From an uncultured Actinobacillus sp. (GTDB taxonomy: Bacteria; Pseudomonadota; Gammaproteobacteria; Enterobacterales; Pasteurellaceae), in NCBI RefSeq assembly GCF_945915845.1, contig NZ_CAMEFX010000009.1, positions 1 to 64,000 of the forward strand: DNA of 64,000 bases, written 5' to 3'. Position numbers and translations under genes: made by a program. This document shows positions 1-64,000 of the stretch, in pieces. The notes beneath the pieces are model-generated. The model did no database searches and had not been told where the DNA came from. It saw nothing but the letters and a program-made list of their open reading frames with translations. Within the stretch, counting starts at the first letter, position 1. Each line of letters starts with the position of its first letter.

Positions 1-1290
1 CTGAGCTATCTGCACTTGAAGCTGAAGATGCTGCTGAAGACGCTGAGCTATCTGCGCTTGAAGCAGATGATGCTGCTGAAGACGCTGAGCTATCCGCACT
101 TGACGCTGAAGATGCTGCTGAGCTTGCTGAGCTGTCTGCACTTGAAGCAGAAGATGCCGCTGAAGACGCTGAGCTGTTCGCACTTGAAGCAGAAGATGCT
201 GCTGAAGACGCTGAGCTGTCTGCACTTGAAGCAGAAGATGCTGCTGAAGACGCTGAGCTGTCTGCGCTTGAAGCAGATGACGCTGCTGAAGACGCTGAGC
301 TATCCGCACTTGACGCTGAAGACGCTGCTGAAGACGCTGAGCTATCTGCACTTGAAGCTGATGAAGCTGCTGAAGACGCTGAGCTGTCTGCACTTGAAGC
401 TGAAGAAGCTGCTGATGAAGCTGAGCTATCTGCACTTGAAGCAGAAGATGCTGCTGAGCTTGCAGAACTATCTGCACTTGAAGCAGAAGAAGCTGCTGAG
501 CTTGCAGAGCTATTTGCGCTTGAAGCAGATGACGCTGCTGAGCTTGCAGAGCTGTTTGCACTTGAAGCTGATGACGCTGCACTTGAAGCTGAGCTGTTCG
601 CGCTTGAAGCAGATGACGCTGCTGAAGACGCTGAGCTGTTTGCGCTTGACGCTGAAGATGCTGCTGAGCTTGCTGAGCTGTTTGCGCTTGAAGCAGATGA
701 CGCTGCACTTGAAGCTGAGCTATTTGCGCTTGACGCTGAAGACGCTGCTGAAGACGCTGAGCTGTTCGCGCTTGAGGCTGATGAAGCCGCTGAGCTTGCT
801 GAGCTGTTTGCGCTTGAAGCAGATGACGCTGCACTTGAAGCTGAGCTATTCGCGCTTGAAGCAGAAGATGCTGCTGAAGACGCTGAGCTGTTTGCGCTTG
901 ACGCTGATGATGCCGCTGAGCTTGCAGAGCTGTTCGCGCTTGAAGCAGAAGACGCTGCTGAAGACGCTGAGCTATTTGCACTTGACGCTGAAGACGCCGC
1001 AGAGCTTGCTGAGCTATTTGCGCTTGAAGCAGATGACGCCGCTGAAGACGCTGAGCTATTTGCGCTTGAAGCTGATGAAGCCGCCGAGCTTGCTGAGCTA
1101 TTTGCGCTTGAAGCAGAAGACGCTGCTGAAGACGCTGAGCTGTTTGCGCTTGACGCTGATGACGCTGCTGAAGACGCTGAGCTATTTGCGCTTGAAGCAG
1201 AAGATGCCGCTGAGCTTGCAGAGCTATTCGCGCTTGACGCTGAAGACGCTGCAGAGCTTGCAGAGCTGTTCGCGCTTGAAGCAGAGCTTC
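1..1290 (-). repeat. 42-bp tandem repeat coding a 14-residue Ser/Ala stalk
   Basis: Thirty complete units and one partial unit of exactly 42 bp are in phase from position 1 to about 1290, and the array continues off the left edge. Each codes 14 residues, typically SSAASSASSADSSA or the same with N for D, and so equals two heptads, as expected for a trimeric coiled-coil stalk. The units differ mainly at third codon positions. Units 1-12 (nearest the C-terminus) carry D in all but one; units 13-31 all carry N. The same array gives a long spurious open frame on the plus strand. Confidence 0.95.
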
Positions 1291-4200
1291 TCGCTACTTC
1301 TGCTGATGAAGCGGCAGCTGAGGCGGCAGTGCTGATTTTCTCCATATTTTCCGTTACGCTAGACGCCGCTGCGGATGCGGATGAGATAGCATTTTTCGCT
1401 GTGCTTGATAAGCCATAGGTCACTGTGCCGTTGCCGTCTGTGGTTACGGTTAAGTCAGAGGTTGCAGCAAAAGCGATAGTGTCATTGTTTGCCAATGACC
1501 AAGTTTTTGCATCACCTGAGGTATTCGCATTTTCAGTCTGATTATTTGCGATCTTAAACTTAAAGTTTGTGCTGCTGTTAGCTTTGCTTGCAATGGCTTC
1601 ATCAACGGTATTTTTGCCTGTGCCGCCGATATCGGTCATCTTCAACGAGCCGTTTGCCTGAACAGCCGCGTTTCCGCCTAAAATGCCTTTAACACTGCTT
1701 GCAACATTACCTAAAACCATATTGGTTGCGTGTAACTGCGAACCATTGATCGCTTCCGTTGAATCCGCTGCAATTGTACCTGCGGCAACGTTGATGATTT
1801 TACGTTGTCCGCCCGTCGCGTTACTACCGACGCTCACAAAGCTGCCTGCACCTGATACATTACCGGAGAAATTGCCATAGGTAATACCGTTAACAGTGGC
1901 TTGTGTGATACTGGTTGCAATCGTGCTGTGTGAGCCATCTTCGCCTGAGTTTGCGCCTAAGATCACAGCACCGTCTTTGCCTGAGCTTAAACGAATATTC
2001 GCCCCTAAGGTTGTGGCGTTGTTAGAAAGTGCGGTCGTATTTGAGCCGATTACGGTGGTTGAAGCGGCGTTGGTGGTTACGCCACGGCTTTCTAAGCCTG
2101 CGCTTGAGCCTTTACCGATTACTACGCTATTGCTTGATACGCCGTCAATAAAGGCATCTTGACCGAGTACGACGCCACTTGTTGCATTTGCAAAAACACG
2201 TGCGTTAGTCCCCATAGCAATAGAATTATCTGCACGTGCGAATGCGCCGTTACCCATTGCGATACTGCTTGTACCGTTTGCGGCAGCGTTGTTACCGATT
2301 GAGATTGTTGTTGCGGCGTTCGTGGTTGAATTGTTACCTAAGGCAATGCTGTTGGTGCCGGTTGCATTGGCGTCTTTACCTAAAGCGGTCGCATTTACGC
2401 CGTTGGTTTTGGCTTCAACCCCTAATGCTAACGATTTTGTGCCGTTTGCTTTTGCGCTGTCGCCAATCGCTATTGCGTGCAAACCGTCAATCACTTGCGA
2501 AGAAACACCAAGGGCAATAGCACCATTTGTGCTTGCATTTGCGCCACGACCAATCGCCACAGAGCCTACGCCTGAAGAACGGGTGTTCGCACCATAAGCG
2601 ACTGCGCCTTCAAGGGTTGATGAAGCGTTATAACCGACTGTCGTGGTGTTTGGTTGAGACGATGAACCGGAAACCGCTTTTGCACCGATGGCAATCGCAT
2701 TTGTGCCTGCTGCGCCGCTACCGTTTTCGTTCTCTAAACCTGCAGCCGAATTTACGCCGTAATATTTGGTTCTATTGTTCGTGTTGTTAATTGCTTGGCT
2801 AAGGTTAAACGCCACTGAGAACAATTGCGAGCCGTTGATCGCTTCCGTTGAAGTTTGACTGATTTCGCCTGCTGCTACGTTGACGATTTTACGCTGACCG
2901 CCGGTTGAGCTGTTACCTACGCTGACGTAACTGCCGTTTCCGCCATCAGTTAAACCTGAGAAACCGTTATAAGTAATGCCATTAACAGTTGCAGTTGTTG
3001 TGTTAGTCACATTACGATCTGCTTTTGAGCCGGCACCTAAAACAACACTGTTGGCTTTCAATGCTGTTGCACCGCTACCGATTGCAATTGCGTTAGTTGA
3101 AGATGCGTTTGCACCGCCACCAATCGCAATACTATTTGTATTCGCTGTGGTGTTGTTACCTACTGAAACGCCATTTGCGCCGTTTACAAATGCGCCATTA
3201 CCCACCGCAACAGCGTTGTTTGCTGATGTAATAGCGGAATCTTTACCAAGCGCAACAGAATTGTTTGAATTTACGTCCGCACTTGCGTTATAACCAATCG
3301 CAATACTATCCGCCCCTTTGGCATAGTCGTTGTTTAGGTTTTTATTTGATGCGATTAAGGCTTGTTCTTCTGCCGTTAATAAGTTTGTAATCGCCGCGTC
3401 GGTAGAAAGTGCGGTCTGAATTCGGTTTAAATAGGTTTGTAATTGCTCATCAGTAATCGTGCCGCTTAAGCGTGCAATGTCCGCTTTTAAGGTGTTTAAT
3501 GCGATGGCTTTGTCGGTGTTATCTGTACCTAAGCGTGTTGAAACCTCGTTTAAGGCGTTTGTGAGCGATTGCAATTCACTGTTGTCAAAGGTTTCACCGG
3601 CTTTTTTACGTAAGTCGATGGTTAATTGTTGTGAAAGTGCGTCGATATAGGTTGAGTAGTCCGCTTGACGTTTAACCACAGCTGCCATTTTGGCGGCGTC
3701 GCCGTTGGCATTTGTGGTATCAATAGACATAAAGCGGATACCTAAGCTGCTTGAGCCTAATGCTTTGTCTAATTTATCTTCAAGGGTTTTCACTTGCGCC
3801 ACGTTGACGGCGTCAGTCGCCGCCGCACCGGAAGCAACGTTAACGATACGACGTTCAAGCCCTTTGGAACCTACAGAGATTACGCCCACTTTGGCTGAGG
3901 TTGGGATTGAGTAAGCACCTTTGGCTGTCCAACCCGCTTGACTAAGCTGTTCATCTGTGTAGTCCGTTTTTGAGCCCACCCCTAATGCCACTGAGTTGGC
4001 AAGAGTTGCGATGGCGTTGTTACCAATCGCCATGCTGCTGATGTTGGCCGATTTTGAGCCTACACCGAGAGAAAGAGCGTTTTGTCCCATAGCTTTCGCT
4101 GCAGTACCGATTGCCATTGCCCCTTCTTGGTTAGCATAGGTGTATGAACCGATAGCAAATGCGTTGTTGGCAAGTGAGAACGAACCACGACCGATCGCAA

Positions 4201-5710
4201 TGGAGTTGTTTTGACGAGCAACAGAGTTTGAACCTAATACGATGGTGTTTTTACCGCCATCTGAGGTGGTGATATTGGCAACATCGTTGAAGGTTTGTTT
4301 TTCGCTAACAAGCGTATTAGCGTTGCTAACAATGCTTTCTAAGGTAGTTAGGTTGGTTTCTGTGCCTAATAAACCGTCTAAGCCAAAAATATTTTGACCA
4401 TCGATTGTGCCGCGAGTATTCATTCTAGCGTTGGCATACACGTTTGAACCGATTGCAATGGCATTTTCCCCGGCTGAATAGGCTTTATAACCGTAACCCA
4501 TACCGCCATTTTTTAGGATTTGGATATTGTTACCCACACCTACGGAGTTATCAGCGAAGACATTGGTATATGAACCGATCGCCGCCGAGCCCACGCCTTC
4601 CGCACGTGAGTATGTCCCTAATGAGGTCGCTCGTTCTTTAAGCGCAAAGGATAAAGTACCTACTGCAGTTGCCCCTTTAGCGGCTGCAAGTGTACGCGAA
4701 CCGATAGCAATTGCACCGATACCGTTTGCAAGGGTTGGTGAGTAGATAACACTATCACTTTTCGCATCGGTTGTGGTGTTGTAACCATATTTGTCGTTAA
4801 TCCGAGCTCCGTTTTGAATCTGACCAATTTTGAGTGTTGCGCCCGGCAACTGCGTGTCATATAACTCTTTAAAATAATTTCGATAATCGTAGGTACTAAT
4901 AGGGTCTCTAAAACCTCCGGATGCTGCCACGTCATCAGAACCGATAGCAATAGAAGAATAGCCCATTGCATAGGTATCTGAACCCACCGCCGTCGCTTGT
5001 CCGGCAGCCACTGAGCGTGAGCCCACCGCTGTACCCTGAGAAGCATTATCTATTACGAGAGCATCTACACCAATTGCCGTCCCTTTAGCCGAGTTAGCCG
5101 CAACACGTGCATTCGTACCGATAGCTGTTGCTTGTCCGGAACCTGTACCAATGACAGAGTTATAACCGACTGCGACAGATTGAGCTGAGTTTGTTGAAAT
5201 ATTGGCACTTCTGCCGATTACTGTCGTCAATCCAGATAATGTCACAGCATTACGACCAACAACGGTTGAATCATCAGCACCCGAGCCAATCGTTGAGTTA
5301 TAACCAATTAACACATTACCTGCGGTACCGCTTGATGTTGTGTTAATACCAATAACAACGTTTTCACCACCTATGTTATTAATACCTGCACTGGTATTTT
5401 GGTAAACCGTTAAAATGGTAGAGTTTTTGTTACGGCTATTGCTAATCGTATCGCCTCTACTTGGCGCGATATAACCCGTATTTTCGTCCATCGCTAAACG
5501 AGCCGCTTCAGCATCATTAGGCGCAACCGCCCCTAATAAACCTAATGACGCAACCCCTACCGCACCTAATGTGCTTAATGATGAACCTGAAGAAATATCA
5601 GTGCGTTCATCGGTTTGTGAAGCAGCCTTGCCGCTTGCTTTTGCTAACTCTGATACAACGACTAATTTACCCGTTGTTTTATTAAATATGACTTTGAATA
5701 TTTTATTCAT
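1..5710 (-). CDS. Giant YadA-like trimeric autotransporter adhesin (C-terminus outside window)
   Basis: This is a surface adhesin of the trimeric (type Vc) autotransporter class, which forms a stalk-and-head fibre on the outer membrane. The frame is open from the ATG at 5710 to position 1, giving about 1,900 residues. It begins with an extended signal peptide region (MNKIFKVIFNKTTGKLVVVS), then many YadA-head left-handed beta-roll repeats of the AIG.NA / AVG..A kind. Three neck motifs follow (INVAAG...AINGSQL type, near 3863-3772, 2910-2810 and 1820-1725), each after a beta-roll stretch; a predicted helical stalk of about 150 residues follows the first. From about residue 1470 the protein is a 14-residue Ser/Ala repeat that runs off the window. 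The membrane anchor is therefore not seen. Two uptake signal sequences lie in the gene (2027-2035, 3407-3415). The class is certain; ligand and orthology to Hia or EmaA are unknown. Confidence 0.93.
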   Translation of the reverse strand, partial: MNKIFKVIFNKTTGKLVVVSELAKASGKAASQTDERTDISSGSSLSTLGAVGVASLGLLGAVAPNDAEAARLAMDENTGYIAPSRGDTISNSRNKNSTILTVYQNTSAGINNIGGENVVIGINTTSSGTAGNVLIGYNSTIGSGADDSTVVGRNAVTLSGLTTVIGRSANISTNSAQSVAVGYNSVIGTGSGQATAIGTNARVAANSAKGTAIGVDALVIDNASQGTAVGSRSVAAGQATAVGSDTYAMGYSSIAIGSDDVAASGGFRDPISTYDYRNYFKELYDTQLPGATLKIGQIQNGARINDKYGYNTTTDAKSDSVIYSPTLANGIGAIAIGSRTLAAAKGATAVGTLSFALKERATSLGTYSRAEGVGSAAIGSYTNVFADNSVGVGNNIQILKNGGMGYGYKAYSAGENAIAIGSNVYANARMNTRGTIDGQNIFGLDGLLGTETNLTTLESIVSNANTLVSEKQTFNDVANITTSDGGKNTIVLGSNSVARQNNSIAIGRGSFSLANNAFAIGSYTYANQEGAMAIGTAAKAMGQNALSLGVGSKSANISSMAIGNNAIATLANSVALGVGSKTDYTDEQLSQAGWTAKGAYSIPTSAKVGVISVGSKGLERRIVNVASGAAATDAVNVAQVKTLEDKLDKALGSSSLGIRFMSIDTTNANGDAAKMAAVVKRQADYSTYIDALSQQLTIDLRKKAGETFDNSELQSLTNALNEVSTRLGTDNTDKAIALNTLKADIARLSGTITDEQLQTYLNRIQTALSTDAAITNLLTAEEQALIASNKNLNNDYAKGADSIAIGYNASADVNSNNSVALGKDSAITSANNAVAVGNGAFVNGANGVSVGNNTTANTNSIAIGGGANASSTNAIAIGSGATALKANSVVLGAGSKADRNVTNTTTATVNGITYNGFSGLTDGGNGSYVSVGNSSTGGQRKIVNVAAGEISQTSTEAINGSQLFSVAFNLSQAINNTNNRTKYYGVNSAAGLENENGSGAAGTNAIAIGAKAVSGSSSQPNTTTVGYNASSTLEGAVAYGANTRSSGVGSVAIGRGANASTNGAIALGVSSQVIDGLHAIAIGDSAKANGTKSLALGVEAKTNGVNATALGKDANATGTNSIALGNNSTTNAATTISIGNNAAANGTSSIAMGNGAFARADNSIAMGTNARVFANATSGVVLGQDAFIDGVSSNSVVIGKGSSAGLESRGVTTNAASTTVIGSNTTALSNNATTLGANIRLSSGKDGAVILGANSGEDGSHSTIATSITQATVNGITYGNFSGNVSGAGSFVSVGSNATGGQRKIINVAAGTIAADSTEAINGSQLHATNMVLGNVASSVKGILGGNAAVQANGSLKMTDIGGTGKNTVDEAIASKANSSTNFKFKIANNQTENANTSGDAKTWSLANNDTIAFAATSDLTVTTDGNGTVTYGLSSTAKNAISSASAAASSVTENMEKISTAASAAASSAEVARSSASSANSSASSAASSASSANSSASSAASSASSANSSASSAASSASSANSSASSAASSASSANSSASSAASSASSANSSASSAASSASSANSSASSAASSASSANSSASSAASSASSANSSASSAASSASSANSSASSAASSASSANSSASSAASSASSANSSASSAASSASSANSSASSAASSASSANSSASSAASSASSANSSASSAASSASSANSSASSAASSASSANSSASSAASSASSANSSASSAASSASSANSSASSAASSASSADSSASSAASSASSADSSASSAASSASSADSSASSAASSASSADSSASSAASSASSADSSASSAASSASSADSSASSAASSASSADSSASSAASSASSANSSASSAASSASSADSSASSAASSASSADSSASSAASSASSADSSASSAASSASSADSS

Positions 5711-5733
5711 TCGTCGATTACCCTATGTTGTTG

Positions 5734-5749
5734 AATACCGCGCGGTATT
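5734..5749. promoter_or_regulatory. 16-bp perfect palindrome just upstream of the adhesin start
   Basis: AATACCGCGCGGTATT is a perfect palindrome whose near edge is 24 bases before the adhesin ATG. It could be an operator or an mRNA hairpin near the ribosome-binding region. No strong Shine-Dalgarno sequence is visible next to the ATG, so an RNA role is possible. Function is inferred only from position and symmetry. Confidence 0.4.
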
Positions 5750-5898
5750 TTTTACAAAGCAAATTTACCCACCGCAGGGCAAATGCCTTGCAGCAACCGT
5801 TTTAATGATGGAAAGAGTGATATGAATCGTTATCTCTTATTCAAAAGTTACAACTAAAACTCAATAACACGTTGAATTAAAAAGAATTTTTTCGCCAT

Positions 5899-5907
5899 GG
5901 GGGGGGG
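5899..5907. promoter_or_regulatory. Poly-G (9) tract upstream of the adhesin gene; candidate phase-variation site
   Basis: Nine consecutive G (C on the coding strand) lie about 190 bases upstream of the adhesin ATG. The tract is the left arm of a small hairpin (GGGTAG-CACA-CTACCC). On the coding strand the C run is followed directly by ATG GCG AAA AAA, a 14-codon reading frame. Runs of this length slip during replication, and a poly-G tract upstream of uspA1 of Moraxella catarrhalis switches adhesin expression. The rest of 5711-6080 is AT-rich leader; I see no convincing sigma-70 promoter. Confidence 0.5.
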
Positions 5908-6080
5908 TAGCACACTACCCTCCCAATCGTCAAGATTTTATTTCCGTTTTAGGTTAATTCCCTTTTAAAATACCTAATAAAGGTAAATTATAAGGATTTG
6001 CGAAGCGTATATTACTTATTTATATTTTGCATGCAATCATCTTTACATATCTTTACATTTCTTCAACATTTGATAAATCA

Positions 6081-6305
6081 GGGCGAAAATATTTTGCCCC
6101 GACATGTTGTTTTTTCATCTATCCTACGTCGTTTTGCGTTCTCGGACAGGGATAAACCCTGTCCCTACGACATATGGCGATGACACCGATAACATCTGTG
6201 ACGTAATCGGTTAGATATGAACTGTAGGGACGCCACGCTTGGCGTCCATAAACATAAATTACACTTCGCCTTTGTAATGGACGCCAAGCGTGGCGTCCCT
6301 ACAAT
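6081..6305. repeat. Intergenic palindrome block A
   Basis: Several short palindromes are packed here: GGGCGAAAATATTTTGCCCC (6081-6100), one with arms GGACAGGG/CCCTGTCC (6144-6164), and a facing pair of GGACGCCACGCTTGGCGTCC units (6228-6247, and its complement at 6279-6298). Most have GTAGGG or CCCTAC on one outer side. Short open frames here are translations of the repeats, not genes. Confidence 0.85.
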
Positions 6306-6368
6306 ACCGTTATTTATTTGAGGTTGTCATCAGTCTGAAATCCCACGTATGATGTGGGATTTTTATTT

Positions 6369-6501
6369 GGGGCGAAAAATATTTCGCCCCGACATGTTGT
6401 TTTTTCATCTATCCTACGTCGTTTGGGGTTCTCGGACAGGGATAAACCCTGTCCCTACGGGTGGGTGTGGAATGGTTGTAGGGGCTAATCACATTAGCCC
6501 C
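6369..6501. repeat. Intergenic palindrome block B
   Basis: This is a second block with the same order as block A at its start: a GGGGCGAA...TTCGCCCC palindrome (6369-6390), a shared spacer with the ATGTTGTTTTTTC and TTCTCGGACAG segments, the GGACAGGG/CCCTGTCC palindrome (6434-6454), then a further core with arms GGGGCTAAT/ATTAGCCCC (6481-6501). The shared spacer shows that blocks A and B are copies of one composite element. Confidence 0.85.
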
Positions 6502-6598
6502 AAATTATTGGAAATATCACTAGATTTTTCTTTACTTACCGCGGGCTAACGCCCACGGTTACCGGATGGCAAGAACGTGGTTTTAATTACGCGTAACT

Positions 6599-7027
6599 TT
6601 AAGTTGTTCTATTCTTTATAGGATTGTTTTCCATCGGTTTCGGGAAAGGGATATGTTTCGGAGAATACGCCAAAATGTAAATATCATTTTCGGTTAATTT
6701 CTGATAATGAAGTACGGCTGATGAAGTTAATCCATTGATATTCCAAGCAAGATTTATTGTATAACAATTGGGTTCATCTGTTTGATATGGTCCGGAATGA
6801 TAATGCCAACACTGACCTTTTTTATACCATTCTGAACCCGCAATTTCTTGCTGATGATTATCTTGCCAAGATGTTTTATTTTTTCCTTTTAATGGCAATC
6901 CTTGTTCGACACTTTCGACAAATTCAAGCAGCATATCAATTTGGAATTCGTTAAAATAGGGTAAATCTTGAAAATATTCTTCATTTAAGAATCCATTTTC
7001 AAACTCCGGTGAAAATAATACATTCAT
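6599..7027 (-). CDS. Hypothetical protein, second gene of a coupled pair
   Basis: I do not recognise this 142-residue protein. It is soluble-looking, with no signal peptide or membrane segment; the N-terminal half is acidic and the C-terminal half carries a WHYHSGPY stretch followed by apparent beta strands ending LAYSPKHIPFPKP. That strand pattern recalls small toxin or RNase folds such as RelE, but key residues cannot be assigned and this is only a guess. Its ATG overlaps the stop codon of the upstream gene by one base (TAATG), so the two are very probably translated together. The pair sits in the repeat-rich region beside the adhesin gene, a typical place for accessory genes. Confidence 0.6.
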   Translation of the reverse strand: MNVLFSPEFENGFLNEEYFQDLPYFNEFQIDMLLEFVESVEQGLPLKGKNKTSWQDNHQQEIAGSEWYKKGQCWHYHSGPYQTDEPNCYTINLAWNINGLTSSAVLHYQKLTENDIYILAYSPKHIPFPKPMENNPIKNRTT

Positions 7028-7539
7028 TAAACTCTCCGTTTTGATAACAATAAAGCACGTTTTTCTTCACGAGAAAGTGTTCCGTCAAATTTTAAATTGA
7101 CTGTTTGAGTTTCAGTATACAAGCGGTCATTTAAGACTTCTTCAGCACGTTTTTGATATTCGCAGGCTTTAAATAAATGCGTGATTTTATCTAGCGTGTC
7201 TTTAAATTGATTTAGCACGGTTTCCAGTTCGCTTCCTTTTTGGGCATAACGCTGGCAGTAAAATAGTAATCCTGCGGCTTCTTTAAACATATTCAACCAT
7301 TCAATCTCTGTTGATTGTTTGAAAATTAAATGCTGTTTAGAAGCAATTTGATAAAGCGCAAACAACACCCGCTCTGCCATAAAGACACGGTTTGTTAGTT
7401 CAGTTATATCAACGCCTGTTACTAATTCTTCATAATGAAGAATATGACTAATATATTGATGCTGTTTTGGTAAATCTATTGGTTGAGCAATCATAACCGC
7501 TGAAGCTACCGCAGCACTCACTAAATTTAATGAAGACAT
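7027..7539 (-). CDS. Hypothetical protein, first gene of a coupled pair
   Basis: This 170-residue protein is not recognised. The first 20 residues (MSSLNLVSAAVASAVMIAQP) are hydrophobic and could be a membrane-associating segment or uncleaved signal; the rest looks all-helical and fairly charged, ending in a basic KRALLLSKRRV tail. A good ribosome-binding sequence (AAGGAG) precedes the ATG. The stop overlaps the start of the downstream gene by one base. A helical partner followed by a small mixed-fold protein would fit a toxin-immunity or regulatory pair, but the sequence does not prove it. Confidence 0.6.
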   Translation of the reverse strand: MSSLNLVSAAVASAVMIAQPIDLPKQHQYISHILHYEELVTGVDITELTNRVFMAERVLFALYQIASKQHLIFKQSTEIEWLNMFKEAAGLLFYCQRYAQKGSELETVLNQFKDTLDKITHLFKACEYQKRAEEVLNDRLYTETQTVNLKFDGTLSREEKRALLLSKRRV

Positions 7540-7648
7540 CGCTTGCTCCTTGAGATGTAAGTGATGAAATGTGAGTTATCTTCGCATATTCAGCCCCAAA
7601 AGAAAACCGCTCTGTATAATTATTGACAAACGCATCTATTTTTTTATA

Positions 7649-8145
7649 AGGGCGAAAATATTTCGCCCGTACATGTTGTTTTTCCACCCACCCTACGCCG
7701 TTTTTGCGTTCTCGGACAGGGATAAACCCTGTCCCTACGATGTATGGCGATGACGCCGATAACATCTGTGACGTTATCGATTAGGGGCGAAATATCTTTC
7801 GCCCCCAATCAATCACAGGAACATCAGGGCAAAAAATATTTTGCCCCTACATATTGTTCGCGATAAATCAAGGCCGAAAAATATTTCGCCCTAAATCATG
7901 CCGTAGGGACACACTGCGTGTGTCCGAAAAATATTAAAAAAATCAAAAGGGTGTGAAAATATTGGTAACGGACACACGCAGTGTGTCCCTACAAGAGTGA
8001 CCAAGATTTTTCCAATGATTTCAATGGATTAACCGTAGGGGCGAAATATCTTTCGCCCCAAAAACATTCGTGATAAATCAGGGCGAAAAATATTTTGCCC
8101 CTACATGTTGTTCACGATAAATCAAGGCCGAAAAATATTTCGCCC
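7649..8145. repeat. Intergenic palindrome block C (inverted counterpart of block D)
   Basis: A 500-bp gene-free stretch made almost wholly of palindromes: at least five of the GGGCGAAA..TTTCGCCC type, one with arms GGACAGGG/CCCTGTCC, and two facing units of the GGACACACGCAGTGTGTCC type separated by an AT-rich spacer (about 7912-7993). Spacers ATGTTGTTTTTCCA, GATGACGCCGATAACA and TTTCAATGGATTAACC are shared with other blocks. Much of it matches the reverse complement of 11647-12013. Open frames running through it are repeat translations. Confidence 0.88.
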
Positions 8146-8153
8146 AAAAATCA

Positions 8154-8756
8154 TTAGGAATTCGTTGATATCGCACAATGCCATTGCCATGGTAAATTTT
8201 CTAGGCGGGTGCGTTCTTTATCTACGACATATTTTTTGAGGTAGCCGATGAGTTTGACTTTGCTCATGTTCATGAGTTTCTGGGTTTTCGGAACTTTGAC
8301 GATGTATTGGTATTGAACAAAACCGCAATTTTCAACCTGTTCACCGCGCGCTACGTTGACTTGCCAATTGGATTGGGTGGGGGTGGGTGAATAGATGACG
8401 AAGCTGTATAGGGCGTTGTTTTTTTGTTGTAGGTCGAAATGTTTTACCCCAGTGTTACGGTAGATTTTTTCGCGCAATGCTTGGCGTTCGGTGAGTGTGC
8501 GTTGTTCTTGGTTGCGGTCGTGGAGTAATTCGATTTCGCTGTTCCAATTTTCTAGGCTGTCTTTGTCTTCGAGATAGACAAATCGGGCGATGGTGCCGAG
8601 ATCGCTGTCTGCTTTGCGTTGGTAATTTTTGCCGTTATGTTGGAGCGTTTGTGGCGCGTTGAGTTGGGTATGTTGTTCTGTTGGTGTGTTGTTCGGTGCA
8701 TTGGTGATGGTGCAGCCGGTTAAAAGTGAGGTCATGAATAAGGTTGTTTTTTTCAT
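8154..8756 (-). CDS. Predicted outer-membrane or periplasmic lipoprotein
   Basis: A 200-residue protein with a lipoprotein signal peptide: MKK, a hydrophobic run, then the lipobox LLTGC with Cys15 as the lipidated residue. The mature part starts with a Thr/Asn/Gln-rich linker and has a mixed alpha/beta composition with no motif I can name. Residues 130-150 (YSPTPTQSNWQVNVARGEQVENCG) look like surface strands. It sits alone between palindrome block C and yaaA; a single GGGCGAAAAATATTTCGCCC palindrome (8777-8796) lies just upstream of its start. Function unknown. Confidence 0.75.
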   Translation of the reverse strand: MKKTTLFMTSLLTGCTITNAPNNTPTEQHTQLNAPQTLQHNGKNYQRKADSDLGTIARFVYLEDKDSLENWNSEIELLHDRNQEQRTLTERQALREKIYRNTGVKHFDLQQKNNALYSFVIYSPTPTQSNWQVNVARGEQVENCGFVQYQYIVKVPKTQKLMNMSKVKLIGYLKKYVVDKERTRLENLPWQWHCAISTNS

Positions 8757-8806
8757 TTTCAGTTCTCTATATTTGAGGGCGAAAAATATTTCGCCCGTAC
8801 AGTTTG

Positions 8807-9574
8807 TTAATCTCGTTTAAATACCCATTCCGTTTCGGTGGATTTGATGTCATCAAATTCATATCCCTCTAAGTCAAACGCCTTGAGTTGTTCCGGGTGC
8901 GTGAGGCGGTTTTGGATAAGGTAGCGACACATTAAACCTCGTGCTTTTTTGGCGTAGATGCTGATGACTTTGTATTTGCCGTTTTTGTTGTCAAGGAAAA
9001 TCGGTTTGATAATTCGTGCTTTGAGTTGTTGGGCGTTGACGGCTTTGTAATATTCATCAGAGGCGAGGTTGATTAAAACATTGTCGCCTTGATTATCAAT
9101 GGCTTGTTGTAGGGATTGGGTGATGATATTGCCCCAATAGGCGTAGAGATCCTTGCCGTTGGGGTTGGCTAGTTTGGTTCCCATTTCTAAGCGGTAAGGT
9201 TGCATGAGGTCGAGGGGTTTGAGTAATCCATATAAGCCTGACAACATGGCAAGATGTGTTTGGGCAAATTGAATGTCTTCAGCGGTTAGGCTGTAAGCGT
9301 CTAAGCCGGCGTACACTTCGCCTTTGAAGGCGTAAATGGCGGCGCGAGCGTTTTGTTCGTTGTGGGCTTTTTGCCATTGGGCATAACGCGCGACATTTAA
9401 TCCTGCGAGTTTGTCGCTAATTGACATTAAGGATGCCAATTCATTGGGGCTAAATTGGCGGCAGATTTGAATGAGCTGTTCGCTGTAATCCGTTAAGTGC
9501 GGTTGTGTGTATGCCAGTTTTGGGATGTCGCTGTCATAATCTAAGGTTTTGGCTGGGGAGATAATAGCTAACAT
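8807..9574 (-). CDS. yaaA: Peroxide stress protein YaaA (DUF328/UPF0246)
   Basis: The 255-residue protein matches the full length of the YaaA family, with the conserved start [15 protein letters not shown], the [16 protein letters not shown] segment, [22 protein letters not shown], and the terminal [11 protein letters not shown]. In E. coli YaaA is induced by OxyR and lowers free intracellular iron during peroxide stress; the DNA-binding activity reported for the family is a proposed basis. It is followed upstream by ung with a five-base gap, so the two are probably cotranscribed from the ung side. Confidence 0.96.
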
Positions 9575-9579
9575 GACGA

Positions 9580-10248
9580 TTAAATGTCCTTAAGTTGCCA
9601 GTTAATTGGTGTTAACCGGTGAGATTGTAAATAGTCGTTGGCTTGTTTGAAATGCCCACAGCCTAAAAATCCGCGGTGGGCCGATAAAGGCGAGGGGTGA
9701 ACGCTGGTCAGTACACAATGACGAGTGCGGTCGATAAACTGCCCTTTTTTTTGTGCGTGGCTACCCCATAGCAAAAAGACGAGGTTGTCGCGATGTTCAT
9801 TTAGGGCGGCAATAACACGGTCGGTAAAGGTTTCCCAGCCCCAGTTGGCGTGGGAATGGGCTTGCCCTTGTTCAACGGTGAGTACGGTATTGAGTAGGAA
9901 TACGCCTTGTTCCGCCCAAGGTAAAAGATAGCCGTGGTTGGGGATGTGGAAATCGGGGTATTCGTTTTGTAGCTCTTTGTACATATTGACTAGCGATGGC
10001 GGTATTTTTACCGTTGGTTTTACGGAAAAAGCGAGACCGTGCGCTTGGTTGGGCCCGTGGTAAGGATCTTGCCCGAGAATCACCACTTTCACTTGTTCAA
10101 ATTCCGTGAGTTTAAAGGCGTTGAAGACTTCCTCTTGCGGTGGGTAAATGGTGCGTCCGCTTTGGCGCGCTTGTTTCACTTGCGCTAAAATTTGCTGAAA
10201 ATAAGGCTGTGTTTTTTCTGCGCCAATCACGTCTTTCCAAGTTTTCAT
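9580..10248 (-). CDS. ung: Uracil-DNA glycosylase, family 1
   Basis: This enzyme removes uracil from DNA as the first step of base-excision repair. The 222-residue protein has the water-activating motif GQDPYHG with catalytic Asp61, the uracil-pocket Phe in AFSV, and the DNA-intercalation motif [10 protein letters not shown] with His184. Length is normal for the family. It lies directly upstream of yaaA on the same strand and divergent from grcA; an uptake signal (10286-10294) lies in its promoter region. Confidence 0.98.
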
Positions 10249-10368
10249 CGGGGTTTCCTTTGCGTTTTTTCGCTTGATTATAAAGAAGTGCGGTGAATTT
10301 CGGTAGTTTTTTTATTAAAACAGATCTTGATAGCCACATAAAAAATAGGTATTCTTCACCTATTGAAT

Positions 10369-10382
10369 TTGATTTGGATCAA
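10369..10382. promoter_or_regulatory. FNR site, distal, upstream of grcA
   Basis: TTGATTTGGATCAA is a perfect match to the FNR consensus TTGAT-N4-ATCAA. It is centred 44 bp upstream of a second perfect site. The E. coli yfiD (grcA) promoter is known to carry two FNR sites as well. Confidence 0.85.
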
Positions 10383-10412
10383 TTTGACTATAAAATGTAC
10401 CGGTATTTGGAA

Positions 10413-10426
10413 TTGATTGAAATCAA
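10413..10426. promoter_or_regulatory. FNR site, proximal, upstream of grcA
   Basis: TTGATTGAAATCAA is a second perfect FNR consensus. A plausible -10 element lies at about 10452-10459 (TTGATAAA), which would place this site near -41.5 to -46, the position from which FNR activates class II promoters. Transcription of grcA is therefore expected to rise without oxygen. Confidence 0.85.
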
Positions 10427-10519
10427 AAACTAGTTGATCTATTCAAATTTTTTGATAAAATTTGCAATAACTTTTGAAAATTAAATTTAAATTCCCAACA
10501 GCCAAATGGAGGCAAACAA

Positions 10520-10903
10520 ATGATTAAAGGTATCCAAATTACTCAAGCTGCAAATGATAGCTTATTAAACTCTTTCTGGTTATTAGACGCAGAAAAAGGT
10601 GAAGCACGTTGTTTAGCTGCGAAAAAAGATTTCGCAGAAGACCAAGTTGTTGCAGTAAGCGAATTAGGTCAATTCGAATATCGTGAGTTACCAATTGATG
10701 TTAAACCAACTGTTAAAGTTGAAGGTGGTCAACACTTAAACGTTAACGTTTTACGCCGTGAAACGTTAGAAGATGCGGTTAACAACCCAGACAAATACCC
10801 ACAATTAACAATCCGTGTTTCTGGTTATGCAGTACGTTTCAACTCATTAACACCGGAACAACAACGTGACGTTATTACTCGTACTTTCACTGAATCTCTA
10901 TAA
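10520..10903 (+). CDS. grcA: Autonomous glycyl radical cofactor GrcA
   Basis: GrcA is a small spare glycyl-radical domain that restores pyruvate formate-lyase when the enzyme has been broken by oxygen at its radical glycine. The 127 residues equal the E. coli length, and the C-terminal radical loop RVSGYAVRF places the radical on Gly102. It is activated by PflA, whose gene is also in this window (18114-18854). A good ribosome-binding site (GGAGG) precedes the ATG. Codon use is strongly biased, as in highly expressed genes. Two FNR sites upstream and a terminator downstream define a single-gene unit. Confidence 0.98.
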
Positions 10904-10929
10904 TTCTGAAAGTTTACTGAATTGACGAT

Positions 10930-10959
10930 ACCCCGAGGCGAGCCTTGGGGTATTTTTTT
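10930..10959 (+). terminator. Rho-independent terminator of grcA
   Basis: ACCCCGAGGC-GA-GCCTTGGGGT forms a ten-pair stem (one G-U pair), followed by seven T. Confidence 0.9.
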
Positions 10960-10985
10960 GGAATTATTTTATAATTCGCATTGAA

Positions 10986-11010
10986 AATTGTAGTGCGATA
11001 CACTACAATT
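10986..11010. promoter_or_regulatory. Probable HigA operator
   Basis: Two perfect ten-base inverted arms, AATTGTAGTG and CACTACAATT, flank a CGATA spacer. A TATAAA -10-like element starts three bases downstream (11013-11018). Its place directly before higBA fits autoregulation by the HigA helix-turn-helix protein, which is usual for these modules. Confidence 0.65.
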
Positions 11011-11041
11011 TGTATAAATTTATGTTCTATAGCGTTGCCTT

Positions 11042-11320
11042 ATGATACTTTCATTTAAACATAAAGGACTTGAAAAATTTTACAAAACAGGTTCAACTGC
11101 TGGCATTATTATTGCGCATTCAGCAAAATTAAAACGTATTTTGGCACGTTTAAATAGTAGTAAAACTATTCAAGATATGAATGTCCCTGGCTGGAATTTG
11201 CACCCTTTAACTGGAAATTTATCTAATCATTGGAGTGTAAAAGTTAACGGTAATTGGCGTATTACCTTTATATTGGAAAATGGACACGCTGAAATTGTTG
11301 ATTATCAAGATTACCATTAG
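11042..11320 (+). CDS. higB: HigB-family toxin of a type II toxin-antitoxin pair
   Basis: The 92-residue protein belongs to the RelE/ParE superfamily, HigB branch, whose members cleave mRNA on the ribosome. Family hallmarks seen are the N-terminal FKHKGLEKFY segment, NVPGWNLHPLTGN, and the strand-forming WSVKVNGNWRITFILENGHAEIVDYQDYH end. Toxin precedes antitoxin, which is the characteristic HigBA order, with nine bases between the genes. Length is normal, and no lesion is visible. Confidence 0.93.
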   Translation: MILSFKHKGLEKFYKTGSTAGIIIAHSAKLKRILARLNSSKTIQDMNVPGWNLHPLTGNLSNHWSVKVNGNWRITFILENGHAEIVDYQDYH

Positions 11321-11329
11321 GAGTAAAAT

Positions 11330-11626
11330 ATGCAGATGTATAACCCACCTCATCCGGCGGAAATTATTCGGGAAGATATATTGCCTGAACTTGGTTTAAC
11401 CGTAACTGAAGCTGCCAAACAGCTTGGCATAAATAGGGTTACTCTTTCTCGTCTGCTGAATGGTAAATCTGCGATTACCGCAGAAATGGCTTTACGTTTA
11501 CACGCTTGGTTAGGTGAAAACAGCCCAAGCCCCGAAAGCTGGTTACACCAACAGGCAGACTATGATTTGTGGTTAGTATCTCAAAAAGCCGTTTTTTCAG
11601 TTATTCCTGCACCAACTTTTGCTTAG
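11330..11626 (+). CDS. higA: HigA-family antitoxin, helix-turn-helix
   Basis: This 98-residue protein should bind and neutralise HigB and repress the operon. It begins with the family signature NPPHPAEIIREDILPELGLT, followed by an XRE-type helix-turn-helix (TVTEAAKQLGINRVTLSRLLNGKSAIT, about residues 29-55) and the SPESWLHQQADYDLW dimer region. A ribosome-binding sequence AGGAG precedes the ATG. A GGGGCGAAAGATATTTCGCCC palindrome follows 20 bases after the stop. Confidence 0.95.
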   Translation: MQMYNPPHPAEIIREDILPELGLTVTEAAKQLGINRVTLSRLLNGKSAITAEMALRLHAWLGENSPSPESWLHQQADYDLWLVSQKAVFSVIPAPTFA

Positions 11627-11646
11627 TTTTTCCTTTTCTATTTTTT

Positions 11647-12013
11647 GGGGCGAAAGATATTTCGCCCTTGATTTATCACGATTGTTTTGGGGCGAAAGAT
11701 ATTTCGCCCCTACGGTTAATCCATTGAAATCATTGAAAAAAACCTTGGTCACTCTTGTAGAGACACACTGCGTGTGTCCGTTACCAATATTTTCACACCC
11801 TTTTGACTTTATTAATATTTTTCGGACACACGCAGTGTGTCCCTACGGTTCATGTCTAATATCGATTACGTCATAGGTGTTGTCGGTGTCATCGCAATAC
11901 GTCGTAGGGACAGGGTTTATCCCTGTCCGAGAACGCAAAAACGGCGTAGGATGGATAAAAAAACAACATGGTAGGGGCGAAATATTTTTCGCCCTTGATT
12001 TATCACGATTGTT
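11647..12013. repeat. Intergenic palindrome block D (inverted counterpart of block C)
   Basis: The gene-free stretch after higA contains GGGGCGAA..TTCGCCC palindromes (11647, about 11691, 11974), a facing pair of GGACACACGCAGTGTGTCC-type units around an AT-rich spacer (about 11761-11846), and the GGACAGGG/CCCTGTCC palindrome with its usual TTCTCGGACAG context. Read on the minus strand it follows block C closely, including non-palindromic spacers, so C and D are inverted copies about 3.5 kb apart. Confidence 0.88.
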
Positions 12014-12020
12014 TTGCATT

Positions 12021-12329
12021 TTAAGCGACTTTCTTGGCTTGGATTTTTCGTACCGCCTCACGAATTTGCTCATCCGCAATACGTCTTTTTTCACCCTCTA
12101 CAAAGCGGCTTAGGATTTGCTTTATCAAGGGTTGATAGCCTAAACCGTGGATTAATGCAATATTTTTTAAATCTTCAATAAGTGATTTTTGTAGACGAAT
12201 TGAAATGGGTTGTAAACCTAATGCTGCATTAAGTTCATCTTCTTTTTCTGCATTCAGTTCTACTACACCAATATAACGTTCATCGCAGCCGAGTTCACCG
12301 TTATCCCATTTTTCATTTAAATCTGGCAT
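12021..12329 (-). CDS. CopG-family (BrnA-like) antitoxin, apparently orphan
   Basis: A 102-residue protein with a ribbon-helix-helix region near residues 41-80 (PISIRLQKSLIEDLKNIALI then HGLGYQPLIKQILSRFVEGE), as in CopG/BrnA-type antitoxins; the N-terminal part (MPDLNEKWDNGELGCDERYI) is acidic as in toxin-binding arms. No BrnT-like or RelE-like gene is adjacent on either side: lepA lies upstream and palindrome block D downstream. It may have lost its toxin or act as a stand-alone repressor. A 16-bp palindrome lies in front of it. Confidence 0.8.
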   Translation of the reverse strand: MPDLNEKWDNGELGCDERYIGVVELNAEKEDELNAALGLQPISIRLQKSLIEDLKNIALIHGLGYQPLIKQILSRFVEGEKRRIADEQIREAVRKIQAKKVA

Positions 12330-12394
12330 TGTGTATCCTTCTTTTACTTGTATTTGTTGTAAATGAGAGAATAATCATAATAGAAATTTGTTCA

Positions 12395-12410
12395 ATTTGT
12401 ATATACAAAT
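12395..12410. promoter_or_regulatory. Palindromic operator candidate upstream of the CopG-type gene
   Basis: ATTTGTATATACAAAT is a perfect 16-bp palindrome about 65 bases before the start at 12329. Ribbon-helix-helix antitoxins usually bind such sites in their own promoter. It could also affect lepA, which starts at 12514 on the other strand. Confidence 0.45.
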
Positions 12411-12513
12411 ACGTCAAAAAATACTCTTCCCCTAGAAGTTCTCACGCCTTTCAGGTACAATTCTTTGATTAAACTTTTTACAATCCATTTCTTATTATTT
12501 TGATTTTAACTTT

Positions 12514-14310
12514 ATGATGAAAAACATTCGTAACTTTTCCATTATTGCTCATATTGACCATGGTAAATCTACCCTTTCAGATCGTTTAATTCAAACTTGT
12601 GGCGGTTTGTCTGATCGTGAAATGGAAGCGCAGGTTTTGGATTCGATGGATCTTGAACGTGAGCGTGGTATTACTATTAAAGCACAAAGTGTGACCTTAA
12701 ATTATAAGGCGAAAGATGGGGAAACCTATCAGTTGAACTTTATCGATACGCCGGGGCATGTGGACTTTTCTTATGAAGTGTCTCGTTCGTTGGCGGCTTG
12801 TGAAGGGGCATTGTTGGTCGTGGACGCCGGGCAAGGTGTAGAAGCACAGACGCTGGCTAACTGCTATACCGCGATTGAAATGGATTTGGAAGTGGTGCCA
12901 ATTTTGAACAAAATCGACTTGCCTGCGGCAGATCCTGAGCGCGTCGCGGAAGAAATTGAAGATATTGTGGGAATTGATGCCATTGATGCCGTGCGTTGTT
13001 CGGCGAAAACAGGTGTGGGAATTGAAGATGTGCTGGAAGAAATTGTGCATAAAATTCCTGCGCCACAAGGCGATCCTGATGCGCCGTTACAAGCATTGAT
13101 TATCGATTCTTGGTTTGATAACTACTTGGGCGTGGTGTCCCTTGTTCGTGTGAAAAATGGTGTGATTAAGAAAGGCGATAAAATTAAGGTGATGTCAACA
13201 GGGCAAGCCTATAATGTGGATCGTCTTGGTATTTTTACGCCGAAGCAAGTGGATACTACGGAGCTGAAAACAGGCGAAGTGGGCTGGGTAGTTTGCGCCA
13301 TTAAAGATATTTTAGGCGCGCCTGTGGGCGATACCTTGACCCATCAGCACAATAGCGCGACGGAAGTTTTACCGGGCTTTAAGAAAGTTAAACCGCAAGT
13401 TTATGCCGGTTTATTCCCTGTGAGTTCCGATGATTATGATGCGTTCCGTGATGCCTTGGGTAAATTGAGTTTAAATGATGCCTCGTTGTTCTATGAACCT
13501 GAGACATCTAGTGCCTTGGGCTTTGGTTTCCGTTGTGGCTTCCTTGGTTTGTTGCACATGGAAATTATTCAGGAGCGTTTAGAGCGTGAATATGATTTAG
13601 ATTTGATTACTACTGCACCAACGGTAGTGTATGAAGTTGAACTCACGAACGGTGAGATTGTCTATGTGGATAGTCCGTCTAAATTGCCGCCGTTGAATAA
13701 TATTCAAGAAATTCGTGAGCCGATTGCGGAATGTAATATGTTGGTGCCACAGGAATATTTGGGGAATGTCATTACCCTTTGTGTGGAGAAACGTGGTGTA
13801 CAAACCAATATGGTGTATCACGGTAACCAAATTGCTCTCACCTATGAAATTCCAATGGGTGAAGTGGTGTTGGATTTCTTTGACCGATTAAAATCGACTT
13901 CACGCGGTTATGCTTCTTTGGATTATGGTTTTAAACGTTTCCAAGCGGCGAATATGGTGCGTGTGGATATTATGATTAATGGTGATCGTGTTGATGCCTT
14001 GGCGTTGATCGTGCATCGTGATAATTCGGCATATCGCGGACGTGAACTCGTGGAAAAAATGAAAGAGTTAATTCCACGTCAGCAATTTGATATTGCAATT
14101 CAAGCGGCTATCGGTAACCAAGTCATTGCGCGTTCAACAGTGAAGCAATTGCGTAAAAACGTGTTAGCGAAATGTTATGGTGGTGACGTGAGCCGTAAGA
14201 AAAAACTGTTGCAGAAACAGAAAGAAGGTAAAAAACGCATGAAGCAATTGGGTAACGTTGAAGTGCCGCAAGAAGCGTTTTTAGCCATTTTACACGTAGG
14301 TAAAGATTAA
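12514..14310 (+). CDS. lepA: Elongation factor 4 (LepA), ribosome back-translocase
   Basis: LepA is a translational GTPase that acts on stalled or mistranslocated ribosomes and in ribosome assembly. The 598-residue protein has all GTPase motifs: P-loop AHIDHGKST, the DTPGHVDF switch II region and NKIDLP for guanine binding; the LepA-specific C-terminal domain ([22 protein letters not shown]) is intact. The start could be at 12514 or three bases later (MKNIRNF). It is followed after 12 bases by lepB, as in most gamma-proteobacteria. Confidence 0.98.
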
Positions 14311-14322
14311 TTAAGGATAGTT

Positions 14323-15345
14323 ATGTCTAAACTTTTTCTTCCCATTTTATTTGTAGTGGGCTTTGGACTTTGGAAGCTGTTGGATCATTTTCAGTTGCCC
14401 AATACTTTTTCAATTTTGTTAATTTTATTGACCGCGCTTTCGGGGTTGTTGTGGTGCTACCATCGTTTTTCGGCCATTCCTCGCCGAAATCGTCAAATTG
14501 CACGTATGGAGCAACGCAGTGGTAAAACCTTAACGGAAGAAGAAAAAGCACAAATTGCGCCCATTAGCGAAGGCGAAACCTTTATTGCGTCGTTATTCCC
14601 TGTATTAGGATTTGTGCTTATTTTACGTTCTTTTGTGTTTGAGCCGTTCCAAATTCCGTCACAATCCATGGAGCCAACATTGCGTGTGGGCGATTTTATT
14701 GTGGTTGAAAAATATGCTTATGGTATTAAAGATCCTGTCTTTCAAAATACGTTGATTGAAACCGGGAAAGTTCAACGTGGGGATGTGGTTGTTTTCAAAG
14801 CACCGCCTGCACCGAATGTGGATTATATTAAGCGTGTGATTGGAATTGGTGGCGACCGTATTTTATACAATGAAATTGACCGCACTTTAACCTTGATTTA
14901 CGGTAAAGACGGTGTGCCTTGTGAAGAAAATTGTACGGTAAAAACCTTTACTTATAGTCAACCTAAAGCCAATGATGACTTTAAGGCAATTATGGGCAAA
15001 GATCAGAATGGCAAATTGATTTATGGTCCGAGCATGTTGGAATTAACGGAAAACGGTGATGTTAGCCATAAAATTCACTGGTATCCGGAGCCAATTTCAG
15101 AAGGGTTCCGTTATAAAGATCATGCGAAGCAAGAATATTATGTGACGGAATGGGTTGTGCCTAAAGGTCATTATTTTATGATGGGTGATAATCGCAATAT
15201 GAGTGAAGATAGCCGTTTTTGGGGCTTTGTTCCTGAGAAAAATATTGTTGGTAAAGCCACATTTATTTGGTTAAGTTTAGATAAAAAACCAAATGAATGG
15301 CCTACAGGTATTCGTACCGAACGTTTATTTACGAAAATTCAGTAA
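14323..15345 (+). CDS. lepB: Signal peptidase I
   Basis: LepB removes signal peptides from exported proteins on the periplasmic face of the inner membrane. The 340-residue protein has two N-terminal membrane segments (about 5-20 and 28-47), a second hydrophobic segment before the catalytic Ser115 in PSQSMEPTL, the general base Lys170 in [11 protein letters not shown], and the conserved [12 protein letters not shown] box. It follows lepA by 12 bases and precedes rnc by one base. The start was chosen for its AAGGATAG ribosome-binding sequence. Confidence 0.98.
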
Positions 15346-15346
15346 T

Positions 15347-16024
15347 ATGCATCATCATTTAGAGAGACTACAACGTAAGATCGGCTATGAATTTGCCGAT
15401 CTTGGTTTATTAAAACAAGCCTTAACCCATCGAAGTGCGGCTAAAATTCATAACGAACGCTTAGAATTTTTAGGCGATGCGATTTTAAACCTCACTATTG
15501 GGGAGGCACTTTTTCAACAATTCCCACAATGCAATGAAGGGGAGTTGAGCCGTATGCGCGCGACATTGGTTCGTGAGCAAACACTCGCCGAGCTGGCAAA
15601 AAACTTTGAATTGGGTGAATATATGTTGTTAGGGGCCGGGGAGTTAAAAAGCGGTGGTTTTCGCCGTGCGTCCATTTTAGCGGACTGCGTAGAGGCGATT
15701 ATTGGTGCGATGTCCTTAGATAACAATTTGCCTAAGACAATGGAAATTGTGCGTTTTTGGTATACAGATTATCTTGCTAATATTCAGCCTGGGGAAAATC
15801 AGAAAGATCCGAAAACACGTTTACAAGAATATTTGCAAGGTAAGCGTTTGCCGTTGCCGACTTATAATGTCACGAATATTCAAGGTGAAGCACATTGTCA
15901 AACCTTTACCGTTGAATGTACCGTACCAAATCATGATCGTATTTTTATTGGTGTCGCGGCCAGTCGCCGTAAAGCTGAACAAGCTGCGGCAGAGCAAATT
16001 TTGAAAGAATTGGGTATAAAATGA
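15347..16024 (+). CDS. rnc: Ribonuclease III
   Basis: RNase III cuts double-stranded RNA, including rRNA precursors. With the ATG at 15347, one base after the lepB stop, the protein is 225 residues, the normal family length; an in-frame start at 15293 inside lepB is less likely. The catalytic signature [12 protein letters not shown] is near residue 35-50, and the C-terminal double-stranded RNA-binding domain ([20 protein letters not shown]... to the end) is complete. The stop overlaps the era start by four bases (ATGA), as in the E. coli rnc-era operon. Confidence 0.97.
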
Positions 16025-16950
16025 CAGAAGAAATCTTAGCTGTTGAAAGTCACGAAGAAACCTATTGTGGTTTTATTGCCATCGTTGGTCGTCCTAATGT
16101 GGGGAAATCTACCTTACTCAATAAAATCTTAGGACAAAAAATTTCCATTACTTCGCGTAAAGCACAAACTACGCGTCACCGTATTGTGGGTATTCATACC
16201 GAAGGCCCATATCAGGCGGTTTATGTGGATACCCCCGGATTACATATTGAAGAAAAGCGTGCTATTAACCGTTTGATGAACCGCGCGGCAAGTTCAGCCA
16301 TTGGGGATGTGGATCTGATTATTTTTGTGGTGGACGGAACCCATTGGAATGATGACGATGAAATGGTGTTGAATAAATTACGCCAAGCCAAAGCCCCTGT
16401 GGTACTTGCGATTAATAAAATCGACAATGTAAAAAATAAAGATGAATTGTTGCCGTTTATTAATGAGATTACAGCAAAATTTGATTTTGCTGAGATTGTG
16501 CCGATTTCAGCACAGCGCGGCAATAATGTGCATAATTTACAGAAAATTGTACGCCGTTCATTGAAGAAAGGCATTCACCATTTCCCTGAGGATTATGTGA
16601 CTGACCGTTCACAACGTTTTATGGCATCGGAAATTATCCGTGAGAAATTGATGCGTTTTATGGGGGAAGAATTGCCTTATTCTGTGACGGTAGAAATTGA
16701 GCAGTTTAAATTGAATGAACGTGGTGTTTATGAAATCAATGGGTTGATTTTGGTTGAACGCGATGGCCAGAAAAAAATGGTTATTGGGCAAGGCGGACAA
16801 AAAATTAAAACCATTGGAACAGAAGCCCGTCAAGATATGGAGCGTTTGTTTGATAATAAAGTTCACTTAGAGCTTTGGGTTAAAGTGAAATCAGGCTGGG
16901 CAGATGATGAACGTGCCTTGCGTAGCTTGGGTTATATGGAAGATTATTAG
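16021..16950 (+). CDS. era: GTPase Era
   Basis: Era is an essential GTPase that binds 16S rRNA and helps mature the small ribosomal subunit. The 309-residue protein has P-loop GRPNVGKST, switch II DTPGLH, NKID, and a C-terminal KH domain with [13 protein letters not shown]. It is translationally coupled to rnc through the ATGA overlap and ends the lepA-lepB-rnc-era operon at a terminator. Confidence 0.98.
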
Positions 16951-16970
16951 ACAAAGTTATTCTTATTCTA

Positions 16971-17006
16971 AAAAGCCCCTATATGAAATCAGCATATCGG
17001 GGCTTT
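16971..17006. terminator. Terminator shared by era and ribB
   Basis: AAAAGCCCCTATATG and CATATCGGGGCTTTT form a long stem with runs of A and T at the ends, so it can act in both directions between the converging genes. Confidence 0.85.
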
Positions 17007-17044
17007 TGTTTGGGAAATTTAAGCATAGGTTTGTGAGAGAAAAC

Positions 17045-17689
17045 CTAGCAATGATGTTGTTGACGATAGGCGATGAGATCTTCGATAGTCATCATAGCAT
17101 AGCCAAATTCTTTGGCAAATTTAACCAACTCAGGCGTTCTTGCCATTGTGCCATCATCATTGGTGATTTCACAAATAACACCGGCTTCTTTAAAACCGGC
17201 CAAACGCGCTAAATCCACGGCTGCTTCCGTGTGTCCTTGACGTGTGAATACCCCACCTTTTGCCGCACGCAACGGGAAAATATGGCCTGGGCGGTGTAAA
17301 TCCTGTGGTTTTGCCCCCTCTTTTATCGCTGCCCGAATGGTTGTCACGCGATCTGCCGCAGAAACGCCTGTAGATACCCCGGTCGCCGCTTCAATGGTCA
17401 CTGTAAACGCTGTTTTATTCACGCTGGTATTATCTGAAACCATTGGGGGTAAATCTAATTGTTGGCAAAGTTCATCTGTAATACACAAGCAGACAATGCC
17501 GCTACCGTAACGAATAAGTTTTGCCATTTGTTCCGGTGTGATGGTTTCTGCCGGGAAAATAAGATCCCCTTCGTTTTCGCGATTTTCATCGTCTAAAACA
17601 AGCACACCTTGACCTTGTTTGAAAGCATTAATTGCATTGATGACACGTTCTTCTGCTGTGCCAAATTGTGATAATAAAGACTGATTCAT
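17045..17689 (-). CDS. ribB: 3,4-dihydroxy-2-butanone 4-phosphate synthase
   Basis: RibB converts ribulose 5-phosphate to the four-carbon unit of riboflavin. The 214-residue protein is the monofunctional form, with the [11 protein letters not shown] metal-binding loop, the TGVSAADR segment and RPGHIFPL / [12 protein letters not shown] near the active site. An FMN riboswitch and a terminator precede it, so it is expected to be shut off when FMN is plentiful. It is a single-gene unit. Confidence 0.98.
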
Positions 17690-17744
17690 AGTAAATACCT
17701 TGTTTAACTTTATGAGATACCAGAATCAGGGCGTAAGAAATGAC

Positions 17745-17775
17745 AAAAAACAAGTTTTTGAGCAAAACTTGTTTA
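17745..17775 (-). terminator. Riboswitch-controlled terminator before ribB
   Basis: On the minus strand AAACAAGTTTT and AAAACTTGTTT form a stem followed by a T run, between the FMN aptamer and the ribB start. It is the expected expression platform of a transcription-attenuating riboswitch. Confidence 0.75.
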
Positions 17776-17903
17776 TTCTCTTTCATCCAGACTTTCACTG
17801 TTGGCTTTGGAATTTCACCAAATCTGCTGACTTTATGTATGGTTATACACAAACGCTCGCGGGCTTGACCGCCAGTAGGGAATTGCACCCTGCCCTGAGA
17901 ACG
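17775..17903 (-). ncRNA. FMN riboswitch (RFN element)
   Basis: The minus strand carries the conserved RFN blocks in order: TTCTCAGGGCAGGGTG, CCCTACTGGCGGT, AGCCCGCGAGCG, GTCAGCAGATTTGGTG, CCAAAGCCAACAGT and AGTCTGGATGAAAGAG. These match the standard aptamer nearly base for base. It lies about 85 bases upstream of the ribB ATG. Confidence 0.97.
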
Positions 17904-18008
17904 CGGTTATTATAGATAAAGGCAAATATAAAGAAAAGGAATTAATGAGAAAATTTAAAGGGGGGAACCGTCCTTCAGATTGCTGGCAAAGTTCATCTTT
18001 GAAAATAA

Positions 18009-18080
18009 CCTAGCACGAGCCGTGCTAGGTTCGTTAAGCCCAGCCCCGCTGGGGCTGAAGAAAGAGCCGCAAAGCGGCTC
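18009..18080. repeat. Three adjacent short hairpins
   Basis: Three different perfect palindromes follow one another in the gap between pflA and ribB: arms CCTAGCACG/CGTGCTAGG (18009-18029), AGCCCCGCTGGGGCT (18042-18056) and GAGCCGCAAAGCGGCTC (18064-18080). The last could end pflA transcription but has no T run. They resemble the other palindromes of the window in size but lack the GTAGGG flank. Confidence 0.7.
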
Positions 18081-18113
18081 CGATTGAGTCATCCTATGTT
18101 CCTATAGAGAACA

Positions 18114-18854
18114 TTAATATTTCACTTCATGCCCATAGCTTTCAAGCAAGGCTTTGATGTGTTCCATGGATTCTTTTGTTGGTGGTTTTACCTCTTCCAA
18201 TTTGTATTCATCGCCCAATACCGCCCATTTGTGCGCGCCCAAGCGGTGATAAGGAAGAAGCTCAATTTTCTCAATGTTTTTCATATTTTGAGTAAACTGC
18301 CCCAACAAATGCAGGTCTTCGTCATTGTCCGTATAACCCGGTACGACTACGTGACGAATCCAAGTGCGTTGGTTGCGTTTTTCTAGGTATTTAGCAAACT
18401 CAATCACACGTTTATTCGGCACACCAATTAAACTTTGATGTACACGGTCGTTCATTTGTTTTAAATCAAGCATGACTAAATCCGTCACATCCATCAATTC
18501 ATCGATAATGTGATCGTAATGACGCACAAAGCCATTGGTGTCTAAACATGTATGAATACCTTCCGCTTTACAAGCACGGAACCAATCACGCACAAATTCC
18601 GCTTGTAACACCGCTTCCCCACCTGAAGCGGTTACGCCGCCACCTGTGGCATTCATAAAGTGGCGGTAAGTCACCACTTCTTTCATTAATTCTTCCACGG
18701 AAATTTCTTTTCCGCCTTCTAAATCCCAAGTATCGCGGTTATGACAATACAAACATCTCATCAAACAACCTTGGAAAAACATAATAAAACGGATGCCCGG
18801 TCCGTCCACCGTACCACATGATTCAAAGGAATGATATCTTCCTAAAAGCGCCAT
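18114..18854 (-). CDS. pflA: Pyruvate formate-lyase activating enzyme
   Basis: PflA is a radical SAM enzyme that abstracts hydrogen from the radical glycine of pyruvate formate-lyase, and of GrcA. The 246-residue protein has the iron-sulphur motif CLMRCLYC near residue 30-37 and the [10 protein letters not shown] segment for SAM binding. pflB is not next to it here. No FNR site was seen directly upstream. Confidence 0.97.
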
Positions 18855-18944
18855 AAATTACGTCCTAAATATCTAAAAAATTTTGCATGATTGTAACAAA
18901 TATTTAAACTTTTTTCAGAAAATTTATTCGCTTTTTTGATGATG

Positions 18945-20069
18945 TTACCAATTCCTACGATAGCAACCATTCTCACAAATCACTAAGCCTTGCAATTCTA
19001 AATCCAATAATTGCGTCAGTAGTTCATCGACCCCTAATTGGCTTTTTACCACCAGTTCATCTACGCTAATTAATTCATGATTAATCATATCAAAAAGTGC
19101 CGGATGTTCAGGTTCTACAGGCGCAGGGCGAGCCTTGGGCGTAGAAAGTGCGGTGTTTTTTACCGCACTTTGTGGCGTAGTTGGATGGTGAGAAGAAAAG
19201 GTATAAGTCGGTAAATTATCTAAAATATCTTTCACATTCTCCACCAACATTGCCCCTTGCTTAATTAACTTGTGGCAGCCTTCACTAAAACTATTTTGTA
19301 AACTCCCCGGAATAGCAAATACATCTCGATTTTGTTCTAAAGCCAAACGAGCAGTAATCAGTGAGCCGCTACGTTCTGTGGCTTCTACCACCAAAGTGGC
19401 TAAGGATAAACCGCTAATAATTCGATTTCGCCGTGGAAAGTTGGCAGGAATGGGCGGCTGATTAGGGGGAAGTTCAGACACTAAAGCCCCACCATACTCC
19501 AATATTTGCTGGGCTAATTTGCGATGTTTGTTCGGGTAAATCGTCTGTAAGCCATTGCCCAATACAGCAATAGTTTTGCCTTGAATATCCACCACAGCCT
19601 GATGACTAAAGCCATCAATGCCCAACGCCAATCCGCTAGTAACAATTAAACCTGCCGCCCAAAGTTCGGTCGCAAAATATTTAGCCCAGTATTCGCCGTA
19701 ATTCGAACAATAGCGGCTGCCCACCATCGCGATTTGTGGTTCAGATAAAATAGACATATCCCCTTTAACATATAAAACAGCCGGCGCATCAACAGTTTGT
19801 TTTAACAAATAAGGGTAATCGGGGTGTAACAAATGCAGAATATGGCACTGTGGCTGTGCCCCCCATTCTAAAGCCGGTTGAATAAATTTCTGTTCAGGCT
19901 GAAACCAACGTTGAATTTGGAGAGGTTTCCAGCCCATCGCGCGAAAAGCCTCTTGATCATAGTCTAGCAAATCTTCAAGATTGATTTGGCTGAGTAACTC
20001 ATTAATACCATTGGATCCTAAACGCGGAATTTGCTGTAAACGAAGAAAAATTTCTGTGTAATCTGTCAT
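18945..20069 (-). CDS. dprA: DNA processing protein DprA
   Basis: DprA protects incoming single-stranded DNA during transformation and loads RecA on it. From the ATG at 20069 ([18 protein letters not shown], preceded by GGTGAT) the protein is 374 residues; a longer frame to 20171 has an atypical N-terminus and is not preferred. The Rossmann-like core is clear ([53 protein letters not shown]), and a C-terminal winged-helix region follows. An inverted pair of uptake signals (19146-19154 and 19162-19170) lies within the coding sequence. A competence-type operator candidate is upstream at 20290-20311. Confidence 0.97.
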
Positions 20070-20110
20070 AAATATCACCGCACTTTTGCTCAACTGCAAA
20101 ATATCGAGAA

Positions 20111-20240
20111 TTATGTAGCAGTAGCACAAGACGTTCGTTGAGCTTGTCGAAACGTAAGTCTTGTGCGGCAATATGCTGAAATTCCTTATGGTTCGACAAG
20201 CTCACCAATCGTCATTTCAGCTTTGCGCAACTACATAACA
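20111..20240. repeat. MITE-like palindromic element, copy 1
   Basis: This 130-bp element has inverted ends TTATGTAG and CTACATAA and internal segments GTTGAGCTTGTCGAA and GGTTCGACAAGCTCACCAA. A second copy in the same orientation lies at 25449-25591. It has no coding capacity and sits between the dprA start and its putative operator. Confidence 0.85.
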
Positions 20241-20289
20241 TCCTGTAACTATAAAAGCGCGGTGAAATTTAGCGAGATTTTTATGTCAA

Positions 20290-20311
20290 TTTTGGAATGA
20301 CGATCACAAAA
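20290..20311. promoter_or_regulatory. Candidate competence operator (CRP-S type) for dprA
   Basis: TTTTGGAATGA, then C, then GATCACAAAA. The same 22-bp sequence (with A at the variable base) precedes pilA and rlmN-pilW. One half matches the CRP half-site (TGTGA on the opposite strand). It directly follows the ilvY stop codon and is 220 bp from the dprA ATG, a distance enlarged by the inserted element. Confidence 0.65.
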
Positions 20312-21193
20312 CTAATTTTGTAGCGTTTCCCAAAAGGCTTTAATAATCGGTAGGGTTAAATTCCGTTTTTGCACACAAATACCTAACTCAAAGGGTTCAA
20401 TCGGTAAATCTAACTGCAAAGCAGAGACACGTGTTTGTAAGGGGCTGTTTTTAATCACCACATCAGGTAACAAAGCCAAGCCACAACCTGATGCCACAAG
20501 GGGCATAATGCCTTCATGTCCTGATACGGTGGCATAAATTTTAGGATGTTTGATTTTCTTTTCCCGTAACCATTGCTCAATGCGCTGGCGCGCCATGCCG
20601 TCTGCCGGCAAAATCAAGGGCATTTGTTGCCAATCTATCGGATCTTGCTGTAATAGTTGCGTGGCGGTACAAGCAACCCTTGGCGCAATAAATGACAGCG
20701 AAATATTGTCGATATGATGAAAAGCTAACGTATTAGGAAAATTAACAGGGCGACCGGCCAAGGCAAGATCGGCTTGTTGGCTTTGCACTTGCTGCACCGC
20801 CATTGCGGCATTTCCTGTTGTAAGTTGAATTTCAACTTTGGGATAACGCACGCGGAATTTTTCTAACACTTGCGGTAAATGGCTGTAAGCGGCCGTCACT
20901 GAGCAGAATAATTTCAATTCCCCTGATAACTCTTCCGAATTTGTCCGCACTTGTTGCTTAAATTGTTGCCAACTCGCTCGCTGCTGTTGTGCAAATTGCA
21001 AAAAATGTCCCCCTATTTCTGTAAGCAACACCTTGCGGTTATCGCGCACAAACAGGACTTCTCCAATTTCTTCTTCCATTCGCTGAATTTGGCGCGAAAG
21101 GGTAGAAAGGGACATATGATTTTGACTGGCTGTTTTCGTAAAGGATTGGGTTTGAGATAAATGAATAAATATTTCTAGGTCATCAAAGGTCAT
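20312..21193 (-). CDS. ilvY: LysR-type regulator IlvY
   Basis: IlvY activates ilvC when acetohydroxy acid substrates build up, and represses itself. The 293-residue protein has the LysR helix-turn-helix in its first 60 residues (FTKTASQNHMSLSTLSRQIQRMEEEIG) and a substrate-binding domain ending AFWETLQN. It is divergent from ilvC with 139 bp between them, the standard arrangement. Confidence 0.96.
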   Translation of the reverse strand: MTFDDLEIFIHLSQTQSFTKTASQNHMSLSTLSRQIQRMEEEIGEVLFVRDNRKVLLTEIGGHFLQFAQQQRASWQQFKQQVRTNSEELSGELKLFCSVTAAYSHLPQVLEKFRVRYPKVEIQLTTGNAAMAVQQVQSQQADLALAGRPVNFPNTLAFHHIDNISLSFIAPRVACTATQLLQQDPIDWQQMPLILPADGMARQRIEQWLREKKIKHPKIYATVSGHEGIMPLVASGCGLALLPDVVIKNSPLQTRVSALQLDLPIEPFELGICVQKRNLTLPIIKAFWETLQN

Positions 21194-21224
21194 AATTTTT
21201 CCACCGCACTTTCTGCTTTCATAA

Positions 21225-21289
21225 TTGCAACTTATGCAACATACGATTTCAATAATATCAATTTACGCAATATAAAAAAAGCGTATAAT
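21225..21289 (+). promoter_or_regulatory. ilvC promoter and likely IlvY binding region
   Basis: A good -10 TATAAT (21284-21289) has a moderate -35 TTTACG 16 bases upstream. Repeats TTGCAAC and ATGCAAC at 21225-21240 are plausible IlvY half-sites. An uptake signal complement (ACCGCACTT) lies at about 21203-21211. Confidence 0.55.
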
Positions 21290-21332
21290 AACCGCAATTT
21301 TTAACAAACCATTTATTCATAAGGAAAACAAA

Positions 21333-22814
21333 ATGGCTAACTATTTCAACACATTAAACTTACGTGAAAAACTTGACCAATTAGGTCGTTGTCGTTTTAT
21401 GGATCGTAGCGAGTTCGCGGACGGTTGCAACTTCTTAAAAGGCAAAAAAATCGTGATCGTAGGTTGTGGTGCGCAAGGTTTAAACCAAGGTTTAAATATG
21501 CGTGATTCCGGTTTAGATATTGCTTACGCATTGCGTGCAGAAGCAATCGCAGAAAAACGTGCGTCATTTACTCGTGCAACAGAAAATGGTTTTAAAGTTG
21601 GCACATACCAAGAGTTAATCCCAACTGCAGATTTAGTGATTAACTTAACCCCGGATAAACAACACTCTAAAGTGGTGGCAGATGTGATGCCATTAATGAA
21701 ACAAGGCGCAGCATTCGGTTATTCACACGGTTTCAACATTGTTGAAGAAGGCGAGCAAATTCGTAAAGACATCACCGTTGTGATGACAGCACCAAAATGC
21801 CCAGGTACAGAAGTGCGTGAAGAATATAAACGTGGTTTCGGTGTGCCGACATTAATCGCTGTTCACCCTGAAAACGACCCGAAAGGCGAAGGTATGGCAA
21901 TTGCGAAAGCGTGGGCAAGTGCGACAGGTGGCGACCGTGCGGGCGTGTTAGAGTCTTCATTCGTGGCAGAAGTGAAATCTGACTTAATGGGTGAACAAAC
22001 GATCCTTTGCGGTATGTTACAAGCAGGTTCTATCGTGTGCTACGACAAATTAGTGGCGGACGGTAAAGATCCGGCATATGCAAGCAAATTAATTCAATAC
22101 GGTTGGGAAACCATTACCGAAGCGTTAAAACAAGGCGGTATCACATTAATGATGGATCGTCTTTCTAACTCAGCGAAAATCCGTGCCTTTGAATTAGCGG
22201 AAGAAATCAAAGCACAGTTAAACTTCTTATATTTAAAACATATGGACGACATCATCAGCGGTGAGTTCTCATCAACAATGATGGCTGACTGGGCAAATGG
22301 CGATGCAAACTTATTAAAATGGCGTGAAGAAACAGGCAAAACGGCTTTCGAAAATTCACCAAAAGCAGACGGTATCAAAATTTCTGAACAAGAATACTTC
22401 GATAACGGCGTAGTGATGGTTGCAATGGTGAAAGCGGGTGTTGAAATGGCATTCGATGCAATGGTTGCAAGCGGTATCTACGAAGAGTCTGCATACTATG
22501 AGTCATTACACGAGCTTCCGTTAATCGCAAATACTATCGCTCGTAAACGTTTATACGAAATGAACGTGGTAATTTCAGACACAGCGGAATACGGTAACTA
22601 CTTATTCTCACACGTTGCAACGCCAATTCTTGCAGAGAAATTAATCCCAATGTTACAAAAAGGCGATTTAGGCGAACCAACACCAACCGTTGAAATCGAC
22701 AATGTGTACTTACGTGATATTAACGATGCCATCCGCAACCACCCAGTTGAGTTAATCGGTCAAGAATTGCGTGGTTATATGACAGATATGAAACGCATTG
22801 CTGTTGGTGACTAA
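21333..22814 (+). CDS. ilvC: Ketol-acid reductoisomerase (class II, long form)
   Basis: IlvC catalyses the second common step of isoleucine and valine synthesis, using NADPH and magnesium. At 493 residues it is the long form found in enterics and Pasteurellaceae. The N-terminal Rossmann domain shows [13 protein letters not shown]; the knotted C-terminal domains hold the metal-binding [11 protein letters not shown] and a duplicated second half. Codon use is of the highly expressed kind. It forms its own unit under IlvY and ends at a terminator. Confidence 0.98.
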
Positions 22815-22825
22815 TTTTTAGTGAT

Positions 22826-22858
22826 AAAAAGCCTGCTATGAAGAATAGTGGGCTTTTT
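22826..22858 (+). terminator. Terminator of ilvC
   Basis: AAAAAGCCTGCTAT pairs with ATAGTGGGCTTTTT, ending in five T. The autotransporter start follows 23 bases later. Confidence 0.85.
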
Positions 22859-22880
22859 GTGTATATTAGGGATATTAAAA

Positions 22881-25385
22881 ATGAAGAAATTTCAACTTAG
22901 TGCAATTACGGCAAGTTTAATGTTTGCTTTTTCAGATGCTTATGCTATTGAGCATACTTGTAATGTTCAAACACAGTGTAATTATAGCTGGCTAATAACG
23001 AATACCGAAAAATATCGCACCTTTAATAGAGATACGAGACTTGGCTCAAAATCCGATAATTTAAATGTCAAACTTCTCTCTCAACCTTATCAAAACCAAG
23101 CTGCCGCAAGCTCTGCCACTAGCTCAACTGTTCAGCCTCATTTAATAAATATTAATAATTCAAATCTTGATCTGACAGGTAACCACGAAACAGGAAAAGC
23201 ACAACTGCTGGTTCCAACAGGTGCTACACTCACGTTAGAGAACTTCTCAAGCGATATAGGTGCCAGTGTAATATCTTTGGAAATGGCAGAGGCAACTATC
23301 GAAAAAGGTGTGAAAATCATCTTGGGCAAAAGTTATGAAGAAATAAATAATCTGGATCAAATACCCAATTTTTATGGGATTCATGCTAGTGGTGAAAATA
23401 CTAAAGTGACCAATAGTGCTGATATTGAAGTCAAGGCTGAAGAAGGCACGGCGATTTATATCGCAGATAAAGGAACCCTAACTTCGAACAACCATAACAT
23501 CATTCTGAATAGCCAGTATGCTACGGGAATTGAAGTGACTAGTGGTTCAACGGCGACTATTAATAATGTAAATATATCTGGTGATAATGTTGAGCAAACC
23601 GGCATTACAACAGAGCAGCAATCAAGTTATACCCAAATTAATAACAGTAAAATTAACTTAACCGGTGATGAATCTGGTGGTATCTTAGTATTCAATGCAA
23701 GAGTAGATATAAATAACAGCGATATTAATGCACCATACGCAATAGCGACTGAGGCATTTGGTTACGAAAATTCTGATGACCCAATAATTCCTAGCAACAA
23801 TATTATCAACATCAATAGAAGTAAAGTAGTGGGGCAAAATTCATTATTGATGATTAATCCAAGTAATGATGGTGACGCCAGTGCGCAGGCTAAAATGGAT
23901 CTTGTTAAAATCAGCCTGAATGCTCAGGATAGTGAGCTTTATGGTGGTGTGCTTACAACTTCATTTGATGAAGATACACCTGAATGGTTTACGAATAATT
24001 TGGTTATGACCCTAAATAATAGCCAATGGACAATCAATCACGATAGCAAATTTCAACAGCTTGATATGAATGACGGTAGCCAAGTGATTTTTGAGCGAAA
24101 AAATGGTTTTACTACGCTTTCCTTAGAGAAACTTTCAGGCACAGGATCATTTACTCTCAACACCGATCTCGCCAACCGACAATCCGACAAAATTGTGGTA
24201 ACCGGCTCTGATAGCGGTTCATTTGGTTTAAATATTAAGGATTCAGGTAATGAACCCAATGCAGAAAATGGTAAAGTAACCCTTGTTGAAACCGCAACAG
24301 GCGCCGCAAAATTTGCGTTGTTAGGCAAAGATTATGTGGATGCCGGTGCATACCGTTATCGTTTAGTTAAAGAAGGTAACAATTGGGTACTTTCAAATAA
24401 AGCAGCAGAAAAATCTTCACCATCAACTGCACAAGGTGGTAATCAATCAAGTGCAAATGCAGGCTCAACTGCTGGTACTAGCTCAGGCTCAACTGCAACA
24501 CCTCAGGTTGTACTCAGTGAAAAATCCAACGCTCTTGTTTCACTCCGCCAAGCACAACTTGCCTTAGTGGAAAGCAATCTTGAAGGCTTACACCAACGTT
24601 TAGGTGAATTGAAAAACGGCGAAAAAGGCAATGTATGGGTGCGTAATGTGAACTCACGCAATGATTTTGCTTCAACCCGTACTGCAAGCGACTCTCGCTC
24701 ATCAGGCTTTGAGCAAGATGTTCACAGCGTTCAATTAGGCGCAGATGCTGCTTTAACTGATAATATCCGCTTAGGTGGCTTTGTAGGTAATGCTCGCTCT
24801 GATGTGGATTTTGACGGCGAATACGGTTCAGGTAAAGTGAAAACTCAATCACTCGGTCTTTACGGCACTTACCTTGCCAACAACGGTTTCTATTGGGATA
24901 ACGTGGCAAAATATGAGTATGTAAAATCTGAGTCAGCAACCACTGGCAAACGTAAATACAATGCCTATACCCTTTCAACCGAAATCGGACGTATTCATCA
25001 ATTAGGTCAAGGTTGGACGGTTACCCCACAAATTCAAGCAGCGTGGACAAGATTATCTAGCCAAAGCGATGAAGAACGCTTATCCGCTCTAACTGCCCGT
25101 GCTGGTGTGCGTGTGGCAAAAGCCATTGAGTTCAACGGTTGGAAATTACAACCTTACGCAGAAGTGAATGGCATTACTACACAGACGAATAACAATCAGG
25201 TTCGTGTAAACCAGCATCGCTTTGAAGTTTCTGATGTAGAGGAAGGCAAAGGAAGATTCCAAACGGCTTTAGGGGTAAACGCTGCCGTAGGCAATCATAG
25301 ATTTGGCTTAGAAGGTTCAATCACTAACGGTAAATACTTAGATCAGCCATATAAGGTCCAAGCGGTTTATCGTTATAGCTGGTAA
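22881..25385 (+). CDS. Classical (type Va) autotransporter with beta-helix passenger
   Basis: From the ATG at 22881, preceded by AGGGA, the protein is 834 residues. It has a signal peptide (MKKFQLSAITASLMFAFSDA, cleavage after AYA), then a passenger of about 480 residues rich in Asn, Ser, Thr and short beta strands with repeated NNS/INN turns, typical of a right-handed beta-helix. A Ser/Thr/Ala/Gly-rich linker lies near residues 520-550, and a 265-residue C-terminal beta-barrel begins at NVWVRNVNSR and ends VQAVYRYSW with the terminal aromatic residue. Two Cys sit close together after the signal peptide (HTCNVQTQCNYSW). No protease catalytic motif was seen, so an adhesin-like role is more likely. 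The upstream in-frame start at 22848 lies in the ilvC terminator and is rejected. Confidence 0.93.
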   Translation: MKKFQLSAITASLMFAFSDAYAIEHTCNVQTQCNYSWLITNTEKYRTFNRDTRLGSKSDNLNVKLLSQPYQNQAAASSATSSTVQPHLININNSNLDLTGNHETGKAQLLVPTGATLTLENFSSDIGASVISLEMAEATIEKGVKIILGKSYEEINNLDQIPNFYGIHASGENTKVTNSADIEVKAEEGTAIYIADKGTLTSNNHNIILNSQYATGIEVTSGSTATINNVNISGDNVEQTGITTEQQSSYTQINNSKINLTGDESGGILVFNARVDINNSDINAPYAIATEAFGYENSDDPIIPSNNIININRSKVVGQNSLLMINPSNDGDASAQAKMDLVKISLNAQDSELYGGVLTTSFDEDTPEWFTNNLVMTLNNSQWTINHDSKFQQLDMNDGSQVIFERKNGFTTLSLEKLSGTGSFTLNTDLANRQSDKIVVTGSDSGSFGLNIKDSGNEPNAENGKVTLVETATGAAKFALLGKDYVDAGAYRYRLVKEGNNWVLSNKAAEKSSPSTAQGGNQSSANAGSTAGTSSGSTATPQVVLSEKSNALVSLRQAQLALVESNLEGLHQRLGELKNGEKGNVWVRNVNSRNDFASTRTASDSRSSGFEQDVHSVQLGADAALTDNIRLGGFVGNARSDVDFDGEYGSGKVKTQSLGLYGTYLANNGFYWDNVAKYEYVKSESATTGKRKYNAYTLSTEIGRIHQLGQGWTVTPQIQAAWTRLSSQSDEERLSALTARAGVRVAKAIEFNGWKLQPYAEVNGITTQTNNNQVRVNQHRFEVSDVEEGKGRFQTALGVNAAVGNHRFGLEGSITNGKYLDQPYKVQAVYRYSW

Positions 25386-25406
25386 CCCACTGTCATCTAT
25401 ACACAC

Positions 25407-25439
25407 AAAACCACAAGATTTCTTTTCTTGTGGTTTTTT
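25407..25439 (+). terminator. Terminator of the autotransporter gene
   Basis: AAAACCACAAGA and TCTTGTGGTTTT form a perfect 12-pair stem with a T run. Confidence 0.92.
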
Positions 25440-25448
25440 ATTGAGTTC

Positions 25449-25591
25449 ACGATATTATGTAGCAGTTGCACAAGACGGTCGTTGAGCCTGTCGAAACGTA
25501 AGTCTTGTGCAGTAACCGCTGAAATGTCTTATGGTTCGACAAGCTCACCAACCGCCATTTCAGCTTTGTGCAACTGCCACATAATACCGTG
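25449..25591. repeat. MITE-like palindromic element, copy 2
   Basis: Second copy of the element at 20111-20240, in the same orientation, with longer and cleaner terminal inverted repeats (TTATGTAGCAGTTGCACAA against TTATGTGGCAGTTGCACAA, extending outward through CACG.TA). It fills most of the gap between the autotransporter terminator and the rplA terminator. No coding capacity. Confidence 0.85.
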
Positions 25592-25650
25592 AGTTCATAA
25601 ACAGTGGCATAATAGACAAAGGTGTAATAGACAAATTGTTGCTAAAAACA

Positions 25651-25686
25651 GCAAATAAAAAACCGTAAGATTGCTCTTACGGTTTG
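25651..25686 (-). terminator. Terminator of rplKA
   Basis: AAACCGTAAGA and TCTTACGGTTT form a perfect stem; on the minus strand it is followed by a T run. Confidence 0.9.
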
Positions 25687-25706
25687 CTATTTGAGTATAT
25701 CAAGGA

Positions 25707-26396
25707 TTAAAGTGAAGCTTGATCAACTGCTACACCAGCACCCATTGTTGTAGAGATGCTTACTTTCTTGATGTAGATACCTTTTGCTGTTGTTGGTTTC
25801 GCTTTAGTTAAAGCCGCTAACAATGCTTGAAGGTTCTCTTTTAATTGCTCTGGAGCGAAGTCTGCTTTACCGATTGTAGTATGGATAATACCATTTTTGT
25901 CGTTACGGTAACGGATCTGACCAGATTTAGCATTTTTAACTGCTTCTGCTACGTTTGGTGTTACTGTACCAACTTTCGGGTTTGGCATTAAGCCACGTGG
26001 ACCTAATACTTGACCTAATTGACCTACAACACGCATTGCATCCGGAGAAGCGATAACAACGTCAAAGTTCATTTCGCCTTTCTTGATTTGCTCTGCAAGA
26101 TCTTCCATACCCACTAAGTCTGCACCCGCTGCTTTCGCTGCTTCTGCGTTTGCGCCTTGTGTAAATACTGCTACGCGAGCTGTACGACCTGTACCGTGTG
26201 GTAATACTGTTGCACCACGTACGTTTTGGTCTGATTTACGAGGGTCGATACCTAAGTTTACTGCAACATCCACGCTCTCAACGAATTTAGCTGTCGCGAA
26301 TTGTTTTAATACTGCGATTGCTTCGTTGATGTCATAAGCTTTAGTAGAATCTACGCCAGCTTTAATTGCTTTCATTTTTTTAGTCAATTTAGCCAT
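25707..26396 (-). CDS. rplA: 50S ribosomal protein L1
   Basis: L1 forms the mobile L1 stalk at the ribosomal E site and represses its own operon by binding the rplK leader. The 229-residue protein has the family regions [25 protein letters not shown] and [10 protein letters not shown]. It follows rplK by four bases on the minus strand. rplJL are not downstream, so the block ends here at a terminator. Confidence 0.99.
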
Positions 26397-26400
26397 TGTA

Positions 26401-26829
26401 TTATTCCTCTACGATTAAGCCCATTGAGCGAGCTGTACCAGCGATTGATTTCATTTTAGTTTCGATAGTCGCACCAGTCATATCTGCTGCTTTAGTTTCA
26501 GCGATTTGACGTAATTGTGCTTGAGTTACTGTACCCACTTTATCTTTGTTCGGTTTACCTGAACCAGATTTGATACCTACAGCTTTTTTCAATAATACTG
26601 CTGCCGGTGGAGTTTTCGTTACGAAAGTAAATGATTTATCAGCATATACTGTGATTACAACCGGAATTGGTAAACCTTTTTCTAAGCTCTCAGTACGAGC
26701 GTTGAATGCTTTACAGAATTCCATGATGTTAACACCTTGTTGACCTAATGCAGGACCAACCGGTGGTGATGGGTTAGCCATACCAGCTGCAACTTGCAAC
26801 TTAACGTATGCTTGGACTTTTTTTGCCAT
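26401..26829 (-). CDS. rplK: 50S ribosomal protein L11
   Basis: L11 forms the GTPase-associated centre with 23S rRNA and is needed for RelA activation. The 142-residue protein is full length, with [28 protein letters not shown] at the N-terminus and the rRNA-binding C-terminal domain. It is the first gene of rplKA; the leader upstream is about 215 bp long, following the nusG terminator. Confidence 0.99.
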
Positions 26830-26993
26830 TTTTTAAGTTTCCTATGTTTTGGGTACAAACGCTGAAAATCAGCTCCCCGATGATAAATAACACTTTCGTG
26901 TCGTTACAAAAATATGAGCAAGTTACCTTGCTCATAATGGGTGCGAATTATACGAAAAGCGCGGTGATTTTTCAAGCGGTTTTCGGTGTTTTA

Positions 26994-27025
26994 TATAAAG
27001 AAAGAGCGAGCTTTCTGCTCGCTCT
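26994..27025 (-). terminator. Terminator of secE-nusG
   Basis: AGAGCGAGC and GCTCGCTCT form a nine-pair stem; a T-rich tail follows on the minus strand. It separates nusG from rplKA, which therefore has its own promoter. Confidence 0.75.
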
Positions 27026-27043
27026 AAAATGTATGTATCTCAA

Positions 27044-27601
27044 TTAACCGTTCATTTTTTCCACTTGGCTAAATTCAAGTTCAACCGGTGTTGCACGACC
27101 AAAGATCGAAACAGACACTTTTAAGCGACCTTTTTCATAATCCACTTCTTCAACCGTACCATTAAAGTCTGCGAATGGGCCTTCTTTAACGCGAATTTCT
27201 TCACCAGGTTGATATTCATTACGGTGGCGTGGTTTATCCGCATTTTCTTCAACACGGTTTAAGATAATATCCGCTTCACGTTGGCTAATTGGCAATGGTC
27301 GATCCGGCGTTCCACCGATAAAGCCCATTACACGTGGCACACTGCGAACAAGTTGCCATGTGTAGTCATTCATTTCCATTTGTACTAATACGTAACCCGG
27401 GAAGAATTTACGTTCACTTTTACGGCGTTTACCTGCCACATTTTCCACAACTTCTTCTGTTGGAACTAATACTTCACCAAATTGGTCTTCCATTTGGTTT
27501 AATTTAATATATTCACGTAAGGTTGCTGCTACACGGCCTTCAAAACCAGAGAAGGCTTGTAATACATACCAACGTTTTTTAGGAGTGGTTGTTTCTGTCA
27601 T
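27044..27601 (-). CDS. nusG: Transcription elongation factor NusG
   Basis: NusG links RNA polymerase to Rho or to the ribosome. The 185-residue protein has the N-terminal NGN domain ([40 protein letters not shown]) and a C-terminal KOW domain ([27 protein letters not shown]). It follows secE by one base, the universal secE-nusG arrangement. Confidence 0.99.
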
Positions 27602-27602
27602 T

Positions 27603-28010
27603 TTAGAATCTCAAATTGGTTAAGAAGTTAAGAACGGCGATAATAATACTATCAAATGCCCAAAGAATTAAAGATAGCAATACGGTTGCCGCAATAATAA
27701 TAAATGTTGTCTGCATGGTTTCCGGGCGGGTTGGCCATACAATACGGCGTAATTCTACGCGTGATTCACTAAAAAAGTTTAATGCACGTTTACCTTCATT
27801 TGTTAACGCCGCAAACACAAGTGCAAGTACCAACAGAATAAAAATAGCTACAACGCGAATTGGCGTTGAAAACTGTTCTGCAAATACGACATTACCAACT
27901 GATGCAACAAGAACGATGATAAGAGATAATACCCATAAAAAGACATTCACGCCTTTTGATTTTTGACCGACTTCTTCAATGTCTTTCTTTTTATCCGCAA
28001 CTAAAGCCAT
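27603..28010 (-). CDS. secE: Preprotein translocase subunit SecE
   Basis: SecE is the clamp subunit of the SecYEG channel. At 135 residues it is the three-membrane-segment gamma-proteobacterial form; the essential C-terminal part begins at [21 protein letters not shown] and ends in a hydrophobic helix. It precedes nusG directly. Confidence 0.98.
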
Positions 28011-28110
28011 AAATAAACCTAATTCGATGTAAAAAATAGTTTGAAATACTTTTGAGCTGGTGATTTTAGCATTATATTTCGATCTTTCATATCAATTTTT
28101 ATGAAAGCAT

Positions 28111-28145
28111 AAAAAAAGCTAAGAACTTTCGCCCTTAGCCTTTTT
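28111..28145 (-). terminator. Terminator of galU
   Basis: On the minus strand GGCTAAG and CTTAGCT pair and are followed by seven T; A runs on the other side suggest bidirectional use. Confidence 0.8.
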
Positions 28146-28157
28146 CAATAAAGTAGG

Positions 28158-29045
28158 TTATAGGGTTTTCACCAATTTTTTTAAATATTCTTTAAACTCA
28201 TTACCGAGCTTTTCATGTTGTAAACCGTATTCCACGAAGGCTTGCATGTAACCGATTTTATCACCACAGTCAAAAGTTTCTCCTGTCATTTGGAAAGCTT
28301 CCACGGTTTCTTTTTCAATTAACATATCAATAGCATCGGTTAATTGAATTTCATCGCCTACGCCTACCGGTGTTCTTTCCAGTAAATCCCAAATTGCAGC
28401 AGAGAACACATAGCGACCGACAACGGCAAGGTTTGATGGGGCGTCTTCCGGACGAGGTTTTTCAACCATACGTGAAATTTTCGCACTTTCGCCACCTTTA
28501 AACGCTACCCCATTACAATCGGCCACACCATAACTGCTGACTTCTTCGGGCGCGACCGGTGCAACCATAATCTGACTTGCACCGGTTTCATTAAAACGCT
28601 TAATCATTGCAGCAAGATTTTCTGTTTTCTGATCTGCCGTAAAATCCGCTAACAACACATCAGGTAGAACCACTGCAAAAGGCTCATTGCCTACTAATGG
28701 ACGACCACACAATACTGCATGCCCCAATCCTTTTGCGTTACCTTGACGCACATGCATAATAGTCACATCTTTCGGGCATATTGAACGAACTTCATCAAGC
28801 AACTGACGCTTAACACGTTTTTCCAACATTGACTCCAATTCATATGACGTATCAAAGTGGTTTTCAATGGCATTTTTAGAAGAATGTGTCACCAACACGA
28901 TTTCTTTTACACCAGCAGAAACGCACTCATTCACTACATATTGAATTAATGGCTTGTCAACCAACGTTAACATTTCTTTTGGAATCGCTTTCGTTGCTGG
29001 CAACATACGGGTTCCCAAGCCCGCAACAGGAATAATAACTTTCAT
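28158..29045 (-). CDS. galU: UTP-glucose-1-phosphate uridylyltransferase
   Basis: GalU makes UDP-glucose for lipooligosaccharide and other glycans. From the ATG at 29045 ([20 protein letters not shown]), preceded by AAAGGAAA, the protein is 295 residues, with the nucleotide-binding [19 protein letters not shown] and the [12 protein letters not shown] region. A longer in-frame start has a non-homologous extension and no ribosome-binding site. It lies in the galU-csrA-alaS-uspA neighbourhood known from Haemophilus, here with a phosphohexomutase gene between galU and csrA. Confidence 0.97.
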
Positions 29046-29068
29046 GTTTTTTCCTTTAACATAAACAA

Positions 29069-29100
29069 CCGCACTTTTGCATAACCCTTGCAAAGTGCGG
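29069..29100 (-). terminator. Inverted uptake-signal pair between the phosphohexomutase gene and galU
   Basis: CCGCACTTTTGCA and TGCAAAGTGCGG form a stem made of two facing uptake signals. It lies after the phosphohexomutase gene and 24 bases before galU, and may end or attenuate transcription. Confidence 0.6.
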
Positions 29101-29123
29101 CCAAAACTACTGTATTTTCATTA

Positions 29124-30488
29124 TTACTGACGTAACAATGCTAACACTTCATCTGTTTTTTCTTGCATTAATGCTTTATCGCCACGAGTTTCTAAGTTTA
29201 AACGAACCACCGGCTCAGTATTTGAACTACGTAAATTGAAACGCCAGTTTGGATACTCGATACTAATACCGTCTAAATCACTCACGCTAATTGCATCTTT
29301 CTCGTAAGCCGCACGCACACGAGCAATCGCTGCTTGCGCATCAGTTAATTTACTATTGATTTCACCTGGTGACGGATAAGTATCAATACTATGATTAACT
29401 AATTGACCTAATGTTTTTCCTGTGGTGCAAACTAATTCCATCACCAATAACCATGGAATCATACCGCTATCACAGTAATAGAAATCGCGGAAATAGTGGT
29501 GCGCAGACATTTCACCGCCATAAACCGCATCCACTTCACGCATTTTTTCTTTGATAAATGAGTGACCGGATTTGGACATGACTGCTTCGCCGCCATTTTC
29601 TGCCACAATTTTTTCCGTATTCCAGATTAAACGTGGGTCATAAATGACTTTCGCGCCTTTGTGTTTTTGCGCAAAAGCTTGACCTAATAATCCAACCACA
29701 TAATAACCTTCGATAAAACCACCCTTTTCATCAAAGAAGAAACAGCGGTCAAAATCGCCGTCAAAAGCAATACCGAAATCCGCTTTATGCTCAAGCACCG
29801 CATCAATCGTATCTTGACGGTTATCATGTAAAATTGGATTAGGAATACCATGTGGGAAAGTACCATCCGGATTATTATGGACTTTCACAAACTCAACAGG
29901 GACACGGCGCGCTTTGAATTGTGCTTCAATCGCGTCAACTACATGTCCTGCTGCGCCATTACCCGAATTAATCACTAGTTTCAACGGTTTGATATTGTCT
30001 AAATTCACATAAGACAATAAACGCTCAACATAGTCACCAAGTACAGACTGTTGTTTGTAAGTGCCTCGTTGAGTCACTGCAGGAAAGTTATTTTCTTCTG
30101 CTAAACGTTGAATATCAGCAAGCCCGGTATCCGCGCTGATTGGGCGTGAGCCTTCACGTACCAATTTCAAGCCATTAAAATCCATTGGGTTATGGCTTGC
30201 CGTCACTTCGATACCACCGTCAGCTTTCAAGAATGAAGTGGCGAAATAAACTTCTTCCGTTCCCACTTCACCCAGATCAATCACATTTACGCCTGAATCT
30301 AACAAGCCATTGGTGACCGCGCTTTTTAACTCTTTACTCGTTAAACGCACGTCTCCCCCTACGACTATCGTTTTAGGCTTCAGAAACTGCCCGAATGCTC
30401 GCCCAATTCGATAAACGATATCCGTATTTAATTCGTCACCTAAACGTCCACGAATATCGTAGGCCTTAAAACAAGTTAGTTTAGACAT
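29124..30488 (-). CDS. manB: Phosphomannomutase / phosphoglucomutase
   Basis: A 454-residue alpha-D-phosphohexomutase, which interconverts hexose 6- and 1-phosphates for glycan precursors. The catalytic phosphoserine loop [11 protein letters not shown], the metal-binding DGDFDRCFF and the sugar-binding [10 protein letters not shown] are all present, and the C-terminal phosphate loop [11 protein letters not shown] is intact. The GGEMSAHH motif suits ManB/AlgC-type dual enzymes; the exact substrate is not settled. The symbol is therefore approximate. Its product could feed galU next door. Confidence 0.88.
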
Positions 30489-30515
30489 AATTTCCTCCTG
30501 ATTGCGCTAACCTAG

Positions 30516-30695
30516 CTATTTTTGTTCATCTTCCGCTTCTTTGATACGATGATAAATTTCTTCACGATGCACTGAAACATCCTTTGGTGCATCCACGCCA
30601 ATTTTAACTTGGTTACCACGCACACTCAAAACCGTGATAGAAATGTTATCGCCGATGAGCAAATTCTCACCAACTTTACGGGTTAAAATTAACAT
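30516..30695 (-). CDS. csrA: Carbon storage regulator CsrA
   Basis: CsrA is a small dimeric RNA-binding protein that controls translation and stability of many mRNAs. The start at 30695 ([16 protein letters not shown]), preceded by AGGGAGG, gives 59 residues, the usual size; a longer frame to 30749 is rejected. The RNA-binding VHREEIY segment is present. It lies between alaS and the phosphohexomutase gene, all on the minus strand. Confidence 0.98.
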
Positions 30696-30780
30696 ACAGA
30701 CCTCCCTAAGTATTGAATACGCCTGTCGTTCCATCCCTAGATACCTCACGGCTATAATAATTTGTTTACCTCCGCAAGTA

Positions 30781-33408
30781 TCATTGCAGATTTGTTTTTA
30801 ACCATTCTGTTGCGGTATTTAATGCAACAGACACATTTTCAGGTTGAGAACCACCGGCCATCGCCATATCCGGACGACCGCCGCCTTTACCACCTACTTG
30901 TTGTGCCATCACATTTACCAATTCGCCTGCTTTCACTTTTGACGTTAAATCAGACGTAACCCCTACAATTAAGTTCACTTTGTCTTCGACCACCGAAGCA
31001 AAGGCAACTACAGCGGAACCTAATTGATTTTTCAGATCATCAACCATCACGCGTAATCCTTTCGCATCTACACCATCTAGTTGATGAACAATCACTGAAA
31101 CATCACCGATTTTTACCGCACTTTGTGCTAAATTAGAGCCTGCCGCTTGTGCCGCTTTCGCTTTCAGTTGTTCTAATTCTTTTTCCGTTTTCTTCACCTT
31201 ATCTTGAAGCTGAACAATTTTTTCAGGAATCGAAAGTACATCGGATTTCAATGCATCCGCACTTTGAGCCAAAATCGCTTGTTGGCTAAATAACCAATCC
31301 ATCGCCCCTTCACCCGTTACGGCTTCAATACGGCGAATACCTGCAGCTACTGCACCTTCTGACACGATTTTAAATAAACCAATGTCACCTGTGCGTTCTA
31401 CATGTAAACCACCACAAAGTTCAATTGAGAACGGACTCATCGTCACAACGCGAACCACATCACCATATTTCTCACCGAATAATGCCATAGCACCTTTCGC
31501 TTTGGCTTCTTCTACGCTCATTTCTTCCGTTAAAACCGGATGATTTGCACGTATATGGAAGTTCACTACACGCTCAATGTCTGCAATTTGTTCTTTGGTT
31601 ACCGCTTCCGGTTGCGCAAAGTCAAAACGTAACCCTGCATCGGAAACTAAAGAACCTTTTTGTGCCACATGTTCGCCTAAAACTTGGCGAAGTGCTGCGT
31701 GTAATAAGTGTGTTGCACTATGATTTAAACGCGTTTGTTGACGGCGTTCTGCATTAACACTTGCATTAATAATTTGGCCGACACTTAAACTACCTTGTGC
31801 CAATTCACCAATATGGCCAAAAACCGAGCCATATTTTTGAGTATCTTTTACTTCAAATTTCACGCCTTGCGCGATTAATACACCGCTATCGCCAATTTGA
31901 CCACCCATTTCCGCATAGAATGGGGTATTTTCTAACACCACCACTGCACTTTGACCTGCAGAAATGCTTTCCACCGGTTTGCCGTCATAGAAAAGTGCGG
32001 TCACTTTTGCCAGACTTTCTGCGTTTGTATAACCTTCAAATTTTGTTTCACCATCCACGCGAATGACACTACTGTAATCCACGCCGAAGTTACTTGCGGA
32101 TTGCGCACGTAAACGTTGCGCTTCCATTTCGCGTTCAAAACCGGCTTCATCAATGGTGATATTACGCTCACGACAAACATCCGCCGTTAAATCCAATGGG
32201 AAGCCATAGGTATCATAAAGCTTAAACGCCACTTCACCTGAAAGTACACCATCTTTTACATTGGCAAGCGCATCGTCTAACAAGGTTAAGCCACGCTCTA
32301 ACGTACGCGCAAATTGCTCTTCTTCCAAGCGTAATAATTTTTCAACATTCGCTTGTTTTTCTTTAACTTGTTTGCCTGCATCAGCCATGACATCAATTAA
32401 GGTTGGCACTAATTTATAGAAGAATGTTTCTTTCGCGCCAAGTAAATGACCATGACGTACCGCACGGCGAATAATACGGCGTAATACATAACCACGACCT
32501 TCATTTGATGGAATCACGCCATCGGCAATTAAATAAGCACATGAACGAATGTGGTCTGCGATAACACGCAAGGATTTATTATCTAAATCAGTTGTCCCAA
32601 CAATTTCCGCTGCTTTTTTAATTAAGGTTTGGAAAATATCAATTTCGTAGTTGCTGTTTACATGTTGCAACACCGCGGTCATACGCTCTAAACCCATACC
32701 TGTATCAACAGATGGTTTTGGCAATTTTTCCATTGTACCGTCCGGCAAACGGTTAAATTGCATAAATACGATATTCCAAACTTCAATATAACGGTCGCCA
32801 TCTTCTTCCGGTGAACCCGGCAACCCGCCCCAAATATGATCACCGTGATCATAGAAAATTTCAGTACAAGGACCGCAAGGACCTGTATCGCCCATTGCCC
32901 AAAAGTTATCTGAAGCATAAGGCGCACCTTTATTATCACCAATGCGAATAATATGATCGGTCGGTACACCTACAATCTTGTGCCAAATATCATAAGCTTC
33001 GTCATCGGTTTCATAAACGGTGACGTATAATTTTTCTTTTGGTAACCCTAACCATTGTGGGCTCGTTAAATATTCCCAACCGAATTGAATCGCGTCTTTT
33101 TTAAAGTAGTCACCAAAACTAAAGTTCCCCATCATTTCAAAGAATGTATGGTGACGTGCGGTATAACCCACATTTTCTAAGTCATTATGTTTACCGCCTG
33201 CGCGCACACAACGTTGCGCGGTTGTCGCACGCGTATAAGCACGTTTCTCCATGCCTAAGAACACATCTTTAAATTGGTTCATTCCGGCATTGGTAAACAA
33301 TAGCGTTGGATCATTTTCCGGCACGAGAGAGCTACTCTCTACGACAGTATGACCTTTGCTATGAAAGAAATCTAAAAATGATTGTCGAATTTGAGCTGTT
33401 GTTTTCAT
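30781..33408 (-). CDS. alaS: Alanyl-tRNA synthetase
   Basis: AlaS charges tRNA-Ala. The 875-residue protein is full length: class II catalytic core at the N-terminus ([37 protein letters not shown]), editing domain with the zinc-binding [11 protein letters not shown] and CGGLHV motifs, and the C-terminal oligomerisation domain with [15 protein letters not shown]. csrA follows downstream. Confidence 0.99.
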
Positions 33409-33524
33409 TGTAAACCTAACAATTTTTTTATTTCTAAAAACGGTTTATTTTGACATATTTTTTTTATTTATAGAACGACCTAGCCCTATTTTCTCAGGGA
33501 TTTTTTTAGATTTCTTCAAAAATC

Positions 33525-33566
33525 AAACCGCACTATCGACTTTAGGACGAAAGCGCGGTTTATTTT
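33525..33566 (-). terminator. Terminator of uspA
   Basis: AAACCGC and GCGGTTT form a stem built from an uptake-signal-like core with a long loop; a T-rich tail follows on the minus strand. Modest confidence because of the loop size. Confidence 0.5.
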
Positions 33567-33592
33567 TAAGTCGTTTATTGATGAAATTTTAT

Positions 33593-34018
33593 CTATTCAT
33601 CACGAAGCGGTACCACGAGCATATCAATTTTTATCGTATTCATCACTTGACGTGTTGAAGACATTAGTTTACTCCAAAAATCTTGATGGTGGCCAGTTAC
33701 AAGCAAGTCCACATCATATTGCTCAATAGCATCCGAAAGCACTTGTCCTAAATCACCACTACCACTTAATTTTTCAGAAATCGGATAACCCGCATTTTCT
33801 GAAAGTTGAACTAAAGCCTGTTGCGTTTCGCTTGAAATGCGATCTTGCATGGACGACATATTGACATCAATTAAACCTGTGTAGAGATCGGAGAAGTTGA
33901 CATCCACGTGGATAATTGAAAGTTTCGCCCCGTGACGCTGCGCCACACCAACTGCTTTTTTCAATAAAACTTCACTTTCATCTGAAAGATCCACTGCAAC
34001 TAGAACATGTTTATACAT
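33593..34018 (-). CDS. uspA: Universal stress protein UspA
   Basis: A 141-residue single-domain stress protein of the UspA type, accumulated in growth arrest. It has the start [15 protein letters not shown], the [18 protein letters not shown] end and a D/H-rich [15 protein letters not shown] strand; like E. coli UspA it lacks the G-2X-G-9X-G ATP-binding motif. It is divergent from mazG; a CRP/FNR-like TTTGAACTAGATCACATTT lies in the shared promoter region at about 34092-34110. Confidence 0.95.
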
Positions 34019-34180
34019 AATCTACTCCTTATCTGATTAGGTTGTCCTTTTTTGTTGTCTGTATAATATCACCCTGATAATGAAAAAAATTTGAACTAGA
34101 TCACATTTCAGAAAATTTATTGAATTATTTTTATTTGCGTCCTAAACTGACCGCACTTAGCCTTTATGCGAGAAAAAACA

Positions 34181-34969
34181 ATGTCATACCATATTCAAGA
34201 TTTTATCAAACTCATCGCCCAACTTCGCAACCCTAACGGTGGTTGCCCCTGGGATCTAAAACAAACTTACCACTCCATGATCCCTTGTTTAACAGAAGAA
34301 ACCTATGAAGTGATTGATGCCATTGAAAAAAATGACAAAACCAATTTGCGCGAAGAATTAGGTGATTTATTGTTGCAAGTGGTGTTTTTCAGCCAACTCG
34401 CCACTGAAGACGGTAGTTTTACCTTTGATGATGTGGTCAATGATGTGGCGGAAAAAATCGTACGCCGCCATCCCCATGTGTTTGGCGATATAAAAGCCGG
34501 CAATGAAGAAGAAGCCCTTGCGCGTTGGAATAGCATTAAAGCGCAAGAAAAAAACAATCCTGAGAATCACTCTATTTTAGCGGATGTACCACAAGCGTTC
34601 CCTGCACTCATGCGCGCAGAAAAATTACAGAAAAAATGCGCCAAGGTAGGATTTGATTGGGATAATCTCTCCGATGTGATTGCCAAAGTAGAAGAAGAAT
34701 TAGCAGAAATCAAACAAGAATTAAATCGACCGCACTTAGTACAGGAAAAAGTGGCGGAAGAAATGGGTGACTTCTTATTTGCTACAGTCAATCTGGCACG
34801 GCATTTAAAGGTCAATGCGGAAGAAAGCCTACGTCAAGCAAACCATAAATTTGAACGCCGTTTTCGCCAAGTGGAACAAAAATTAGCGGAACAGGGAAAA
34901 AGCGTAGAACAAAGTTCATTGGTAGAAATGGATGTTTTGTGGAATGAAGTGAAAAACGAAGAGAAATGA
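34181..34969 (+). CDS. mazG: Nucleoside triphosphate pyrophosphohydrolase MazG
   Basis: MazG hydrolyses nucleoside triphosphates to monophosphates and can lower (p)ppGpp levels. From [19 protein letters not shown] at 34181 the protein is 262 residues with two MazG domains, each with an EE..D type metal site ([24 protein letters not shown] and [22 protein letters not shown]). An ATG five codons upstream is possible but poorly supported. The 34970-35166 gap beyond it holds no gene that I can see. Confidence 0.95.
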
Positions 34970-35166
34970 GTGCTGAATGTTAAAGTATATTAAGCGAGTG
35001 TTGCAATTGGGGGTTGAATCTACCGATTTGAACTCAGAAGTTCAACGCTCCCGACTCGTTACACCAGAGGTTCTCTGAGTTTTCAAAACGGAAGCTGTAT
35101 GCCGCCAGAACGACAGGCTCACCAAACGGCATCTCGATGTCTTATTAACGAATTTCTGTTTATCAT

Positions 35167-35727
35167 CTATTCCAACGCAGATAAATAACGCGCCCAATCA
35201 AAATACTGCCCCGGATCAATTTTTCGCCCGGGGGAAATATCACAATGCCCCACAATACGTTCTTTCGTAATATTAGGATAAGCCGCTTGGATAACTTGGG
35301 TTAAGGCGACCAATGCATCATATTGCGCCGCCGTGAAAGGTTGTTCATTGCTACCTTCTAATTCAATGCCAATGGCAAAATCATTGCATTTTTCACGCCC
35401 TTCAAAAGAAGATAAACCAGCATGCCAAGCGCGGTCATTAAAATTCACATATTGCGTCACACGCCCATCCCGTTCAATTAAACAATGGGCAGAGACCCGA
35501 ATTTGATAAATTTCTTCAAAATAAGGGTGTTGCGTAGGATCTAATTTGCCTTGAAAAAAATCGTCAATAAATCCACCGCCAAATTCTTCAGGCGGCAAAC
35601 TAATGTAATGAATAACGAGTAAGGAAATATCTTGTTTATCCGGTCGCGGATCAAAATGGGGAGACGGAACTTTTCGCACCGTTTCTAACCAACCATGACG
35701 AATTTTAGGCAATGTTTTTGTCGGCAT
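35167..35727 (-). CDS. ampD: 1,6-anhydro-N-acetylmuramyl-L-alanine amidase AmpD
   Basis: AmpD is a cytoplasmic zinc amidase of cell-wall recycling. From MPTKTLPKIRHGWLETV at 35727 it is 186 residues; zinc ligands are His in LLVIHYISLP, His in DRAWHAG and the terminal VGHCDISPGRKIDPG. A longer frame begins inside the putative pilA operator and is less likely. It is divergent from pilA, as in H. influenzae. Confidence 0.96.
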   Translation of the reverse strand: MPTKTLPKIRHGWLETVRKVPSPHFDPRPDKQDISLLVIHYISLPPEEFGGGFIDDFFQGKLDPTQHPYFEEIYQIRVSAHCLIERDGRVTQYVNFNDRAWHAGLSSFEGREKCNDFAIGIELEGSNEQPFTAAQYDALVALTQVIQAAYPNITKERIVGHCDISPGRKIDPGQYFDWARYLSALE

Positions 35728-35736
35728 AATACTTAT

Positions 35737-35758
35737 TTTTGTGATCTTCATTCCAAAA
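35737..35758. promoter_or_regulatory. Candidate competence operator (CRP-S type) for pilABCD
   Basis: Minus-strand reading: TTTTGGAATGA, then A, then GATCACAAAA. It is identical, bar one base, to the sites near dprA and rlmN. It ends 76 bp before the pilA ATG. Confidence 0.7.
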
Positions 35759-35834
35759 TTGAAAGCGTTATTTTGACAGGATTTACACTTTATTTCAAAG
35801 TGCGCCCACCATTTATCATAAAAAGGAAAACACC

Positions 35835-36278
35835 ATGAAATTTAACCGCACTTCATTAACCTTCAATATACGCAAAGGCTTTACCTTGATTGAATTAATG
35901 ATTGTTATCGCCATTGTGGCTATTCTCGCCACCATTGCCATTCCGTCTTATCAAAACTACACCAAAAAAGCGGCGATTTCCGAACTATTACAGGCATCCG
36001 CGCCTTATCGTTCCGAAGTCGAACTTTGTGTTTATAACACGGGCGCTGCCACCAACTGTACCGCGGGCAGCAATGGTATTCAAGCCAACAACACCGGTTT
36101 AGGGAAATATGTCGCCAGCGTCAATGTAGCGGCTGGCGTGGTCACGGTAAAAGGGAAAGGCTCTCTTGATGGCGTAAGCTATACCTTAACGGCAAGCGGA
36201 AATGCTTCAAGCGGCGTCACTTGGGCAACGGTATGTACCCCTGATTCCAGTATTTTCCCATCAGGTTTTTGTAACTGA
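35835..36278 (+). CDS. pilA: Type IV pilin PilA
   Basis: Major subunit of the type IV pilus used for DNA uptake in competence. The 147-residue prepilin has a leader that ends RKG, with Phe16 as the first mature residue and Glu20 at position +5, followed by the hydrophobic N-terminal helix ([20 protein letters not shown]). Four Cys form two likely pairs, one near [10 protein letters not shown] and one in CTPDSS...GFC at the end. First gene of pilABCD; the gap to pilB is 77 bp, larger than the others in the operon. Confidence 0.97.
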
Positions 36279-36355
36279 TTTTTTGGGGAACGCATTAGGG
36301 TAACTCATTTTTACCGCTGTTTTTTTATTCTCAATTGTTTATACAGGATAATGCC

Positions 36356-37738
36356 ATGCCGATCGCTACAACCGCTGACGGAAAACAAATGGAAATTTCA
36401 CCGCACTTATGGGCGAAAAATCAGGATCAACAACATCTGTTGATCCGCTATTTTGCCTTGCCCTTAAAAGAGACGGAACAAACGCTTTGGCTTGGCATAG
36501 ACAGCTTAACCAATATTTCCGCCTGTGATACCTTTTCCTTTCTCGTGGGAAAAACCGTTGAGCCCGTGTTGCTATCTACGGCAGAATTAAAAAAACAGCT
36601 GCAATCCCTTGCGCCACAGACATATCAAGTGGAAGAAAACCCTGTTTTCTATCATATTGAGCAAAATACAGACGCAGAAATCGCACAAAAAACCGATGAA
36701 CCTGTTATTCAGTTGTTAGATCATATCTTTGAACAAGCCTTACAACAACAGGCATCGGACATTCATTTTGAACCCCAAGCCTCGCAGTTACAGGTTAGAT
36801 TTCGTATTGATGGTGTATTGCAAACGCAATCCCCCATTTCACCGGCATTGTCTCAGCGCATCATTTCACGTTTAAAATTACTGGCGAAACTGGATATTGC
36901 GGAAACAAGGTTACCACAAGATGGCCGATTTCATTTTAAAACCACATTTTCTGATGTGTTAGATTTTCGCCTTTCCACCTTGCCCACACCGCTAGGTGAA
37001 AAAATTGTACTACGGGTTCAACAAAATAAACCTGTCACATTCGCCTTTGCGGATTTGGGCATGACACCCCAACAACAGCAAACATTTCAATGGGCATTAA
37101 TGCAACCGCAAGGATTAATTTTAGTGACAGGCCCTACAGGTAGCGGCAAAAGTATTTCCCTTTACACCGCACTTTCTTATCTCAATACGCCCGACAAACA
37201 CATTATGACCGCGGAAGATCCCATTGAGATTGAGTTAGCCGGCATTATTCAAACTCAAGTAAACCCACAAATCGGATTAGATTTCAGTCGGTTACTTCGT
37301 ACATTTTTACGTCAAGATCCCGATATCATTATGCTTGGGGAAATTCGTGATGAAGAAAGCGCGATTATGGCATTACGTGCGGCGCAAACAGGGCATCTAG
37401 TATTATCCACCTTACACACCAATGATGCACAATCTGCCATTTCCCGCCTATTGCAATTAGGTATTCAACAGCATGAAATTGACAATGCTTTGCTCTTAGT
37501 TATTGCGCAACGCTTGGTGAGAAAACGTTGTCAAAAGTGCGGTGAAAAAATGGAAAGTTTCTGTGACTGTCATCAAGGTTACAAAGGACGTATCGGTATT
37601 TATCAATTCTTACAGCGCAATCAAGAGGGACATTTTCACACTGACTACCCCTCTCTTTATCAAGCAGCCCTGAACAAAGTCGCCGATCACACAACAGACT
37701 TAGCTGAAATTCAACGTGTTTTAGGAAGTGAGTCATGA
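36356..37738 (+). CDS. pilB: Type IV pilus assembly ATPase PilB
   Basis: PilB drives pilus extension. With ATG at 36356, preceded by AGGA, the protein is 460 residues; a TTG start at 36335 is weaker. It shows the Walker A GPTGSGKS, Asp box (EDPIEI), Walker B (IIMLGEIRDEESA) and the His box (GHLVLSTLHTND), and a tetracysteine zinc site near the end (CQKCGEKMESFCDC). Its stop overlaps the pilC start by four bases. Confidence 0.97.
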   Translation: MPIATTADGKQMEISPHLWAKNQDQQHLLIRYFALPLKETEQTLWLGIDSLTNISACDTFSFLVGKTVEPVLLSTAELKKQLQSLAPQTYQVEENPVFYHIEQNTDAEIAQKTDEPVIQLLDHIFEQALQQQASDIHFEPQASQLQVRFRIDGVLQTQSPISPALSQRIISRLKLLAKLDIAETRLPQDGRFHFKTTFSDVLDFRLSTLPTPLGEKIVLRVQQNKPVTFAFADLGMTPQQQQTFQWALMQPQGLILVTGPTGSGKSISLYTALSYLNTPDKHIMTAEDPIEIELAGIIQTQVNPQIGLDFSRLLRTFLRQDPDIIMLGEIRDEESAIMALRAAQTGHLVLSTLHTNDAQSAISRLLQLGIQQHEIDNALLLVIAQRLVRKRCQKCGEKMESFCDCHQGYKGRIGIYQFLQRNQEGHFHTDYPSLYQAALNKVADHTTDLAEIQRVLGSES

Positions 37739-38955
37739 CATTAAAATGCTATCGCTGGAAAGGAAGAAACCGACTAAATCAACGGCAAAAAGGCATGTTG
37801 GTGGCAGAAGATGAAACACAAGCAAAACAAGAATTGTTTAAGCGTGGTTTGCAACAAATTCACCTGCAACAAAATTGGCAACTTTCAACAAAACCGAAAA
37901 ACGCCGAAGTTTGCGATCTGTTACAACAGTTAGCCACGCTACTCAACGCAACAGTTCCTCTAAAAAATGCCTTGCACATTTTGTTACAAAATTGCACCAA
38001 TATTTCCCTGAATCAATGGTTACGTCATTGTATTGCAGATATTGAGCGTGGGTTATCTTTTTCACAAACCCTAGAACGCCAAGCCTTATTTTTAACAGCA
38101 CAAGAGTATCAATTAATTAAAGTCGGAGAAATGACCGGTAAATTGGCTACAGTGTGTACGCAAATTGCCGGCCATAAACAACAAGCTCTCGCATTGCAAC
38201 GTAAAATCCAGAAAATCTTGCTCTATCCTGTGATGGTTTTAGCTATCTCATTCATATTGACTATACTTTTATTAATCTTTGTGGTGCCACAATTTGCAGA
38301 AATGTATGGCAATAATCAGGCTCAACTGCCAACTTTCACCCTGATTTTACTCAGCTTATCCCATGGTCTACAGCATTATTTTTGGCTATTGGTTATCCTA
38401 ATGACAATCACGCTTATCACATTCAAATATCAACTACGTCATTCCGCTCAGCTGAACCTCTACAAAGCAAACCTAATTTACAGCCTGCCTATTCTAGGTA
38501 ATATTACCGCGTTGGCACGCTTAATTCGTTTTTGTCGTAACTTACAATTAATGTTGCAATCAGGGATTCCGCTCACTCAAGCGTTACAATCTTTTTTACC
38601 CCAAAAGAAAAGTTGGCAAACCAAAACACCTTGGCAAGGCGATCCTATTTTGATTCAAGAAGTCGAAGCCATGTTGCAGTGGATTACGCAAGGCTATGCC
38701 TTTTCTACCAGTGTAGGGTCGGGCCTATTTCCCATGCAAGCCCAACAAATGTTACAGGTGGGGGAGCAATCAGGACAGTTAAACCAAATGCTCAAACATA
38801 TTGCAGACACTTATCAACAGCAATTAGATCACCACATTGATCTACTATCCCAAATGCTCGAACCTTTGTTAATGGTCATTATTGGCGGACTTATCGGCTT
38901 AATCATGCTCGGGATGTATTTACCTATTTTTAACATGGGATCGCTAATTCAATGA
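37735..38955 (+). CDS. pilC: Type IV pilus inner-membrane platform protein PilC
   Basis: The 406-residue protein has the duplicated T2SF domain layout: two cytoplasmic domains, each followed by membrane segments (about 165-190, 215-240 and near the C-terminus). Typical signatures are VPLKNALHIL, SFSQTLERQ..FLTAQEYQLIKVGEMTGKL and in the repeat GEQSGQLNQML. It overlaps pilB and pilD by four bases each. Confidence 0.96.
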   Translation: MTLKCYRWKGRNRLNQRQKGMLVAEDETQAKQELFKRGLQQIHLQQNWQLSTKPKNAEVCDLLQQLATLLNATVPLKNALHILLQNCTNISLNQWLRHCIADIERGLSFSQTLERQALFLTAQEYQLIKVGEMTGKLATVCTQIAGHKQQALALQRKIQKILLYPVMVLAISFILTILLLIFVVPQFAEMYGNNQAQLPTFTLILLSLSHGLQHYFWLLVILMTITLITFKYQLRHSAQLNLYKANLIYSLPILGNITALARLIRFCRNLQLMLQSGIPLTQALQSFLPQKKSWQTKTPWQGDPILIQEVEAMLQWITQGYAFSTSVGSGLFPMQAQQMLQVGEQSGQLNQMLKHIADTYQQQLDHHIDLLSQMLEPLLMVIIGGLIGLIMLGMYLPIFNMGSLIQ

Positions 38956-39626
38956 TTTATCTTCTATGTTTTGGATTCTGTGGGATAATGGGGTGGATTG
39001 CCCATCATTATGTCACACATTTTGCCCAACAGCTCTCACAAGATATTTATAATAGCTATTGTGAAGTTTTCCCTGAAAATCCACCGCACTTTTCACCTCA
39101 ATGCTCGGTGTTAAAACCCATTAAGTGCGGTAAAAAATGGCTGAGTTTTTTAACTGCCGGTGCGATATTTGTTATCAATGATATGATTATCAATCACCCT
39201 ATCTTCGCGATCATTATGAGTGCCGTATTAATATTACTGTTTGTGATTGCTCTCATTGACTGGCATTACCAATTAATTTCCCCAGCCTTATGTCAGTTTT
39301 TACTTTGTATGGGATTGGGCTTAGCTTATTATCAGGTTATTTCACCCACCTTGGAACAAAGCCTTTTTTCTGCCGGCATAGGCTTTGTGCTTTTTTGGGG
39401 CATTTTTCATGTCTCAACATGGTATTACCGGAAAGAAGCCTTTGGTCGCGGAGATTATTGGTTAATTGCTGCCTTAAGCAGTTTTTTACCTTGGCAACTT
39501 CTCCCTCTTTTTATTTTTCTTTCCTGTATTCTTGCCCTAGGCTATGCCCTCATTAGTCGCACCAAAATTATTCCTTTTGCCCCCTTTCTGAACCTTGGGG
39601 CTATCCTTGCCTTTGTGATAGGATAA
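38952..39626 (+). CDS. pilD: Prepilin peptidase PilD (short form)
   Basis: PilD cleaves the pilin leader. At 224 residues it is shorter than typical PilD. Both catalytic aspartates are present: Asp103 in ALIDWHYQLIS and Asp168 in FGRGDYW. The N-terminal region, which in full-length enzymes carries the N-methylation module with two CxxC pairs, is reduced, with only CSVLKPIKC left. It is strongly hydrophobic. Last pil gene of the operon, overlapping pilC by four bases; coaE follows after 26 bases. Confidence 0.93.
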   Translation: MIYLLCFGFCGIMGWIAHHYVTHFAQQLSQDIYNSYCEVFPENPPHFSPQCSVLKPIKCGKKWLSFLTAGAIFVINDMIINHPIFAIIMSAVLILLFVIALIDWHYQLISPALCQFLLCMGLGLAYYQVISPTLEQSLFSAGIGFVLFWGIFHVSTWYYRKEAFGRGDYWLIAALSSFLPWQLLPLFIFLSCILALGYALISRTKIIPFAPFLNLGAILAFVIG

Positions 39627-39649
39627 GCAATATAAATATTGAAGGATAA

Positions 39650-40470
<821 letters not shown>

Positions 40471-40480
40471 GGAAGACAAA

Positions 40481-40747
40481 ATGAAGATTCAACATCAACA
40501 AAATAACGAACAAGGTGAGTTTTTTCTATTAAATGCACAGGGCGACAAAATCGCAGAACTCACTTATTTTTTTGAAAACACCAACACCATTAACGCTAAT
40601 CATACCTATGTATCAGAAACCCTACGTGGTCAGGGCGTTGCCGATAAACTTTATCAAGCTTTACGTCAATTTGTAAAAGACAACCGGCTCAATCTTCATC
40701 CAACTTGTAGCTATATTGCGAAGAAATGGGAAAGAGAAAACCGATAG
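40481..40747 (+). CDS. GNAT-like N-acetyltransferase, YidJ/NATD1 type
   Basis: This 88-residue protein has the minimal GNAT fold of the GNAT_acetyltr_2 group: strand pairs GEFFLLNAQGDKIAELTYFF and NTINANHTYVSETLRGQGVADKL (acetyl-CoA loop RGQGVA) and the end LHPTCSYIAKKW. Substrate unknown. The start at 40481 has a GGAAG ribosome-binding sequence; a longer frame overlapping yacG is rejected. It ends the pil-coaE-yacG run and converges on mutT. Confidence 0.9.
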   Translation: MKIQHQQNNEQGEFFLLNAQGDKIAELTYFFENTNTINANHTYVSETLRGQGVADKLYQALRQFVKDNRLNLHPTCSYIAKKWERENR

Positions 40748-40748
40748 G

Positions 40749-41153
40749 TTAGCGCGTTTCTGCCAGCAAGCGCTGAATTAATTTGGCATTTGCCGGCGGA
40801 AATTGTCCTGCATCCAATTCCTTTTGATCCAACCAAAATCCCTCTTGCCCTTCTCGTCCAAAAGGTTCACCCAACCATTCTTCCACAAGATAAAAATGGA
40901 AATACAACACTTTGTTTGGATATTCAAACAAAAACTGCTCATACAGCACCGCACTTAATACATGGATCCCGATTTCTTCTTCTAACTCTCGTTTCAATGC
41001 ATCTTCGGGGGTTTCACCTGCATCCACTTTTCCACCGGGGAACTCGAGAGATTGAGCAAAATCTTGTCCTTCTAATCGTTGGGTTAAATAAATTTGACCA
41101 AATTCATTACGAATAATGCCTGCTGCAACATGTATCACTTTCTTTGTATTCAT
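40749..41153 (-). CDS. mutT: 8-oxo-dGTP pyrophosphatase MutT
   Basis: MutT clears oxidised dGTP from the nucleotide pool. The 134-residue protein has a complete NUDIX box, G-x5-E-x7-REU-x-EE-x-GU, from GGKVDAGETPEDALKRELEE to EIGI at about residues 39-61. It lies downstream of secA on the same strand, separated by a terminator. Confidence 0.96.
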   Translation of the reverse strand: MNTKKVIHVAAGIIRNEFGQIYLTQRLEGQDFAQSLEFPGGKVDAGETPEDALKRELEEEIGIHVLSAVLYEQFLFEYPNKVLYFHFYLVEEWLGEPFGREGQEGFWLDQKELDAGQFPPANAKLIQRLLAETR

Positions 41154-41183
41154 CGTTTATTGAACTATCTAGGTGAAAACAAA

Positions 41184-41209
41184 AAGTGCGGTCAAAAAAG
41201 ACCGCACAT
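41184..41209. terminator. Terminator of secA made of an inverted uptake-signal pair
   Basis: AAGTGCGGTC and GACCGCAC face each other around AAAAAA. On the minus strand a T-rich run follows, so the pair serves as a Rho-independent terminator. Confidence 0.85.
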
Positions 41210-41216
41210 TAAAGGG

Positions 41217-43922
41217 TTAATAATTCGCACGATTACCGTGGCAATGTTTATATTTCTTACCCGAACCACAAGGACAAGGTTCATTGCGTCCGATTTTACG
41301 CTCACTTTCAGCCATCGCAACATCTTCATTGGTCGCTTCCGTTTGACCATTATATTCCATGGCTTGCGCCTGACGTTGTGCCTTTTCTTGGTACGCTTGT
41401 TCAACTTGCTCCACTTCGTCTGCTGAACGAACCTGTACTCGGCTTAAAATACGAATAACATTCAGTTTCAAGGCATCAAGCATATTGGTGAACATCTCGA
41501 AAGATTCGCGTTTATACTCTTGTTTCGGATCTTTTTGTGCATAGCCACGTAAATGAATCCCTTGGCGTAGATAATCCATCGCACTCAAATGCTCTTTCCA
41601 TAGCTCATCAAGGGTTTGCAACATAATGTCTTTTTCAAAACGTCTTAAGGTTTCCGCACCGGCTAAGGCTTCTTTTTTACGATATTCTTCTGTCGCTATT
41701 TCAATAATGCGCTCGCGTAAATGATCTTCATGGAAGTTTTTATCTTCTTCTAACCAATGCGCAATCGGTAAATCAAGCGCAAAATCGCTACGTAAGCGGT
41801 TTTCTAGCTCAGGGATTTTCCATTGTTCTTCCACAGATTGTGGTGGCACATATTCATCAATCACCGCGTTAAACACATCTTGACGAATGACATCAATGGT
41901 TTCTGAAATATCTTCGTTATCAAGTAATGTATTACGTTGTGCATAAATCGCATGACGTTGGTCATTCGCTACATCATCATATTGCAATAAGTTTTTACGT
42001 CCATCAAAGTTGTGCGCTTCCACTTTGGCTTGCGCTTGTGCGATCACTTTCGCCAATAGTTTCGATTCCATCGCTTCGCCTGGGGTGCTGAATGCACGGC
42101 GCATCATATTTAACTTGCCTTCGTTCAAGTAAATACGCATTAACGCATCATCTAACGACAAATAGAAACGTGAAGAACCTGGGTCACCTTGACGGCCTGA
42201 ACGACCACGTAACTGGTTATCGATACGGCGTGACTCATGACGTTCTGTTCCGATAATATGTAAACCACCGGCTTTCATCACCGTATCATGACGTTCTTGC
42301 CATTGCGCTTTAATGGCCGTAATTTGCTCTTCCGTTGGATTGTCTAATTTCGCCACTTCCGATTTCCAGTTACCGCCTAATACAATATCCGTACCACGCC
42401 CCGCCATATTGGTGGCAATGGTTACCGCACCGGGATAACCGGCGTTGGCAACAATTTCCGCTTCTTGCGCGTGGAATTTTGCATTTAATACGCTATGCTT
42501 GATGCCCGCTTTATCCAAGGCTGCCGACAAGGCTTCCGATTTTTCAATCGAGATAGTCCCCACTAACACAGGCTGATTTCGTGCCACACAATCTTTAATG
42601 TCTTCAATGATCGCATCAAATTTATATTGTTCATTCTCAAACATAACGTCAGTACGATCATCGCGAATCATCGGGCGGTTAGTTGGAATAACGATAGTTT
42701 CCAAACCATAAATTTGTTGGAATTCAAAGGCTTCTGTATCCGCCGTCCCTGTCATCCCCGCTAATTTTTCGTATAAACGGAAATAGTTTTGATACGTAAT
42801 AGAAGCGACAGTTTGGTTTTCAGATTGAATGTTCACCCCTTCTTTCGCTTCAATCGCTTGGTGTAAACCATCTGACCAACGGCGACCTGCCATTGTACGA
42901 CCTGTATGTTCATCAACAATCACCACTTCGCCATCTTTTACCACATAATCCACGTCTTTTTGGAATAAGGTGTGGGCGCGTAATGCCGCGGTAATATGAT
43001 GGAATAAGGTTAAGTTTGCCGGTGAATATAAGCTTTCATTTTCGCCCATTAAACCTTGAGCGATTAACCAGTTTTCACATTTTTCTAAACCACGTTCCGT
43101 TAAGTTCGCTTGTTTGTTTTTCAGGTCTAACGCATAGTCGCCATCCCCTTGGAATTCATCGCTATCTTCTTTCTCTTGCTCAACTAAATTTGGAATTAAT
43201 TTATTGATTGCAAGATAAAGCTCTGAGCTGTCTGCGGCAGGGCCTGAAATAATTAATGGTGTACGTGCTTCATCAATTAAAATGGAATCCACTTCATCCA
43301 CTAAGGCATAATGTAACGGACGTTGGAAACGATCTTGCGCACTATGCGCCAAGTTATCGCGCAAGTAGTCGAAACCTAACTCACTATTTGTCGCATAAGT
43401 AATATCTGCTTTATAAGCTTCACGTTTCACTTCAGGCGGCAACCCCGGTACGTTTACTGCAACGGTCATGCCTAAGAACTCAAAGAGCGGACGGTTAGTT
43501 TCTGCATCGCGGCGCGCAAGGTAATCATTCACTGTTACAACGTGAACCCCTTTTCCTGTTAAGGCATTTAAATAACAAGGTAAGGTTGCGGTTAATGTTT
43601 TCCCCTCCCCGGTACGCATTTCTGCGATACAACGATTGGTCAACACCATCCCACCAATTAATTGCACATCAAAATGACGCATGCCTAACACACGTTTACT
43701 CGCTTCACGTACCGTAGCAAAAGCTTCAGGCATTAGTTGCTCAAGCGTTTCTCCTTTGGCCAAACGCTCACGAAATTCTGCTGTTTTGGCTTTTAATTCT
43801 TCATCTGTCAACGCTTCAAAGGTTGGTTCTAATGCATTGATTTTTTTGACTTCTTTATTTAAACGGCGTAAAACACGCTCGTTACGGCTACCAAAGATTT
43901 TTGTAACAATAGTTCTTAACAT
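41217..43922 (-). CDS. secA: Preprotein translocase ATPase SecA
   Basis: SecA powers protein export through SecYEG. The 901-residue protein has Walker [28 protein letters not shown], the helicase motifs ([34 protein letters not shown]) and the C-terminal SecB/lipid zinc tail [14 protein letters not shown]. Its gene is preceded by secM, and its ribosome-binding region is complementary to the end of secM, so translation is probably controlled by SecM stalling. Confidence 0.99.
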
Positions 43923-43927
43923 AATGA

Positions 43928-44040
43928 TTTTCTTAATTTTCTATTTCAATAAATAACAACATACTTATTATTTGGCTTTCTTGCCATGAATAATAAGTGG
44001 CGCAATAAGATCCGTCTAAGATCTCAGATGATTAAGAAAA
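43928..44040 (-). promoter_or_regulatory. secM-secA intercistronic switch (SD-sequestering fold)
   Basis: On the transcribed strand TTTTCTTAAT at 44040-44031 (the last two codons and stop of secM) is perfectly complementary to ATTAAGAAAA at 43937-43928, which contains the secA ribosome-binding region five bases before its ATG. Inside this pairing sits a second hairpin with arms ACTTATTATT and AATAATAAGT (43963-43972, 43989-43998) and an inner GGC/GCC. A ribosome stalled at the SecM arrest peptide would cover the first arm and free secA. Pairing is AT-rich, hence stability is uncertain. Confidence 0.7.
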
Positions 44041-44367
44041 ATAAGGACTACCGCGAATAGGCGCATGCTTTGCGTAAATCTGTGTAACAAAGTGCGGTAA
44101 AATTTGGGGTTGTTTTTCCCATTGGACTGCCGGACGAATAAATTGTGTTCGCTGTAATTGCTGCTGTTGAACAAATGCAGAACGAACAACCTGAATCTGC
44201 AGAGGTTGATTTTGATATTCTAAACGTGACAACTCCGCCTGTTCTACGCCTTGCAGATTCGGCAACGCAAAAAACGCAATCATACTAAAAAGTATGTGCG
44301 ACCAAAAATGCGTACGCCCTTGCGTCGTGCGATGATAAACCTGATTCAAAATCAACTCATTAATCAA
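44032..44367 (-). CDS. secM: Secretion monitor SecM with a HAPIRGSP arrest peptide
   Basis: This 111-residue protein should be made only to sense export and then be discarded. A hydrophobic segment (about residues 24-40) acts as signal sequence. The C-terminus reads FVTQIYAKHAPIRGSPYFS; HAPIRGSP (101-108) is the stalling core I know from Mannheimia SecM, and it parallels E. coli GIRAGP. Stalling stops with Pro108 in the A site, so the ribosome would cover the last three codons and stop, the part that pairs with the secA leader. An uptake signal (AAGTGCGGT) lies within the gene. The protein is otherwise poorly conserved, which is normal for SecM. Confidence 0.92.
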   Translation of the reverse strand: MINELILNQVYHRTTQGRTHFWSHILFSMIAFFALPNLQGVEQAELSRLEYQNQPLQIQVVRSAFVQQQQLQRTQFIRPAVQWEKQPQILPHFVTQIYAKHAPIRGSPYFS

Positions 44368-44448
44368 TGTGAAAAAATTAGTCGAATTATAGCGGAAATT
44401 CGTTAGAATGTGCAGTAAATATTAGGAAATGTCGAAGAAACCAAGCGA

Positions 44449-44766
44449 ATGAAAAAAATAAGACGCTATCAAAAAGCGATGAATATTAAAGATTTACTGG
44501 AAACATCCAGCCTTGCCGATGTGATGAAAAAAGGCTTGCTCATCAATGAGATAAATCTGAAGATTAAAGCAATTTTTCCTACTCAATTTGACGGTTTATA
44601 TCAAATTGTGAACTTTGATGAAACCTGTTTAAATATCGATGTAGCAAACGCGATGGTTCGTCAAAATTTTTTATTCTGCCAACAGGAATTACTTCAATTA
44701 ATTCAACAACAATATCCTGATATTACACAACTTAACATTAAAATTAATCCTCGAATTGGAAAATAA
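44449..44766 (+). CDS. DUF721/DciA-like protein
   Basis: A 105-residue basic protein resembling the DUF721 family (DciA, a loader or operator of the replicative helicase DnaB): an N-terminal helical part (DLLETSSLADVMKKGLLINEINLKIKAIFP) and a KH-like end (CLNIDVANAMVRQNFLFCQQELLQLI..ITQLNIKINPRIG). It is short for the family. Its place beside secA/secM, divergent, is usual in gamma-proteobacteria. The start may instead be the ATG ten codons in. Confidence 0.75.
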   Translation: MKKIRRYQKAMNIKDLLETSSLADVMKKGLLINEINLKIKAIFPTQFDGLYQIVNFDETCLNIDVANAMVRQNFLFCQQELLQLIQQQYPDITQLNIKINPRIGK

Positions 44767-44788
44767 AAATAGCAGCCGAAGCTGCTAT
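44760..44788 (-). terminator. Terminator of the downstream lipoprotein gene
   Basis: ATAGCAGC and GCTGCTAT around a TTCG loop on the minus strand, followed by a T-rich tail. The gene at 44806-45249 ends just before it. Confidence 0.85.
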
Positions 44789-44805
44789 ATTATAAAGAGA
44801 TCATT

Positions 44806-45249
44806 CTAACGACATTGATAAATACGACGCTCTTCTTCTGATAATTCAGCACCATAACATTCATCATTATTTGGGTTGATTAACGTTGACTTAGGTTGCA
44901 CACCAACACGACGCTCTTCTGCTGACAGCTCATCATTATCAATTTTATTATTTTGTGCATGATTACGTTGTACCATTTTTTGTGGTAATTGAGATGGTTT
45001 CGGTGCCGGAGCCACTGTCTCCTTTTGAACAGATTTTTCTAAGGAATCTGTTTTCGAAATCTCTTGTTTTTTCACCGCACTTTTTTCATCTGAGACTGCC
45101 GTTTGCTCTGTCGTCTCTTTTGCATCAGTTTTTGTTTCAGATACAGCAGCCGCATTATCTTCTTTTGTAAGCTGTGCCGTTGGCTTAACTTCATCACCAC
45201 AAGCAGCAAGCCACATACTTAACCCTAAAACAAAAAGTAATTTTTTCAT
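44806..45249 (-). CDS. Lipoprotein with repeated LSxEERR motif
   Basis: A 147-residue lipoprotein: signal peptide with lipobox LAAC (Cys17), then a long Thr/Lys/Glu/Ala-rich disordered region with an uptake signal encoded in it, and a C-terminal part with two similar motifs, ELSAEERRV and ELSEEERRI, the second preceded by NNDECYGA and followed by YQC. The two Cys near the end could pair. Function is unknown. Confidence 0.8.
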   Translation of the reverse strand: MKKLLFVLGLSMWLAACGDEVKPTAQLTKEDNAAAVSETKTDAKETTEQTAVSDEKSAVKKQEISKTDSLEKSVQKETVAPAPKPSQLPQKMVQRNHAQNNKIDNDELSAEERRVGVQPKSTLINPNNDECYGAELSEEERRIYQCR

Positions 45250-45378
45250 ATTCTATCCCTTAGAGGTGGTATTTATTTTGCATACGCATTTTAAACATTA
45301 CGAACACATTGTCAATGAATACACAAAATTAGCCGCTGCACCAAGTTACAACGGCAGTTAAATTAACACACAGCGGCA

Positions 45379-46749
45379 CTAACGCATGGTCACAAATTCC
45401 TCCGACCCTGTTGGATGAATTGCCACGGTATTATCAAAATCTGCTTTGGTTGCACCCATTTTGATGGCTACCGCAAAACCTTGGATCATTTCGTCCACGC
45501 CAAAACCAATACCATGCAAGCCCACAATTTTTTCGTCCTGACCGACACAAACAAGCTTCATACGGCAAGGTTGACGATGTTGCGTGACGGCAGTATACAT
45601 AGCAGTAAAGGAAGATTTATACACCTTCACATTTTCTGCGCCATACATTTCAATGGCTTTCGGCTCTGTTAAGCCAATAGTACCAATAGGCGGGTGACTG
45701 AACACCACTGTTGGAACAAGATTGTAATCCAAATGCTCATTAGGTTTATTATTGAATAAACGTTCCGATAAACGGCGACCTGCTGCCACTGCCACCGGCG
45801 TTAATTCAATACCACCTTCAATAATATCGCCTACTGCATAAATACCGTCCACATTGGTATTTTGGAATTTATCCACTTTGATAAAACCGCGCTCATTGGT
45901 TGCCACGCCTGTTGCTTCCAAGTTAATCACATCTGTTGCAGGCTCACGACCAATTGCCCAAACCACGCAATCTACGTTGGTTTCGCGTCCATCTTCTAAT
46001 TTTAAGGTCAAAGAACCATCCTCATTTTTTACGACTTCCTGTGGAATGGCTTTAGTATGCAGTTGGATCCCATCTTGTGCTAAGACTTCAAGCAAAGTTT
46101 CCACGATTAACGGATCTTGATTACGCAACGGTGCATGTTGACGCACAAATAAATGACTCTCCACGCCAAGGCTATTAAATACCCCAGCCAGCTCCACCGC
46201 AATATAACCTGCACCCACAATAGCCACGCGTTTTGGCAATTCAGTCAAGGCAAAAACGCCATTGGAATCAATACCATATTCCGCCCCTTTTACCTTCGGA
46301 ATACTCGGACGACCACCAGTTGCAATCAAAATATGATCCGCTGTCACTTGCTCCGTTGAACCATCGGCATAATGCACTTCCACGGTTTTCGCATCCACAA
46401 ATTTAGCAAAACCATTTAACACATCCACATTATTTTTCGCCAATACATTGTTATAAGAAGTATGAATACGACCAATATAGGCTTGGCGGCTTTCCACTAA
46501 TTTCGCAAAATCAAATTGATTTACCGTGACATCAAAACCATAATCGGGCGCATAACTCTTAATTGCTTCTGCAATTTGCGCGCCATAAAACATCACTTTC
46601 TTCGGCACACAGCCCACATTTACGCAAGTTCCGCCTAAGTGTTTCGCTTCAATCATCGCACATTTTTTGCCATAACTCGCCGCGCGGTTAATAGACGCAA
46701 TACCACCTGAACCACCGCCAATGGCTAAATAATCATAATGTTTTGTCAT
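45379..46749 (-). CDS. gor: Glutathione reductase
   Basis: Gor reduces glutathione disulphide with NADPH. The 456-residue protein has the FAD-binding GGGSGGIA, the redox-active disulphide [13 protein letters not shown], the second dinucleotide fold [15 protein letters not shown] and the C-terminal catalytic HPTGSEE of the partner subunit. It is a single-gene unit. Confidence 0.98.
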
Positions 46750-46870
46750 AATTCGGTTTCCTATCTGCTATAAAAGTTAAGGCTATTCTGCCGAAATTGT
46801 ATAAAAAACGCAAAAGCCTAAGTAGATTACTTTAATTGATATTACCAATCTAAAAGTTTATCTTTCAATA

Positions 46871-46907
46871 AAAAAAGCTTGGGCTCTTTTTCAGCCCAAG
46901 CTTTTTT
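46871..46907. terminator. Terminator of yfgM (bidirectional)
   Basis: AAAAAAGCTTGGGCT and AGCCCAAGCTTTTTT form a perfect 15-pair stem. It ends the rlmN-to-yfgM operon. Confidence 0.95.
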
Positions 46908-46918
46908 AACATACCAAA

Positions 46919-47533
46919 CTACAAATTATTTAACCGCACTTGCAACCATTCCTGCTCTAATGGCGAGGCTGTTTTTTGTGCTTGCTCATAACTCGCTTTC
47001 GCTGCTGTTTTATCACCTTTTGCAGCTTGAATATCACCGATTAACAATAACTTACGTGCTTCCAATGCAGCATCTTTTACTTGATTCTTTAGTGTTGCCA
47101 ATGCAGCATCTGTTTCATTAAGTTGCAGTTGTACGCTGGCTAAACGTAGTGCCGCTAAAGAAGCCAAAATATCATCAGGCGCTTCAACCATTGCTTGTTG
47201 CAATGAGGTTGCGGCTAATTGATAATCTTTGGATTCAGCAGCCAGTTTCGCTTTTTCAAATAATGCCAAAGTGGCATAAGCGGTTTTGTTATGTTCTTTT
47301 GCGAAAGCATCAATTTCTGAATTTTTCACGTCTGATGGCTGATTACCTAAAATAATTTGATCGTATTGGGCTGAAATTTCTTGGGTTTTAGCCACTTGGT
47401 GCTCCTGCCAATAACGCCAACCAAAAGAGCCTGCTAATGATAAAACCACCACTGCAATAATCGTTTTATAGTTGTCTTGCCACCAAGATTTTAGTTCGTT
47501 GAGTTCTTGTTCTTCAAAACTTGTTAATGCCAT
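46919..47533 (-). CDS. yfgM: YfgM, SecYEG-associated TPR-like membrane protein
   Basis: This 204-residue protein has a short cytoplasmic start (MALTSFEEQELNELKSWWQD), one membrane segment (about residues 24-42) and a periplasmic TPR-like domain. YfgM forms a complex with PpiD at the Sec translocon and helps periplasmic chaperoning. It follows hisS by ten bases. In E. coli bamB comes next; here a terminator ends the operon. Confidence 0.94.
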   Translation of the reverse strand: MALTSFEEQELNELKSWWQDNYKTIIAVVVLSLAGSFGWRYWQEHQVAKTQEISAQYDQIILGNQPSDVKNSEIDAFAKEHNKTAYATLALFEKAKLAAESKDYQLAATSLQQAMVEAPDDILASLAALRLASVQLQLNETDAALATLKNQVKDAALEARKLLLIGDIQAAKGDKTAAKASYEQAQKTASPLEQEWLQVRLNNL

Positions 47534-47543
47534 TTTTTAGTCC

Positions 47544-48815
47544 TTAAAATGCGTTCTTTAAATATGCCACAACATCAGTTGCAGAAATGGTTTGTTGCTC
47601 TGCTCCGCCGAGTAAATCTTTTACCACGACTTGCTCATTTTGTACTTCACTTTCTCCAATCACAAGAGCAAATTTTGCGCCACTTTTATCTGCACGTTTA
47701 AATTGCTTCTTGAAGTTACCGCCGGAGCAATGAGTCATCACGCGTAAGTGCGGTAATTCTGAACGAAGTTTTTCCGCTAATTGAAATGCTTTCACAGTGG
47801 TACCCTCACCGGCAAAAACAAGGTAAATATCCACCGCACTTGATAATGTAATGTTTTTATTTACTTCTTGCACAAGCAACACTAAACGTTCTAATCCCAT
47901 AGCGAAACCGACTCCTGGCGTGGCGTGACCGCCAAGTTGTTCCACTAAGCCATCATAGCGTCCGCCACCACAAACTGTGCCTTGCGCGCCTAACGCGGTC
48001 GTTACCCATTCAAATACCGTTTTGTTGTAATAGTCTAAACCGCGCACTAACTTCGGATTAATTTCATAAGGAACACCAACTGCATCTAACAACGCACAAA
48101 GCTGTGCAAAATGTTCACGGCTTTCATCATCTAAATAATCCAAGAGTTTCGGGGCATTATCTAACACTTTTTGTAACTCAGGATTTTTCGTATCTAAAAT
48201 ACGTAGTGGATTTTTCACCAAACGCTCTTTTTCTTCGTCACTTAAAAGTGCGGTGTGATTTTGTAAGAAATCTACCAATGCCGAACGGTAATTAGCACGC
48301 GCTTCAAGAGAGCCAATAGAGTTTAATTGCAAGGTAACATCTTTATCGATGCCCAATTCTTTCCATAAACGTGCGGTTAAAATAATCAATTCCGCGTCAA
48401 TTTCAGGATTGCTGATACCGAAAATTTCTACACCGGCTTGGTGGAATTGGCGATAACGTCCTTTTTGTGGACGTTCGTGGCGGAACATTGGGCCCATATA
48501 CCATAAACGTTGCTCATTGTTATAGCTCCAGCCATTTTCAATCGCCGCGCGTACACAGCCTGCCGTTCCTTCCGGACGTAAGGTTAATTGTTCATCATTA
48601 TCCCAGAATGTGTACATTTCTTTAGAAACTACGTCCGTCACTTCGCCGATTGCCCGCGCGAATAATGGCGTACTTTCCACAATCGGCATACGCACTTCTG
48701 AGTAACCATAATTGGCTAAAACGGACCGCACTTTGCCTTCAACCCATTGCCACAATGGCGTTTCTGTGGGTGAAGTATCGTTCATACCGCGGATTGCTTT
48801 AATAATATTTGCCAC
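47544..48815 (-). CDS. hisS: Histidyl-tRNA synthetase
   Basis: HisS charges tRNA-His. The 423-residue class II synthetase has motif 2 ([23 protein letters not shown]), the histidine-specific [11 protein letters not shown] and [14 protein letters not shown], and a C-terminal anticodon domain. It lies between ispG and yfgM with gaps of 23 and 10 bases. Confidence 0.99.
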
Positions 48816-48838
48816 ACTTTATCCTTTTTTCATTAATG

Positions 48839-49954
48839 TTATTCGCTTTGAGAAATGTCAATGCGTTGTTCTTTCATTGCGACTTTGGCGCGAATTTTAG
48901 CTTCTAATTGGTTAATCATATCATCGTTGTCAAAACGTTCTTTTTGACGTTCGCCGTTGAGATAAAAACCGCTTTTCTTATTACCGCCTGTAACCCCCAG
49001 CTCAGATACCAAAGCTTCACCAGGCCCGTTAACCACACAGCCAATAATTGAAACGTCCATTGGGGTAATAATATCTTCAAGGCGTTGTTCAAGGGCATTC
49101 ACCGTACCTATGACATCAAATTCTTGACGAGAACAAGTTGGACAGGCGATAAAATTAATACCGCGAGAACGAATACGTAATGATTTGAGAATATCAAAAC
49201 CAACTTTCACTTCTTCCACTGGATCAGCGGCTAAAGATATGCGTAATGTATCGCCAATACCTTCTGCTAAAAGCATGCCTAAACCTACCGCACTTTTCAC
49301 TGCACCGGCTCGTGCGCCCCCTGCTTCAGTAATACCTAAATGCAAAGGTTGTTTAATGGCTTTAGCCAGTAAACGATAACTTTCTACCGCTAAAAATACA
49401 TCTGAAGCTTTGACACTGACCTTAAATTGGTCAAAGTTCAAACGGTCCAAAATCTCTACATGACGCAATGCACTTTCAAGCAAGGCTTCAGGGGTTGGCT
49501 CACCATATTTTTCTTGAAGATCCTTTTCTAACGATCCTGCGTTAATTCCAATTCGGATGGGAATATTCTTATCTTTGGCACAATCCACTACAGCACGAAT
49601 GCGATCTTCACGCCCAATATTTCCTGGGTTGATGCGCAAGCAATCTACACCATATTCGGCAACTTTCAAGGCAATACGATAATCAAAATGAATATCTGCC
49701 ACCAACGGCACACGTGCTTGTTGCTTGATCAATTTGAAAGCTTCTGCCGCTTCCATCGTTGGCACAGAAACACGAATAATATCTGCGCCCACGCGTTCAA
49801 GTGCTTTAATTTGTGCTACGGTTGCTTCCACATCAGTGGTTCGCGTATTAGTCATAGATTGCACCGCAATCGGTGCATCGCCACCGATTGGTACATTGCC
49901 TACATAAATTTTTGTCGATTCACGACGTTTGATTGTGGGTTTAAATGCTGACAT
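48839..49954 (-). CDS. ispG: 4-hydroxy-3-methylbut-2-enyl diphosphate synthase
   Basis: IspG is the iron-sulphur enzyme of the penultimate step of the MEP isoprenoid pathway. The 371-residue protein has the N-terminal TIM-barrel ([20 protein letters not shown]) and the cluster ligands CPTC and CVVNGPGEA. It follows rodZ by eight bases. Confidence 0.98.
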
Positions 49955-49962
49955 TGGAATTC

Positions 49963-50880
49963 TTATAGTTTAAATTTTGCAATGCGACCATCCACTTTCA
50001 GCGGATAATCTTCACCTTTGTAAGTAATTTTAACGTTGCTTGGCGCGCCAATAATCACGGAATAAGGACCGCTTTTATCAAAAGATAAAACATCACCTTT
50101 TTTATATTCTTTTTGCGCCAACACTTTGCGATTTGCATCTTTTACACTGATCCAGCTTGTGGCAGTAACCACTTCAATGTGTAAATCACCTTGAACATTT
50201 GCTGCAGGCTGATTTTCTTGTATATTTTCAACCGTGCTTTCTGCTGTTGTTTGCGTTTCTGCTGCAGTTTCTGTTGCAGGTTGTGGCGCTGATTCATCAA
50301 CAGATGTTGACGAAGGCTCTGCCGGTGTCGAAACAGGCGTGATGCTTTCCATATGGTTTGACACGTCAACAACAGGAGGCACTAATGCCGTCATTGTGGT
50401 ACTGTTATCAGAAGCTGTTTCCTGCACCGGTGTATAATTTTGCACAAGAGTATCACGTTCAGTATTGGATTGTTGATAGCTCTCCCACCACCAAAGTACC
50501 GTCATACCAATGACCACCGCAACAACACCTGCGGTAAAATAGCCGACCCAGCGACTATGAGAATGTGGATTAGTCACACGTTCAACACGAGCAATTCGAT
50601 TAAAGTCATGCTTTGTCGCATCCCCTAAATTAGCAACGGTCGCGCCCCAAACGTCTTCCGGTAATTTTAGAAATTTGGCATAAGTGCGGATATACCCTTT
50701 CATAAAGGTTGCAGGAATATTTTTGTGGGAAAATTCATTATTTTCAATATATTCGAGAATTTTGACACGCAAATTAATTTTATTGGCTGTATTCTCTAAA
50801 CTTAACCCCATTTTCTCGCGAGCCTGACGAAATTGCTCGCCTACAGATAATTCTGTTGTTAGTTGTTCTGTTTCTGTCAT
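49963..50880 (-). CDS. rodZ: Cytoskeletal protein RodZ
   Basis: RodZ connects MreB to the cell-wall elongation machinery. The 305-residue protein has a cytoplasmic helix-turn-helix domain (about residues 13-85; [28 protein letters not shown]), one membrane segment (about 113-133), a Thr/Glu/Gln-rich periplasmic linker and a C-terminal beta domain ([28 protein letters not shown]). It lies between pilW and ispG in the usual order. Confidence 0.96.
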
Positions 50881-50978
50881 AAAAAGTGCTAACTTTAGTA
50901 AAAAAATGATCCGCTAAAGTTTAAAGATGAAAAGGGGCTTTTGCAACAGTTATTGCCCATAATTGACAAAATTAACGG

Positions 50979-51530
50979 TTATTTCAGTCGAGTTTTCAGT
51001 TGTATTGCTCGATCAGAAGATATTTTTTCAAGCTTAGATAAATTTTCTTGATAAATCATATGGTTATTTTGAGCATAAGCACAAAGTGCAAAATTTTCAA
51101 AGGTATCTGCTTGATGATAATAATTGGGGGTATTTAAGGCTTGTTGAAATTGGGCATAAGCCTGCTCAAAATGCCCTTGTTCACATAAGAATGTACCATA
51201 ATTATTGCGTACATCGCCTTGTTCTTTATTCAACGCAATGGACTTAAGATAAGATTGATTCGCTTGCTCGACAAGACCTTGCTTTTGATAAAAATAAGCA
51301 AAGGCGGAATGCACAAGATAATAATCCGGCGCATAACTTAGTGCTTTATCCAAATTGAGTTTTGCTTGAGCAAGTTCTTGTTGATACAGATAACCGATAG
51401 CCAATTCTACTCGCGCTTTGGCGGCTTGCTGTTTATCAAATGTTGCATTAGGTGGACTAGAAATACAAGCAGTTAGTGTTAATACCCATAAAAAGTGCGG
51501 TTTAACTTGGATAAATTTTAATCTGTTCAT
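50979..51530 (-). CDS. pilW: Type IV pilus biogenesis lipoprotein PilF/PilW (TPR)
   Basis: Pilotin-like TPR lipoprotein needed for outer-membrane secretin assembly. From MNRLKFIQVK at 51530 (ribosome-binding GGAGAGA) it has 183 residues, lipobox LTAC, then TPR repeats (ARVELAIGYLYQQELAQAKLNL, VHSAFAYFYQKQGL, VRNNYGTFLCEQG). In H. influenzae the orthologue (pilF2) belongs to the competence regulon together with the upstream rlmN, which fits the operator candidate at 52792. Confidence 0.93.
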   Translation of the reverse strand: MNRLKFIQVKPHFLWVLTLTACISSPPNATFDKQQAAKARVELAIGYLYQQELAQAKLNLDKALSYAPDYYLVHSAFAYFYQKQGLVEQANQSYLKSIALNKEQGDVRNNYGTFLCEQGHFEQAYAQFQQALNTPNYYHQADTFENFALCAYAQNNHMIYQENLSKLEKISSDRAIQLKTRLK

Positions 51531-51561
51531 TATCTCTCCTAAATCTAACCGCACTTTAACG

Positions 51562-52680
51562 TTACGGGCGTACTGCTACATCAATGTTCTGACCAAATTG
51601 ACGTTTTTGCGCCGTACGTTTGGTGCGGTCAATCACATCGCCGGCTAATTGCCCACAAGCAGCATCAATATCATCCCCACGGGTTTTGCGAACAATCACC
51701 GTAAAGCCGTATTCCATTAAGGTTTTTTGGAAGCGATCAATACGACTATTTGAGCTTTTGGCATAGGGTGCTTCTGGGAACGGGTTCCACGGAATCAAAT
51801 TAATTTTGCATGGCGTATTTTTTAACACTTCAGCTAACTGATGCGCATGTTCCGTACCGTCATTCACATGATCAAGCAACACATATTCAATGGTGACTTT
51901 ACCATGATTAGCGTTGGACACACTTAAATAACGGTTCACACTATCCATTAACATTTTGATGTTATATTTTTTGTTGATCGGCACAATTTCATCGCGTAAT
52001 TCATCATTTGGTGCATGTAATGAAATTGCTAGAGCAACATCAATCATTTCCGGCAATTTGTCTAAAGCCGGTACAACACCGGATGTTGAAAGCGTTACCC
52101 TGCGTTTTGATAAACCATAAGCAAAATCATCTAACATTATTTCCATGGCCGGCACCACGTTAGCCACGTTCAACAATGGCTCCCCCATTCCCATCATCAC
52201 CACATTAGTGATCGGTCGCACACCGGTAACCCCAAAATTCCCGATAATTTTTGAAGCACGCCAAACCTGACCAATAATTTCTGATACCGTTAAATTGCGA
52301 TTAAAACCCTGTTGTGCCGTTGAACAGAATGTACAAGCCAATGCGCAACCTACCTGTGAAGATACGCAAAGTGTTGCACGATCTGCTTCAGGAATATAAA
52401 CCGTTTCAACTTGTTGATCCCCTACTTGCATTGCCCATTTAATCGTACCGTCTGCCGAACGTTGTTCTACCGCCACCTCCGGTGCTTTAATTTCTGCAAC
52501 TTCTTTTAATTTTTCACGTAACTTCTTGTTAATATTGGTCATATTATCGAAGTTATCTTCACCAAAATGGTAAATCCATTTCACTAACTGGTCGGCACGA
52601 AAAGGCTTTTCACCCAATTCTTTAAAAAACTCGCGCATTTGCTGGCGCGTTAAATTCATTAAATTAATTTTTTCTGACAT
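51562..52680 (-). CDS. rlmN: 23S rRNA/tRNA A2503 methyltransferase RlmN
   Basis: Radical SAM enzyme that methylates A2503 of 23S rRNA and A37 of some tRNAs. The 372-residue protein has the cluster motif CALACTFC, the GMGEPLLN segment and the catalytic Cys near the end ([12 protein letters not shown]). First gene of the rlmN-pilW-rodZ-ispG-hisS-yfgM operon. Confidence 0.98.
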
Positions 52681-52791
52681 ATCGCCTCGTTATTACACCT
52701 TACGGCAGGAAAATCGTAGGCGGCGATTGTACAGATTTCATGCGAAATAATCTATCAATATTTCCAATTTCCACCAAGCCTGACCGCACTT

Positions 52792-52813
52792 TTTTGGAAT
52801 GAAGATCACAAAA
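52792..52813. promoter_or_regulatory. Candidate competence operator (CRP-S type) for rlmN-pilW
   Basis: TTTTGGAATGA, then A, then GATCACAAAA, identical to the site before pilA. It lies 111 bp upstream of the rlmN ATG and beside an uptake signal (ACCGCACTT at about 52783-52791). The divergent artP begins 155 bp on the other side. Confidence 0.68.
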
Positions 52814-52879
52814 ATAGGAAAACCAATAAAAATATCTTCAACTGTCCAAGTATTCTCACAAAAGCCTTGTGATTTTTCA

Positions 52880-52916
52880 TGCATAAATCTCTTTTTATAT
52901 TGCATACTTATGCAAA
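52880..52916 (+). promoter_or_regulatory. Tandem ARG boxes upstream of artPIQM
   Basis: TGCATACTTATGCA (52901-52914) fits the ArgR consensus TGAAT-N4-ATTCA at 12 of 14 places. A half-matching box (TGCATAAAT...) starts exactly 21 bp upstream at 52880, the usual spacing of ARG box pairs. This suggests arginine repression of the importer. Confidence 0.65.
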
Positions 52917-52967
52917 AAACATTAATATATTTTCAATTTTCCTTTATCCATATAACTTTATTTTACA

Positions 52968-53702
52968 ATGACCATTAGTGTTAAAAATCTCAATTTCTTT
53001 TACGGTTCATCACAAGCCTTATTTGACATTAATTTAACGGCAGAAGATGGCGATACCGTTGTGTTGCTCGGGCCTAGTGGTGCCGGGAAAAGTACCTTAA
53101 TCCGTACCCTAAACCTACTTGAAGTGCCTAAATCCGGTGAGCTAAATATTGCTAACAGTACCTTTGATTTATCTGAAAAAATGGATCAGAAAAAATTATT
53201 GCAACTACGTAAGAATGTAGGCATGGTGTTCCAACAGTATAATTTATGGCCACACTTTACGGTGCTTGAAAATCTGATTGAAGCACCAATGAAAATTTTG
53301 GGCATCAGTGAAACTGAAGCTAAGGCACAAGGGATTGAATTATTAAAACGCTTACGCTTAGAAGAACACGCTGAACGTTTTCCATTACAACTTTCCGGTG
53401 GTCAGCAACAGCGCGTTGCTATTGCCCGTGCATTAATGATGAAGCCGCAGGTATTACTATTTGATGAACCTACAGCAGCTCTTGACCCTGAAATCACGGC
53501 GCAAATTGTGTCTATTATTCAAGAATTAAAAGAAACCGGCATTACCCAAGTCATTGTGACACATGAAGTCGGTATGGCGCGTAAAGTTGCCACAAAAGTG
53601 GTGTATATGGAACGGGGTCATATCATTGAAATGGGCGATGCAAGTTGCTTTGAAAATCCAAAAACAGAACAGTTTAAACAATACTTATCCCACTCTGAAT
53701 AG
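52968..53702 (+). CDS. artP: Arginine ABC transporter ATP-binding protein ArtP
   Basis: The 244-residue ATPase has Walker [10 protein letters not shown], signature [15 protein letters not shown] and Walker [14 protein letters not shown]. It is the first gene of artPIQM, the order known from H. influenzae and E. coli, and is expected to be repressed by ArgR through the boxes upstream. Confidence 0.97.
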
Positions 53703-53710
53703 GAGATCTT

Positions 53711-54433
53711 ATGAAAAAATTACTTCTAACTGCGCTTTTAGCGACAACTGCATTTGGCGCACAAGCACGTGATATTCAATTTGCTATGGAACCAAGTTAT
53801 CCGCCTTTTGAATTAACCAATGAAAAAGGAGAAATTATTGGTTTTGATGTGGATATTGCCAATGCGATTTGTAAAGAAATCCAAGCCAACTGCTCATTCA
53901 AAAGCCATTCTTTTGACGGCTTAGTGCAAGCGATTAAACAAAAACGTATCGATGCAGCGATTTCAGCAATGGATATTACAGAAGCGCGGTCAAAACAAGT
54001 GTTGTTTAGTGATGCCTATTATGACAGTTCAGCAAGTTTCATTGCGGTAAAAGGCAAAGCGGATTTAGCAACAGCAAAAAATATTGGTGTACAAAATGGT
54101 ACAACCTTCCAACAATATATTGTGGCAGAAGCAACACAATACAGCCCTAAAGCTTATGCTTCTTTACAAGATGCTATCTTGGATTTAAAAAATGGTCGCA
54201 TTGATGTCATCTTCGGGGACACTGCTGTACTTGCTGATATGTTGAGCAAAGAAGCAAATTTAACCTTTGTGGGTGAAAAGGTAACAGATAAAAAATATTT
54301 TGGTAATGGTCTAGGAATTGCAGTTAACAAAGGTAACAGAGAGTTAGTTGCCGAGTTAAATAAAGGCTTGACTGCAATTAAAGCTAATGGTGAATACCAA
54401 AAAATTTATGACAAATGGATGACGGCAAAATAA
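53711..54433 (+). CDS. artI: Arginine-binding periplasmic protein ArtI
   Basis: A 240-residue amino acid binding protein with a cleavable signal peptide ([19 protein letters not shown]), then [15 protein letters not shown] and [18 protein letters not shown]-like family signature. It has a good ribosome-binding site (AGGAG) eight bases after artP. Confidence 0.96.
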
Positions 54434-54436
54434 GTC

Positions 54437-55108
54437 ATGTTCTTTGAATATCTTCCTCTAATGAAATCTGCAACCCTAATGACCTTAGGGCTTGCAGTTT
54501 CTTCTTTAGTTGTTGGTTTGCTGTTATCTATGGTTTTTGTGATACTAGAAACCAATAAATTTGCTTGTGTACGTAAACCTATTTCTGTTGCCATCGCACT
54601 ATTGCGTGGGCTACCTGAGATTATTGTGGTGTTTTTAATTTATTTCGGCGCAACCGAACTGGTTGAGATCATCACAGGTGACTACATTGAATTTAGTGCC
54701 TTTGGTTGTGGGGTTACGGCATTATCTCTTATTTTTGCCGCTTATGCTTCGCAATCCTTACGTGGAGCCATTCAAGCCATTCCTTTAGGACAATGGGAAA
54801 GTGCTGCCGCATTAGGATTAAGCCGTGGTTATACCTTTTTCCATATTATTATGCCACAAGTATGGCGTCATGCCTTGCCCGGGCTAAGTAATCAATGGCT
54901 TGTGTTACTAAAAGATACGGCATTAATTTCATTAATCGGGGTCAGCGACTTAATGCGTCAAGCTGAACTTATTAATACGAACACACATCAACCATTTACA
55001 TGGTATGGTTTAGCAGCGTTGATTTATTTAGTCATCACAATTATTAGCCAAGTATTCATCCGTAAACTTGAATTACGTTTCACGCGCTTTGAACGAGGGG
55101 GATGCTGA
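54437..55108 (+). CDS. artQ: Arginine ABC transporter permease ArtQ
   Basis: A 223-residue permease with five or so membrane segments and the EAA loop (GAIQAIPLGQWESAAALGLSRG). Starts three bases after artI and overlaps artM by seven bases. Confidence 0.95.
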   Translation: MFFEYLPLMKSATLMTLGLAVSSLVVGLLLSMVFVILETNKFACVRKPISVAIALLRGLPEIIVVFLIYFGATELVEIITGDYIEFSAFGCGVTALSLIFAAYASQSLRGAIQAIPLGQWESAAALGLSRGYTFFHIIMPQVWRHALPGLSNQWLVLLKDTALISLIGVSDLMRQAELINTNTHQPFTWYGLAALIYLVITIISQVFIRKLELRFTRFERGGC

Positions 55109-55791
55109 TGTTTTATGAATACCTAAAAATCATTGTTCAAGGGATTCCAACCAGCTTGGCACTCACTGTAGTTGCACTTATCGTTGCTTTTATTTTAGCG
55201 GTGTTTTTTACTTTTTTATTATCACTAAATAATAAAGTGCTAAAAAGCGCGGTGAAAATTTTTGTTATTCTGTTTACCGGTACCCCATTGCTTGTGCAGT
55301 TCTTCCTGATCTATGCAGGGCCTGGACAATTTCAGTGGATTGTTGAAAGCCCTCTGTGGGGATTGCTCTCTGATGCATGGTTTTGTGCCATGTTAGCACT
55401 TGCGCTAAACAGTGCAGCTTATTCAACACAGCTATTCCATGGTGCAGTAAAAGCTATTCCGAAAGGGCAATGGGAAAGTTGTGCCGCTTTAGGATTAAGT
55501 CGTTTGCAAACATTAAAAATCTTAATTCCCTATGCCTTGCGCCGTGCGTTACCCTCTTATAGCAACGAGATCATTTTGGTGTTTAAAGGTACCTCTTTAG
55601 CCTCAACCATTACCATTTTAGATATTATGGGATATGCTAGACAACTTTATGGTACTGAATATGATGCGCTAACAATATACAGTATTGCAGGATTAATTTA
55701 TCTTATCATTACGGGTCTTGCGACCTTATTGTTACGCCAACTCGAAACAAAAGTTCTCTCTTTTGAACGATTAGAAGTCGAAAAAGCCTAA
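55102..55791 (+). CDS. artM: Arginine ABC transporter permease ArtM
   Basis: The partner permease, 229 residues, with the EAA loop (GAVKAIPKGQWESCAALGLSRL) and several membrane segments. Its start lies within artQ, showing translational coupling. A terminator follows. Confidence 0.95.
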   Translation: MLMFYEYLKIIVQGIPTSLALTVVALIVAFILAVFFTFLLSLNNKVLKSAVKIFVILFTGTPLLVQFFLIYAGPGQFQWIVESPLWGLLSDAWFCAMLALALNSAAYSTQLFHGAVKAIPKGQWESCAALGLSRLQTLKILIPYALRRALPSYSNEIILVFKGTSLASTITILDIMGYARQLYGTEYDALTIYSIAGLIYLIITGLATLLLRQLETKVLSFERLEVEKA

Positions 55792-55796
55792 TTTCT

Positions 55797-55827
55797 AAGC
55801 GATTTGCAATAGTAAATCGCTTTTTTT
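55797..55827 (+). terminator. Terminator of artPIQM
   Basis: AAGCGATTT and AAATCGCTT form a nine-pair stem followed by a T run. Confidence 0.9.
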
Positions 55828-55886
55828 AATGCAACAATGCAGTCTTTTATTGAAAGATAAACAGACCTTAATTTAAAGGAGTAATA

Positions 55887-56540
55887 ATGATGAAAATTAA
55901 AAGTGTTATTTTTGATATGGATGGTGTGCTAATTGATAGCGAACCATTTTGGGCTGAAGCACAAATTTCAATTCTAGCTCGTTACGGCATTGCTATTACC
56001 GATGAAGATTGTGAGAAATACACGCGCGGTATTCGTGTAGATGAATTAGCCGCCATTTGGGTTGATATGTTTAATTTATCGATTTCACCTAATGAACTTA
56101 AAAAAGAAATAGTAGAAAAAGTCTGTGCACGTATTACTGCTGATGGTGAATCGATGAATGGACTTTATGAATTACTCAATTTCCTAAAATCAAAAGGAAT
56201 TACATTGGCTCTCGCGACCTCATCAAATCGACAAGTCATCAAAGCAGTATTCGATAAATTGAATTTGTGGGATTATTTCCCAATACAATGCACTGCTGCG
56301 GATGAAGAACTCGCCAAACCTCACCCTGCAGTTTATTTAAGCGCGGTGAAAAAATTAGGTGTATCGGTCAAAGACTGCATCATCATTGAAGATAGTGTAA
56401 CGGGTTTAATTGCAGCAAAAGCAGCAAATATTCGTACCTTTATTGTCAATTCAAATTCAACCAATGAACGCTTTGCTATTGCAGATGAACGAGTGAAGAG
56501 TTTACTTAATGTATTAGAAATACTAAAAAAAGAACTATAA
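55887..56540 (+). CDS. HAD-family sugar phosphatase (HxpB/YniC-like)
   Basis: A 217-residue HAD hydrolase with motif I DMDGVLIDSE, motif II ATSSN, the Lys of motif III (AKPHPAVYL) and motif IV IIEDSVTGLIAA. It resembles E. coli YniC, a 2-deoxyglucose/hexitol phosphatase; the physiological substrate cannot be read from the sequence. AAGGAG precedes two consecutive ATG codons (55887, 55890). Confidence 0.9.
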   Translation: MMKIKSVIFDMDGVLIDSEPFWAEAQISILARYGIAITDEDCEKYTRGIRVDELAAIWVDMFNLSISPNELKKEIVEKVCARITADGESMNGLYELLNFLKSKGITLALATSSNRQVIKAVFDKLNLWDYFPIQCTAADEELAKPHPAVYLSAVKKLGVSVKDCIIIEDSVTGLIAAKAANIRTFIVNSNSTNERFAIADERVKSLLNVLEILKKEL

Positions 56541-56651
56541 AGTGACTCAGACATTTTCAATAAAATTAGTAGTTTTAAAGCAAGCCTATTTATGACACAA
56601 TAAGAGTACCCTTAATGAACCAACCTAGATTTATGGTTTAAGGAGCCTACC

Positions 56652-57110
56652 ATGACAAAAGTTATAACTCTTTTACTTGCTCTAATTCTCGCAGGTTGCG
56701 CTGCAAAAGAAACCAAAAAAATACCCAACATCCCACTTGAGCCACCTCAATCGGTAGAGCAAGGTTATTTAAAAATATCACAACAGGCGCATTATTATGC
56801 TGATATTAATTCCGTATGGGCAGAATCAGGTAAACGGCATCTCGTTTATTTCGATATTGTGATCAATATGACAAAAGGGCTTTATAATTTTGGTGATCCA
56901 ACCATCTATGCAAAATCAATGAGACAATCAAAAGTAATCAACTGTCAAACTTATCAATTAACACAATTAAATACGGATTATTATTCTGAATTTTGGGGCA
57001 AGGGTGAACGTTCTTCTCTCAAAAAACAACGCCAGCGTACCATCAAGCTAAGAAAAGGCTCTTCCCTTTATACATTAAGCGAGATTTTGTGTGTTAACTT
57101 AATGCGTTAG
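56652..57110 (+). CDS. Predicted lipoprotein
   Basis: A 152-residue protein with lipobox LAGC (Cys16) after a short hydrophobic signal. The mature part is basic, with two late Cys (VINCQTYQL, EILCVNLMR) and no motif I recognise. It is preceded by AAGGAG and shares a terminator with jetD. Function unknown. Confidence 0.75.
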   Translation: MTKVITLLLALILAGCAAKETKKIPNIPLEPPQSVEQGYLKISQQAHYYADINSVWAESGKRHLVYFDIVINMTKGLYNFGDPTIYAKSMRQSKVINCQTYQLTQLNTDYYSEFWGKGERSSLKKQRQRTIKLRKGSSLYTLSEILCVNLMR

Positions 57111-57119
57111 TGAATATTA

Positions 57120-57153
57120 GGTGCAATAGATCAATATATCCATTGCACCTTTT
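57120..57153. terminator. Terminator between the lipoprotein gene and jetD
   Basis: GGTGCAAT and ATTGCACC form a perfect stem with T run on the plus strand. The two genes converge here. Confidence 0.8.
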
Positions 57154-57158
57154 CTACA

Positions 57159-58340
57159 CTACACGCCCTCTAACCAATCTAACAAGCACTTTTCAATATA
57201 ATCAGCATTAACCCGTTCTTGTTCTAAACGCGTTTTACCGTAGTCACCTTGTCTTAAGCGTTGAAATAGCTGTTGTTCTTGCATAGTCAAATTAGGCGGA
57301 ATTTGGTTTAATGATTGCGGTTCGTCTACCATTCGCCCCTGAAATGTCAGCACAGTTTGTTCGTCCATCATAAGTGCGGTCAAATTGGGGCAACGTTCTC
57401 GTGCTAAACTCAAAATATGAAAGCCATCACTATCTATATCGCCCCAATAACCAATCTTTTTGTCCTTTAGCCAATTGGCTGCCAACCAAGTGACATTTTT
57501 ACCACCACCAGCCACCGCAATCGTCTCCCTAAGCACCGGTAACGCTAAACAAGATTGCTCATTTTCTACAATCAAAATTCTTTTGGCGGGTAGCATATAA
57601 TTCCACAAGGTTTCTGAGCTTAAACGCAACAAAGGTAAGTTGCCTAACGCCTGTTGTGTTTGTGGGCAAAGGGGTTTAACCAACAGCCAATCCTTTGGCT
57701 TGGCTTTACAATTTAACCAACTTAACAGCCCCTTTGCTTTCACTTCGCCGTCATAAAGTACATTCAACACATCTTCTAGCAAACGAAAATGGCACTCCAC
57801 AAATTTGGTGTCCACACCCACTAGCGGCAATGCCCGTAAATAATCCCCCTTCCCCATTTGAGGTTTAAGTTGCGGAACAACATCACGAAATAATGAGAGA
57901 TCTTCTAGCGAAAATTCTTCAATCTGCTCTAAATGATCGATAAAAACATGGAACAACGCCGATTGTGCCGGTAAGGTTTCCAACAAAAATGCCAATTTTG
58001 TTTTCCAGCTTTCAAATTGATATTTTACTTTTTCACCTAACACTTCCACCAAATTATCCCAATTAGGGATAATCCATTTCGTTGGTACCTGCTGTTCACC
58101 AAAGTGGCGATATTGTCGAGCCCTCCATTCAATCTTAAAACAACAAGGTTGGTTTTGCCAAGAAGTGACAAATTGCTCGAAAAGTGCGGTCTGTTTTAAC
58201 AACAAATTGCCACTTTTAGGCGGTTTAAGCGCAATTTCAATGGGAAATGCCCGCTCGCCTTTTAGCCTGGCTTTGCAATGCACTCGGTTTTGCCATTCTT
58301 TTTGGTATAGTTGAGCAATGGCTTGTTCAGGTAAAATCAT
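57159..58340 (-). CDS. jetD: Wadjet plasmid-defence nuclease subunit JetD
   Basis: JetD is the subunit of the Wadjet system that cleaves circular plasmid DNA. The 393-residue protein has the DUF3322 N-terminal part and the DUF2220 Toprim C-terminal part: ILIVENE (Glu259) and WGDIDSDG (Asp301, Asp303) are the metal-binding residues. It is the last gene of jetABCD and overlaps jetC by four bases. Two uptake signals lie in it (57372-57380, 58182-58190). Confidence 0.94.
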   Translation of the reverse strand: MILPEQAIAQLYQKEWQNRVHCKARLKGERAFPIEIALKPPKSGNLLLKQTALFEQFVTSWQNQPCCFKIEWRARQYRHFGEQQVPTKWIIPNWDNLVEVLGEKVKYQFESWKTKLAFLLETLPAQSALFHVFIDHLEQIEEFSLEDLSLFRDVVPQLKPQMGKGDYLRALPLVGVDTKFVECHFRLLEDVLNVLYDGEVKAKGLLSWLNCKAKPKDWLLVKPLCPQTQQALGNLPLLRLSSETLWNYMLPAKRILIVENEQSCLALPVLRETIAVAGGGKNVTWLAANWLKDKKIGYWGDIDSDGFHILSLARERCPNLTALMMDEQTVLTFQGRMVDEPQSLNQIPPNLTMQEQQLFQRLRQGDYGKTRLEQERVNADYIEKCLLDWLEGV

Positions 58341-61300
58341 GAGATAACCTCAATGCCTAATTTATCCAAAGATTGTTGTTGGCGTGCTGCCTGTTGACGA
58401 TCTAACTCTTGCCAGGTCATTTCACACAAACGGCTTTCGTGTTTGTCTGGATCCCGTTCTGCGATCAGCAAACTTCTGGCAGATTCTCGCGCTAAATCAA
58501 GATTTTTAAACGGTGTAATCAGATTGACGTGAATATGCAAGGCTTTAAACACGCGTAAAACGCGACGACTGACACTTTCTGCGGTATTGGAAAACGCCTC
58601 ATCTAAAAACACCGTACAATACACAGGGCGGTCGCAATGATCCGGGGTTAACACATAGGCTAAACTTGCCGCCATAATGACACCTGCAAACGACTCTTTT
58701 TCGCCACCTGATTTACCGCTAGAAGAATCTAACACATCTAAAACTGCTTGCGTTTCATTGTGAATTTCTTCTGCATAAAATGCCATTTGATAGCGCGGAT
58801 CTAATAATCGTAAGCTCTCAAGAGTATGAGCACTTTGGCTGCTGCTTGCCTTCTCCAAAATATTGACAATATCTTGTAATAAATAAAAACGCTCTTCGTG
58901 ATTATCACCCGTCAAATAACTCAAGGCTTTTTTCACTTTTTTATCAAACTCTTGAACGTGATAATATTTTTCCCGTTTGGCTGTCAAACGTAAGTAGCTG
59001 TTTTGCTTAAATTCCGTTTTCGCCAAGACCAAGTTGATACGGTTAATACGATCACGGATCTTTTCATATTCAGTTTCTAGCTGATTTTGTAACCGAGCCA
59101 ACGATTGTGTCGTATGCTTGTTTAAACGGCCTTTAAACTTCTCAAATAATTCAGGTAGCCCTTCTTTTTGTAACTTATCGAGATAACGGAGAAAATCAGA
59201 AAGCCCAGCTAGATCGCTAAGCCAATCGACAGTTAATGGTTGCCATTTTGTATTACCTCTAAATCTGTCCATTATACTTCTAGCATCGTTTTCTTCTTTT
59301 GCCAGTTTCTTTTGTACAGCGGTAAAGTCATTTATTAACAGATTCTCTACATTACTTTGTTGCATCGCATCATCTAATCTCACCACACCTACACGCTTTG
59401 CCAACAAGGGACGAATTGTCTCATCAATGCCTGATTGCATCTGTTCTTCAGCCTGTTCCAACTGAATTTGAGTGTTTTTCAAATTATTTTCTTGCGAACC
59501 TTTTTCAGCGGACAAGTTATTTTGTTGTGTTTGCAATTCTTGTAATGCTGCTTTAGCTTCTTCCCAACGGATTTTTGCTTGATTTAAATCGCCGGAACAT
59601 TGCTCAAGTGCGGTCAATTCTTGCTGAGTTTTAGCTAATTGTTGTTGCCAATAAGGGGCATTAATCTCTTCCCATTGGAATTCACTTAATTTTTTCCACT
59701 GATCAATCTGATCTTGTAATTGCGCCATGCCTTGATAAGCTTTTGCAACTGACCCTTTAGATTGGGCAATATCCTGTTCAAGACGATGCAGCTCGGTTTT
59801 AAGCAAAGCTAAACGTTGTTGATTGCTAAAACCCAGTTGCCATTGACGGCGATCTGTGATTTTGTGCTGATCTTTTTTCTCAAAATAGCCCTGTTGCAAA
59901 TGGATTAAACCTTGTTGCGTTAGGGAAAATGGCGTGCGATTCAGTTCTTCGACAGAAGAAACACAGTGCAAATCAAATTTTTCTAAATAGTTTTTTAGCC
60001 AATTTTGATACGGATGTGCTCGCCAAACTAATTTAGTTAAAAAGCCTTGCGCGGAAAATTGCACTGCTGATGGACTTTCGTCATCAACCACTTGCACACG
60101 CACCAATAGCCCCGTATGATGACGATTCAACCAATCCGTCACTTGGGCATAATTTCCTTGTGGTACTAAAAGCGTGGTGCGGCGACCACCTAAAGCGCGT
60201 TCAATCGCCCCTTGCCACGGTTGTTCATTTTCTTTGACATCAATTAATTCGCCAATAAACATCAACACATTATCGGCAAAGTGCAGTTCTTGTTGTAAAC
60301 GATCACGTAATTGTTGATATTGCAACGCAATATTAGAATTCGGTCGGGAGGCAATTTCTTGCATTTCCGTCTCCGTTTCTGACCGCACTTTCTCCAAGCT
60401 TTGCTGCTGTTGCGCTAATTGGGCATATTCGGTTAATTTGGCATCTTTTTGAGCTTGACTATCCGCTAATTGCGCTTTAGCAACTTGTTGATTTTGCTGA
60501 AAAACAACTTCAGATAATTTTTCATCCATATTCAATTTGCGACAAGTTTCTTGATAAAGACCACTCCCCTGAATAATCCGCTCCAAGTTAGCTTGCTCAT
60601 AAGCTAGCTCTTTTTTCAACATTTCAATTTGATTACCGCCTAACTTAAGATAATCAGCATGGCGTTGTTCTACAAGATTTTCGCTATCTTGGATTTCTGT
60701 TTCACATTGATGAAGTTGGTGATACAGGTTCTCAAGTTCCGTTTTCAAGTGAGTAATTTCTTGGGTTAAAAGTATCGCAGTTTGCTCTGCAAAATAAGCG
60801 CCAAGATTTGATTTTTGCTGTTCTAATTGCTGTTGTTGAGCTTGAAGTCGCGTAATATTTTCCGCCAGAATTGGCAATTTTTCTAAATGTTCGACTTGCT
60901 GACGCACATCAAGTAATTGATCGTGCGTTGCCACCAAATCGGCAAATTCACTCACAATCTGCCGCGCCTCATCTCTAATCTGACTCGGTTCTAGCACTAA
61001 CTCACGAATAAGTTGCGTTAAATCATCAATTTTTTTCAACCCCAATGCACGAGAAAGCAACGCAGGTGCATTTTTATTTTCCATCCCCAAATAAGTACGG
61101 TACAAATCTTGATATTCATTAAAACGATCATCGCAACAAATCACTTCGGGTTTATTTTTGAGCCACTGCTTAAACTGTCTAACATCACCATTTCCAAAAG
61201 CATCTAATACGCTTTTGAGTGGCAAATAATTCTTAGCAATTAAATAGCAACGTTTTACATCACTTAGGCTATTGCTCGCTTGCAACGTCCAAAAGAGCGC

Positions 61301-61684
61301 AATTAAGGTAATTTGTGAGCCATCATCGTTGCGATACAAAGCTTGTAAACCGCTTAGCACGGCCTTCTCACGTTTGCTTTTGACCCGTGTTTGTGAACCA
61401 TCATGTTCTGACCCGAAACTGCCACGCATATAAGAAAGCAAAGAACGGTCGCTACGATCCCCTTGAGCAGCGGCGACATTAAAACTGGCTTTGCCGGCAG
61501 GTTGTAACAATGCCATTAGTCCATCAATAAAAGTAGATTTGCCTGTGCCATTCGTGCCTGTAATTAACGTACCTTCAGGGTTGATTTGGGCGGAATGTAA
61601 ACCATGAAATGAACCCCAGTTATACACAGCTAATTCCGCAAGACGAATTTGCCCTTGTCCGAATAAATCACTTTGCGCGCCCAT
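58337..61684 (-). CDS. jetC: Wadjet SMC-like ATPase JetC
   Basis: JetC is the motor of the loop-extruding Wadjet complex. The 1115-residue protein has Walker A GTNGTGKST (43-51), two long coiled-coil stretches (about 250-440 and 620-900) separated by a hinge-like globular part, the ABC signature SGGEKESF and Walker B VFLDEAF near residue 1020. It is shorter than MukB of E. coli. Its start overlaps the jetB stop by one base with a strong AAAGGAGG ahead of it. Uptake signals at 59606-59614 and 60382-60390. Confidence 0.95.
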   Translation of the reverse strand: MGAQSDLFGQGQIRLAELAVYNWGSFHGLHSAQINPEGTLITGTNGTGKSTFIDGLMALLQPAGKASFNVAAAQGDRSDRSLLSYMRGSFGSEHDGSQTRVKSKREKAVLSGLQALYRNDDGSQITLIALFWTLQASNSLSDVKRCYLIAKNYLPLKSVLDAFGNGDVRQFKQWLKNKPEVICCDDRFNEYQDLYRTYLGMENKNAPALLSRALGLKKIDDLTQLIRELVLEPSQIRDEARQIVSEFADLVATHDQLLDVRQQVEHLEKLPILAENITRLQAQQQQLEQQKSNLGAYFAEQTAILLTQEITHLKTELENLYHQLHQCETEIQDSENLVEQRHADYLKLGGNQIEMLKKELAYEQANLERIIQGSGLYQETCRKLNMDEKLSEVVFQQNQQVAKAQLADSQAQKDAKLTEYAQLAQQQQSLEKVRSETETEMQEIASRPNSNIALQYQQLRDRLQQELHFADNVLMFIGELIDVKENEQPWQGAIERALGGRRTTLLVPQGNYAQVTDWLNRHHTGLLVRVQVVDDESPSAVQFSAQGFLTKLVWRAHPYQNWLKNYLEKFDLHCVSSVEELNRTPFSLTQQGLIHLQQGYFEKKDQHKITDRRQWQLGFSNQQRLALLKTELHRLEQDIAQSKGSVAKAYQGMAQLQDQIDQWKKLSEFQWEEINAPYWQQQLAKTQQELTALEQCSGDLNQAKIRWEEAKAALQELQTQQNNLSAEKGSQENNLKNTQIQLEQAEEQMQSGIDETIRPLLAKRVGVVRLDDAMQQSNVENLLINDFTAVQKKLAKEENDARSIMDRFRGNTKWQPLTVDWLSDLAGLSDFLRYLDKLQKEGLPELFEKFKGRLNKHTTQSLARLQNQLETEYEKIRDRINRINLVLAKTEFKQNSYLRLTAKREKYYHVQEFDKKVKKALSYLTGDNHEERFYLLQDIVNILEKASSSQSAHTLESLRLLDPRYQMAFYAEEIHNETQAVLDVLDSSSGKSGGEKESFAGVIMAASLAYVLTPDHCDRPVYCTVFLDEAFSNTAESVSRRVLRVFKALHIHVNLITPFKNLDLARESARSLLIAERDPDKHESRLCEMTWQELDRQQAARQQQSLDKLGIEVIS

Positions 61685-62433
61685 TATTCAGCCTCCTTTG
61701 GATTATTATCTTGCTCACTGTCTTTTCTCAGCCCAGATTCTTTAGCCAGCCTTAAATATTCCGCCAACATTGATTCTAAAAATTCGGTACCGATGATATA
61801 GCGAATAATCGGCGTAATTTCAAAGCGATCTTCCGATCCACGAATGGGTGCAAGAATTTTCCGCTTGACCATTTCTTTTAATCTACCCGATAGTTTTTTA
61901 CGTTCAAGGCTGCCGTGATCCGTTAAAGGCTGGAAAGGGGTTAAATTTGATTCAATACGTTCAATATCGATCACAACTTTTTGTTCACCATAATCTTTAC
62001 GTTCTCGATAATGTTTGCATAATACTAAGATAAGTAACGTATCCGGAAGAGAAAGTGTTCGGCGAGTAATTAAAGAAAGGATTTCTTCCTCTTCCTCACC
62101 ATTTTCATCACAACTAGCTTGGTCGTTAGTGGCGACAAAAGCGACGCCATTGAGTTCGTCTAATATTAAATAGAGATAAATTTGTGAAAGGTAATGCCGA
62201 ATAGCTTCTTGATAATGACATAATTCTTTGAAGAGTTTGGGTTTTTGTGAGGCTAGAATAACACCTTGACGAAGTAGATAAACCAATACACGCCGAGTCT
62301 CTTCTGACAAGCCTTCTACCATCTCGTCATCTTCTTCAGGCTCGTTAAGGGATTCAGATTCTAATTCAGGGGAAGAGGTTGGTTCAACTGTTTCTTTTTT
62401 TCTCGTAATGATTTCAAAAAAACTATTTGACAT
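61684..62433 (-). CDS. jetB: Wadjet kite-like subunit JetB (DUF4194)
   Basis: A 249-residue protein with an acidic start (EPEEDDEMVEGL) and tandem winged-helix-like regions (SLPDTLLILVLCKHYRER, LKEMVKRKILAPIRGSEDRFEITPII). JetB is the MukE-like partner that links JetA to JetC. Start at 62433, with AGGAGG ahead; gap of eight bases from jetA. Confidence 0.92.
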   Translation of the reverse strand: MSNSFFEIITRKKETVEPTSSPELESESLNEPEEDDEMVEGLSEETRRVLVYLLRQGVILASQKPKLFKELCHYQEAIRHYLSQIYLYLILDELNGVAFVATNDQASCDENGEEEEEILSLITRRTLSLPDTLLILVLCKHYRERKDYGEQKVVIDIERIESNLTPFQPLTDHGSLERKKLSGRLKEMVKRKILAPIRGSEDRFEITPIIRYIIGTEFLESMLAEYLRLAKESGLRKDSEQDNNPKEAE

Positions 62434-62441
62434 ATAGCCTC

Positions 62442-63902
62442 CTAAACATTTAACTCATCCATATTAGACGGAAAAAGTTCCGCACTTAGCAATAAAATGG
62501 GTACAGAAACCTTCAATTTATTGCCTTGATGATCTTCAATAATGACCGATTCTTTTTCGTTCAATTCCGTTGCCCGAATAGCCTTAGCAACTCGCACATA
62601 AGAGACTAATTCTTCCAAACCAGCATGAATGGGACGGTGTTGCACCAAGCCAGCAATGGAAAGAACCCCTTGTTGTTGTAATATTTTCTGAAGTGCTTTT
62701 GCTACTTGACGAACATTAACAGATTGTAAACTTCCTAAAACCTCATCAGTCACTTTATTTGAGTTAATTTGCAATTGGGTATTGGTTTCTAGTTTTTCAT
62801 CAGGTTGTTTTAGCCGTATAGATTGTGGTGAGGTAATGAGAATTGGACCAACTGGTAGGGAAAGTGCGGTGTTTTTTTGTAATAAATTTTCAACGTTTCC
62901 TAACTCTATCGCTAATTTTTCTAATTGACTAATTAGGCGATCAATAGCTTGATTTTCCTGTGCTTGACCACTTTCAATATAAGCTCGTAGTTCTTGTTCT
63001 GTACGACGCCGAATACGAAAAATTCGTTGGCTTTCATTATTGAGCTCATTCATGAGTTGCGCTAAGAAACGAGACTGATTACCCAAAAGATATTGCGAAA
63101 CACCGTCATTTTCTAGTAAAAGTCGAATTTGCTCGCGAAATTCTGTAGCTCGATTCGGATCACAAAGTAGTTGGAAAAAACCTTCGAATGCATTTCCGGC
63201 TTCTGTTTTAGCCAGCAATTCCTCTTTTTCCATCATAGATTGCAATACCTTTCCACGTGAACTGTCTTCTGCAATCATTTGAATACGCAACTCTTGATCA
63301 AGGCGGCGAATTTCTTCTTCCAGTAAGCGAAAATCACCTGTTAACACAGAACAAAGTTGATAAATTTCTTGAATCCGTTCGCGCTTAGTATTGTCATCCA
63401 ATTCAACCAAAATACCTGCTTGCAATGCGTCAATTTCATGCTGAATTTCCGATTTTTTCTGTTCGAGTAACGCAAGGCGTTCATCTGTATTGCTACTCAA
63501 TGCAACAACAAAATCTCGTACTGCATCTTGTACAATACGCAAATGAGATGCCGTTGTGCCTGCGGCTCGCTCTTCTAATTGACGAGCAAAACGTAATGCG
63601 GTTTGAGCCGCATCAGTTTTTGTTAAGTGGTTATCCATCTCCCTTAACCAACCTTGGCGAATCCATTGATTTAGGTAAGTATTAGCATTAGTTTCCGTTT
63701 CCCAAATCCCCAATTCACGGCTACGTTCAATTTCGGTTTCCAGTAATAAACGAGCTTGCCCGTATTCTATTTCGCTGTCATCTGCAAATAAGGACTCGAT
63801 AAAGGCTAAAATATAAGGTGCATTATCTGCACGCAACAAAGACCACGCCCGATGTTCCGACAATAGGCGTTTGTATTTGGCTTGAAGAGATTGGAAGGTC
63901 AA
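62442..63902 (-). CDS. jetA: Wadjet kleisin subunit JetA (DUF3375)
   Basis: JetA is the kleisin, similar in role to MukF. The 486-residue protein has the DUF3375 N-terminal segment (WSLLRADNAPYILAFIESLFADD), a long helical middle part, and a C-terminal winged helix. The start is TTG, supported by AGGAG about nine bases upstream. One uptake signal (62862-62870). First gene of the operon. Confidence 0.94.
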   Translation of the reverse strand: MTFQSLQAKYKRLLSEHRAWSLLRADNAPYILAFIESLFADDSEIEYGQARLLLETEIERSRELGIWETETNANTYLNQWIRQGWLREMDNHLTKTDAAQTALRFARQLEERAAGTTASHLRIVQDAVRDFVVALSSNTDERLALLEQKKSEIQHEIDALQAGILVELDDNTKRERIQEIYQLCSVLTGDFRLLEEEIRRLDQELRIQMIAEDSSRGKVLQSMMEKEELLAKTEAGNAFEGFFQLLCDPNRATEFREQIRLLLENDGVSQYLLGNQSRFLAQLMNELNNESQRIFRIRRRTEQELRAYIESGQAQENQAIDRLISQLEKLAIELGNVENLLQKNTALSLPVGPILITSPQSIRLKQPDEKLETNTQLQINSNKVTDEVLGSLQSVNVRQVAKALQKILQQQGVLSIAGLVQHRPIHAGLEELVSYVRVAKAIRATELNEKESVIIEDHQGNKLKVSVPILLLSAELFPSNMDELNV

Positions 63903-63937
63903 AATGGACTCCTTGATTTTCTAGAAATTCTAATCTC

Positions 63938-63971
63938 ATCTGATTATTTAGCCTTTCCGTGCTAATCAGAT
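63938..63971. promoter_or_regulatory. Inverted repeat upstream of jetA
   Basis: ATCTGATTA and TAATCAGAT are perfect nine-base arms, 16 bases apart, about 36 bases before the jetA start. This may be an operator, a leader hairpin, or the terminator of a gene outside the window. The window ends before a full promoter can be judged. Confidence 0.45.
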
Positions 63972-64000
63972 TGATTTGAACTTAAATTATTTTCTGCCCA

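What the first reader, a model, noticed from the sequence alone, without database searches (positions are those of the whole stretch)
57159..63902. Complete Wadjet (JetABCD) plasmid-defence operon in a naturally competent bacterium
Four tightly coupled genes (gaps or overlaps of 8, -1 and -4 bases) code DUF3375, DUF4194, SMC-like ATPase and DUF3322/DUF2220-Toprim proteins in the order of type I Wadjet. Catalytic residues are intact in JetC (Walker A and B, signature) and JetD (Glu259, Asp301, Asp303), so the system looks active. Wadjet is known to cleave circular plasmids while sparing linear DNA; in a transformable host this would let linear chromosomal DNA enter freely while blocking plasmids.
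Basis: partly seen in the sequence, partly recalled or inferred. Interest (0 to 1): 0.7.

Follow-up and report, generated by a model that had tools for sequence, protein, structure and literature searches.

The report
Complete type I Wadjet plasmid-defence operon
This is an intact, ordinary set of four genes that detects and cuts circular plasmids, carried by a Pasteurellaceae bacterium equipped to take up DNA; it is a new member of a well-known defence system, and its main interest is that it carries the host's own DNA-uptake signals and has been broken by a phage remnant in a sister species.

Summary
Four overlapping minus-strand genes (57159-63902) encode JetD, JetC, JetB and JetA. Every one gives its best PADLOC match to a type I Wadjet model and matches solved JetABCD structures; catalytic residues are intact, and the predicted JetD fold matches solved JetD. 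MukBEF is excluded. It is therefore a complete type I Wadjet and very probably an active circular-DNA nuclease (activity inferred, not shown). The competent-host claim is supported at gene level (comEC, sxy/tfoX, pilQ, dprA, pilABCD; 1501 uptake sequences against 47 for a control pattern). The claim that it spares transforming DNA while blocking plasmids is plausible but untested. New here: (1) the operon carries five AAGTGCGGT uptake sequences, at genome-typical density; related operons outside the family carry none. (2) It sits between a 5S rRNA gene and the art/adhesin-E block, at a variable site that holds a probable R-M pair or a transposase in sister species. (3) In Actinobacillus porcinus NM319 the same operon, at the same place, is wrecked by a Mu-like phage fragment. 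(4) Wadjet is rare in the family (5 of 140 genomes), was acquired at least twice, and three of five loci look broken. New member of a known kind; modest interest.

The parts
62442..63902 (-). jetA (486 aa, TTG start), kleisin-like subunit, DUF3375
   Evidence: PF11855 386 bits; PADLOC JetA1 740.7 bits, residues 1-485; solved JetA E=5.8e-42
61684..62433 (-). jetB (249 aa), KITE-like subunit, DUF4194; N-terminal SFFEIITRK aligns with GFFDKLINR of solved E. coli JetB
   Evidence: PF13835 120.5 bits against MksE 45 bits; PADLOC JetB1 304.4 bits; solved JetB E=3.9e-11
58337..61684 (-). jetC (1115 aa), SMC-like ATPase with Walker A at residue 43, signature at 992, Walker B at 1027
   Evidence: PADLOC JetC1 1395.9 bits; solved JetC E=8.5e-142; motifs
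57159..58340 (-). jetD (393 aa), nuclease: N-terminal DUF3322 domain and C-terminal Toprim with E259, D301, D303
   Evidence: PF09983 and PF11795; PADLOC JetD1 514.8 bits; residues; AlphaFold model pLDDT 88.8 matching 7til, 8b7f and the Toprim of 8q72
57372..57380 (+). DNA uptake sequence AAGTGCGGT inside jetD (codon 321, read as TAL)
   Evidence: shared with the A. porcinus copy
58182..58190 (+). DNA uptake sequence inside jetD (codon 51, read as TAL)
   Evidence: shared with the A. porcinus copy
59606..59614 (+). DNA uptake sequence inside jetC (codon 691, read as TAL)
60382..60390 (-). DNA uptake sequence inside jetC (codon 432, read as KVR)
62862..62870 (+). DNA uptake sequence inside jetA (codon 345, read as TAL)
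   Evidence: shared with the A. porcinus copy (L009:1420)
63903..64000 (-). jetA leader; the 5S rRNA gene lies just outside the window (contig 64137-64252, minus), with its terminator at about 64094-64127
   Evidence: the only promoter-like match in the leader is no better than chance
56652..57110 (+). adhesin-E-like lipoprotein gene, conserved neighbour on the other side of the site
   Evidence: PF16747 66.9 bits; present in A. porcinus, G041, G043 and G044

Best explanation
A complete, probably functional type I Wadjet (JetABCD). JetA, JetB and JetC form a MukBEF-like SMC motor that reels in DNA using ATP. On a small closed circle the two motor halves run out of free DNA and meet, which activates the JetD Toprim nuclease to cut the circle; linear DNA is released at its ends and the large chromosome is spared. 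In this competent Pasteurellaceae bacterium it would act on plasmids once they have become double-stranded circles. Shown here: gene content, order, domains, catalytic residues, JetD fold, genomic setting. Taken from the literature on homologues: the mechanism. Inferred: expression and activity in this host. It has probably lived in this lineage since before the split from A. porcinus, long enough (or by transfer among close kin) to carry the host's own uptake sequences.
For: All four genes match type I models end to end; solved JetABCD chains match by sequence; the JetD model matches solved JetD (E 1.2e-24) and the E. coli JetD Toprim at 1.9 A over 116 columns. Catalytic residues are invariant. 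The mechanism of homologues is in PMC10586767: circular but not linear DNA is cut, independently of sequence, needing ATP and JetC. A native Wadjet in Clostridium cellulovorans lowers plasmid conjugation about 5 logs, and a heterologous one lowers natural plasmid transformation of B. subtilis about 2 logs (PMC12287153). Five uptake sequences lie in the operon against 0.05 expected by chance and 4.5 at genome density; none in eight related Wadjet loci outside the family. Same site and shared uptake sequences in A. porcinus.
Against: No expression or activity data. The jetA start is TTG and no convincing promoter was found. Three of the five family loci look broken, so the system may often be dispensable. 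The genome is a draft of 85 contigs, and whether this strain carries plasmids was not examined.
Confidence: 0.93

Rival explanations
1. A housekeeping SMC system (MukBEF or MksBEF) rather than a defence system.
For: JetB also matches Pfam MksE weakly (45 bits), and the subunits share a MukBEF-like architecture.
Against: A nuclease gene jetD is present; DUF4194 outscores MksE 120 to 45; JetC1 at 1396 bits and solved JetC at 1e-141. Genuine MukF in a related genome scores only 18.5 bits with DUF3375, below the cut-off, in a mukFEB cluster.
Confidence: 0.02
2. A silent or decaying Wadjet: sequence intact but not expressed, on the way to loss as in related genomes.
For: In A. porcinus the same operon is destroyed by a Mu-like fragment plus a jetC deletion; G067 jetD has a stop at codon 336 and G048 jetC is cut off at an IS-like sequence. 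No clear promoter.
Against: All four frames are intact here, with conserved catalytic and structural residues; selection appears to have kept the reading frames since the split (JetA 92.6%, JetD 85% identical).
Confidence: 0.15

Closest known systems
Type I Wadjet JetABCD of E. coli GF4-3 (PDB 8as8, 8bfn, 8q72) and P. aeruginosa PA14 (7til, 8dk1-8dk3)
   Same: Four subunits, same gene order, same domains, same JetD catalytic triad, sequence matches over most of each protein, same predicted JetD fold.
   Different: Distant in sequence (JetD 20-26% identical in the structure alignment).
Wadjet relatives in other gammaproteobacterial families (G280, G222, G153)
   Same: JetC 54-55% identical; same gene order; nearest rows in the JetC tree.
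   Different: No AAGTGCGGT uptake sequences.
Actinobacillus porcinus NM319 locus (L009/L048)
   Same: Same operon, same site, JetD 85% and JetA fragment 92% identical.
   Different: jetB missing, jetA and jetC reduced to fragments around a Mu-like phage remnant; only jetD is whole.
Type I Wadjets of G067, G135 and G048 (same family)
   Same: Type I-like gene set (JetA/DUF3375, JetC, JetD), Pasteurellaceae.
   Different: Separate lineage (about 26-28% JetC identity, separate clade), other genomic sites, other (Apl-type) uptake sequences nearby.

Membership tests
Type I Wadjet | Four genes jetA-jetB-jetC-jetD in one operon in that order | tested here: met
   ORFs and spacing; families
Type I Wadjet | Best matches to type I (not II or III) models for every subunit | tested here: met
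   JetA1/B1/C1/D1 at 741/304/1396/515 bits; the best type II JetC model scores 20 bits and type III JetD 17 bits
Type I Wadjet | JetC ABC-type ATPase motifs intact | tested here: met
   Walker A, signature and Walker B present
Type I Wadjet | JetD Toprim nuclease with the acidic residues intact | tested here: met
   E259, D301, D303; fold match to 7til, 8b7f, 8q72
[quoted passage not shown]
   Known for homologues (PMC10586767); no assay here
MukBEF/MksBEF housekeeping condensin | MukB, MukE, MukF or MksBEF profiles match best and no nuclease subunit is present | tested here: not met
   MksE match is weaker than DUF4194; jetD is present
Naturally competent Pasteurellaceae | Competence genes and over-represented uptake sequences | tested here: met
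   comEC (27), sxy/tfoX (55), pilQ (56), dprA (69), pilABCD/pilW (68); 1501 AAGTGCGGT against 47 for the reversed pattern (57)
Naturally competent Pasteurellaceae | Actually transforms in the laboratory | not testable with these tools
   No strain data

The most novel reading that the evidence does not exclude
In competent Pasteurellaceae a Wadjet operon has become a transformation-borne module: tagged with the host's uptake sequences, it is exchanged among relatives as linear DNA at a site next to an rRNA operon, while its own activity removes circular competitors, so that the two routes of gene transfer are kept apart.
Probability: 0.15. Interest if true: 0.55.

Novelty: new member of a known kind. 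Interest (0 to 1): 0.3.

Why it matters
It adds an intact Wadjet in a family where it is rare (5 of 140 genomes over the cut-off, against about 10% of a sample of the class), together with a closely related naturally broken copy and siblings without it. That gives a natural comparison for testing whether Wadjet changes plasmid content, and whether it affects plasmid but not chromosomal transformation in a native competent host; PMC12287153 says nearly nothing is known of Wadjet in native hosts. The uptake sequences inside a defence operon also show how such a system can become embedded in a transforming species.

Tried and rejected
MukBEF/MksBEF identity: rejected by profiles and structures. 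The weak DUF3375 hit in G037 turned out to be MukF of mukFEB, so it was not counted. Recent foreign acquisition: not supported, since GC is 0.403 against 0.414 for the rest of the window and uptake-sequence density is genome-typical. Mobile-element ends or target duplications flanking the operon: none found. Carriage on phages or plasmids: one distant phage record for JetA and 11 plasmid records for JetD, none Pasteurellaceae, best 40% identical. Promoter search: no better than chance. Papers naming both Wadjet and Pasteurellaceae or Haemophilus: one each, by title not about Wadjet in this family; not read further. In the JetC tree one row (L040) has a very long branch, probably a wrong-frame ORF picked by my script, and should be ignored.

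Full report
What is there. Pfam finds DUF3375, DUF4194, SMC-type AAA_29 and SbcC_Walker_B, and DUF3322 plus JetD_C. PADLOC's best matches are type I models for all four, end to end. Solved JetA, JetB, JetC and JetD chains match by sequence. JetD E259 aligns with the E248 mutated in PDB 8q72, and E259, D301 and D303 are invariant across 11 homologues. An AlphaFold model of JetD (mean pLDDT 88.8, pTM 0.55, so domain placement is uncertain) finds solved JetD and MksG-type nuclease structures first, and the Toprim of E. coli JetD aligns at 1.9 A over 116 columns. The contig ends at 64432, beyond the operon.

How it most likely works. For homologues, JetABC is an ATP-driven SMC complex thought to extrude DNA loops, and JetD is a nuclease that cuts when the motor has reeled in a whole small circle; linear DNA escapes at its ends (review PMC10586767). 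Nothing in the sequence departs from this. Activity in this host is inference.

The host. The genome has comEC, sxy/tfoX and pilQ, and the window itself holds dprA, pilABCD and pilW (pilD by position only, no NCBIfam match). AAGTGCGGT occurs 1501 times in 2.2 Mb against 47 for the reversed control. So the 'naturally competent' label is well supported by genes, though not by experiment. Natural transformation of plasmids is known to be lowered by a heterologous Wadjet in B. subtilis, about 100-fold (PMC12287153 citing Doron et al. 2018). The idea that Wadjet leaves chromosomal transformation free fits the biochemistry but is untested, and single-stranded uptake would give the same result without it.

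Uptake sequences in the operon. The operon has five exact copies, all inside genes and read as TAL or KVR. Chance would give about 0.05 and genome density 4.5. The three in jetA and jetD are shared with A. porcinus. Eight related Wadjet loci outside the family (about 75 kb) have none, and at the two jetD sites the homologues outside the genus do not encode TAL. GC content is close to that of the rest of the window. The operon therefore looks naturalised: long resident, or received from close kin.

The site. The operon lies between a 5S rRNA gene (contig 64137-64252) and the adhesin-E/HAD/artPIQM block. In G043 the same interval holds a Mutator-family (IS256-like) transposase and keeps a 46-bp piece that matches the sequence just upstream of jetA, with no jet genes (transposase family). 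In G041 it holds an HNH nuclease gene and a fused DNA methyltransferase, a probable restriction-modification pair; the 5S end is off that contig. In G044 the adhesin gene abuts ampD and pil genes instead; G045 shows no jet or 5S sequence beside its art genes. So this is a small variable spot, with defence genes in at least two species lineages.

The broken copy. In A. porcinus NM319 (G042, L009) jetA stops after residue 364, jetB is gone, and jetC is reduced to codons of about 177-188 joined to 999-1115, while jetD is whole. Between lies about 2.7 kb with a Mor-type activator split by a stop, a GemA protein and regulators, an internal piece of a Mu-like phage. Two separate rearrangements are the simplest reading. 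Nucleotide identity of the jet remnants (81-85%) is in the range of neighbouring fast genes (pilF2 83%, rodZ 79%), compatible with vertical descent.

Distribution. In the family 5 of 140 genomes pass the DUF3375 cut-off, against 38 of 369 in a sample of the class, own genome included (Fisher p 0.018, not corrected for relatedness). The other three family members, G067, G135 and G048, form a separate JetC clade at other sites: at least two acquisitions. G067 jetD has an in-frame stop at codon 336 and G048 jetC ends at an IS-like sequence at a contig end; draft errors cannot be excluded. Only this operon and G135's look whole.

Verdict. Correctly identified; a new member of a known system. The genomic setting adds modest interest.

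Noticed in passing
L009:1489-4250 (A. porcinus NM319): Internal fragment of a Mu-like phage (Mor split by a stop, GemA, regulators) lodged inside the jet operon, with jetD left whole and downstream; two rearrangements are the simplest reading.
   Followed up: yes
L044:406-2660 (G041): HNH nuclease gene and a protein joining a C-5 cytosine methylase domain to an N6/N4 methylase domain at the equivalent site; the joining of two methylase kinds may merit a look.
   Followed up: partly
window 19212-19868, 35835-39626, 50979-51554: Competence genes dprA, pilABCD and pilW lie in the same window as the Wadjet operon.
   Followed up: yes
window 2-5710: Large trimeric autotransporter adhesin (YadA head and stalk repeats, ESPR signal), running off the window start.
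   Followed up: no
window 22848-25385: Autotransporter with pertactin-like passenger and beta-domain.
   Followed up: no
L012:11497-12646 (G067) and L014:95-2548 (G048): Wadjet of the second family lineage: jetD with one in-frame stop (G067) and jetC cut off at an ISAs1-like transposase start at the contig end (G048; IS identity judged by eye).
   Followed up: partly
window 55887-56540 against L009: A HAD hydrolase gene between artM and the adhesin-E gene is present here and in G041, G043 and G044 but missing in A. porcinus.
   Followed up: no
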